From Pseudomonadota bacterium (lineage in GTDB: Bacteria > Pseudomonadota > Gammaproteobacteria > Steroidobacterales > Steroidobacteraceae), in the NCBI GenBank assembly GCA_026398785.1, contig JAPLSF010000015.1, forward strand, positions 1-35,525: 35,525 bases of DNA, read 5' to 3'. Under the pieces are notes generated by a model, which saw only the letters and a list, made by a program, of their open reading frames with translations, was not told the origin of the DNA and ran no database searches. The translations under genes were made by a program, and so were the position numbers. Within the stretch, counting starts at the first letter, position 1; every line of letters begins with the position of its first letter. This document shows, piece after piece, positions 1 to 35,525 of the stretch.

Positions 1-686
1 ACCCGCTCGCTGAGCGGCGTGGCGACGGGCAGGTGGCGTCGCGTGGCCGCCTGGATCCGCGCGATCCGCGCCGGACTCCAGTGCCGCTCGATCTCGCTGC
101 GGCCGCTCGGCAGTTGCAGCCAGCGGTCGATCAGCGCCGCGTCCGCCTCGAGGTGAAACTGCAGGCCCCAGGCCTGGTCACCCAGGCGGTAAGCCTGTTG
201 CCGGCAACTGCGGGTCCACGCGAGCGGCACGGCGCCAGGCGGCGGCTCGAACGCATAGGCGTGCCATTGGAAGATGTAGCGCGGCGTGCGTTCGAAGTGA
301 CGGAACAACCGGTCGCTGTGCGCCTGCGGGCGCGTGTGCAGGCGGTACCAGCCGATTTCGGGGACGGCATTCGGCTGCACCCGTCCTCCCATGGCTTGTG
401 CCAGCAACTGCCCCCCCAGGCAGATGCCGAGCACCGGCTTGCCCGCCGTCACGGCCTCGCGGATGACCTCGAGTTCGGTCCGCAGGTGCGGGAACCGGTC
501 GGCCTGGTCGACATTCATCGGACCACCGAGCACGACGAGGCCGTCGTAGCGCCTGATGTCCGGCTGCGCATCCGGTTCGCGGCCGAAATTCACGTAGCGG
601 ATGCGGCAACCGGATTCGCGCAGCAGCGGGTCGAGGTGGCCGAGCGGTTCGGAGGCGACGTGCTGGAAGACGAGCAGTTTCGACAT
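1..686 (-). CDS. Class I glutamine amidotransferase-like protein (partial, C-terminus off the left edge)
   Basis: The minus strand reads open from an ATG at 684-686 to the window edge, giving 228 residues. The protein starts MSKLLVFQHV and has the class I amidotransferase layout: an LGGPMNV loop, a nucleophile elbow GICLGGQ carrying the catalytic Cys, and QFHLEAD carrying the His of the Cys-His-Glu triad. It resembles the stand-alone GMP-synthase-like amidotransferases that hydrolyse glutamine or act on gamma-glutamyl amides. The true substrate cannot be told from sequence. It diverges from the hydrolase at 842, with 155 bases between them. The family call is firm; the biological role is unknown. 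Confidence 0.88.
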   Translation of the reverse strand, partial: MSKLLVFQHVASEPLGHLDPLLRESGCRIRYVNFGREPDAQPDIRRYDGLVVLGGPMNVDQADRFPHLRTELEVIREAVTAGKPVLGICLGGQLLAQAMGGRVQPNAVPEIGWYRLHTRPQAHSDRLFRHFERTPRYIFQWHAYAFEPPPGAVPLAWTRSCRQQAYRLGDQAWGLQFHLEADAALIDRWLQLPSGRSEIERHWSPARIARIQAATRRHLPVATPLSER

Positions 687-841
687 GTGCGGGCGCTTTG
701 CTGCGAGGACCCGGCGCACCGGGCTGAAGTGACCATTCTGGTGTCAAGACGGCGGGACGCTCAATGCCAGCTGTTACGCGGCCGCGCACGACCTGCCGAA
801 GGCCGGATCACCGTCGCAGGGTTGATGCAGTATTGACGCCC

Positions 842-1732
842 ATGAGCGCTCACTACCCGCCTCGCCGCCTGCCCGAATTCCTGCAGTGTGACATCCGCGG
901 CCTGCGGCATCACTTCACCCGTTGGGCAGGAACCCAGGCCGATACACCGCCGATCGTGCTGCTGCACGGTTTCATGGATTGCGGCGCGACGTTCCAGTTC
1001 GTCGCCGACGAAATCGCGCCGGCACGGAGCCTGATCGCGCCCGACTGGCGTGGCTTTGGCCGCTCTGGCTGGAACCCACAGGGCTACTGGTTCCCCGAGT
1101 ACTTCGCCGATCTCGATGCGATGCTCGATTGGCTGGCCCCCGACACGCCGGTCGATCTCGTCGGCCATAGCATGGGTGGCAACGTCGCGATGATCTACGC
1201 GGGACTCAGGCCCGCGCGTGTGCACAGGCTGGTGACTCTCGAAGGCTTCGGCCTGCCCGGCGCGCCGCCGGAACTCGCACCCGGCCGTTACCGCGACTGG
1301 CTCGACCAATGGCGTGATCCGGAGCCAGCCGCGGTGTTCCCGAGCCTCGACGTATTTGCCGGCGTGCTGCGCAAACGCAATCCGCGCCTGTCGGCCGAGC
1401 GTGCCGATTTCGTCGCGCGTGCGTGGAGCGAAACGCTGCCTGACGGCCGCGTCCGGCCCTGCTTCGATCCGGCGCACAAGCGCGTCAATCCCATCCTGTA
1501 CCGGCGCGCGGAAGTCGAAGCCTGCTGGGCCGAGGTGCGGGCGCCACTGCTGTACGTTGCGGGCGAGGAGTCGGATTTCCTCGAACGGCTGCAGGGTGCC
1601 GGCGCTCCGGAGAAAGTGCGCCGCCTGGTGCCGCAACTGGAGCCGCGGATCGTCGCTGCCGCGGGCCACATGGTGCACCACGACCAGCCTGCGGCGGTCG
1701 CGAGGCTCGTCCAGGAATTCCTCGACCGCTAG
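842..1732 (+). CDS. Alpha/beta hydrolase
   Basis: The protein has 296 residues and the alpha/beta-hydrolase fold signature. The oxyanion loop LLHGFMD is near residues 40-46, DWRGFGRS follows near 68-75, the nucleophile elbow is GHSMGG with Ser110, and a C-terminal GHMVHHD supplies the likely catalytic His. There is no signal peptide, so it is probably cytoplasmic. I chose the ATG at 842 because homology-like sequence begins just after it and the upstream extension is Arg-rich and unlike protein. The substrate is not evident; esterase, lactonase or C-C bond hydrolase are all possible. It ends 18 bases before the next gene, but a separate promoter-like element lies in that gap. Confidence 0.88.
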   Translation: MSAHYPPRRLPEFLQCDIRGLRHHFTRWAGTQADTPPIVLLHGFMDCGATFQFVADEIAPARSLIAPDWRGFGRSGWNPQGYWFPEYFADLDAMLDWLAPDTPVDLVGHSMGGNVAMIYAGLRPARVHRLVTLEGFGLPGAPPELAPGRYRDWLDQWRDPEPAAVFPSLDVFAGVLRKRNPRLSAERADFVARAWSETLPDGRVRPCFDPAHKRVNPILYRRAEVEACWAEVRAPLLYVAGEESDFLERLQGAGAPEKVRRLVPQLEPRIVAAAGHMVHHDQPAAVARLVQEFLDR

Positions 1733-1737
1733 GGTCC

Positions 1738-1743
1738 TATAAT
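1738..1743 (+). promoter_or_regulatory. Perfect TATAAT -10 element directly before a start codon
   Basis: TATAAT lies seven bases before the ATG at 1751. No good -35 hexamer is visible at the usual spacing. A start site about seven bases downstream would fall at or next to the ATG, giving a leaderless or nearly leaderless transcript. Perfect TATAAT is rare by chance in DNA this GC-rich. Confidence 0.45.
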
Positions 1744-1750
1744 CGGCGTC

Positions 1751-2401
1751 ATGAACGTCACGACGTCCAACCTGCAGCTGCCCCTGGTCCTGTTAGCCGT
1801 CGTGCTGCTCGGACTGGTGTGGTCTGGCATCGGTCCGTACGACCGGCTGACGTGGTTGCTCGAGGTCGTGCCGGTGCTGGTCGCAGTGCCGCTGCTGGTG
1901 TGGACGGCACGCAGTTTTCCGCTGACGCCGCTCGCCTACGTGCTGATCGCCGTGCATGCGCTGATCCTGATGTACGGCGGCCATTACACGTATGCGCTGA
2001 CGCCGCTAGGCAACTGGATGCAGGACGTGTTTGGCTTCACGCGCAATCATTACGACCGCATCGGCCACCTCATGCAGGGCTTCGGCCCCGCCATCATCGC
2101 GCGCGAGTTGCTGCTGCGCACGTCGCCGCTGCGTCCGGGCAAGTGGCTGTTTGCGCTGATCACGCTCAGCATCCTCGGCGTCAGCGCCTGTTACGAATTC
2201 ACGGAATGGTGGGCTGCAATCGCCGGCGGCGATGCGGCGGGCGCGTTCCTCGGCACGCAGGGCGACGTGTGGGACACGCAATGGGACATGTTCCTCGCGG
2301 GCTGCGGCGCCATTCTCGCGCAGGTACTGCTGGCTCGAGTCCACGATCGCCAACTGCTCGCGCTGGACCCGGCAAACCTGCGGGACAAGCTCCACGGCTG
2401 A
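1751..2401 (+). CDS. DUF2238 (YjdF-type) integral membrane protein
   Basis: The protein has 216 residues with about six hydrophobic helices and carries the hallmark motifs of the DUF2238 family. These are HYDRIGHLMQGF near residues 98-109, CYEFTEWW near 146-153, and GDVWDTQWDM near 171-180. Such conserved His, Asp, Glu and Trp residues in membrane helices suggest metal or ligand binding, but no function is established for the family. It follows the hydrolase on the same strand, yet has its own -10-like TATAAT immediately upstream. The product is certain to be a polytopic inner-membrane protein; the role is unknown. Confidence 0.9.
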   Translation: MNVTTSNLQLPLVLLAVVLLGLVWSGIGPYDRLTWLLEVVPVLVAVPLLVWTARSFPLTPLAYVLIAVHALILMYGGHYTYALTPLGNWMQDVFGFTRNHYDRIGHLMQGFGPAIIARELLLRTSPLRPGKWLFALITLSILGVSACYEFTEWWAAIAGGDAAGAFLGTQGDVWDTQWDMFLAGCGAILAQVLLARVHDRQLLALDPANLRDKLHG

Positions 2402-2634
2402 AGCATTGGCGTCAACCAGGTACAGGCCCGGGCGCTCCCGCCCGCCTGTCGGCTCGCAACCCACGTTGCTGCCGGTTTCGCGGGACCATGGCCGGAATGC
2501 GGGCAACCGGTCACATTTTTCCGGCCGGTGGTCCGCAGTGACCACCACAGAACAGTGAGCTGCGTCGTCCCAGCCGGCAACGGTGGCTTCTAACATTGGA
2601 CGTGACGCAATCGTCGTGTCGCGAAGCCGGCCCC

Positions 2635-4518
2635 GTGAATCTCAGCTCAAAAGTCGTCCTGCTGCTCTGCGCGTTGTTCACCGCCTACGGCGCCGCCGAT
2701 TACATCGTGCAGCGCCAGGTCATCCTGCCGAGCTTCGAGGCGCTCGAAGCGGACCTTGCGCGCACGGACATGGAGCGTGCGACCCGGGCCATCGACAGTG
2801 AGCTGACGCAGCTGCAGACGTTCTCCGCGGACTGGGGCAACTGGCTCGAAACCTACGACTTCATGGCGGGCAAGGCGCCCGATTTCATCGAAAACAACAT
2901 GAACAAGGCGACGATCGAGAGCGCCGGGCTCGAGCTGGTGGCGTACCTCGACGCCGATGCCCGTTTCGTCTGGCGCAAGGGATTCAATCCGGACACACAC
3001 GACGATCTCGAGTTCAGGATGCTCGCCGCCGACAGTCTGGCAACCGGACACCCGTTTCGTGACGCGATCAGGAACGGCCAGCCTGCGAAAGGCATCGTCG
3101 TGACCGAACACGGTCCGGCCATGCTGGTTGCGGCGCCCATCCTGGATGGCGCCGGCAACGGCCCGCATCGGGGCTCCGTGATGCTGGCACGCCTGATCAC
3201 GCCCGCAGTCGCCGCACGGCTCGCCGAGCAGGCGCAGGTCAAACTGCAGGTCAGCACGCTGGACACGGCTGTCTCACGCACGGCTGCGCAGAAAGCCGCG
3301 AACTCGCCCCGCATCGTGCGGCGCGAGACGACGAACGAGGTCTATCGAAATCTTGCCGACATTTTCGGCCAACCCGCCGTCACCTTGCGGATCGACGTGC
3401 CGCGTTCGGTGAGTGCGCAGGGTCGCGACGCCATCGGCTACGCGCTCGGGTCGCTGTTTGCAGCCGGCGCCATCGTGCTGCTGGTCATGATCGTGGCGTT
3501 GCGCCGCCTGGTCCTGACGCCGGTCAGCCGGATGACGCAATACGCCGTTGCCATCGGCGAGGGCGACGACCTGACCCTGCGCATGGCGGTCAGTCGTCCC
3601 GACGAACTCGGCGTCCTGGCGCACGAGTTCGACAGGATGGTGGACAAGCTGGCCGACGCGCGCCGCCGCATCGGCGATCAGTCGTTCGAAGCCGGCGCCG
3701 CGCAGGTCGCGAGCGGCGTCCTGCACAACATCGGCAATGCGATGACGCCGCTGGGCGTGACGGTCGTCTGCCTGCAGGAGCGCTTGCAACATGCGCCTGC
3801 GGGCGAGATCGAGATGGTCCTGGCCGAGCTCGAGGCTGGCGTCAGCGACCCTGCACGCAAGGCGGACCTGGAGCAGTTCCTGCGGCTGGCGGTTCGCGAG
3901 CTGACACGAGTGATCGCCAACTCTGGCGCGGACGTCGATGCCATCGCGCGCCAGGCCGAGGTCATCCAGCGGACGCTGGCCCAGGAAATTCGCCCATCGG
4001 AAGCAGGTCCCGTCGTCGAGTCAGTGCGGCTGACGGAACTGGTCGATCGCAGCGTGGAGATGGTGCCGCCTGCGCTGCGCGCGTGCCTGACCGTTGAGCT
4101 CGATCCTTCGGTGGCGCAGACCGATGCGCTGCGCCTGCCCCGCATCACGTTGCAGCAGGTCTTCCAGAACCTGATCCAGAATGCCGCCGAAGCGGTGCGC
4201 CAGGCCGGGCGTGAGCACGGCACGCTGCGCATAGCGTGCTCTCTCGTGGCCGGGGCCGAAGGCCAGCACCTGTTGCTTCGATTCACAGACGACGGCGTCG
4301 GCATCTCTCCCGAGCATCTCCCGCGCATCTTCGAGAAGGGCTTTTCGACGAAGTCCCGGGCAACGAATTTCGGCATCGGCCTGCACTGGTGCGCCAATGC
4401 GCTCAACGCTCTCGGCGGCAGCATTCGCGCCGAAAGCGCGGGGCCGACGGGCGCCACCCTGCAGGTTCTTGTACCACTGCGTCAGGCAACCGCCGTGCCG
4501 GCGGCCCAGGCCGCCTGA
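2635..4518 (+). CDS. CHASE4-HAMP sensor histidine kinase
   Basis: The protein has 627 residues from the GTG at 2635. An upstream TTG at 2596 would add 13 polar residues before the first helix, so I prefer the GTG. The layout is TM1 (about 6-24), a CHASE4-like periplasmic sensor (about 30-230), TM2 (about 268-290), HAMP (to about 345), a dimerisation helix with phosphoacceptor His364 in GVLHNIGNAM, and a HATPase domain with N-box NLIQNAAEA (Asn516), DDGVGI and FGIGLHW. The H-box variant LHNIGNA marks a distinct HisKA subgroup. It ends eight bases before a REC-GGDEF-EAL regulator, so the two very probably form one phosphorelay controlling c-di-GMP. The ligand is unknown. Confidence 0.9.
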   Translation: MNLSSKVVLLLCALFTAYGAADYIVQRQVILPSFEALEADLARTDMERATRAIDSELTQLQTFSADWGNWLETYDFMAGKAPDFIENNMNKATIESAGLELVAYLDADARFVWRKGFNPDTHDDLEFRMLAADSLATGHPFRDAIRNGQPAKGIVVTEHGPAMLVAAPILDGAGNGPHRGSVMLARLITPAVAARLAEQAQVKLQVSTLDTAVSRTAAQKAANSPRIVRRETTNEVYRNLADIFGQPAVTLRIDVPRSVSAQGRDAIGYALGSLFAAGAIVLLVMIVALRRLVLTPVSRMTQYAVAIGEGDDLTLRMAVSRPDELGVLAHEFDRMVDKLADARRRIGDQSFEAGAAQVASGVLHNIGNAMTPLGVTVVCLQERLQHAPAGEIEMVLAELEAGVSDPARKADLEQFLRLAVRELTRVIANSGADVDAIARQAEVIQRTLAQEIRPSEAGPVVESVRLTELVDRSVEMVPPALRACLTVELDPSVAQTDALRLPRITLQQVFQNLIQNAAEAVRQAGREHGTLRIACSLVAGAEGQHLLLRFTDDGVGISPEHLPRIFEKGFSTKSRATNFGIGLHWCANALNALGGSIRAESAGPTGATLQVLVPLRQATAVPAAQAA

Positions 4519-4526
4519 GGCCCCTC

Positions 4527-6440
4527 ATGGCTCCCAACAACCGTCAACCGATCCGCGTGCTGGTCGTCGACGACGAGCAGGCCGTGCTGGACGCCTATCG
4601 TCAGGTGCTCGGCAAAGCCGCTCGCAGCAGTGCCGACCGGGAGGCAATGGATGAACTGCGGGCGAAACTCTTCGTCGCCGGCGCCGGTGCACCGGCTGCC
4701 GTCGGTTCCTTGCCGCAGAGGAACCAGTTCGAACCCGTGTTCTGCAACGGCGCGGAAGCTGCCGTCGCTGCCGTGCGCGAGGCCTGTGGCGCGGGGCGTC
4801 CGTTCGCCGTCGTCTTTCTCGACATGCGCATGCCACCCGGTCCGGACGGAGCATGGGCGGCTGGCAGGATCCGCGAGATCGACCCGCAGGTCGAAATCGT
4901 CATCTGCACCGCCTATTCCGACGTCGATCCCATGGAAATCAGCCGCCGGGTTCCGCCGGAGGACAAGCTGTTCTACCTGCAGAAGCCCTTTCATCCGCAC
5001 GAAGTCCGTCAGATGGCGCTGGCGCTCGGCGAGAAGCGGGCAAACGAGGAACATCGGCTCACGCAGGTCGAGGACTTCGATCCCCTCACCGGGCTGTCCA
5101 ATCGCGCGCGCTTCCTCGCGCACCTGAAGGAAGCCGTGCGTGCTGCGCGCCAGCAAGACCGCTTGCTGTCCGTGCTGTACGTCGACCTCGACAACTTCCG
5201 GCGCATCAACGATGTGCTGGGGCACATCGTCGGCGACGAGATGATGCGCAACGTGGCGCAGCGGCTGCAGGAAATCCTGCGGCGCGGCGCGGTCGCGGCC
5301 AGCGCATCCCGGCCGGACGCCGGCACCGATGACATTGCGCGACTCGGTGGTGACCAGTTCATGCTCCTGCTGCGCGACGTCGGCAGCCCGGATGACGCGA
5401 GTGCCGTCGCAGCCGACCTGACTCGCCCGCTCACGGCGCCCGCACGGGCGTCGCAGTCTCCCGTAACGCTCACCGCGAGTGTCGGCATCGCGATCTTCCC
5501 GAACGACAGCACCGACGAGGAGGACCTGCTCCGGCACTCTGGCATCGCGATGTACGACGCGAAGCGGCGCGGACACGGCCAGTTCGCGTTCTTCGGTCGC
5601 GCGATGAGCGACGGGGCGCAGACGCGCTTCAGCCTGGAGCGCCAGCTCGAGCGCGCGCTCGCCGGGAACGAGTTCTCGCTGCACTATCAACCCCAGTTCG
5701 ACCTCGGCACTGGACTCATCTCCGGCATGGAGGCCCTGTTGCGCTGGACCAATGCCGAACTTGGGGTCATCTCGCCGGACGAGTTTATTCCGCTCGCCGA
5801 GGAGACCGGGCTGATCCAGCCCATCGGTGAATGGGTCCTGCGCACGGCTTGCCGGCAATTCAGGGACTGGCTGGACACAGGCCTTGCGCCAGGGCGCATC
5901 GCGGTGAATGTCTCCGCGCGCCAGTTTGCCGACAGCAATTTCTGCAGGCTGGTGACGGACGTGCAGCGCGAATGTCGCCTGGCGCCCGGGCATTTGGAAC
6001 TCGAGATCACGGAGTCCCTGATGATGAAGGACGAGGCGCACACCAGGCGGCTGCTGTCCGAGTTGAGGAACCACGGGATCTCGATCGCCATCGACGACTT
6101 CGGCATGGGGTACTCGAGCCTTGGGCGGCTGAGCGAGTTCTCGGTTAACCGCCTCAAGATCGACCGCTCGTTCGTGCAGAACGTCGACGGCCTGGGGCGA
6201 CACGCGACCATCGTCACGGCCATCGTCGCGATGGCGCGAGCGCTCGGTGTCGATGTCGTGGCCGAGGGCGTCGAGAATTTCGGCCAGCTGCTGCAACTGC
6301 AGGACCAGAAGTGCAACGAGGCGCAGGGTTTCCTGCTGAGCAAGCCATTGCACGCCGCCGAAGCCACGGAACTGCTGCAGCGACTGGAAGCGAGTACCGC
6401 GACCAGCCGGACGATGCGCCTGCGCAGCCTCGCCGGATAG
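4527..6440 (+). CDS. Response regulator with REC, GGDEF (degenerate) and EAL domains
   Basis: The protein has 637 residues. The REC domain has the acidic pair Asp15-Asp16, phosphoacceptor Asp99 in FLDMRMP and Lys153 in LQKPF; about 50 extra residues sit between the first strand and the helix before Asp99, so it is an elongated REC. A GGDEF domain follows (about 180-345), but its signature reads GGDQF at 274-278, with Gln in place of the catalytic Glu. The EAL domain (about 375-625) keeps its active-site set: EALLR at 402-406, NVSARQF, EITES, DDFGMGYSSL, LKIDRSF, AEGVE and QGFLLSKPL. The likely output is c-di-GMP hydrolysis, with the GGDEF part as a possible GTP sensor. It is translated with the kinase upstream. 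Confidence 0.92.
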   Translation: MAPNNRQPIRVLVVDDEQAVLDAYRQVLGKAARSSADREAMDELRAKLFVAGAGAPAAVGSLPQRNQFEPVFCNGAEAAVAAVREACGAGRPFAVVFLDMRMPPGPDGAWAAGRIREIDPQVEIVICTAYSDVDPMEISRRVPPEDKLFYLQKPFHPHEVRQMALALGEKRANEEHRLTQVEDFDPLTGLSNRARFLAHLKEAVRAARQQDRLLSVLYVDLDNFRRINDVLGHIVGDEMMRNVAQRLQEILRRGAVAASASRPDAGTDDIARLGGDQFMLLLRDVGSPDDASAVAADLTRPLTAPARASQSPVTLTASVGIAIFPNDSTDEEDLLRHSGIAMYDAKRRGHGQFAFFGRAMSDGAQTRFSLERQLERALAGNEFSLHYQPQFDLGTGLISGMEALLRWTNAELGVISPDEFIPLAEETGLIQPIGEWVLRTACRQFRDWLDTGLAPGRIAVNVSARQFADSNFCRLVTDVQRECRLAPGHLELEITESLMMKDEAHTRRLLSELRNHGISIAIDDFGMGYSSLGRLSEFSVNRLKIDRSFVQNVDGLGRHATIVTAIVAMARALGVDVVAEGVENFGQLLQLQDQKCNEAQGFLLSKPLHAAEATELLQRLEASTATSRTMRLRSLAG

Positions 6441-6573
6441 GCGGCCGCGCGCACCTGAACCCAGCCTGCTTGATCGCAGCAGGGCGGCCACGAATTCCGT
6501 TGCTTCGACCGTGCAATCGCCGCACGCGCTGTTCAGCGTCGACGGCGTCTGACCCCGACGCGCGCCGCCTCGA

Positions 6574-6957
6574 TTGACGCTCCTGCCAATCGATGGTCTA
6601 GTCCGGCGCATCGTGTACGAAGCCAGGCACCAACCACTCCTGCCGCGGGCGACCTTCCTGCGTCGCGTCGCAAGCCATGTGGCGATGGCCGTGGCGTTGC
6701 TGGCATTGTCGCTCGGGGCCGGCATGCTCGGTTACGAGCATTTCGAAGGCCTGCCCTGGATCGACGGGTTCCTGAACTCGGCGATGCTGCTCGGCGGCAT
6801 GGGTCCGGTGAACCCGCCGCTGACGGCAGCAGGAAAACTGTTCGCCGGAATCTACGCCCTCTACGCCGGGCTGGTCTTCATCGTCACGGCCGCGCTCGTC
6901 GTCACGCCGATCCTGCACCGGGTGCTGCATCGCTTTCACCTGAACGCGAAGGCTTGA
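6574..6957 (+). CDS. Small membrane protein, pore-loop-like between two helices
   Basis: The protein has up to 127 residues with two long hydrophobic stretches, about 30-50 and 90-112. Between them is SAMLLGGMGPV, which looks like the pore loop of two-helix ion channels, followed by GKLFAGIYALYAGLVF. That arrangement recalls the Ion_trans_2 pore fold, but the classical TVGYG filter is absent, so channel activity is an inference. The start is uncertain: TTG at 6574 gives the longest form, and GTG at 6613 removes 13 residues without touching the helices. No clear ribosome binding site precedes either. It lies between the c-di-GMP regulator and a convergent peptidase-like gene. Confidence 0.7.
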   Translation: MTLLPIDGLVRRIVYEARHQPLLPRATFLRRVASHVAMAVALLALSLGAGMLGYEHFEGLPWIDGFLNSAMLLGGMGPVNPPLTAAGKLFAGIYALYAGLVFIVTAALVVTPILHRVLHRFHLNAKA

Positions 6958-6984
6958 GCCCATTCCCGCCCGGGTCGACGGGCC

Positions 6985-8775
6985 TCAGCGAATCGCCTCG
7001 TCGAACACCAGCGCGCGCACCAGTCGTACCGGCGGCGACCCGTACGACAGCACCTGGTCGTGATAGGCCTTGATGTCGAATTTTCCACCCGCGCGTCGCT
7101 CGGCCTCGGCGCGCATGTCCGAGTGCTCCTGGTAGCCGACGAAGTACGTCGACAGCTGCGCCGAGCTGAGCTGGGCGCGGACCCACTTGCCCGCGGCCTC
7201 ACGTTCTTCCTGGAAGCCGGTCTCGACCATGAGCTGCATCGCTTCGTCGCGTGTCATGCCGTCGACGTGGATCGCTGAATCCATGATCGCATTCGTGATC
7301 GATCGCAGGTACCACTTGAGCTGCACCAGCTGCATCAACGGGTCGCCGCCGCGGAAACCCTGCTCCGCCATCACGCGCTCCGTGTAGACGGCCCAGCCCT
7401 CGACGAACGGACCCGAGCCCAGCATCGCGCGCAGGACCGACGGAGAGCGGTTCGAGTGCGCGAGTTGCAGGTAATGCCCCGGCATCGCTTCGTGGATGGT
7501 CAGGTTCGCGATCGAGCGCGTGTTGTATTCGCGCAGGAACGAATCGGCCTGCGCTGGCGTCCATTCAGCTGGGATCGGCGACACGGCAAAGAAGGTGCGC
7601 TGCCCCTGGTCGAGGGGGCCCGGCGAGTCGCAGTACGCGACCGCTACGCCGCGCTGGAACTCGGGCATCAGGATGACTTCGAGCGGCTCGTCGGGTACGG
7701 TCACGAAATTCTTCGCGCGCACGAACGCGGTGGTCTCGCGCAGCATCTGCTGCGCGAATTCGACCACGCCTGCGCGCGGCACGCGTTCTGCGCTCGCGAC
7801 GTCGATCGCCGCCTTGATCGCGGCCTGCTGCTCGGCTGGCGTCGGGTTGGCGGGCGTCGGCGGCGCACCGGCGCGGCCGGCGAGTACCTGGCGCGAGACC
7901 TCGTACATCTTCGCCCGCGTGGTGATCGCGTCGGCTTCGGCGCGACGCCGGATCTCGGCACGACTGAGTGGCGACATCAGCGCGAAGCTGAGTTTCTCGT
8001 CGTACAGCTCGCGGCCGATGCGGAAGTCGCCTTTGGCTTGCGGGACCAGCGTCTGCTCGAGCCATTGCTGGTGCGTCTTGACCGCGGCGCGAGCATCGGC
8101 GATAGCCTGTTCGAGGCGCGCGCGGTCGGCCAGTGGCAGCTGCGCGAGATTCGGCACGACGAGTTCGTCGACCAGGCTCAGCACGCCCGGGTTCTGCCTG
8201 ACCGCGGTCTCGGCGTGGATCGCCGGTACGCGCGCAGGCACGATGTTGGCGCGCATCTGCTCGAGCAGTCCGGGCAGCTGCTCGAGTCGGCTCGTCACGG
8301 AGCCGAGGCGCTGCGGGAACGGAGCGAATTCGCGCGCGAGCAGGCCGTACAGCGATTGCCCGGCGAGCTGCGTGTAGACCAGCGGATCCCACGACCAGTC
8401 GCGATATTTTTCCTCGGACCAGACCGAGTAGCGCAGCTGGTTCTCGAGCATCGCCGCGTCGACCTGGTTGGCGCGCGACAGCTGCGAGTGGTCGATCCCC
8501 TGCAGTTCACCGAGGACGCCCTTGACCCACGCGAGCGCGCGAGCGCGGCCCGCTCCGCTCAGGTCGTCCAGCTCACCGTCGAAACGGTGATCGCCGAGCT
8601 GGGTGGCCGAGACCGGCGCATACCGTCCGAACTCGTCGACATACCGCTTGCTGAGCGCATCGAAGCGGGCGTCGGCACTGGCTGCGGCGGCGAGCGCTGC
8701 CGGCTGCAGCGCGACGCAGAACGCCAGCAGTATCAGAGTGACGCAGGAGCGGACAAAGACGTGGGGTCGGCGCAT
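6985..8775 (-). CDS. DUF885 family secreted protein, probable metallopeptidase
   Basis: The protein has 596 residues. The N-terminus has a signal peptide (charged MRRPHVFVRS, a hydrophobic core, then ALAAAA), so it is exported. The DUF885 hallmark HEAMPGHYLQ is present at residues 428-437; its HExxxGH spacing is a zinc-site-like motif. The C-terminal part contains VETGFQEEREAAGKW and SDMRAEAERRAG, both typical of the family. Members are thought to be zinc-dependent peptidases or carboxypeptidases, but the substrate is not known. It is divergent from the MFS exporter at 8967, with a perfect inverted repeat between them that may control either gene. Confidence 0.88.
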   Translation of the reverse strand: MRRPHVFVRSCVTLILLAFCVALQPAALAAAASADARFDALSKRYVDEFGRYAPVSATQLGDHRFDGELDDLSGAGRARALAWVKGVLGELQGIDHSQLSRANQVDAAMLENQLRYSVWSEEKYRDWSWDPLVYTQLAGQSLYGLLAREFAPFPQRLGSVTSRLEQLPGLLEQMRANIVPARVPAIHAETAVRQNPGVLSLVDELVVPNLAQLPLADRARLEQAIADARAAVKTHQQWLEQTLVPQAKGDFRIGRELYDEKLSFALMSPLSRAEIRRRAEADAITTRAKMYEVSRQVLAGRAGAPPTPANPTPAEQQAAIKAAIDVASAERVPRAGVVEFAQQMLRETTAFVRAKNFVTVPDEPLEVILMPEFQRGVAVAYCDSPGPLDQGQRTFFAVSPIPAEWTPAQADSFLREYNTRSIANLTIHEAMPGHYLQLAHSNRSPSVLRAMLGSGPFVEGWAVYTERVMAEQGFRGGDPLMQLVQLKWYLRSITNAIMDSAIHVDGMTRDEAMQLMVETGFQEEREAAGKWVRAQLSSAQLSTYFVGYQEHSDMRAEAERRAGGKFDIKAYHDQVLSYGSPPVRLVRALVFDEAIR

Positions 8776-8837
8776 GGATGACTACTCCGGAGGCCGGCGT
8801 GCATGTCGATTCCGGCGACGGGCACGCGCGAGGGCTG

Positions 8838-8858
8838 CAAGTGACCGATTGTCACTTG
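8838..8858. promoter_or_regulatory. Perfect 8-bp inverted repeat, candidate operator between divergent genes
   Basis: The sequence is CAAGTGAC-N5-GTCACTTG, an exact dyad of two 8-base arms with a 5-base centre (CGATT). It lies 63 bases before the DUF885 start and 109 bases before the MFS start. The size and symmetry suit a dimeric repressor or activator. No regulator gene is nearby, so the binding protein is unknown. Confidence 0.5.
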
Positions 8859-8966
8859 AAGTCGGGCCCCGATGCTACCGGCTGTCCACGTCCCGAGCGG
8901 GCATCGGCTATCCTGCCGCGCACCGATGAGCATCCAGCTTGCACGCCATCGCGGGTACGGCCGCGC

Positions 8967-10196
8967 ATGAAGAACGAGCATCGCGCGCTGCTGCGCAATG
9001 CGGATTTCACGCGCTACATCCTGGCGCGTTTCCTGGGCTCGCTGGCCGTGCAGATGCAGACGGTGGCCGTCGGCTGGCAGGTGTACGAAGTCACGCGCAG
9101 TCCGCTCGATCTCGGCCTGATCGGTCTGTCGCAGTTCCTGCCGTTCGTGCTGCTGATCCTGCCGGCGGGGCACTTCGCGGACACTCGCGACCGCCGCCGC
9201 ATCATTACCGGTTGTTACGTGCTGCTGCTGCTCTGCGCGCTGCTGTTGCTCGCATTCTCATGGCATGGCCTGCACAGCGCGTGGCCCGTGTTCGGGATCA
9301 TGACGCTGTTCGGCGTGGCCCGCGCTTTCGCCATGCCGGCGAGCCAGGCCCTGCTGCCGAACCTCGTCGAGCGTGAACATTTCGGCGCCGCGGTCGCTTT
9401 CAATTCCTCGGTGTGGCAGGTCTCGACGATCGTGGGCCCCGCGCTCGGCGGCCTGCTGTATCTCGCGGGCGCCACCATCGTTTACGCAACCGTAGCGACC
9501 TTGCTCGCCGTATCGCTGGTGATGCTCGCGACGCTGCGTCGGGGCGGCGAAGCGGGCGCTGCAGCCAGCACGGCGCCGCTCGATCGCCATGCGCTGCTCG
9601 AAGGACTGCGGTTCGTCCGCGGCCATCGTCCCGTGCTTGGTGCGATTTCCCTCGACCTGTTTGCGGTGCTGTTCGGCGGTGCGACGGCGCTGTTGCCGGT
9701 ATATGCCGCCGACGTGCTACACGTCGGTCCGAGCGGGCTCGGCTGGCTGCGTGCGGCACCAGGCGTGGGTGCGGCGTTGACTGGCGTCGTGCTCAGTGTG
9801 CTGCCCGTGACCCAGCGTGTCGGCCACTGGATGTTCGGCGGCGTGATCGTCTTCGGGTTCGCAACGCTCGTGTTCGGCGTATCGACGAGTTTCTGGATTT
9901 CGCTCGCCGCACTCACCGTGCTGGGCGCTGGCGACATGGTGAGCGTCTACATCCGCCACCTGCTCGTGCAGCTCGAGACACCCGACGACATCCGCGGCCG
10001 CGTCAGCGCGGTGAACTCGGTGTTCATCGGCGCCTCGAACGAACTCGGTGAATTCGAGTCCGGGCTCGTCGCCGCGTGGCTCGGCGCGATGCCGGCGGTG
10101 GTCATCGGCGGCTGTGCGACGCTGTTCGTTGCGTTCGCGTGGACCCGCTTCTTCCCCGAGTTGTGGCGCATGGACCGGTTCCCCGACCGGGGGTGA
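8967..10196 (+). CDS. MFS transporter, EntS/MFS_3-like exporter
   Basis: The protein has 409 residues and about twelve hydrophobic helices. The N-terminus is FTRYILARFLGSLAVQMQ, and the loop between helices 2 and 3 is GHFADTRDRRRI, the Asp/Arg-rich motif A of the major facilitator superfamily. The second half has a parallel arrangement, and DIRGRVSAVNSVF near residue 345 is typical of the MFS_3 / enterobactin-exporter-like subgroup. It is probably a drug or metabolite efflux pump in the inner membrane. The ATG at 8967 fits the usual family start; the longer reading upstream is not hydrophobic. The stop codon is two bases from a LexA box that belongs to the next gene. Confidence 0.87.
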   Translation: MKNEHRALLRNADFTRYILARFLGSLAVQMQTVAVGWQVYEVTRSPLDLGLIGLSQFLPFVLLILPAGHFADTRDRRRIITGCYVLLLLCALLLLAFSWHGLHSAWPVFGIMTLFGVARAFAMPASQALLPNLVEREHFGAAVAFNSSVWQVSTIVGPALGGLLYLAGATIVYATVATLLAVSLVMLATLRRGGEAGAAASTAPLDRHALLEGLRFVRGHRPVLGAISLDLFAVLFGGATALLPVYAADVLHVGPSGLGWLRAAPGVGAALTGVVLSVLPVTQRVGHWMFGGVIVFGFATLVFGVSTSFWISLAALTVLGAGDMVSVYIRHLLVQLETPDDIRGRVSAVNSVFIGASNELGEFESGLVAAWLGAMPAVVIGGCATLFVAFAWTRFFPELWRMDRFPDRG

Positions 10197-10197
10197 C

Positions 10198-10217
10198 AAC
10201 TGTATATGCATACAGTA
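10198..10217 (+). promoter_or_regulatory. LexA (SOS) operator
   Basis: The sequence aactgtatatgcatacagta matches the E. coli LexA consensus at 17 of 20 positions and has an intact CTGT-N8-ACAG core (10200-10215). A GTGACA at 10193-10198 and a TAGTCT at 10216-10221 are spaced 17 bases apart and flank the box like -35 and -10 elements. Bound LexA would therefore block the promoter. The box ends ten bases before the next ATG. Confidence 0.85.
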
Positions 10218-10227
10218 GTCTCGGTGC

Positions 10228-11313
10228 ATGCGGCGGGCAGACCGACATCAGGTGGAAAAAGGTCGCGGCGCGGTCACGAATCCGGCCGGCCGCTTCGAAT
10301 CGACCACGCTCACGCCGCAGGATGACGGCTGGGGGAGCCTCGACGCGCCCCTGTCGAACCCTGCGACGACGCTGCTTGCCGAGTTCCCCAGGCACGCGAT
10401 CACCACCAATCGTTCGCCGGATGTGCCCTTCGACCAGTTGCTCAACCCGTACCAGGGGTGTGAGCACGGCTGCATCTACTGTTTCGCAAGGCCCGCGCAC
10501 GCGTACCTCAATCTCAGTCCCGGACTCGATTTCGAGACGCGCATCTTCCATAAGCCCGGTCTCGCGGCGCTGCTGCAGCAGGAAATCTCGTCGCCGCGTT
10601 ACGTCTGCAAGGCGCTGCACATTGGCGGCAACACCGATCCCTACCAGCCGGCCGAGCGCCTGCTGCGTTCTACGCGCGCGGTGCTCGAGTTGCTGCTCGA
10701 GCGCCGACATCCGCTGTCGATCATCACCAAGGGCGCCCTGATCCTGCGCGATCTCGACCTGCTGCGCGCGCTGGCCGAGCGGCAGCTCGTCTCGGTCTTC
10801 GTCAGCATCACGAGCCTCGACGACAAGCTGAAGCGGACGCTGGAGCCGCGTGCCGCGTCGCCCCGGGCGCGATTGCGCGTGGTGCGGGAACTCGCGTCGG
10901 CCGGCGTGCCCGTCGGCGTGATGGTGGCCCCCGTGATTCCGGCCCTGACGGACCACGAGATCGAGCGCCTGCTCGATGCCGCGGCCACTGCGGGGGCGCG
11001 ACGCGCTGCGTTTCTGTTGCTGCGGCTGCCGTTCGAGGTCGCGTCCCTGTTCGAACAATGGTTGCGTGAGCACTACCCGGATCGGGCCGACCGCGTGCTG
11101 AACCACGTGCGCGAGATGCGTGGCGGCCGTCTGAACGATCCCCGTTTCGGTCATCGCGTACGTGGCGAAGGTGCCTACGCGGCGATGGTCGGGGCCCGGT
11201 TTGCGCGGGCTTGCCGGCGTCTCGGGCTCAACCAGGAGGCCGCGCCGCAGCTCGATACGCAGCAGTTCGAGCGCGATCCCGGTGCCCCGCGACAAGGGGG
11301 ATTGTTCGACTGA
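10228..11313 (+). CDS. PA0069-family radical SAM protein, SOS-controlled
   Basis: The protein has 361 residues. It carries a CxxxCxxC cluster at Cys78, Cys82 and Cys85 (YQGCEHGCIYC) that would hold the 4Fe-4S centre for SAM cleavage. The following FARPAHAYL and the N-terminal KGRGAVTNPAGRFE place it in the PA0069 family, distant relatives of spore photoproduct lyase. The start may be this ATG or a GTG at 10252, since the conserved region begins near residue 11 and the ATG is only ten bases past the LexA box. As I recall, PA0069 of Pseudomonas aeruginosa belongs to the LexA regulon, which agrees with the operator seen here. The reaction is unknown; DNA-lesion repair is a guess. Confidence 0.9.
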   Translation: MRRADRHQVEKGRGAVTNPAGRFESTTLTPQDDGWGSLDAPLSNPATTLLAEFPRHAITTNRSPDVPFDQLLNPYQGCEHGCIYCFARPAHAYLNLSPGLDFETRIFHKPGLAALLQQEISSPRYVCKALHIGGNTDPYQPAERLLRSTRAVLELLLERRHPLSIITKGALILRDLDLLRALAERQLVSVFVSITSLDDKLKRTLEPRAASPRARLRVVRELASAGVPVGVMVAPVIPALTDHEIERLLDAAATAGARRAAFLLLRLPFEVASLFEQWLREHYPDRADRVLNHVREMRGGRLNDPRFGHRVRGEGAYAAMVGARFARACRRLGLNQEAAPQLDTQQFERDPGAPRQGGLFD

Positions 11314-11357
11314 AGTTGACTCGGACCAAGCTGATATTTCGGCCCCAATCGTTGACG

Positions 11358-11363
11358 TATACT
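11358..11363 (+). promoter_or_regulatory. Candidate -10 element for the eleven-gene envelope operon
   Basis: TATACT (five of six matches to TATAAT) lies 57 bases before the first ATG, in the only sizeable non-coding gap ahead of the operon (11314-11420). No convincing -35 is seen at 16-18 bases. A TTGACT at 11316-11321 is too far upstream to pair with it. Confidence 0.35.
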
Positions 11364-11420
11364 CGGACGTCCCCAACTTCGTCGCCGCTGCGAGGGTCGC
11401 GCGGCCGCAGGAGGACTGCC

Positions 11421-12227
11421 ATGACTCACGCAAGGTTCGAGCGCCGTCTCCCGGCGAGCGTCCGCGCGCCGTGGCGCGCCGCGGCGGGAGTGGCCGTGCT
11501 CGGAGTCGTGGCGTCCGGCTGCATGACGTCCAAAGTGGACGAGACGCGCCAGATTGCCTCGCCGATCCAGGCCAACGAATCGATCGTCCTGCTCAAGAAG
11601 CCGCAACTCGAAGGCGTGGGCACCGAGGAGGCATTCCTCGACTGCGTCCAGGAGCGCCTAGGCGGCGAGCTGGTCCATCCCGAGAAGGGGCAGAGCACGC
11701 ATTCGGGCAAGGCCGCTCGCACGGCGTTCAAGATCTACGGCGAGCAGGAATTCACCGACGCGTTGTTTCCATGGTTCGAGCCGAGCACGGCTCCGGCCAA
11801 CGCGGATGGCCTGCACGTGCTGCTGCAGCGGCCCGGCATTACCGAGCGGCTGCAGGAAATCCGCGTCCGCTACGTCGTCTGGATCGACGGCAACACCCGC
11901 AAGACCGACGGCGGCGGCAGCGTCGCGTGCGCGATCGGGCCGGGCGGCGGCGGCTGTTTCGGCGTCGGCTGGTGGGAGAAGGAATCAGGCTATGTCGCGA
12001 CCGTCTGGGACATGCAGAACGCGAGCGAGGTCGGCACGGTCAGCACCGATGTCACCGGCACTTCCGTGCTGATCGGCGCCATTGCACCTATCCCGATCAT
12101 CACTCCGGTGCGCAATACCGCCTGCAATCGCCTGAGCGAACAGTTGCGCTCGTTCCTTGTCGGGGACGACCTCCTGGCCCCCGGGGCGGCCGCGGCCGGG
12201 GCGGCCGGTGCCGCGGGTTCGCGTTGA
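11421..12227 (+). CDS. Outer-membrane-type lipoprotein, first gene of the envelope operon
   Basis: The protein has 268 residues. A perfect AGGAGG at 11409-11414 sits six bases before the ATG and decides the start. An Arg-rich N-terminus and hydrophobic core end in the lipobox VASGC with Cys34; Met follows at +2, so no Asp inner-membrane retention signal is present. The mature part has no family I can name. It contains VRYVVWIDGNTRKTD followed by a Gly-rich loop with two Cys (VACAIGPGGGGCFGVGWW), then TSVLIGAIAPIPIITP, which is hydrophobic and may insert in or pack against a membrane. The C-terminus is Ala/Gly-rich. It leads a run of ten further co-directional genes, so it is probably part of the same complex. 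Confidence 0.82.
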   Translation: MTHARFERRLPASVRAPWRAAAGVAVLGVVASGCMTSKVDETRQIASPIQANESIVLLKKPQLEGVGTEEAFLDCVQERLGGELVHPEKGQSTHSGKAARTAFKIYGEQEFTDALFPWFEPSTAPANADGLHVLLQRPGITERLQEIRVRYVVWIDGNTRKTDGGGSVACAIGPGGGGCFGVGWWEKESGYVATVWDMQNASEVGTVSTDVTGTSVLIGAIAPIPIITPVRNTACNRLSEQLRSFLVGDDLLAPGAAAAGAAGAAGSR

Positions 12228-12319
12228 CGGTTGAACCGCGGGCCTCCGGACGCATCCAAGCACGTAGGACCACAGCTGCGGGATCGTCCACGCCGGCCAC
12301 CGTCCAGGGGTTTTAACGC

Positions 12320-13546
12320 ATGCACCGCATTTCAGGACTGACGGCGGCAGTGTTCGCGGCAGCGGCCGCGCTCGCCACGAGCGGGTGCCTGACGACCAGT
12401 TCCAGTTCGATGCCGAGCGGAATGCCGAGTGGCATGCCGAGCTCATCGCCTTCGTCACCGTCCTCGTCGGGCAGTTCGTCGCCTGCGAGCCCCAGTTCGG
12501 GTGGCAGCACAGGCCAGCAGTCGCCCTCGTCCTCGGGGAGCCAGGGGTCGTCTTCGCCCTCGTCGTCGGGGAGCTCCGGTCAGCCATCGTCTTCCGGCAG
12601 CTCCGGCCGCTCCGGCGGTTCCGGGCCTCCCCCACCGCCGCAGCCGCAAGGCTGGCCCACGCCTTCGTCCGCCGGTGGTTCACAGGGCAGCACGGCGTCA
12701 TCGTCCGGATCACCGACGGGTGGTGGTGCCGCTGGGGGGGCGCCCGGTTCGGCGGGCAGCGCAGGGCAGCCTGGAACGGCTGGCCAACCGGGATCCACGA
12801 GCGCGGGATCTGCAGGACAAGCAGGTTCGGCGGGCACCGCTGGCACGTCCGGCCAGCCCGGTCAGGCCGGTTCGGCGGGCACCGTCGGTAAAGGCGGCCA
12901 AGGCGGCCAAGGCGGCCAAGGAACGACGCCCGGCAGCGCGGGGGCCAATGCCAGTACGGGTGGATCGCAAACCGCGGGCGGCGCCAGCGCCGGTTCCGGC
13001 AGTGGTGGTGGCAGTGGTCCCGTGACCGCAGAAGACAAGCGTGCGGAGATCGATCGCCGCTTCGACGAAACGTTCGCCGTGTTCGACGCGCGCATGCGCA
13101 AGGAACAGGAGACGATCTCGCAGGAGCGCGCCGGCCGCGATGGCTCGGCGGGTGGCAGTGGAGCCGAGGGCGAGGGTGGTGATGGCACCGCAGGCGGCGG
13201 TGCTGCGAATGGTGATGGCGCGAACGGTGACGGCTCGGGCGGCCAGGGCGAGGAGGGTGCCGGCGAGGGCGCCAGCACCGGCGACGGCGCATCCGGCACG
13301 GGCAGTGAGGGCGGCCAGGGCGGCGACGTTGCTGCAGGCTCCGGCAGCCAGGGCGGTGGTGGCGGCGTCGGCGGCGGCGCTAAGGGCGGCGGTGGTCCCC
13401 GCGACGTGCCAGCCGACATCCCGGACGGTCGGGACGACGACATCGTTGCACGCCAGTTGCGCGAGGCCGCGATGAAGGAAACGGACCCCGAGCTGCGCGA
13501 GCGGCTCTGGGAGGAATACCGCAAGTACAAGCAGAGCACGCAGTGA
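12320..13546 (+). CDS. Lipoprotein with Ser-rich and collagen-like Gly-X-Y repeats
   Basis: The protein has 408 residues. The signal sequence ends in lipobox ATSGC (Cys23). The first part is Ser/Pro/Gly-rich, starting with three MPSG/MPSS repeats. It then passes into collagen-like GSAGQPGTAG-type triplets (about 125-215), then a charged helix EIDRRFDETFAVFDARM (about 240-260). A second Gly/Ala/Asp/Glu-rich low-complexity stretch follows. The C-terminus is an ordered-looking acidic and basic helical segment beginning DIPDGRDDDIVARQLREA and ending in WEEYRKYK. The low-complexity parts would make a long flexible tether from the outer membrane, with two short helical binding segments. The stop overlaps the next start by four bases (GTGA), indicating translational coupling. 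No known function. Confidence 0.78.
   Translation: MHRISGLTAAVFAAAAALATSGCLTTSSSSMPSGMPSGMPSSSPSSPSSSGSSSPASPSSGGSTGQQSPSSSGSQGSSSPSSSGSSGQPSSSGSSGRSGGSGPPPPPQPQGWPTPSSAGGSQGSTASSSGSPTGGGAAGGAPGSAGSAGQPGTAGQPGSTSAGSAGQAGSAGTAGTSGQPGQAGSAGTVGKGGQGGQGGQGTTPGSAGANASTGGSQTAGGASAGSGSGGGSGPVTAEDKRAEIDRRFDETFAVFDARMRKEQETISQERAGRDGSAGGSGAEGEGGDGTAGGGAANGDGANGDGSGGQGEEGAGEGASTGDGASGTGSEGGQGGDVAAGSGSQGGGGGVGGGAKGGGGPRDVPADIPDGRDDDIVARQLREAAMKETDPELRERLWEEYRKYKQSTQ
12410..12445 (+). repeat. Three 12-base tandem repeats (MPSG/MPSG/MPSS)
   Basis: Three near-identical units of the form ATGCCGAGYGGM run head to tail just after the lipobox of the collagen-like lipoprotein. They keep the frame, so copy-number change would lengthen or shorten the linker without breaking the gene. 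Confidence 0.7.
12893..12919 (+). repeat. Three exact 9-base tandem repeats (GGCGGCCAA)
   Basis: Three perfect copies encode three Gly-Gly-Gln units at the end of the collagen-like region. Being a multiple of three, slippage would change tether length but keep the frame. Confidence 0.8.
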
Positions 13547-14799
13547 CGACCTCGATCAATCCCGCTGTCTCCAATCGCGCGTGGCGAGCGTGCTGCGTCG
13601 TGCTGGCCCTCGCGCTGGGTGCTGCCGGCTGCGTCGTGCAGGACGAGCGCCCGATGGCGCCCGTTGTCGCGCAGAAAGCGACGGCCGAAATTCCGCAGGC
13701 GGAACTGCTCGACGTCGGCGTGCGCATGTTCGATCCGAACATCCCGCCGGACGTGGCCGAGCAGGAAAAGCGCGGCATTTACCCGGACGTCCGCAAGGCC
13801 GAGTCGCGCTACATGCCCGTCCTGCTGCGCGACACGCTGGAAAGCACCGGCCAGTGGGGTCAGGTGCGCGTGCTGCCCGCCGCAAGCGCGGGCAGCGACG
13901 TGAACATCGACGCCCGGATCCTCGAGTCCGACGGCAGCGTGCTGCAGCTCGCGGTCACCGTGACGGACGCCACTGGCCGCACGTGGCTGCGCAAGGACTA
14001 CGAAGGCCTGGCAGACACGCGCGCCTACAAGGACGTGCCGGTCAAGCCGCGCGACCCGTTCGACAACGTGTACGCGACGATCGCGAACGACTTGCTCGCC
14101 GCGCGCAACGAACTCACGCGTGAACAGCGCGTGCAGGTGCACCAGGTCGCCAACTTGCGGTTCGCGTCCGAACTCGCGCCGTACGCATTCCAGCCATACC
14201 TGGCGCACGACCCGAAGCGCGGCACGTACGCCATCGCGCGCCTGCCGGCAGAGGACGATCCGGTGGTGCAGCGCATGGACCGCGTGCACGAGCGTGATTA
14301 CGCGCTGATCGACACGCTCAACGAGCACTACACGAACTTCGGCGAGACCATCGACGACGCTTACGTCAACTGGCGCAAGTATTCGCACGAAGAGCTCGCG
14401 GCCGAAGCCGAGGCGAAACGCAAGGCGCTGGCGCGTGGACTGCTCGGCGCTGCGGCGATCATCGGCGGCGTCATGGCGGGACAGAACACGAACAGCAGCG
14501 CCGGCTCGGCGGCTGCGACCGCGGCCGTGATCGGCGGCATCTATGCGTTCAAGAGAGGCCTCGACATGCGCTCCGAAATCAAGATGCACGGCGAATCGCT
14601 GAAGCAGCTCGGCAGCTCGTTCCAGAACGAAGTGCAGCCGAGCGTCGTCGACATCGAGGGCCGCACGCTCGAGCTGAAGGGCTCGGCGGAGCAGCAGTAC
14701 GCGGAATGGCGGCGGCTCCTGCGCGAGCTGTACGAGAACGAGACGGGCCTGCCGGCGACGACGGCGGAAACCACCCAGCCGGCGGCCGGCAAGCGCTGA
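13543..14799 (+). CDS. Lipoprotein with a C-terminal glycine-zipper helix pair
   Basis: The protein has 418 residues. The start is a GTG overlapping the previous stop. Lipobox GAAGC gives Cys30. Residues 60-190 look like an alpha/beta fold of the kind found in periplasmic lipoproteins that assemble on other envelope proteins (VNIDARILESDGSVLQLAVTV); I cannot name the family. A long charged helix (about 235-300) leads to a Gly/Ala-rich hydrophobic pair, GLLGAAAIIGGVMAGQ and AAATAAVIGGIYAF, separated by a polar Asn/Ser loop. That is a glycine-zipper hairpin typical of sequences that insert or oligomerise in membranes. The C-terminus is helical. It is probably an outer-membrane partner of the operon's inner-membrane proteins. 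Confidence 0.8.
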   Translation: MTTSINPAVSNRAWRACCVVLALALGAAGCVVQDERPMAPVVAQKATAEIPQAELLDVGVRMFDPNIPPDVAEQEKRGIYPDVRKAESRYMPVLLRDTLESTGQWGQVRVLPAASAGSDVNIDARILESDGSVLQLAVTVTDATGRTWLRKDYEGLADTRAYKDVPVKPRDPFDNVYATIANDLLAARNELTREQRVQVHQVANLRFASELAPYAFQPYLAHDPKRGTYAIARLPAEDDPVVQRMDRVHERDYALIDTLNEHYTNFGETIDDAYVNWRKYSHEELAAEAEAKRKALARGLLGAAAIIGGVMAGQNTNSSAGSAAATAAVIGGIYAFKRGLDMRSEIKMHGESLKQLGSSFQNEVQPSVVDIEGRTLELKGSAEQQYAEWRRLLRELYENETGLPATTAETTQPAAGKR

Positions 14800-14809
14800 G
14801 TCCAGACCG

Positions 14810-17119
14810 ATGACGAAGATGACGGCGCTCGCAGGCGGGCAGGTCGTGGCTGCGCGATACGAACTCACACGGCCGCTTGCGGCCGGGCACGACGGCGCGA
14901 CATGGCTCGCGCGGGACACGCATGCCAACCGTGACGTCGTGCTGCGTTTCCGCGCGGGTGACGACGTGGCCGGTGAACGCATCCGCGCCGTCGTCGAGCA
15001 CGCGGCGCTGCTCGCACCTCTCGCCACGCACGGCGCGGGCGACGAATCCTTCGACGTCTTCGAGTACCTGCCCGGCGGCGAGAGCGGCCGCCTGCGTGGA
15101 CGTCCCTGGACGTTGATCGCGCGCCGGCTGCTGCCGGTGATCGATGCGCTGTCGCAACTCCATGCAGCGGGCTGGGTCCACGGCGATCTCAAGTCGGCCA
15201 ACGTGCTGCTCGACGGCGACGGCCTGCCGCGACTCGTGGACCTCGGTAGCGCGCGCAGGATCGGAACGACGCAACCGGCCGGCGCGTCGCCGTATTCGAC
15301 GAGTCCCGAGCGGCTCGACGGCGCCGCTGCGGCCGCGGCGGACGACATCTACGCCCTCGGCGTGCTGTGCTATGAACTCGTGTGCGGGCACCCACCGTTC
15401 TACCCCGACGTAACGCCCGCCCGCGTGCATGACGAAGTCCCGCCACCGGTTGCCGGCGGGCCAGATCCGCCCGAGGCCTTCCGTGCCCTGGTCGCGCGCT
15501 GTCTCGCCAAACGGCCCGCTGACCGACCGGCCTCAATGCATGTCATTCACGAAGAACTGCAGCAAATCCTCGCGACGGCATCGATTGCAACGGCGTCAGC
15601 CGCTGCACCGGGCGTTGCGGCGTGGCAGCCGCGTCCGCCCGCCGATGCCCTGCCCGTGCAGTCGCAATGGCGCCGCACCAAGGGCGACGCGCCCTCGGCA
15701 AAGTCGCTGCGCAGCGAAGGATTCCGCCGCGGCCTGCTGGTCGGCGCGATGGGGCTGGCGCTCGCGGCGGCCGGCTTCACCTTTTTCGTCTTGCCGGGTC
15801 TCGTCGGCTCGAAGACGCCGGCACCGAAAGTGCCCGCGGCTCCCGTGGCTGCGGCGCCGGCTGCGCAGCCGATCGCGGATTTCGAACGCCTCGCGGCATT
15901 GAAGCGCAAGGCGGAGGAGCGTCGCGGACCGCTGCCTGCGCGCCTGGAGAAACTCGAGCAAAGGGGCGTTGCCACCTGGGGTGGGGCGCCGTACGCGCAG
16001 GTACGCAACGACCTGTCTGCCGGCGATGCGGCGCTGACCGGGCGCGAATTCGAGTCGGCGCTTGCGCACTTCGACGCGATGGCGCGCGGGCTCGATACGC
16101 TCGAGCAGCGTTTGCCCGTGGTGGTTCGTGAACGGTTGGCCGCTGCGCAAGCCGCGTTCGATGCCGGTCGTGCCGCCGAGGCGCAGGAGAAATACGCGGC
16201 GGTGCTGCAGGTCGCGCCGGACGATGCCGTCGCACGCAGCGGCAGCGCCCGCTCGCGCGTGCTCGACGAAGTACTGCGCGAAACGGCGGTCGGTGCGCTT
16301 GCCGAGCAGGCAGGCGATGCCAAGGCCGCGATCGCGGCGTACCAGCGTGCGCTGAAACTCGATCCGGCGACGACCGTGGCGCGCGCAGGCATCGCGCGAC
16401 TCGGCGCACGCGAGACCAGCGACGCCTACGCCACGGCGATGGCGCAGGCCATGGCCGCGTTGGCGCGGCGCGACTACCCCGCGGCGCAGAACTCGTTCGA
16501 ACAGGCGGGACGCATCCGGCCCGGCACGCCGGAAGTCGCCGATGGCCTGCAGCAGATCCGCCGCGCCACCGAAACGAAGTCACTGACCTCCATCGTCGAG
16601 CGCGCCGCCGCGGCCGAGCGCGCGGAGCAATGGTCGCAAGCGCTTGCGCTGTATGGTGAGGCGCTCAAGGCCGAACCGGCGCTGCGGCCCGCGCAGGAAG
16701 GGGTGGAGCGTGCGGAGCCGCGCGCCATGATCGATGCCGAACTGCAGTCGTTCATCGACAAACCCGATCGGCTCTACAGCCCTGCAGGCCGGGACATCGC
16801 GCGCAACGTGCTCGAGCGCGCGGCCCGTGTAGCGGCGCCAGGCCCGCGACTGCAGGCCCAGCAGGCGCGCCTGACCGAGCAGTTGCGGCAGGCCGAGACG
16901 CCGGTCAAGGTGGCGCTGGCGTCCGACAATGCGACGGACGTGCAGATCTACCGGATTGGTAAGCTTGGGCTCTTTGAACACCGGGACCTCGAGCTGATGC
17001 CTGGCCGCTATACCGTTGTTGGCACACGCCAGGGCTATCGTGACGTGCGCAAGGAGCTGAACCTGCTGCCGGGTGCGCAGCCGTCCACGCTCGTGGTCCG
17101 CTGCGAGGAGCCCATTTGA
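14810..17119 (+). CDS. Membrane-spanning Hanks-type (pseudo)kinase with periplasmic TPR-like and PEGA-like regions
   Basis: The protein has 769 residues. Residues 15-275 are a Ser/Thr kinase fold: glycine loop AAGHDG at 24-29, catalytic loop HGDLKSANVLL from His124 with Asp126 and Asn131, metal-binding Asp144 in DLG, and SPE in place of APE. The strand-3 lysine is replaced by Arg46 (VVLRF), and the HRD arginine is Gly125. ATP binding and activity are therefore doubtful. One helix at about 308-330 crosses the inner membrane. The outside part has long TPR-like helical repeats (about 380-690) ending in a PEGA-like sandwich (about 700-765, LMPGRYTVVGTRQGYRDV). It overlaps the next gene by four bases. 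It probably senses or transmits envelope state; whether it phosphorylates anything is unknown. Confidence 0.85.
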   Translation: MTKMTALAGGQVVAARYELTRPLAAGHDGATWLARDTHANRDVVLRFRAGDDVAGERIRAVVEHAALLAPLATHGAGDESFDVFEYLPGGESGRLRGRPWTLIARRLLPVIDALSQLHAAGWVHGDLKSANVLLDGDGLPRLVDLGSARRIGTTQPAGASPYSTSPERLDGAAAAAADDIYALGVLCYELVCGHPPFYPDVTPARVHDEVPPPVAGGPDPPEAFRALVARCLAKRPADRPASMHVIHEELQQILATASIATASAAAPGVAAWQPRPPADALPVQSQWRRTKGDAPSAKSLRSEGFRRGLLVGAMGLALAAAGFTFFVLPGLVGSKTPAPKVPAAPVAAAPAAQPIADFERLAALKRKAEERRGPLPARLEKLEQRGVATWGGAPYAQVRNDLSAGDAALTGREFESALAHFDAMARGLDTLEQRLPVVVRERLAAAQAAFDAGRAAEAQEKYAAVLQVAPDDAVARSGSARSRVLDEVLRETAVGALAEQAGDAKAAIAAYQRALKLDPATTVARAGIARLGARETSDAYATAMAQAMAALARRDYPAAQNSFEQAGRIRPGTPEVADGLQQIRRATETKSLTSIVERAAAAERAEQWSQALALYGEALKAEPALRPAQEGVERAEPRAMIDAELQSFIDKPDRLYSPAGRDIARNVLERAARVAAPGPRLQAQQARLTEQLRQAETPVKVALASDNATDVQIYRIGKLGLFEHRDLELMPGRYTVVGTRQGYRDVRKELNLLPGAQPSTLVVRCEEPI

Positions 17120-19614
17120 GTTCCACCGAACTGATCCTGCGCGATCCACTCGGCGAGCGCGCGCTGTCGGCTGCGGATTTTCCCGTAAGTGTTGGCGGCC
17201 CCGGGCACACGATCGTGCTGCCGGGCGCGAGCGCGGGCACGCTCGCCTGGATTGCGCTGCACGACGGTCAGTTGTTCCTGCAGCCGGCGGAAGGATGCGC
17301 ACCCCCTCTGTGCAATGGCGTGCCCGTGTCGCGTCCGGCGTGGCTGCATGAAGACGATGTCATCGATGTGGCGCGTGGACGACTGCGCGTCGGCGCGCGC
17401 GATGGCCGGCGCATCCTCGACGTCGAGGATGGCAGCGGCGGCAACCTGACCGTTCCTCCTGAGGCGCCGCTCGTCGACGTCGTCAGTGGCGGCGGTGACG
17501 ACGGCGACGAACGCATCGACGCCGTTGCGTTCCGTCGACCTGCAGCGCAAGCCGCGTCCGCGCGACGCAGCGGGCCATGGCTGGTCGGCGGTCTGTTCGT
17601 TGCGGTGCTCGGGTGGGCGACGTGGTTTTTCGCGACCGGTCACGCCGTGAAGATCGATGTCGCTCCCGCCGACAGCGCGGTCCGGTTGCACGGCGGACTC
17701 GTCTTGCCCGTGGGCGGCAACCACTTCGCGCGTCCCGGCGAGTACACCGTCGAGATTCAGCGCAAGGGCTATGTGTCCCTGCGCGCGCCGATCAAGGTGA
17801 CGGACGCACCGAACCAGTCGTTCCAGTACCGGCTGGCGAAGCTCCCAGGCATCCTGCAGGTGCAGTCGCCGGTCGCCGCTCGCATCAGCGTCGCGGGCAA
17901 GGACGTCGGCTCGGCCCCCGGCGAAGTCCGGTTGCCGGCCGGCCGTCACGAGGTACTCGTCACGGCGCTGCGATACCTGCCGTTCAAGGCGACCGTTGAC
18001 ATCAAGGGCATGGAACAGCGGCAGTTGCTGACGGCGAAACTCATCGCCGCTTGGGCCCCGGTCACGGTACTCACGGAACCGACGGGCGCCACGGTGCTCG
18101 TGGATGGCAACGCGCAGGGCGCCACTCCGGCGCAGCTCGAACTCGACGCGGGCACGCATCGCATCGAACTGCGCCAGGCCGGATTCAAGCACTGGGTGAC
18201 CGACCTGCAGGTAGTCGCGAACCAGCCGCAGACGCTGGGCCCGGTGCGGCTCGGCCTGCCCGACGGCACGCTGATCGTGCGCACCGATCCGGTGGGTGCC
18301 AGCGTCAGTGTCGGTGGCGCTTTCCGTGGTCGTGCGCCGGTCACGCTCGATGTGCGGCCCGACGTTGCGCTGGCACTGGTGGCATCGCGCGAGGGCTACG
18401 AACCCGGGACCACGCAGTTGACGGTGGGAGCGGGCGAGCGACGCGAAGTGCAGTTGTCGCTGACGCCGATCTTCGGCGAAGTCACGGTGATGGCGGAGCC
18501 GGCATCTGCCGAGGTGTTCGCCAACGGCCGTTCAGTCGGAAAATCCGGGCAGGCCATCAAGTTGCCAGCCGCACGCACCGACATCGAAGTACGACTCGCG
18601 GGATTTCGTCCATATCGCACGGCCATCACGCCGCGCCCCGGCCTGCCGCAGGTGCTGAACGTGCGGCTCGAAGCGGGACAGGTCGCGGCCGTTGCGCCGC
18701 CGGCCACGGTTGCCGCAGCGGCGGGCGGTGCAGCCGCCGCAGGCGCAGCGAGTGGTGACGGCGCGACCGCCTCAGCGTCGAAAGCCCTCGCGCCGACGAT
18801 CCGCACGAAGTCCGGTGCAGAGTTGCGGCTGCTCGGGCCCGCGAGCTTCACGATGGGCAGTCCGCGCCGCGAATCCGGTCGCCGCGCCAATGAGTCGCAG
18901 CGCGCGGTGGAGCTGAGGCGGCGCTTCTACCTGGCGACGCGTGCAGTCACCAACGGTGAATTCAAGCAGTTCCGCGCCCAGCACCGTTCGGGTTTCGTCG
19001 GGCAGAACTCGCTCGAGCTCGAACGCCATCCCGTCGTCAACGTGACGTGGCAGGATGCGGCCGAGTACTGCAACTGGTTGAGCCTGCAGGACGGCCTGCC
19101 GCCCGCGTACCAGTCACAGGGCGGCAAGCTGGTGCTCGCGCAGCCCGCCACGACGGGCTACCGGCTGCCCACCGAAGCCGAGTGGGAATGGGCGGCACGC
19201 GCGAATCGCGATGGTTCGCTGCGGAAGTATCCATGGGGTGACGCGCTGCCGGTGCCGGCGGGCGCGGGCAACTTCGGCGACCGTCGGGCGCAGCCGCTGC
19301 TGCAGACGGTCCTCGCGGACCTCGACGATGGTTACCCGGCCACGGCGCCGACGGGCTCGTTCGCACCGAACCCGCTCGGGTTCTACGACCTGGGCGGCAA
19401 CGTCGCGGAATGGACGACGGACCTCTATGCGGTGCAACCTGCGAGCAGCACGGTGGTCGTCGATCCGCTGTCCGCCGCGCCAGGCAACATGCACGTCATC
19501 CGCGGCTCGAGCTGGCGTCACGCTACCGTGACGGAGCTGCGGGCTGCCTTCCGGGATTCAGACAACGGCCGGCGTGACGACGTCGGCTTCAGGATCGCAC
19601 GCTATGCCGAATAG
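17116..19614 (+). CDS. FHA-like / TM / PEGA-repeat / SUMF1 (FGE-sulfatase-like) fusion protein
   Basis: The protein has 832 residues from a TTG overlapping the kinase stop (TTGA). Residues 1-105 have an FHA-like beta-sandwich pattern with the motif less clear than in the 20745 gene. A helix at about 153-175 crosses the membrane. Residues 175-520 hold about five PEGA-type repeats (patterns such as EPTGATVLVDG, LELDAGTHRIELRQAGF). From 562 to the end is a SUMF1/FGE domain with FTMGSP, GYRLPTEAEWEWAAR, GGNVAEW and RGSSW. The catalytic Cys pair of true formylglycine-generating enzyme is missing; the only Cys in the block is in EYCNWL. It is therefore probably a binding domain, comparable to TagR of the type VI phosphorylation pathway. 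Topology puts FHA inside and SUMF1 outside. Confidence 0.87.
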   Translation: MSSTELILRDPLGERALSAADFPVSVGGPGHTIVLPGASAGTLAWIALHDGQLFLQPAEGCAPPLCNGVPVSRPAWLHEDDVIDVARGRLRVGARDGRRILDVEDGSGGNLTVPPEAPLVDVVSGGGDDGDERIDAVAFRRPAAQAASARRSGPWLVGGLFVAVLGWATWFFATGHAVKIDVAPADSAVRLHGGLVLPVGGNHFARPGEYTVEIQRKGYVSLRAPIKVTDAPNQSFQYRLAKLPGILQVQSPVAARISVAGKDVGSAPGEVRLPAGRHEVLVTALRYLPFKATVDIKGMEQRQLLTAKLIAAWAPVTVLTEPTGATVLVDGNAQGATPAQLELDAGTHRIELRQAGFKHWVTDLQVVANQPQTLGPVRLGLPDGTLIVRTDPVGASVSVGGAFRGRAPVTLDVRPDVALALVASREGYEPGTTQLTVGAGERREVQLSLTPIFGEVTVMAEPASAEVFANGRSVGKSGQAIKLPAARTDIEVRLAGFRPYRTAITPRPGLPQVLNVRLEAGQVAAVAPPATVAAAAGGAAAAGAASGDGATASASKALAPTIRTKSGAELRLLGPASFTMGSPRRESGRRANESQRAVELRRRFYLATRAVTNGEFKQFRAQHRSGFVGQNSLELERHPVVNVTWQDAAEYCNWLSLQDGLPPAYQSQGGKLVLAQPATTGYRLPTEAEWEWAARANRDGSLRKYPWGDALPVPAGAGNFGDRRAQPLLQTVLADLDDGYPATAPTGSFAPNPLGFYDLGGNVAEWTTDLYAVQPASSTVVVDPLSAAPGNMHVIRGSSWRHATVTELRAAFRDSDNGRRDDVGFRIARYAE

Positions 19615-19915
19615 AAGAGAACGACGCTCCACTCCCGTGTCGCTGGCGCCGCTGATCGGCCTGACGATCCTCGCGGCCGGCCTGGCGTTCGCGCAGCAGA
19701 ACCTGCCCGTGCCGGCGCCTGCGCCGACGGAGCCGGCGGCGACGGAACCCGCTGCCGGTGCGGAGGCCGCGGGTGCGGGCGAAGCTGCAGCGGGCAAGGC
19801 GGGCGACGAGGCGCCGGCCGCCAGGCCCGCCGCCGCAAAAGGTTCGCCGCAACGTTTCGAACCTACCGAAAAAGTCCGTCCCGACTTCGACGTCGCCTTT
19901 CCCGTCGACATCTGA
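19604..19915 (+). CDS. Short exported Ala/Pro/Glu-rich protein
   Basis: The protein has 103 residues and starts at the ATG at 19604, overlapping the previous stop by 11 bases. Basic MPNRRERRS is followed by a hydrophobic helix (about 15-32) that is either a signal peptide or an anchor. Next come about 50 residues of Ala/Pro/Glu/Gly and a final less repetitive tail RFEPTEKVRPDFDVAFPVDI. The tail looks like a conserved peptide motif on a flexible arm. No family recognised. Its place inside the overlapping gene run argues that it is translated and belongs to the complex, perhaps as a linker between the inner-membrane channel and the lipoproteins. Confidence 0.68.
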   Translation: MPNRRERRSTPVSLAPLIGLTILAAGLAFAQQNLPVPAPAPTEPAATEPAAGAEAAGAGEAAAGKAGDEAPAARPAAAKGSPQRFEPTEKVRPDFDVAFPVDI

Positions 19916-19935
19916 ACCACAGGCTCCAGCGCACC

Positions 19936-20733
19936 ATGAAGAAGTTCAAGACCAGTGAGTTCATGTTCGAGGTCTTCTCGCTGATCGTCATCGTGATCAT
20001 CGTGCAGGGCTTCTACGCCACCGTCGTGCGTCCGCAGGCCGCTGCGGTCGCCGCCGTGGACGCGGCGAACATGGCCAAGGATCCCAACTACGCACCGCCG
20101 CGCAACCTCTACATCATCATCAAGGACTACGAGCAGGAGGTCTGCTTCATGCTCGCGTTCTGGTCCGTGGCGATCATGGGGTACAAGGGCTTCTCGCTGC
20201 GGCGCGGCCAGCAACTGCTGGGCGCAGACCTGCTGCGGCTGCCGGAAGGCATGAAAATCCTGCCCGAGGACTCGCGCGACTACGCGCGGCAAGTCGAGGC
20301 CCTGCCCGACGACATGCGCGGCGAACTGCTGCCGCGCGCGCTGATGAGCGGACTGCACCGGTTCGGTGCCACGCGCAATATCCAGGACGTTTCGTCGGCG
20401 ATTCACGACACGTGCGAACTCGAGTTCGGCCGGCTCGACGCAGAACTCGCAATGGTGCGCTACGTCGCGTGGGCGATCCCCGCCATCGGCTTCATCGGCA
20501 CCGTGCGCGGCATCGGTGAAGCGTTGCAGCAGGCGCACAAGGCGGTCGAAGGTGACGTCTCCGGCGTGGTCGCGGGCCTCGGCCTCGCTTTCAACTCGAC
20601 GCTCGTCGCGTTGGGCCTGAGCATTCTCGTGATGTTCATGCTGCACCAGATCCAGCTGCGCCAGGAGCGCGCGGTGCTCGACGCCGAGGCGTTCCTCGAC
20701 GAACACGTCGTGCGCCAGATGATGGTGAGATAA
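19936..20733 (+). CDS. MotA/TolQ/ExbB-family proton channel protein
   Basis: The protein has 265 residues with four hydrophobic helices: about 13-30, 74-92, 172-195 and 208-236. The signature of the family lies in the third and fourth: AWAIPAIGFIGTVRGIGEAL and GLGLAFNSTLVALGLSILV, matching the GLLGTV and Thr-containing pore helices of ExbB, TolQ and MotA. Such proteins form pentamers around a dimer of ExbD, TolR or MotB and turn proton flow into motion. No canonical ExbD/TolR gene follows. Instead two VWA proteins downstream share an ExbD-like transmembrane segment, and I infer that they are its partners. It sits 20 bases after the small Ala/Pro-rich gene and 11 before the FHA gene. Confidence 0.9.
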   Translation: MKKFKTSEFMFEVFSLIVIVIIVQGFYATVVRPQAAAVAAVDAANMAKDPNYAPPRNLYIIIKDYEQEVCFMLAFWSVAIMGYKGFSLRRGQQLLGADLLRLPEGMKILPEDSRDYARQVEALPDDMRGELLPRALMSGLHRFGATRNIQDVSSAIHDTCELEFGRLDAELAMVRYVAWAIPAIGFIGTVRGIGEALQQAHKAVEGDVSGVVAGLGLAFNSTLVALGLSILVMFMLHQIQLRQERAVLDAEAFLDEHVVRQMMVR

Positions 20734-20744
20734 GCGGCCACGCC

Positions 20745-22157
20745 ATGAGTCTGCTCGCGGTCGAACTGAATGACGCCGGACTGCTGCTTGTGCGAACGGG
20801 CGACGACGGCGACCCTGTGCTTGTCGGCGAGGAAAGCCCAGGACTCGCGGTGCTGCACGAGGGTCGTGTCCACGTCGGTGGCGACGCCGTGCGACGCTAC
20901 CGTATCGCGCCGCTGCACGCACAGAACCGGTTCTGGCAGTCGCTCAGTCTGGAGCCGTTGCCGTGGTCGGCCCGCGGCATCGCGACGGCGGCCGACCTTG
21001 CGCACGCGCACCTGTCCGCCGTGCTCACGGCGCAAACTCGACACGGCGCGGAGGAGTTGTTGCTCGCCGTGCCCCCCGGCTATACGCGGGAGCAGCTCGG
21101 CCTGCTCGTCGGCGTCGCCAACGAGTGCGGCGTGTCGGTGCGTGGCCTCGTGGATGCCGGGCTTGCCGCGGTCGCCACGGTCGCGCCGGCACCCTGCCTG
21201 CTGCACCTGGACTTGCAACTGCATCAAGCGACGGCGACGCTGATCGAGGCGTCACGCGCCGAAGGCACGTTGCGCCGGACACGCTACGAGTTGCTGCCCG
21301 GCGCCGGCGAGCTTGCCTTGCGACAGTTGATGGCCGAGAGCATCGTAACGGCGTTCGTGCGCGAGACGCGGTTCGATCCGTTGCACCAGGCGGCGTCCGA
21401 GCAACGCCTGCACGACCTGCTGCCGTCCTGGCTGCAGGCGCTCGCCACGGTCGACGAGATCGCGGCCGAGATCGAAGTGGGCTCGACGACGCACCGCATT
21501 TCGCTCACGCGCGCACAGCTCGAAGCGGCCGTGGAACCGCTGAGTGACGCCATCCTGCGACTGGTGCAGGCCGCGCGTCCGCCGGGTACCGCCCTGCATC
21601 TCTGCTTCTCGCCCCGGGTGGCAGCGATACCCGGCCTGGTCGGCCGGCTCGCCGCGTTGCGGGACTGCGTCGTCGTCGAACTGGCGCAGGGCGCGCCGGC
21701 GATCGGAGCATTGCGCGCAGCCGCAGCCATCGTCCGTCCTGTGGACGCGATCGCGCTGGTGCACCGCTTGCCGCTGGCGGACGCGCGGGACTCGACTGCA
21801 CCCATTGAGCCTGCGTCATTCGCGGTGCCCGCCGCTGCCGTGCCGACGCACGTGCTGTTCCGCGGGCGGGCATGGCCGATCACCGCGGTGCCGCTGTCCC
21901 TGGGTTGGTCGGTGGGCGCCGCGCCGCGCGCGCTGACCCTGCCCGCCGGTATCGCCGGTATGTCGCGTTCCCACTGCACGCTCGAGCTGCGTGACGGCCA
22001 GGCCTGTGTCGTCGATCACAGCACCTATGGCACCTTCGTCAACGACGAACGCATCGGTGGCCGGCTCGCGCTGCAGGTGGGCGACGTGCTGCGACTCGGC
22101 GCGCCCGGTGTTGCGCTCGAACTGATCCGCGTGTTGTCGGACCATGGCGCGGCGTAG
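20745..22157 (+). CDS. Actin/Hsp70-fold-like protein with C-terminal FHA domain
   Basis: The protein has 470 residues with no signal peptide, so it is cytoplasmic. Residues 1-340 resemble the actin-like ATPase fold of Hsp70 and FtsA: an opening strand pair, LLAVPPGYTREQLGLLVGVANECG followed by LVDAGLAAVATV, and LLHLDLQLHQATATLI at the place of the second phosphate loop. That loop lacks the usual DxGGGT, so nucleotide hydrolysis is uncertain. Residues 380-460 are a clear FHA domain: GMSRSHC (Ser407 to His410) and STYGTFVNDERI. FHA domains bind phosphothreonine, which ties this protein to the kinase-like gene upstream. It overlaps the next gene by 14 bases. Confidence 0.82.
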   Translation: MSLLAVELNDAGLLLVRTGDDGDPVLVGEESPGLAVLHEGRVHVGGDAVRRYRIAPLHAQNRFWQSLSLEPLPWSARGIATAADLAHAHLSAVLTAQTRHGAEELLLAVPPGYTREQLGLLVGVANECGVSVRGLVDAGLAAVATVAPAPCLLHLDLQLHQATATLIEASRAEGTLRRTRYELLPGAGELALRQLMAESIVTAFVRETRFDPLHQAASEQRLHDLLPSWLQALATVDEIAAEIEVGSTTHRISLTRAQLEAAVEPLSDAILRLVQAARPPGTALHLCFSPRVAAIPGLVGRLAALRDCVVVELAQGAPAIGALRAAAAIVRPVDAIALVHRLPLADARDSTAPIEPASFAVPAAAVPTHVLFRGRAWPITAVPLSLGWSVGAAPRALTLPAGIAGMSRSHCTLELRDGQACVVDHSTYGTFVNDERIGGRLALQVGDVLRLGAPGVALELIRVLSDHGAA

Positions 22158-23244
22158 AAAAAAGTTCGACATCTTCAGCATGTCCTTCCTGGACACGATC
22201 TGCTGCGCGTTCGGCGCGATCGTGCTGCTGTACATGATCCTGAATGCACAGGGCAACAAGGCTTTCAAGGACCACGACTCAGAGCTGCGCGCCGAGGTGA
22301 ACAAGCTCGAGGAGGAAGTGCTGCAGGGCTTTGCCGACCTCGTGGTGCTGCGTAACAGCATGAAGACGACGACGACCGAGGCCGAGCGCGCGGAAGGCCT
22401 GTCCGACCGCGTGCTGCAGGAAACCGAGAAGACCAGGGAGCAGCTCGCCGACGCGGACAAGACGACGATCTCGCGCCGCGAGGCGATCGAGAAGCTCAAG
22501 GCCGACCTGCAGCAGATCGACGAGGAAAAGAAGCGGCTCGTTGCCGGCACGCCGGAGCCCGGCAAGCCGGGCAACCGGGTGAAGGGATTCGTCGGTACCG
22601 GCGATCGTCAGTACCTGAGCGGCCTCAAGCTTGGTGGCGAGCGCATCGTCATCCTCGTCGACGCCTCGGCGAGCATGCTGGACGAAACGGTCGTCAACGT
22701 GATCCGGCTGCGCAACATGTCGGAAACGCGCCGGCTGATGTCGGAGAAATGGCGGCGCACTGTGGCCACGGTCGACTGGCTCACGACGCAGATCCCGCCC
22801 AAGTCGAAATTCCAGGTGCTCGCGTTCAACGTGAAGGCATGGCCGGTGGTGCCCGCCAGCACCGGGCGCTGGCTCGACGGCAGCGATGCACAGGCATTGA
22901 CCGACGTCGTGGTGAACCTGCGCCGCACGGTGCCCACGGAGGGCACGAGCCTCGAGAATGCGTTCACGCTGATGAACTCGTTGAGCCCCGCGCCCGACAA
23001 CGTCTTCATCATCACCGACGGCCTGCCGACACAGGGCGCGACGCCGCCGGTCATCCGCAAGACGATCGATGGTGACGGGCGCCTCAAGCTGTTCGAGCGC
23101 GCGCTGGCCAAGTACCCCAACCGGGTTCCGGCCAACGTGATCCTGATGCCGATGGAAGGCGATCCGGCCGCGCCAGGCGCGTTCTGGACGCTGGCCCGTC
23201 GCACCAACGGCTCGTTCCTGATGCCGGCGAAGGACTGGCCATGA
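22144..23244 (+). CDS. VWA-domain protein 1 with ExbD-like Asp-bearing membrane anchor
   Basis: The protein has 366 residues. A short basic N-terminus (MARRRKKFDI) is followed by one helix, FSMSFLDTICCAFGAI and onward (about 11-33), with Asp17 at its start. This matches the topology and placing of the proton-carrying Asp of ExbD, TolR and MotB. Residues 45-140 are a charged coiled coil, and 165-350 are a VWA domain with MIDAS start DASAS at Asp173 and later FIITDGLP. The VWA would face the periplasm. Its anchor is almost identical to that of the next gene. I infer it is a moving partner of the ExbB-like channel. The stop overlaps the next ATG by four bases. Confidence 0.86.
   Translation: MARRRKKFDIFSMSFLDTICCAFGAIVLLYMILNAQGNKAFKDHDSELRAEVNKLEEEVLQGFADLVVLRNSMKTTTTEAERAEGLSDRVLQETEKTREQLADADKTTISRREAIEKLKADLQQIDEEKKRLVAGTPEPGKPGNRVKGFVGTGDRQYLSGLKLGGERIVILVDASASMLDETVVNVIRLRNMSETRRLMSEKWRRTVATVDWLTTQIPPKSKFQVLAFNVKAWPVVPASTGRWLDGSDAQALTDVVVNLRRTVPTEGTSLENAFTLMNSLSPAPDNVFIITDGLPTQGATPPVIRKTIDGDGRLKLFERALAKYPNRVPANVILMPMEGDPAAPGAFWTLARRTNGSFLMPAKDWP
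22174..22221 (+). repeat. 48-base direct repeat, copy 1 (VWA anchor)
   Basis: The 48 bases that encode the anchor core FSMSFLDTICCAFGAI match those at 23274-23321 with one difference (C/T). The rest of the two genes is clearly diverged, and the copies lie exactly 1100 bases apart. Confidence 0.9.
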
Positions 23245-24248
23245 GAAGCCGCCGGTCGCGCGATTTCGAAGTGTTCAGCATGTCCTTCCTGGACACGATC
23301 TGCTGTGCGTTCGGCGCGATCATCCTGCTGTTCATGCTGAGCAAGTTCGGCGAGCCTGCGGCGCTCGAGAAGTCGCGGCAGGACCTCGAGGGTCGCTTGC
23401 TGAAGCTGCAGGAAGAGCGCTACGACATCCGTGGCCAGACCGAGATCCTCAATCGCGATCTCACCGAACGCGAGCGACAGCTGTCGGAGGTGAAGCAGAA
23501 GCTCGCGCGGCTGCGTGGTGATCTCAGCGACGTGAAAGGCCAGTTCAAGGCAAGCGACCAGGATGCCGAGGTGGCGAACAAACTGCAGGGGCAGCTGGTC
23601 TCGGCGCAGCAGCAGCTCACCGAAGAGATGAAGAAGGTGCTCGGCGCGCAGTACCGGCGTGCGCCGCAGGATGCAGTCGCCGGCCTGCCCGTCGACAGTG
23701 AGTACATCATCTTCATCATCGACACCTCCGGTTCGATGGCCAACTACGCCTGGCCGCTGATGCTGCGCAAGATGCAGGAAGTGCTCGACGCCTACCCGCA
23801 GGTGAAAGGCTGGCAGGTCATGAGCGACGAGGGCACCTACATGTACCCGTCGTATCGCGGCCGCTGGCTGCCCGACACACCCTCGCAGCGCAAGCTCGTG
23901 GTCGACCGGCTGCGCGACTGGTTCCCGTTCAGCAATTCGAGCCCGGTCGAGGGCATCGTCGAAGCGATCCAGACCTATTACGGCTCGGGACGGCGCATCA
24001 GCTTGTACGTGCTCGGCGACGAGTTCACCGGATCCTCGGTGGACTCGGTCGTGCGGACGGTCGACCTGATCAATCGGGAAGACCGGACCGGGCAGCGCAG
24101 GGTGCGTATCCATGCGCTCGCGTTCCCGGTGCGTCCGGACGCACCGCAGTTCACCAGCGTGCGTTTTGCAACACTGATGCGGGTGCTCTGCGCGCGCAAC
24201 GGCGGCACGTTCGTCGGGCTGAACGAGCCTGCCAGTTACCGGCGCTGA
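23241..24248 (+). CDS. VWA-domain protein 2 with ExbD-like Asp-bearing membrane anchor
   Basis: The protein has 335 residues. The layout is that of the gene before it: basic MRSRRSRDFEV, helix with FSMSFLDTICCAFGAI (Asp18), a coiled coil at about 40-125 (SRQDLEGRLLKLQEER onward), then a VWA domain with a full MIDAS start DTSGS at Asp161. After the anchor the two proteins are strongly diverged, and the VWA surface here (LGDEFTGSSVDSVVRTV) differs. Two related but unlike partners for one channel suggest an asymmetric pair in the pore, as in other systems with one TolQ-like and two TolR-like proteins. It is eight bases before the last lipoprotein gene. Confidence 0.86.
   Translation: MRSRRSRDFEVFSMSFLDTICCAFGAIILLFMLSKFGEPAALEKSRQDLEGRLLKLQEERYDIRGQTEILNRDLTERERQLSEVKQKLARLRGDLSDVKGQFKASDQDAEVANKLQGQLVSAQQQLTEEMKKVLGAQYRRAPQDAVAGLPVDSEYIIFIIDTSGSMANYAWPLMLRKMQEVLDAYPQVKGWQVMSDEGTYMYPSYRGRWLPDTPSQRKLVVDRLRDWFPFSNSSPVEGIVEAIQTYYGSGRRISLYVLGDEFTGSSVDSVVRTVDLINREDRTGQRRVRIHALAFPVRPDAPQFTSVRFATLMRVLCARNGGTFVGLNEPASYRR
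23274..23321 (+). repeat. 48-base direct repeat, copy 2 (VWA anchor)
   Basis: Second copy of the block at 22174-22221; 47 of 48 bases agree. The single change is silent (TGC to TGT, Cys). Confidence 0.9.
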
Positions 24249-24256
24249 GGTGTATC

Positions 24257-24967
24257 TTGGCGCGCATGCCTGGTTTGTTCACATCGTGTCCCGGATCGCA
24301 CGCATTGCGCAGACTGGGAACGCCGGTCGCAGCGTTGATCATGACGCTGCTCGCTGCCTGCGCGCCCACCACGTTCGAAACCCAGTCCGACATCCCGCAG
24401 CCCCTGGTCGAGAAGATCCCGATAGTGATTGGCGTGCACATGCCGGCCGAGTTCACCGACAAGGTGTACCAGGAAAAGCGCGAGGGTGGCGGCGGCGAAT
24501 ACAGCATCGGCCTCGGCAAGGCGCAGTCTGCAGGGTTCATGCGGGTCCTGAACGCGATGTTCAATCGCGTGGTGCCCGTTGCTTCACCGCAGGACGCGGC
24601 GGCGATCGATCCGGAAATCCGCGGCGTGCTGGAGCCGGTGCTCGAGGACTACGCGTTCGTGACACCGGTCGACTCCGGCACGCCGTCGTATGCAGCGAGC
24701 CTGCGTTACACGATTCGACTCTACTCCCCGCAGGGCAAGCTGGCGGAGAGCTGGACATTTACTGGGTACGGGTCGCAGCCGGCGAGCCAGTTTCCGGGCA
24801 AGGGCGGCGAGGCGCTCGCCGTGGCCACGCGACTTGCGATGCGCGACGCCGGTGCGAAGCTCGCAGCCGAATTCCGCGAGCAGGCGATCGCACGTGGACT
24901 GCTGCCTTCGGTGCAAGCGGTTACGCCGCGAGAAGTGGAACTGCCGCCGCCTCCGCCGCGCTACTAG
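24257..24967 (+). CDS. Lipoprotein, last gene of the envelope operon
   Basis: The protein has 236 residues. A GAGG at 24247-24250 fits a TTG start at 24257 better than the ATG at 24266, though both give the same signal. The lipobox is LLAAC with Cys35 and Ala at +2, so outer-membrane sorting is likely. The mature part has an alpha/beta pattern with YTIRLYSPQGKLAESWTFTGYG near residues 155-176 and ends in a Pro-rich tail. I cannot name the family. The layout recalls small OM lipoproteins that cap periplasmic complexes. The stop is 50 bases from a convergent gene; no clear terminator was seen in between. Confidence 0.8.
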   Translation: MARMPGLFTSCPGSHALRRLGTPVAALIMTLLAACAPTTFETQSDIPQPLVEKIPIVIGVHMPAEFTDKVYQEKREGGGGEYSIGLGKAQSAGFMRVLNAMFNRVVPVASPQDAAAIDPEIRGVLEPVLEDYAFVTPVDSGTPSYAASLRYTIRLYSPQGKLAESWTFTGYGSQPASQFPGKGGEALAVATRLAMRDAGAKLAAEFREQAIARGLLPSVQAVTPREVELPPPPPRY

Positions 24968-25016
24968 CGACAGGTGTGGCAGTCGCGTGGCGGCTGTTCG
25001 CGCGGGCAGGCCAGGT

Positions 25017-26546
25017 CTATTCGCCCTGTTGCGGCGTGGCTGGAGCGGCGGGCTTCTCTGCCGGCGGTGGCAACAGCAGGATCCATGGCTGGCTGAACTG
25101 CACGCCCGGGGTCGCGACCGGTTCGCCGTTCTCAAGGCGTGGCCGATAGCGCGCGGTGCTTTGCAGCGACAAAGCCGTCTTTTCGCCGCGCCTCTTGTCG
25201 CCCGAGTCGTCGATCACTTGCGGCGCCTCCACGCGGCCCAGCGCGCTGACCGTGTACTCGACGACCACGTTGCGCACCTCGACCTCCGTGGGCGGGCGCT
25301 TCGGGTACCGGTTCCAGTCGTCGGGCCGGAACAGGTGCAGCAGGACGGGCTGGCCGAAGATCGCCTCGGTGTAGCTCTTGCCATTCAGCTTGTCGGTCAC
25401 GCGCGCGGCCGCGCGCCACGCCTGCTGGTAATGACTGCGCGCGCGATCCGGCTGATTGCGCACCTGATACCAGTCGCCAATCTGGGTCCGTACGTTCAGC
25501 ACCGCCACGGGTGATGGCGCCGCGGCCTGGTCGACGATCTGCGCCGCTCGCAGCAGCGACCGTTCGCCTTCGCCCGCCAGCGACGCGGGCGAAACCTGGA
25601 CCGGCACCAGCATCGCAGAGGGGTCATGAAACAGGGCCTCGCGTTGTTCGTCCGGGGATGCCAGCGGCTGCGCCGCCGGATCGAGCAGTTGCCGGCGATT
25701 GCAGGCGGCGATCGCAAGCAATGGACCCACGAGGAGCGGCGAGTTCGGGCCTTCGGCGGCTTCCACGATCTCGATCGCCTGCCGCAGCGTACGCCGCGAC
25801 TGGTCGTACGCTCCGATGCTCGTGTACCAGCGCCCGATCTCTTCCAGGGTCGGGGCGAGCTGCGGGCTGCTACCGCCATACTGGCGCGTCGCGATCCGCA
25901 GCAGGTATTTCTGCGCCTTCAACGCCTCCGGGTACCGACCGAGCTCGGTCAGGGAATCGATGTACTTCTCGACCAGCGGCACCTGTTTTGCCGTGAGCAG
26001 CCCTTCGTGCCGGCGCTTGAGGGCGATCGCCTGGTCGAAGCTCTGCACCGCGAGATCGTGCCGATTGCCGTCGTGATAGGCCGAAGCGAGGCCGGCGTAG
26101 GCTCGTGCCAGCCGATCGTGCAGTGGACGGCCCGAACTCTCGATCAGCTTGATCACGCGCAGGTACGTGGACTCGGCACCGACGTAGTCATCGGACAGGT
26201 TCTGGACCATGCCGAGGTTCATCAGCGCAACCTGCACCTCTTCGGCCGTTGGCGTGGTGGCCTGCGCCGCTGCGAGTTCGAGCACGCGCTCGGCATGCGG
26301 CACGGCCTCCGCGTACCGTCCGGCGTCGAACTCGGTGCGGAAGCTCGTGTAGGCGTCGGTCGCGCTGGCGGTCGCCGGGTTGCCTGCGGCGTTGCCCGGA
26401 GGCGTCGCAACCGGGTCCGCGGGAGCAGGGGGGGCGGACTGCGCGAACGCGGTGCCCGCCACGGCGAGGCCGGCCCACGCGGCCGCGACGAGCCATTGGC
26501 GCCGCGCGCTGGATCCGGACAACACGGTGTGGAGACGGTCACTCAC
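25017..26546 (-). CDS. Exported TPR protein with TonB C-terminal-like domain
   Basis: The protein has 509 residues. The N-terminus has a signal-like segment (ARRQWLVAAAWAGLAVAGTAFAQ), followed by a Pro/Ala-rich spacer containing a 7-base C run. Several TPR-type repeats follow from about 60 to 290 (DAYTSFRTEFDAGRYAEAVPHAE, ARAYAGLASAYHDGNRHDLAV). The last 90 residues read VEYTVSALGRVEAPQVIDDSG and RYRPRLENGEPV, the beta pattern of the TonB_C energy-transducer fold. There is no separate TonB anchor helix and box. It is a periplasmic scaffold or adaptor of unknown partner. It faces the ExbB/VWA operon tail to tail, which may or may not be meaningful. Confidence 0.82.
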   Translation of the reverse strand: MSDRLHTVLSGSSARRQWLVAAAWAGLAVAGTAFAQSAPPAPADPVATPPGNAAGNPATASATDAYTSFRTEFDAGRYAEAVPHAERVLELAAAQATTPTAEEVQVALMNLGMVQNLSDDYVGAESTYLRVIKLIESSGRPLHDRLARAYAGLASAYHDGNRHDLAVQSFDQAIALKRRHEGLLTAKQVPLVEKYIDSLTELGRYPEALKAQKYLLRIATRQYGGSSPQLAPTLEEIGRWYTSIGAYDQSRRTLRQAIEIVEAAEGPNSPLLVGPLLAIAACNRRQLLDPAAQPLASPDEQREALFHDPSAMLVPVQVSPASLAGEGERSLLRAAQIVDQAAAPSPVAVLNVRTQIGDWYQVRNQPDRARSHYQQAWRAAARVTDKLNGKSYTEAIFGQPVLLHLFRPDDWNRYPKRPPTEVEVRNVVVEYTVSALGRVEAPQVIDDSGDKRRGEKTALSLQSTARYRPRLENGEPVATPGVQFSQPWILLLPPPAEKPAAPATPQQGE

Positions 26547-26585
26547 CGCGCCAGACTGACACGCGCGCGGCGTGGCTTCAATCGG

Positions 26586-27638
26586 TCAGCGGCGCTGGAA
26601 CAGGTAATGCGAGACGAGCCATTCTGCGCCGCCGCGATAGCCCCACAGTTCGGCGCACGACATGAAGAAGACGCGCCAGTACACCCACCACTTGCCGGCG
26701 TCGGCCTTGCCGTAGGTGGACTCGAACAGCGGCAGGATCGCGGCGCGGGTCCGGTCCATGTTGGTCAGCCAGGCCTCGGCGGTCTTCTGGTAATGCACGC
26801 CGGGAACGTGCCAGTGCTCGCGCAGGTGCAGGTCGGACTGGAAGTACAGCAGCAGGTCGTCGCTCGGCATGATGCCGCCCGTGAAGAAGTACTTCGACAT
26901 CCAGTCACCGGGCCCGTCTCCGGCGCCCGTGACCTCGAACGGGTAGGCGAACTCCTTGTGCGTGAAGATGTGCACGAACAGTGTCGCTTGCGGCCGCATC
27001 CAGCCGGCGATGCGGTGCAGCAGCATCTCGTAGTTGCGCATGTGCTCGAACATCTCGACCGAGACCACGCGGTCGAAGCGCCGCTCTGCCGGAAATTCGA
27101 GCACGTTGGCGTCGCAGGTGATCACTTCGACATTGCGCAGCCCGCGCTCCGCGGCGCGCGCATCGATGAATTCCTTTTGCGTGCGCGAATTCGAGACGGC
27201 AGTGATGCGCGCAGCTGGAAAGTGCGCCGCCATCCACAAAGTGAGCGAACCCCAGCCGCAACCGAGCTCGAGGATGTCTTCGCCATCGCGCAGTCGGGCG
27301 CGCTCACAGGTGAGGCCAAGCATCGCAGCCTCGGCGTCGTCGAGGCTCGTGACGCCATCGCGGTAATAGCAAGACGAATACTTGAGGTGCCGGCCGAGCA
27401 CCTGCTCGAAGAACGCGGTCGGCACTTCGTAGTGCTGCTCGTTGGCCTCGCGCGTGGCGATCGCAACGGGGCTCGCGCGCAACCGTTCCACCAGTCGCAT
27501 CAGGCTGGCCTGCTGCGCCTCGACGCTGCTCTTGCGTTCGTCACGCAGTCGTTCGGCCAGCAGCCGGCGGATGCCGAAGCGGATCACGGCATCGGGTAAC
27601 AAGTCCCGCTCGAGCAGGCGCAGCGACAGCGAAGGCAT
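26586..27638 (-). CDS. Cyclopropane-fatty-acyl-phospholipid synthase family methyltransferase
   Basis: The protein has 350 residues. The SAM-binding loop is ELGCGWGSL at 124-132. The family residues YSSCYY (about 88-93), EMFEHMRNYE and MPSDDLLLYFQ follow the usual order, with the C-terminal aromatic block WYRVFFMS-like (WWVYWRVFFMSCAELW). Members transfer a methyl group from SAM to the double bond of membrane phospholipid acyl chains, or act on related lipids or small molecules. It is shorter at the N-terminus than E. coli Cfa, typical of a second subgroup whose substrates are less certain. It lies between the TPR gene and amrB on the same strand. Confidence 0.87.
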   Translation of the reverse strand: MPSLSLRLLERDLLPDAVIRFGIRRLLAERLRDERKSSVEAQQASLMRLVERLRASPVAIATREANEQHYEVPTAFFEQVLGRHLKYSSCYYRDGVTSLDDAEAAMLGLTCERARLRDGEDILELGCGWGSLTLWMAAHFPAARITAVSNSRTQKEFIDARAAERGLRNVEVITCDANVLEFPAERRFDRVVSVEMFEHMRNYEMLLHRIAGWMRPQATLFVHIFTHKEFAYPFEVTGAGDGPGDWMSKYFFTGGIMPSDDLLLYFQSDLHLREHWHVPGVHYQKTAEAWLTNMDRTRAAILPLFESTYGKADAGKWWVYWRVFFMSCAELWGYRGGAEWLVSHYLFQRR

Positions 27639-27733
27639 GGGTGGTCTCAGCGAGAGGGGCGCAGCAGCAGCTTGGGCGCGGTTCGGCCGTTCATGCAGGC
27701 CGGTTCGCCGGGCGTCGTGGCGCGGATTCGGCT

Positions 27734-28552
27734 TCAGTCGCGGGCGTAGAGCGCGAAGCTGCCGTAACCCACGACCCGCTGACTGTCCCCGGCGGTGTCG
27801 CCCGAGGTCCGGCGGTCGAGCAGGCGCACTTCGAGGTCGCGATGTCGCGCGACCTCCATCAGTCCGTTGATGCTGTCGGCCCCGCAGGCCTGCGCTGCCG
27901 ACAGGTCGCTGCGGCGCTCGACTATGGCCTGCGCGGTCTGCCGGTCGAGCGCCTGTGCCTCGAGGTGGGTGTGATGGTGGCTCAGGTCCGAACTGACCAC
28001 GATCAGCGTCTCCAGGCCGCCCCAGACCGCCTCGAGCGCACGTCCCACCTGCTCGGGCGGGGCGAGTCCCACCGCGATCGGCAGCAGGTCGAAGTCCGTC
28101 AGCACGGACTGCAGGAAGGGCACCTGGACTTCGAGCGAATGCTCGAGCGCATGCGGCGCGTCCGCGATGCCCGCGAGTCCGAGTTCTCGCAGGCGCCGGC
28201 GGCCCTCATCGTTGACACCCACCTGGCCGAACGGCGTCGAGAAGTAGTCGCAAGAGGGCATGGCGAGGCCCCGCATCTTGACCCGATGGCTCGGACCCAG
28301 CAGCACCACGTGGCGGATAGAGCCCGCTGCCGCGCCCGCGAGCGTCCGATACGCCGAGGCTGCGACGGCACCGGAGTACGCATAACCCGCGTGCGGCACG
28401 ACGAGCGCTTTCGGCAGGCGAGCGGCGGTCTTGCAGCCGCTGCCGAGCAGCGTCTGCACCGCGCAACGGAGGCCGTCGGCATCCTTGGGGTAATAGAGGC
28501 CCGCCGCGGCAGAGGGCCGCACGCCGGTTGGATCTTTGCTCGGAGCTGGCAT
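27734..28552 (-). CDS. amrB: AmmeMemoRadiSam system protein B (MEMO1 family)
   Basis: The protein has 272 residues. Typical Memo motifs are VVPHAGYAYSG near 50-60, LLGPSHRV near 83-90, SLEVQVPFLQ, SSDLSHHH and GYGSFALY at the C-terminus. The His residues correspond to the metal-site-like pocket of Memo and of class III extradiol dioxygenases. In many bacteria AmrB is encoded beside AmrA (AMMECR1) and a radical SAM protein AmrS; neither is next to it here. The reaction is not established. A Gly-rich ribosome-binding-like run precedes the ATG at 28552, and a short hairpin lies further upstream. Confidence 0.9.
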   Translation of the reverse strand: MPAPSKDPTGVRPSAAAGLYYPKDADGLRCAVQTLLGSGCKTAARLPKALVVPHAGYAYSGAVAASAYRTLAGAAAGSIRHVVLLGPSHRVKMRGLAMPSCDYFSTPFGQVGVNDEGRRRLRELGLAGIADAPHALEHSLEVQVPFLQSVLTDFDLLPIAVGLAPPEQVGRALEAVWGGLETLIVVSSDLSHHHTHLEAQALDRQTAQAIVERRSDLSAAQACGADSINGLMEVARHRDLEVRLLDRRTSGDTAGDSQRVVGYGSFALYARD

Positions 28553-28579
28553 TCCGCCCCCCAGCGCATTGCGCGCCGC

Positions 28580-28596
28580 GGACGACTATGTCGTCC
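28580..28596. promoter_or_regulatory. Perfect 7-bp inverted repeat upstream of amrB
   Basis: GGACGAC-TAT-GTCGTCC lies 28 bases before the amrB start on the minus strand. It could be a hairpin in the leader or an operator. A three-base loop and no T-run make a terminator unlikely. Confidence 0.35.
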
Positions 28597-28690
28597 CCGT
28601 CCGCTCATCGCCAATCGTACGAATACGCATCCGGTGCGGGGCAATTCCTACAGCGCGGCTGTACAAGTGCGCTCGCGCGCCGGGTGATGC

Positions 28691-30820
28691 CTACCGCCGT
28701 CGTGATCCGCGCGACTTCGCCCGCAACGACACCGGCACGTTCGCGTGCAATTCATCGAGCCACACCGTCGCTGGTGAATCGCTGGGAGCGCGCCAGTCGC
28801 CGCGCGGGGAGAGCGACCCGCCCGAGCCCACCTTCGGACCGTTCGGCATTGCCGAGCGTTTGAACTGGCTGCCCTGGAAGAACCGCTTGAGGAATACCTC
28901 GAGCCACTCGGTGATCACGGCGAGATCGTACGAACGCCGTTCGCCGGGCGGCACCGTGTCCGGCCACGCGCCGGTGCCGGCATCGCCCCAGGCGCAATGC
29001 GCGAGGTACGCGACCTTGCTCGGCCGGTAGCCGAAGCGGCTGATGTAATAGAGGTGGAAGTCCTGCAGTTCGTACGGACCGACGACGGCCTCCGACGATT
29101 GCTCCGGCTTGTCGCCCGCGCCCGGCACCAGCTCCGGCGAGATCGGCGTCTCGACGATGCGTGTCAGCACGCCGATCGTGGCGGCATCGAACTGCCGCGC
29201 GCCGACCAGCCAGCGAATCAGATGCCGGATCAGCGTCTTCGGTACCGACGCATTCACGTTGTAGTGCGACATGTGGTCGCCCACGCCGTACGTGGTGAAG
29301 CCGAGCGCCAGCTCCGACAGGTCCCCCGTGCCCAGTACGAGCGCGTTGTGCCGATTGGCGAGCCGGAACAGGTGCGAGGTGCGTTCGCCCGCCTGCACGT
29401 TTTCGTAGGTGATGTCGTGGAGGGGTTCGCCCTGCGCGGCCGGATGACCGATGTGCTGCAGCATCAGTTCGGCGGACGGGCGGATGTCGATCTCGCCTGC
29501 CGTGATGCCGAGCGCCTGCATCAGCGCGTGCGCATTCGCGAACGTCTGGCGGCTGGTGCCGAAGCCCGGCAGCGTGTAGCCAAGAATGTTGGTGCGGGGC
29601 AGGCCGAGCCGATCGAACGCACGCACGGCGACCAGCGCGGCCTGCGTCGAATCGAGTCCGCCCGAGATGCCGATGACGACGCGCTTCAGTCCCGTGGCCG
29701 CAAGCCGTTTGCGCAGCGCCTCCACCTGGATGTCGTAGACCTCTGCACAGCGCTCGTCGCGCTGCGCCGGGTCGGACGGCACGTACGGAAACCGTTCGAT
29801 GCGGCGATCGAGCCGCACGTGGTCTGCCGGCACGTCGAGTTCGATCTCGATGCGTCGATAGCCCTCGAGCTGCCCGCGATGCGCCTGCACGCAATCGCCA
29901 AAGGTCGTCCACCGCATGCGCTCCTGGCGCAGGTGGTCCAGATCGAGGTCCGCCGTGATGAAGCCGCCCTGCAACGGAAAGCGCATCGACTCGGCCAGTC
30001 TCGCGCCGTTCTCGTAAATGAGTGCGTGGCCGTCCCAGGCCAGGTCGGTCGTCGATTCGCCCGGGCCCGCGGCCGAGTAGAGGTAGCCCGCGACGCACTT
30101 CGCCGATTGCGAAGCGCAGAGCAACCGACGGTAATCGGCTTTGCCCACGGTGACGTCGCTCGCCGACAGGTTCGCGATCACCGTCGCCCCGGCCAGCGCC
30201 GCGTAGGTGCTCGGCGGCAAAGGAGCCCAGACGTCCTCGCAGACTTCCAGGCCCAACACGAAGCCGGGCACGTTCTTCGCCTCGAACAGCAGTTGGGTAC
30301 CGAAGGGCACGGTCTGCCCGAGCAGCCGGATCGACGTCGCAAGGGCCTGTGCCGCCGGCGCGAACTGCCGCTTCTCGTAAAACTCGCGGTAGTTGGGCAG
30401 GTAGCTCTTGGGTACGGCGCCCAACAGCTCCCCGCGGCGCAAGAGCACGGCGCAGTTGAACAGCCGGTCATCCACCCGCAGCGGCATGCCCACCGCGAGG
30501 GCAATGGCGATTTCCTTGCTGGCCTCGACGAGCGTGCCGAGGGCCTGGACCGAGCCGTCGAGCAGGGCATCCTGCTGGAACAGGTCCTCGTTCGAGTACG
30601 CGGAGATTCCCAGTTCGGGGAATACCACCAAGATCGCATGGTTTGAGGCTGCTTCACGCGCGATCCGCACCATTTCGACGACGTTTGCCGCGGGGGAGGC
30701 CACTTCCACGCCTGGGGTGGCCACCGCCACCCGGACGAAGCCGTGGCGGTAAATGGAGTGGAACGGCAGTTCCGAGAGCTGCGGCACGCGCGGGCGGCGG
30801 GTTTCCAGGGTCGGGGGCAT
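28691..30820 (-). CDS. nadE: Glutamine-dependent NAD(+) synthase, long form
   Basis: The protein has 709 residues. It joins an N-terminal nitrilase-type glutaminase (catalytic Glu in VFPELGIS, Lys in [12 protein letters not shown], Cys in LEVCEDVW) to a C-terminal ATP-pyrophosphatase NAD synthetase (GISGGLDST with Ser386). It turns deamido-NAD, ATP and glutamine-derived ammonia into NAD. The length agrees with the long mycobacterial-type enzyme rather than the 540-residue form. All key residues seen are intact. The ATG at 30820 is followed by a Pro/Arg-rich lead of about 15 residues, so a slightly later start is possible. It is divergent from the Cys-rich gene at 30955. Confidence 0.95.
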
Positions 30821-30954
30821 GCAGGGATCTCTTCCGGTCAGGTCGAAAGTGTCGGCTTCCCTGCCGGAGCGGGCAAGCGCGATTCTGCGACCTGGGCCAC
30901 AGCGGACAAACAGTCGGCGTGGCTAGTGTTACCTGCAGTCTGCAAGGAACTGTC

Positions 30955-31329
30955 GTGACCACCTCTTTGTTCGACCGTGCCAAGGGCATGTTTTCGCGTG
31001 AGGAGCCTGTCGCCGCCGACAAGGCGCCCAAGCCCGTGGCGAAGAAGGTGATGCAGACGTTTCATGCGGTCAGCATCCAGCCCGGTCGGCTTTGCTGCCA
31101 CGAGGCGCGGGTCCTGCAGGGCCAGCGCTTTCTTTCGCGCGAGGCACCGCCGCTGCCGCTCAAGAACTGCACGTGCGATAGCTGCACGTGCCTCTACCAG
31201 CACCACGATGACCGCCGCACCGGGGCCCGGCGCGCGCGCGACATCGGCGTGGCGATAGACGGTTGGACTGAAGACGACCGGCGCAGCCAGCAGGGTCGCG
31301 GCCGCCGCAAGATCGACAAGTCCGGCTGA
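30955..31329 (+). CDS. Small Cys/His-rich basic protein
   Basis: The protein has 124 residues from a GTG, with AAGGAA about eight bases before it. After a Lys-rich N-terminal part the core holds Cys47-Cys48, a CTCDSCTC cluster at 72-79 and His83-His84, followed by an Arg-rich DRRTGARRARD tail. The Cys/His pattern suggests a metal (zinc or iron-sulphur) site, and the basic tail could bind nucleic acid. It resembles a family of uncharacterised gammaproteobacterial proteins by motif but I cannot name it. It is divergent from nadE and convergent with the metallo-hydrolase. Confidence 0.75.
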   Translation: MTTSLFDRAKGMFSREEPVAADKAPKPVAKKVMQTFHAVSIQPGRLCCHEARVLQGQRFLSREAPPLPLKNCTCDSCTCLYQHHDDRRTGARRARDIGVAIDGWTEDDRRSQQGRGRRKIDKSG

Positions 31330-31330
31330 C

Positions 31331-31358
31331 CCGGCCGCGGCTCAGCCGCGCCGGCCGG
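31331..31358. terminator. GC-rich hairpin between convergent genes
   Basis: CCGGCCGCGG pairs with CCGCGCCGGCCGG with a three-base bulge and a short loop. It spans the stop of the minus-strand metallo-hydrolase and starts two bases after the Cys-rich gene's stop. There is no T-tract, so it is at best a weak bidirectional terminator. Confidence 0.3.
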
Positions 31359-31998
31359 CTACGACCGCATCACTCACGAACGGGTTCGTCCGCCGCTCGT
31401 GCCCGAACGTCGATATCGGCCCATGCCCGGGCACGAAACGCACGTCGTCCCCGAGCGTAAACAGCTTTTCACGAATCGAGCGGATCAGCGTGCCGTAGTC
31501 GCCGCCCGGAAAATCGGTGCGGCCGATCGACCCGGCGAACAGCACGTCACCGACGAATGCGATCTTGTCGGCGGCACAGTGGAACGTCACGTGGCCCGGC
31601 GTGTGACCCGGGCAATGCTGCACGTCGAATTCGACGTCGCCGACCTGCACCTTGTCGCCCTGGTCGAGCCACTGGTCGGGCACGAAGCTCTCGCATTGCC
31701 CGAAGCCGAACATGCGGCCCTGCTCGGCGATGCCGTCGATCCAGAACTGATCGCCCGGATGCGGGCCGATGATCGGCAGCCTTAAATCGCGCGCGAGCTT
31801 TGCCGTGCCGCCGGCATGGTCGATGTGGGCGTGCGTAAGCAGGATCTGCGTGAGTTTCACGCCGTGCTTGCTGGCCGCGGCGAGCACCTTCTCGAGATCG
31901 CCGCCCGGGTCGATCACCGCGCCTGCCAGCGTGCGCGGGCACCAGACCAGCGAGCAGTTCTGGGCAAAAGGCGTGACGGGAATGACGACAGCCTGCAC
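31342..31998 (-). CDS. MBL-fold metallo-hydrolase (YcbL / glyoxalase II-like)
   Basis: The protein has 218 residues. The metal site THAHIDH (His56, His58, Asp60, His61) is followed by CPGHTPGH, FVGDVLFAGSIGRTDFPGGD and VPGHGP, the full set of metal ligands of type II glyoxalase-like enzymes such as YcbL. Likely activity is hydrolysis of a thioester such as S-lactoylglutathione in the cytoplasm; persulfide dioxygenase is a less likely alternative. Its start abuts the DUF502 remnant's stop, so both were probably co-transcribed. Confidence 0.9.
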   Translation of the reverse strand: MQAVVIPVTPFAQNCSLVWCPRTLAGAVIDPGGDLEKVLAAASKHGVKLTQILLTHAHIDHAGGTAKLARDLRLPIIGPHPGDQFWIDGIAEQGRMFGFGQCESFVPDQWLDQGDKVQVGDVEFDVQHCPGHTPGHVTFHCAADKIAFVGDVLFAGSIGRTDFPGGDYGTLIRSIREKLFTLGDDVRFVPGHGPISTFGHERRTNPFVSDAVVAGRRG

Positions 31999-32450
31999 TC
32001 AGGCACCCCCCGGCGATGATTCCCGCGGCGTGGACGGCGCGTTGCTGCGTACGCCCCCCATCAGCGCGATGCGCATGCCTTCCTCGACCGAGAGCGACGT
32101 CGTTTCGATGAGTTCGCGCGGCAGGAAGATCGTGTAACCGCCCACCATGTAACTCATCGGCAGGTAGACGGCGACCATGTCGTCGCCGGCCGGATTCGAG
32201 CGACGCAGCATTTCGTCGGACTCGGCGGTGACGAAGCCGATGACCTTGCCCGGTCCGAACTGCACCAGCACGACGCGACGCAGGTCGCTGCCATGTCCGG
32301 ACGAGGGGAAGAACCGCATGAAGTCGCGGATTGCGAGGTAGATCGTCTTGACGACCGGGATGCGCGCGAACAACGCGTCCGACATGCGCAGTGCACGGTG
32401 CACGAACCAGGCGTTGACGCTTTCAACACCGTATTCCAGATTTTGCGCAT
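31999..32450 (-). pseudogene. DUF502 family gene, frameshifted by an internal deletion
   Basis: A typical DUF502 protein has about 200 residues with two N-terminal membrane helices. Here an ATG at 32448-32450 begins MRKIWNTVLK, which looks like the usual N-terminus. The reading then jumps frame near 32418-32421 straight into VNAWFVHRAL, the segment that normally follows the second helix. About 60 residues of helix hairpin are missing. The rest is intact: ARIPVVKTIYLAIRDFM, RRVVLVQFG, YLPMSYMVGGYTIF and SVEEGMRIAL. A GTG at 32401-32403 could still yield a 134-residue soluble fragment. Either a real deletion or an assembly join; the normal function is unknown. Confidence 0.7.
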
Positions 32451-32547
32451 GCTGTTCCTGCTGCCGACGGGCAGCGAGTATGCGTCAGCGCCGCCGCGCC
32501 CCGCCACCGCATCGCTTATGATTCGCGGGTTCACGAAATCGAGTTCG

Positions 32548-33999
32548 ATGCGACCCATCCTGCCCCGTCTGCTGCTGTCCTGGCTGCTCTCCGCCGCGCT
32601 GCTCACCACGCCCGGCGTCGCAGGCGCGCGCGACCGTGACTACCTGCCGCCCGAAGTCGAGCAGGCCATGAAGCGGCAGAAAGTGCCTGGCACCAGTCTC
32701 AGCGTGTTCGTGCGCGAGGTCGGCCGCGAAGAGCCCCTGCTCAGTTACAACTCGACCGTGCCGCGCAATCCGGCGTCGACGATGAAGGTCGTCACGACGT
32801 ACTCGGCGCTCGAATCCCTCGGGCCCGCCTACACGTGGCGGACTCGCGCGTACGCCACCGGCCCGATCCGCGACCAGGTGCTCGATGGCGACCTCGTGCT
32901 CGTGGGTGGCGGCGATCCGTTCATGACCCAGGAGCGTTGGTGGGCGTTCGTGGGTGGCTTGCGCCAGGCCGGTATCGCCCGCATCGCGGGGGACGTCGTC
33001 ATCGACAACACCTACTTCGCGTCCCAGGGCGACGATCGTGGCGCTTTCGACAACCGTCCTTACCGCTCGTACAACGTGCTTCCCGACGCATTGCTGGTGA
33101 ATTTCCAGACGGTCACCATCAATGCGGTACCGGATGCAGCCACCGGTTCCGTGCGGGTCAGCGCGAACCCATGGCCCGCGAACCTCGCGATCGACAACAA
33201 CGTCCGCCTCGATCCGGGTGCATGCAAGCGTGGCGCCGGCGGCATCGTGGTCGCAATGCCCGAAGGCGCGACCGGCAACCGCATCGAACTGGCGGGCCGG
33301 TACGCGGCGGGGTGCGGTCAGTACTCGGTGCCGCGTGCCGTCATGAAGGCGCCCGACTACGCGTACGGGCTGTTCCGCACATTCTGGCAGCAGTCAGGTG
33401 GGACGCTCGGGGGCGGCATGCGCCTCGGCACGCTGCCGGCCGCCGCGAAGCTGCTCTACTCGAACGAATCGCTGACACTCGCCGAGGTGATCCGGCTCGT
33501 CAACAAGTACTCGAGCAACTCGATGGCGCGTGCGCTGTTCCTGACGATGGGCGCAGAGCGTTACCCGGGCCGTCCAGCGACGACCACCGCCGGTCGTGAA
33601 GCCGTCATGGCATTCCTGGCGCAGCGTGGCATCGCCGCGCCGGAGCTCGTGCTCGAGAACGGCTCGGGGCTCTCCCGCAATGAACGCATCAGCGTCGCGA
33701 CGATGGCCGAGGTGCTGCTGGCCGCCTACCGCAGCCAGTACATGCCCGAGTTCGCCGCGTCGCTGCCGCTGTCGGCCACCGATGGCACCCTCAAGCGCCG
33801 GTTCAAGGCGCCTGAAATGCAGGGCCGGTTACGCCTGAAGACCGGGACGCTCGAGGACGTCACGGCGCTCGCCGGTTTCGTCAACGCGGCGAGCGGACGG
33901 ACCTTCGTCACCGTCGTTATCCTCAATCACCCCACGGCAGCGGAGGGTTCCGGCGAGGCGATCCAGACGGCCCTCGTGCAGTGGGTTTTCGGCCAGTAA
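32548..33999 (+). CDS. dacB: D-alanyl-D-alanine carboxypeptidase/endopeptidase, PBP4 (class C) type
   Basis: The protein has 483 residues with a signal peptide (PRLLLSWLLSAALLTTPGVAGA). All penicillin-binding motifs are present: S-T-M-K with Ser77 as the nucleophile and Lys80, S-S-N at 322-324, and K-T-G at 431-433. The large insert between the first two motifs marks the PBP4/DacB group, which trims or cleaves peptide cross-links of peptidoglycan in the periplasm. An in-frame ATG at 32518 would add ten residues, but the TATGAT there looks like a -10 box, so I prefer 32548. It is divergent from the broken DUF502 gene. Confidence 0.92.
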   Translation: MRPILPRLLLSWLLSAALLTTPGVAGARDRDYLPPEVEQAMKRQKVPGTSLSVFVREVGREEPLLSYNSTVPRNPASTMKVVTTYSALESLGPAYTWRTRAYATGPIRDQVLDGDLVLVGGGDPFMTQERWWAFVGGLRQAGIARIAGDVVIDNTYFASQGDDRGAFDNRPYRSYNVLPDALLVNFQTVTINAVPDAATGSVRVSANPWPANLAIDNNVRLDPGACKRGAGGIVVAMPEGATGNRIELAGRYAAGCGQYSVPRAVMKAPDYAYGLFRTFWQQSGGTLGGGMRLGTLPAAAKLLYSNESLTLAEVIRLVNKYSSNSMARALFLTMGAERYPGRPATTTAGREAVMAFLAQRGIAAPELVLENGSGLSRNERISVATMAEVLLAAYRSQYMPEFAASLPLSATDGTLKRRFKAPEMQGRLRLKTGTLEDVTALAGFVNAASGRTFVTVVILNHPTAAEGSGEAIQTALVQWVFGQ

Positions 34000-34025
34000 A
34001 CGACCGGGGAGCGGGGTTCACCGAC

Positions 34026-34468
34026 ATGGCTTACGACACCAGCAACATCTTCGCGCGCATCCTGCGCGGCGAGATTCCATCGCATAAGGTCTACGAGGAC
34101 GAGCATACGCTCGCGTTCATGGACGTCATGCCGCCGCGTTCATGGACGTCATGCCGCAGGCGGACGGCCACACGCTCGTCATCCCGAAGGCCCCGGCCGA
34201 GAGCATCCTTGACGTGCCACCCGCGGCACTGGCTGCGACGATCCTGACGACCCAGCGCGTCGCCAAAGCCGTCAAGAAGGCTTTTGCGGCGCCCGGCATC
34301 CTGGTCGCGCAGCTCAACGGAAGCCCGGCCGGCCAGTCGGTGTTTCACCTTCATTTCCATGTGGTGCCGCGCCACACGGGGCTCGACCTGCGCTTCCATG
34401 CGCGCGACATGGCAGATCACAAATTGCTGGCGGAGCACGCCGCATGCGTGCGGGCCGCGCTCGATTGA
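34026..34468 (+). pseudogene. HIT-family protein gene, frameshifted by a 23-bp tandem duplication
   Basis: Before the lesion the reading is MAYDTSNIFARILRGEIPSH followed by an AFMDVMP segment. After it, in another frame, FMDVMPQADGHTLVIPKAP continues to the histidine triad FHLHFHVVP and a normal C-terminus. Removing one copy of the 23-base repeat restores a 139-residue HIT protein, a usual length for this family of nucleoside phosphoramidate or dinucleotide hydrolases. As it stands, the first reading frame ends at 34247 in unrelated residues. An internal ATG at 34142 could give a 108-residue product lacking the first strand. A sequencing or assembly error is as likely as true decay. Confidence 0.85.
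34112..34157 (+). repeat. Exact 23-bp tandem duplication
   Basis: The 23 bases at 34112-34134 are repeated without change at 34135-34157. The length is not a multiple of three, so the HIT reading frame is broken. Confidence 0.97.
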
Positions 34469-34514
34469 CGGTGTATGCGTTCCGGCACGAGTCCGGGATC
34501 AGGGGAGTCTGACG

Positions 34515-35525
34515 ATGCACAAGCAGCTGTATGAAGTGCCGGCGACATTCGCGGCCAGGGCCCGCTTTCGCAAGGACGACTACGAGCAGGCCTATGCCGA
34601 ATCGATCCGCGACCCGGAAGGCTTCTGGGGCCGCATGGGCCAGCGTATCGACTGGGTGCAGCCGTACACGAAGGTGAAGGACGTCAGCTTCGACGCGCAC
34701 GATTTCCACATCCGCTGGTACTACGACGGCAAGCTCAACGTTTCGTACAACTGCCTCGACCGCCATCTGGCAGCGCGCGGTGACAAAACGGCGTTCATCT
34801 ACGAAGGTGACGACCCGGAGGTCTCGCAGCACGTCACCTACCGCGAGCTCTATCACCGTGTCTGCAAGCTCGCCAACGCGCTGAGGAGCCTTGGTGTGCA
34901 GAAGGGCGACCGCGTCACCATCTACCTGCCGATGATTCCCGAAGCGGCCGTTGCGATGCTCGCGTGTGCCCGCATCGGCGCGATTCATTCGGTGGTCTTC
35001 GGTGGCTTCTCGCCCGATTCGCTCGCGGGCCGCATCGCCGATTGCGCTTCGACCGTCGTGATCACGGCGGACGAAGGCGTGCGCGGCGGCAAGAAGGTGC
35101 CCCTCAAGGCCAACGTGGATCAGGCGCTGTCGGCGCCCGGCACCGAGACGGTCAAGCACGTGCTGGTCGTGAAGCGCACCGGCTCGAGCGTGGCGATGTA
35201 TCACCGCGACCAGTGGTACGAGCGGGTCGTCGATGCGCAGCCGGATGAATGCGAGCCGGTGGCGGTCGATGCCGAAGACCCGCTGTTCATCCTCTACACC
35301 TCCGGCTCGACCGGCAAGCCGAAGGGCGTGCTGCACACGAGCGGGGGCTACCTCGTCTACGCGGCGTTCACGCACGAAGCCGTGTTCGACCTGCGCGAGG
35401 ACGACGTGTACTGGTGCACGGCCGACGTCGGCTGGGTCACGGGCCACAGTTACGTCGTGTACGGGCCGCTCGCGAACGGCGCGACATCATTGATTTTCGA
35501 GGGTGTGCCGGGTCATCCGGGTCCC
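34515..35525 (+). CDS. acs: Acetyl-CoA synthetase (partial, C-terminus off the right edge)
   Basis: Reading is open for 337 codons to the window end. AGGGGAG at 34501-34507 lies seven bases before the ATG. The N-terminus has the acetyl-CoA synthetase cap ([29 protein letters not shown]), then [29 protein letters not shown] and the adenylate motif [11 protein letters not shown] at 261-271, followed by [13 protein letters not shown]. The enzyme activates acetate through acetyl-AMP to acetyl-CoA in the cytoplasm. Propionyl-CoA synthetase is the main alternative, but [16 protein letters not shown] is typical of Acs. The C-terminal lysine that is regulated by acetylation in this family is not in the window. 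Confidence 0.93.

Follow-up and report, generated by a model that had tools for sequence, protein, structure and literature searches.

Two membrane-anchored VWA proteins as the probable axle of a proton-driven motor with a MotA/TolQ/ExbB-family ring, and the envelope genes conserved beside them

The window, that is, the whole 35,525-nucleotide stretch of DNA that was analysed, carries a run of genes in which a channel protein (B) lies upstream of two VWA proteins, V1 and V2, among several putative envelope proteins (Table 1). The V1 and V2 reading frames are on the same strand and overlap by four bases. For four of the neighbouring genes (u1, u2, s, and F), presence was counted in the 43 loci that had at least 8.5 kb upstream.

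Table 1. Genes and single codons of the cluster, with positions in the window and the basis of each assignment.
Feature	Position	Strand	Basis
u1, low-complexity lipoprotein-like, conserved C-terminal segment	12320..13546	+	36/43 loci; alignment
u2, conserved lipoprotein-like	13543..14799	+	lipobox by eye; 41/43 loci
K, Ser/Thr-kinase domain (optional), putative membrane helix, TPR, conserved C-terminal domain	14810..17119	+	membrane helix by eye
P, putative single membrane helix, PEGA repeats, FGE-fold domain at the C-terminus	17116..19614	+	Pfam; membrane helix by eye
s, small, putative signal sequence, conserved C-terminus	19574..19915	+	30/43 loci; alignment
B, MotA/TolQ/ExbB-family channel protein (265 aa)	19936..20733	+	PF01618 E 3.6e-13; co-occurs with V1
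B Thr189 codon (G-T-V motif, third helix)	20500..20502	+	T in 103/103 rows
B Thr222 codon (N-S-T motif, fourth helix)	20599..20601	+	T in 103/103 rows
F, N-terminal domain and C-terminal FHA	20745..22157	+	FHA E 2e-11; 40/43 loci
V1 (366 aa)	22144..23244	+	ORF; AF2 pLDDT 83.6; Foldseek VWA match
V1 Asp17 codon, candidate proton-accepting residue	22192..22194	+	D in all aligned V1 rows
V2 (335 aa), V1 paralogue, same architecture	23241..24248	+	ORF; AF2 pLDDT 80.8; Foldseek
V2 Asp18 codon	23292..23294	+	D in all aligned V2 rows
L, lipoprotein-like, only part of family	24257..24967	+	37/81 loci; alignment

V1 comprises, in order, a basic N-terminus, a MotB-like membrane helix, a helical stalk, and a VWA domain. 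The initial annotation had read both proteins as a short basic N-terminus, one helix beginning S-F-L-D, a coiled coil, and a VWA domain, and the reading frames, AF2 models, and Foldseek matches confirmed this order of parts, as well as its numbering of the anchor Asp (in V1, S-F-L-D occupies residues 14-17, and in V2 residues 15-18). The single-chain AF2 models placed a helix at residues 13-132 of V1 and helices at 9-105 and 110-133 of V2, each followed by a VWA fold. From the Asp to its modelled end, the stalk is 115 residues long in both proteins, about 17 nm if fully helical, with low confidence over the final ~30 residues (block pLDDT 60-63 in V1 and 49-53 in V2). In Foldseek searches of the PDB, the top match of V1 was the VWA domain 4fx5 (E 7.9e-8), while V2 matched first a chain from the entry titled B19V capsid (E 3.7e-7) and then chains of VWA proteins, among them inter-alpha-inhibitor heavy chain 1 (E 4.4e-6) and capillary morphogenesis gene II (its VWA domain, E 4.7e-6). 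Pfam VWA_2 was matched at E<=0.01 by 81/81 V1 homologues (alignment A2) and by 33 of 76 V2 homologues (alignment A3), the window's own copies scoring 22.7 bits (V1) and 14.9 bits (V2), both under the VWA_2 cut-off of 27. PDB searches with the V1 and V2 profiles by sequence alone returned three and two matches, respectively, all to the stalk (query residues 41-138). Both proteins carry D-x-S-x-S ... D on the VWA fold, a predicted metal site, and its residues were invariant in A2 (D173/S175/S177/D292 of V1) and in A3 (D161/S163/S165/D260 of V2). Beyond this intact-looking MIDAS motif, the adhesion role first suggested for these heads found no support.

The anchor Asp was present in 115/115 V1 rows and 116/116 V2 rows, representing 113 and 114 distinct proteins, and the conservation check that had been proposed for this residue thus brought no refutation. 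Counts for the loci L034-L113 are partly circular, the contig scan that found them having used a pattern with F-L-D beside a VWA pattern, and for this reason extra stretches were gathered by whole-protein and profile searches. These contributed 34 V1 and 35 V2 rows (32 and 33 of them distinct from the named loci) independently of the motif pattern, with search models that include the anchor. One cut of the anchor segment used a regular expression requiring the Asp, which every protein passed. The anchor helix was the most conserved region of either protein, with a mean column conservation of 0.74 in V1 (VWA domain 0.60, stalk 0.47) and 0.83 in V2 (VWA domain 0.64, stalk 0.52). The single membrane helices of the neighbours P and K reached 0.33 and 0.36, a contrast that is only rough because those helices sit in poorly aligned parts of their proteins.

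Neither V1 nor V2 matched MotB_plug (PF13677), OmpA, or ExbD/TolR (PF02472) in Pfam at E<=0.1, and PF13677 had no match anywhere in the genome from which the window comes. Comparison of anchor segments by hhalign, for which the cutting expressions yielded segments from 7 of 19 MotB and 16 of 32 ExbD loci, gave scores of 16.0 (V1) and 16.2 (V2) against MotB at E about 0.006, with the Asp in register with that of MotB Y-A-D. Six sets of control segments reached 7.2-10.6 when V1 or V2 was the query, and the known pair MotB/ExbD scored 19.9-23.2. In absolute terms the MotB match is weak (probability 4-13%, from only seven MotB sequences), and the comparison is only suggestive since, with MotB as query, control segments from K scored 15.3 over four columns, more than V1 (14.3) and less than V2 (17.6). 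Against ExbD, V1 scored 15.3, nearly the MotB level, but out of register. The first reading had placed the Asp where ExbD, TolR, and MotB carry theirs, which holds for the register with MotB and fails for that with ExbD; it had also likened the preceding residues to ExbD P-F-I-D, a likeness that we dropped in favour of MotB Y-A-D. The anchors of V1 and V2 thus appear, weakly, nearer to MotB than to ExbD.

B scored 49.8 bits against PF01618, above the curated cut-off of 22.9, and was only distantly similar to solved TolQ (E 0.13). Its Thr189 and Thr222 were kept in 102/102 distinct homologues and align with Thr residues of two other channel proteins of the same genome. We checked whether an ExbD always accompanies this channel elsewhere: at E<=10, an ExbD profile that was positive in 30/30 control loci found none in 81 loci (the window and 80 named loci selected through V1), the named loci spanning 3.4 to 19.6 kb and many ending at contig ends. 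Among 40 further stretches, two held an ExbD, which lay over 7 kb away from V2 and adjoined an ordinary ExbB distinct from B. The window itself holds no ExbD, as had been remarked of the region after the channel gene, and the four ExbD matches of the genome are all on other contigs; each of its two other channel genes has an adjoining ExbD, and the fourth match, at the start of a contig, is a fragment of 43 columns.

Across 60 related genomes, V1 and B were both present in 43, V1 alone in one, B alone in none, and neither in 16 (Fisher p 1e-13, kinship between genomes ignored). The sole discordant genome, G005, is 80% complete and has V1 on a 3.4-kb contig. B was kept but lay apart from V1 and V2 in G012, G018, G270, G033, and the genome of locus L100. 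It was found in 69 of the 81 loci, and 9 of the 12 misses have at most 1.4 kb upstream of V1. At one locus (L040) the V1/V2 pair lacked an adjoining channel gene, and the same genome has the full operon at L169. A class-level search uncovered four genomes in which a remote relative of B (58-100 bits) stood without any V1 or V2 match. Environmental members of the family that can be cultured occur among Steroidobacter, Peristeroidobacter, and Pseudohalioglobus strains.

The invariant Asp and Thr residues, the absence of ExbD from these loci, and the co-occurrence of V1 with B together support the replacement of ExbD and MotB by V1 and V2 as the partners of B, the main claim of the initial annotation, as judged from sequence. 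We therefore consider it likely that V1 and V2 form the axle, and B the ring, of a 5:2 motor driven by protons. B would form a pentameric ring into which V1 and V2 each contribute one helix with a proton-accepting Asp (Asp17 and Asp18) facing the Thr189 and Thr222 positions, and proton flow would turn the V1/V2 pair against the ring. On their helical stalks, the VWA heads of both proteins would reach far into the periplasm and may act there on other operon products, chiefly P and, after it, K and the lipoproteins.

This type of motor is not new, although it had been put forward at first as a new kind of output for the family. PMC12204202 (Mol Biol Evol 2025) predicts paired "transpore-helix" vWA proteins adjoining a tolQ-like gene without tolR or exbD, with a conserved Asp in the transpore helix and Thr in the ring, based on Idiomarina homologues and AF3 models. 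By description, V1 and V2 resemble that pair: two different tethered vWA proteins lie beside a tolQ-like gene, with no ExbD and with an Asp in the membrane helix. It was the only publication with the vWA-axle idea among the matches listed, preprints and most subscription papers being outside the scope of the search. The present counts and controls add independent sequence evidence for a motor type that we found published only as a structural prediction.

Other motors share parts of the arrangement. The MotAB stator is similar in its PF01618-family ring and, weakly, in the register of the Asp with MotB Y-A-D, but it has an OmpA-like peptidoglycan-binding domain, whereas V1 and V2 carry a VWA head and would be two different axle proteins. 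ExbBD and TolQR have a PF01618 channel with both Thr positions, like B, while the V1/V2 loci lack an ExbD/TolR gene or domain and the P-F-I-D context. AglRQS of Myxococcus gliding combines a single ring protein with two distinct axle proteins that each bear an Asp, as proposed here, but AglQ and AglS are described as MotB homologues with TolR-like domains, and the passages covered (PMC9389320) say nothing of a VWA head.

A ring holding a single V1 and a single V2 would be the most economical composition. Two separate homodimeric motors, B5:V1x2 and B5:V2x2, in place of a mixed axle are a rather unlikely alternative, to which some room is left by a stoichiometry that we infer and by the divergent S-A-L-D type (L183 and L185), in which a single VWA protein was seen beside B, so that the V1:V2 pair is not essential to the superfamily as a whole. 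Against separate motors, V2 was present with V1 in 44/44 relatives (that of G045 counted from the search of further stretches), on the same contig in 42 of them, with V2 located away in G047, and it was found in all 81 loci. Copy numbers of B and V1 were also equal in the 43 relatives with both: two of each in G044 and G057, one of each in the rest. The stalks were equal at 115 residues in 82/113 loci (a set in which the same genes occur twice, as L073/L202 and L092/L172) and both had changed in a divergent clade, an equality that is confounded by the paralogy of V1 and V2 and by the kinship of the genomes, and that involves poorly modelled stalk ends. Stalk lengths correlated between V1 and V2 (r 0.83, 113 loci), as did the distances from the anchor Asp to the first MIDAS Asp (r 0.77, 111 of the 113 loci, L091 and L176 being left out where the regular expression failed). 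We did not take these co-varying lengths as an argument for a heterodimer, as both correlations look driven by the clade of L173, L174, and L177-L180. If the mixed axle is real, it would offer a natural case in which both sides of a 5:2 axle can be mutated separately.

It is quite improbable that V1 and V2 are TonB/TolA-like transducers outside the ring, with an ordinary ExbD encoded elsewhere as the axle. PMC12204202 does describe such a vWA family, with an SHLS motif and tolR-like genes adjoining in the PVC group, and ExbD genes were found in 30/30 relatives searched. These include genomes that lack V1 and B (e.g., G009, G013, and G014), so the presence of ExbD does not track B. The ExbD-free loci, the location of the genome's own ExbD genes beside other channels, and an invariant anchor Asp in register with that of MotB likewise argue against transducers. 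Least probable is a regulated inner-membrane scaffold without proton-driven motion, its Asp helix serving packing or assembly. Some room is left for it because proton flux and movement are predictions here and because PMC12204202 states of its first vWA family that no deletion phenotypes have been reported, but it sits poorly with an Asp and two B Thr residues that are invariant in all aligned homologues.

What is new is the group of envelope genes accompanying the putative motor: V1, V2, and B together with P, the TPR protein K, and lipoprotein-like proteins, kinase and FHA domains being optional. A co-conserved PEGA/FGE/TPR module was not among the matches listed in the literature search (of the same scope as above), and the terms PEGA, kinase, and sulfatase occur zero times in the main text of PMC12204202. 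The pattern of presence and absence of P equalled that of V1 in 60/60 genomes (E<=1e-60), and P stands foremost among the partner genes now named for functional study. In P, an N-terminal domain is followed by the putative membrane helix, the PEGA repeats, and the C-terminal FGE-fold domain; PEGA and FGE were found in all 38 P homologues scanned (37 of 52 complete P plus the window's), and the catalytic block, where an FGE has its cysteine pair, had no Cys in any of the 38 (6s07 being the FGE chain aligned).

The closest PDB chains to the FGE-fold domain of P were two entries named "Lipoprotein, putative" (E 4.8e-18 and 5.1e-18) and PorK/GldK (E 6.8e-18), the last ahead by a small margin of the best true FGE (E 1.9e-17). 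The aligned block shown for PorK likewise has no Cys. P differs from the GldKLMN/PorKLMN proteins in its PEGA repeats, and its score of 107.3 bits against the NCBIfam GldK equivalog TIGR03525 falls below the cut-off of 350. GldL and GldM had no NCBIfam match among the ten proteins scanned. A proton motor acting on a PorK/GldK-type protein would be analogous to type IX secretion. In a broader reading, which we hold to be unlikely, five B, one V1, and one V2 would form a proton motor in Gram-negatives other than Bacteroidota and would have as its load P, a non-enzymatic, PorK/GldK-like FGE fold on PEGA repeats, in an all-or-none trans-envelope machine like the motor-plus-ring core of type IX secretion, with the VWA metal sites as its clutch and the kinase and FHA domains as its control.

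The kinase domain was found in 27 of 46 K homologues and TPR_2 in 38 of the 46 (the window's K and 45 complete ones no shorter than 300 aa), and FHA in 28 of 39 F homologues (38 of 65 complete F plus the window's). Phosphorylation was rejected as a core feature because these domains are missing from many K and F, and they may instead be optional regulators. An actin/Hsp70-like identity considered for the N-terminal domain of F was dropped, having no Pfam support. Among the lipoprotein-like proteins, u2 was present in 44 of the 60 relatives.

The paired membrane-anchored proteins V1 and V2 are encoded in a tight run of open reading frames together with an ExbB-like channel (B), a PEGA/FGE-fold protein (P), a TPR protein with or without a kinase domain (K), a protein with or without an FHA domain (F), three lipoprotein-like proteins (u1, u2, L), and a small protein (s). 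AF2 models, built from alignments of 81 (V1) and 76 (V2) sequences, gave each partner a long helix that takes in the membrane segment; the stalk end and the linker after it were modelled poorly, and a VWA fold followed. Foldseek matched both models to VWA domains, the top V2 match being a chain from an entry titled B19V capsid, with VWA proteins next. Pfam VWA_2 was detected at E ≤ 0.01 in 81/81 V1 and 33/76 V2 sequences, the window copies of both falling below its cut-off, and the MIDAS D-x-S-x-S and later Asp were invariant in both alignments. The initial annotation of paired VWA proteins beside an ExbB-like channel was confirmed.

Coordinates of the gene run, its members, and loci of related or divergent types
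Feature	Position	Strand	Remark
Gene run u1, u2, K, P, s, B, F, V1, V2, L	12320-24967	+	ORFs
u1	12320-13546		lipoprotein-like
K	14810-17119		TPR protein with kinase domain
B	19936-20733	+	PF01618 channel protein, 49.8 bits (cut-off 22.9)
V1	22144-23244	+	4-base overlap with V2
V2	23241-24248	+	4-base overlap with V1
TPR/TonB_C-like protein	25017-26546	-	C-terminal TonB_C match, 24.2 bits (Pfam cut-off 24.6)
Second V1/V2 pair	L040:8995-11117		Peristeroidobacter soli
S-A-L-D type	L183:8516-9511		single VWA-like protein
S-A-L-D type	L184:7631-8323		single VWA-like protein
S-A-L-D type	L185:9574-10443		single VWA-like protein
Remote B relative and neighbour	L214:7783-9946		single-helix protein
Remote B relative and neighbour	L215:1-1306		single-helix protein

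The anchor Asp (Asp17 in V1, Asp18 in V2), proposed earlier as a proton acceptor, was present in 115/115 V1 and 116/116 V2 rows (113 and 114 distinct proteins), comprising 81 loci each plus 34 V1 and 35 V2 members from genomes reached by searches. Although the count in the 80 named loci is partly circular because one locus-finding pattern contained F-L-D, the residue was also present in all 34 V1 and 35 V2 members reached through whole-protein or profile searches. It was retained despite drift of the motif to A-L-L-D (V2 of L173 and L174) and S-A-L-D (L183-L185), the profile match in the latter three lying on the anchor and stalk themselves. The anchor helix was the most conserved region of each protein, with mean column conservation of 0.74 (V1) and 0.83 (V2). 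P and K each have one membrane helix, at 0.33 and 0.36, but these lie in badly aligned stretches and can be compared only roughly.

In the channel B, Thr189 and Thr222 were invariant in 103 aligned rows (102 distinct) and lined up with the Thr pair found in both further channel proteins of the same genome (a draft of 3.12 Mb in 409 contigs, 85% complete). Conservation reached 0.91 and 0.81 in the last two helices, and sequence searches connected B to solved TolQ at E 0.13 at best. A profile for ExbD was made from control loci, where it gave 41 matches covering 30/30; it found none at E ≤ 10 in the ORFs of 81 loci (80 of 3.4-19.6 kb plus the window; seven under 6 kb). ExbD appeared in two of 40 further stretches (L181 and L182), more than 7 kb from V2 and adjoining a different ExbB. 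In the window's own genome, ExbD adjoined each of the two other channels, and a fourth ExbD match was a fragment at a contig start. Collectively, the sequence data support V1 and V2 as partners of B in place of ExbD/MotB.

Across 60 related genomes, V1 was found in 44, B in 43 (E ≤ 1e-15), P in 44 (E ≤ 1e-60), and u2 in 44 (E ≤ 1e-5). V1 and B were both present in 43 genomes and both absent from 16, with V1 alone in one (G005) and B alone in none, while V1 and P were concordant in 60/60; u2 was discordant in two, occurring alone in G002 (65% complete) and missing from G033 (87% complete). V2 was present in 44/44 V1-bearing genomes, on the same contig in 42 (in G047 on a separate one, L217), and G044 and G057 had second copies of V1, V2, B, and P. 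In a class-wide draw of 274 genomes, the V1 profile matched 24 (E ≤ 1e-3) and B 27 (E ≤ 1e-15), 23 being common to both. The V1 match without B (G099) was stalk-only, the B-only genomes (G155, G219, G271, G327) held remote relatives of at most 100 bits, and V1 was present in 20/20 genomes with B above 240 bits. Fisher p values, which ignore kinship, were 1e-13 (60 relatives) and 2e-28 (class draw). Three loci (L040, L073, L100) had ample room yet no B beside V1/V2, with B elsewhere in each genome, and B also lay apart from the pair in G018, G033, and G270; such co-retention of separated genes favours function over simple inheritance as one operon.

The initial annotation had likened the anchor to that of ExbD, whereas our profile comparisons leaned weakly toward MotB. 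Segments around the Asp were compared by hhalign with MotB (n = 7), ExbD (n = 16), and six sets of membrane or signal segments taken as controls from these loci. V1 and V2 as queries scored 16.0 and 16.2 against MotB, the Asp residues being aligned with each other (E 0.006), versus 7.2-10.6 for controls; the known MotB-ExbD relation, as yardstick, scored 19.9-23.2. With MotB as query, V2 scored 17.6, V1 14.3, and controls 8.1-15.3, the top control being K segments over four columns. V1-ExbD reached 15.3, limited to the second half of the helix, and V2-ExbD 9.6. This is suggestive, not strong, evidence that the anchors are nearer MotB.

Both distances from Asp to stalk end, in V1 and in V2, could be measured at 113 loci and were 115 residues at 82 of them, the ends (residues 132 and 133) coming from low-confidence parts of the models. 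At 0.15 nm per residue, the stalk would span ~17 nm, ~14 nm of it past the membrane. Stalks of the same length are compatible with a pair of helices sharing one ring, although this does not prove a mixed axle because V1 and V2 are paralogues.

The idea of VWA partners is already in print as a prediction, lessening its novelty: a 2025 paper (PMC12204202) describes vWA proteins, mostly in heterologous pairs, whose genes are closely linked to tolQ homologues where tolR/exbD is missing; their transpore helix has a conserved Asp placed among ring threonines by AF3 models. The terms VWA and Willebrand did not occur in the main texts of PMC12505986 and PMC9389320, nor PEGA, kinase, or sulfatase in that of PMC12204202. 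The present analysis adds counts for the Asp, with their bias, and for the channel threonines, a weak likeness to MotB rather than ExbD, strict co-occurrence that extends to separated genes, and a constant partner, P, whose FGE fold is non-catalytic and PorK-like.

Among 43 loci (window included) that extend 8.5 kb or more upstream of V1, K and P were each present in 42, u2 in 41, B and F each in 40, u1 in 36, and s in 30. The sole locus with none of these seven was L040, where a second V1/V2 pair stands alone in a genome whose full operon is L169. All 38 P proteins scanned had PEGA and FGE-fold domains, and none of the 38 had Cys in the FGE catalytic block. The closest solved chains, by a small margin over true FGE, were PorK/GldK and two titled 'Lipoprotein, putative', and P scored below the cut-off of the NCBIfam GldK model. 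A kinase domain was found in 27/46 K and FHA in 28/39 F scanned, regulators gained and lost across the family; the conserved portion of K was its C-terminal part, with TPR. The window K departs from most kinase-bearing relatives in having H-G-D-L-K for H-R-D, D-L-G for D-F-G, and V-V-L-R for what is often V-A-L-K, and its kinase may be weak or dead. By eye, u1, u2, and L had lipobox-like starts; u1 is very Gly/Ser-rich, with conservation highest in a short C-terminal segment of the alignment. The TPR/TonB_C-like protein was near V1/V2 in 28/81 loci and could be a further periplasmic partner.

Record titles of the best 80 of at least 559 relatives were mostly Gammaproteobacteria or unspecified proteobacteria (Steroidobacter, Halieaceae, and Woeseiaceae among them), along with Acidobacteria, Desulfobacterales and further deltaproteobacterial records, and one each from Myxococcales and Kiritimatiellia. 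One titled 'MAG: Klebsiella pneumoniae' (L065) had an operon layout like Halieaceae records and is probably mislabelled.

The divergent S-A-L-D type, with a single VWA-like protein, had PP2C, FHA, trypsin-like protease, or kinase genes as neighbours (by eye, apart from profile matches) and a B relative in L183 and L185; it may be related to the V1/V2 motor and be homodimeric. Remote B relatives in L214 and L215 adjoined other single-helix proteins, possibly another axle type: L214 had one helix with A-L-A-D and a neighbour with I-V-E, and the neighbouring helix in L215 was without an acid.
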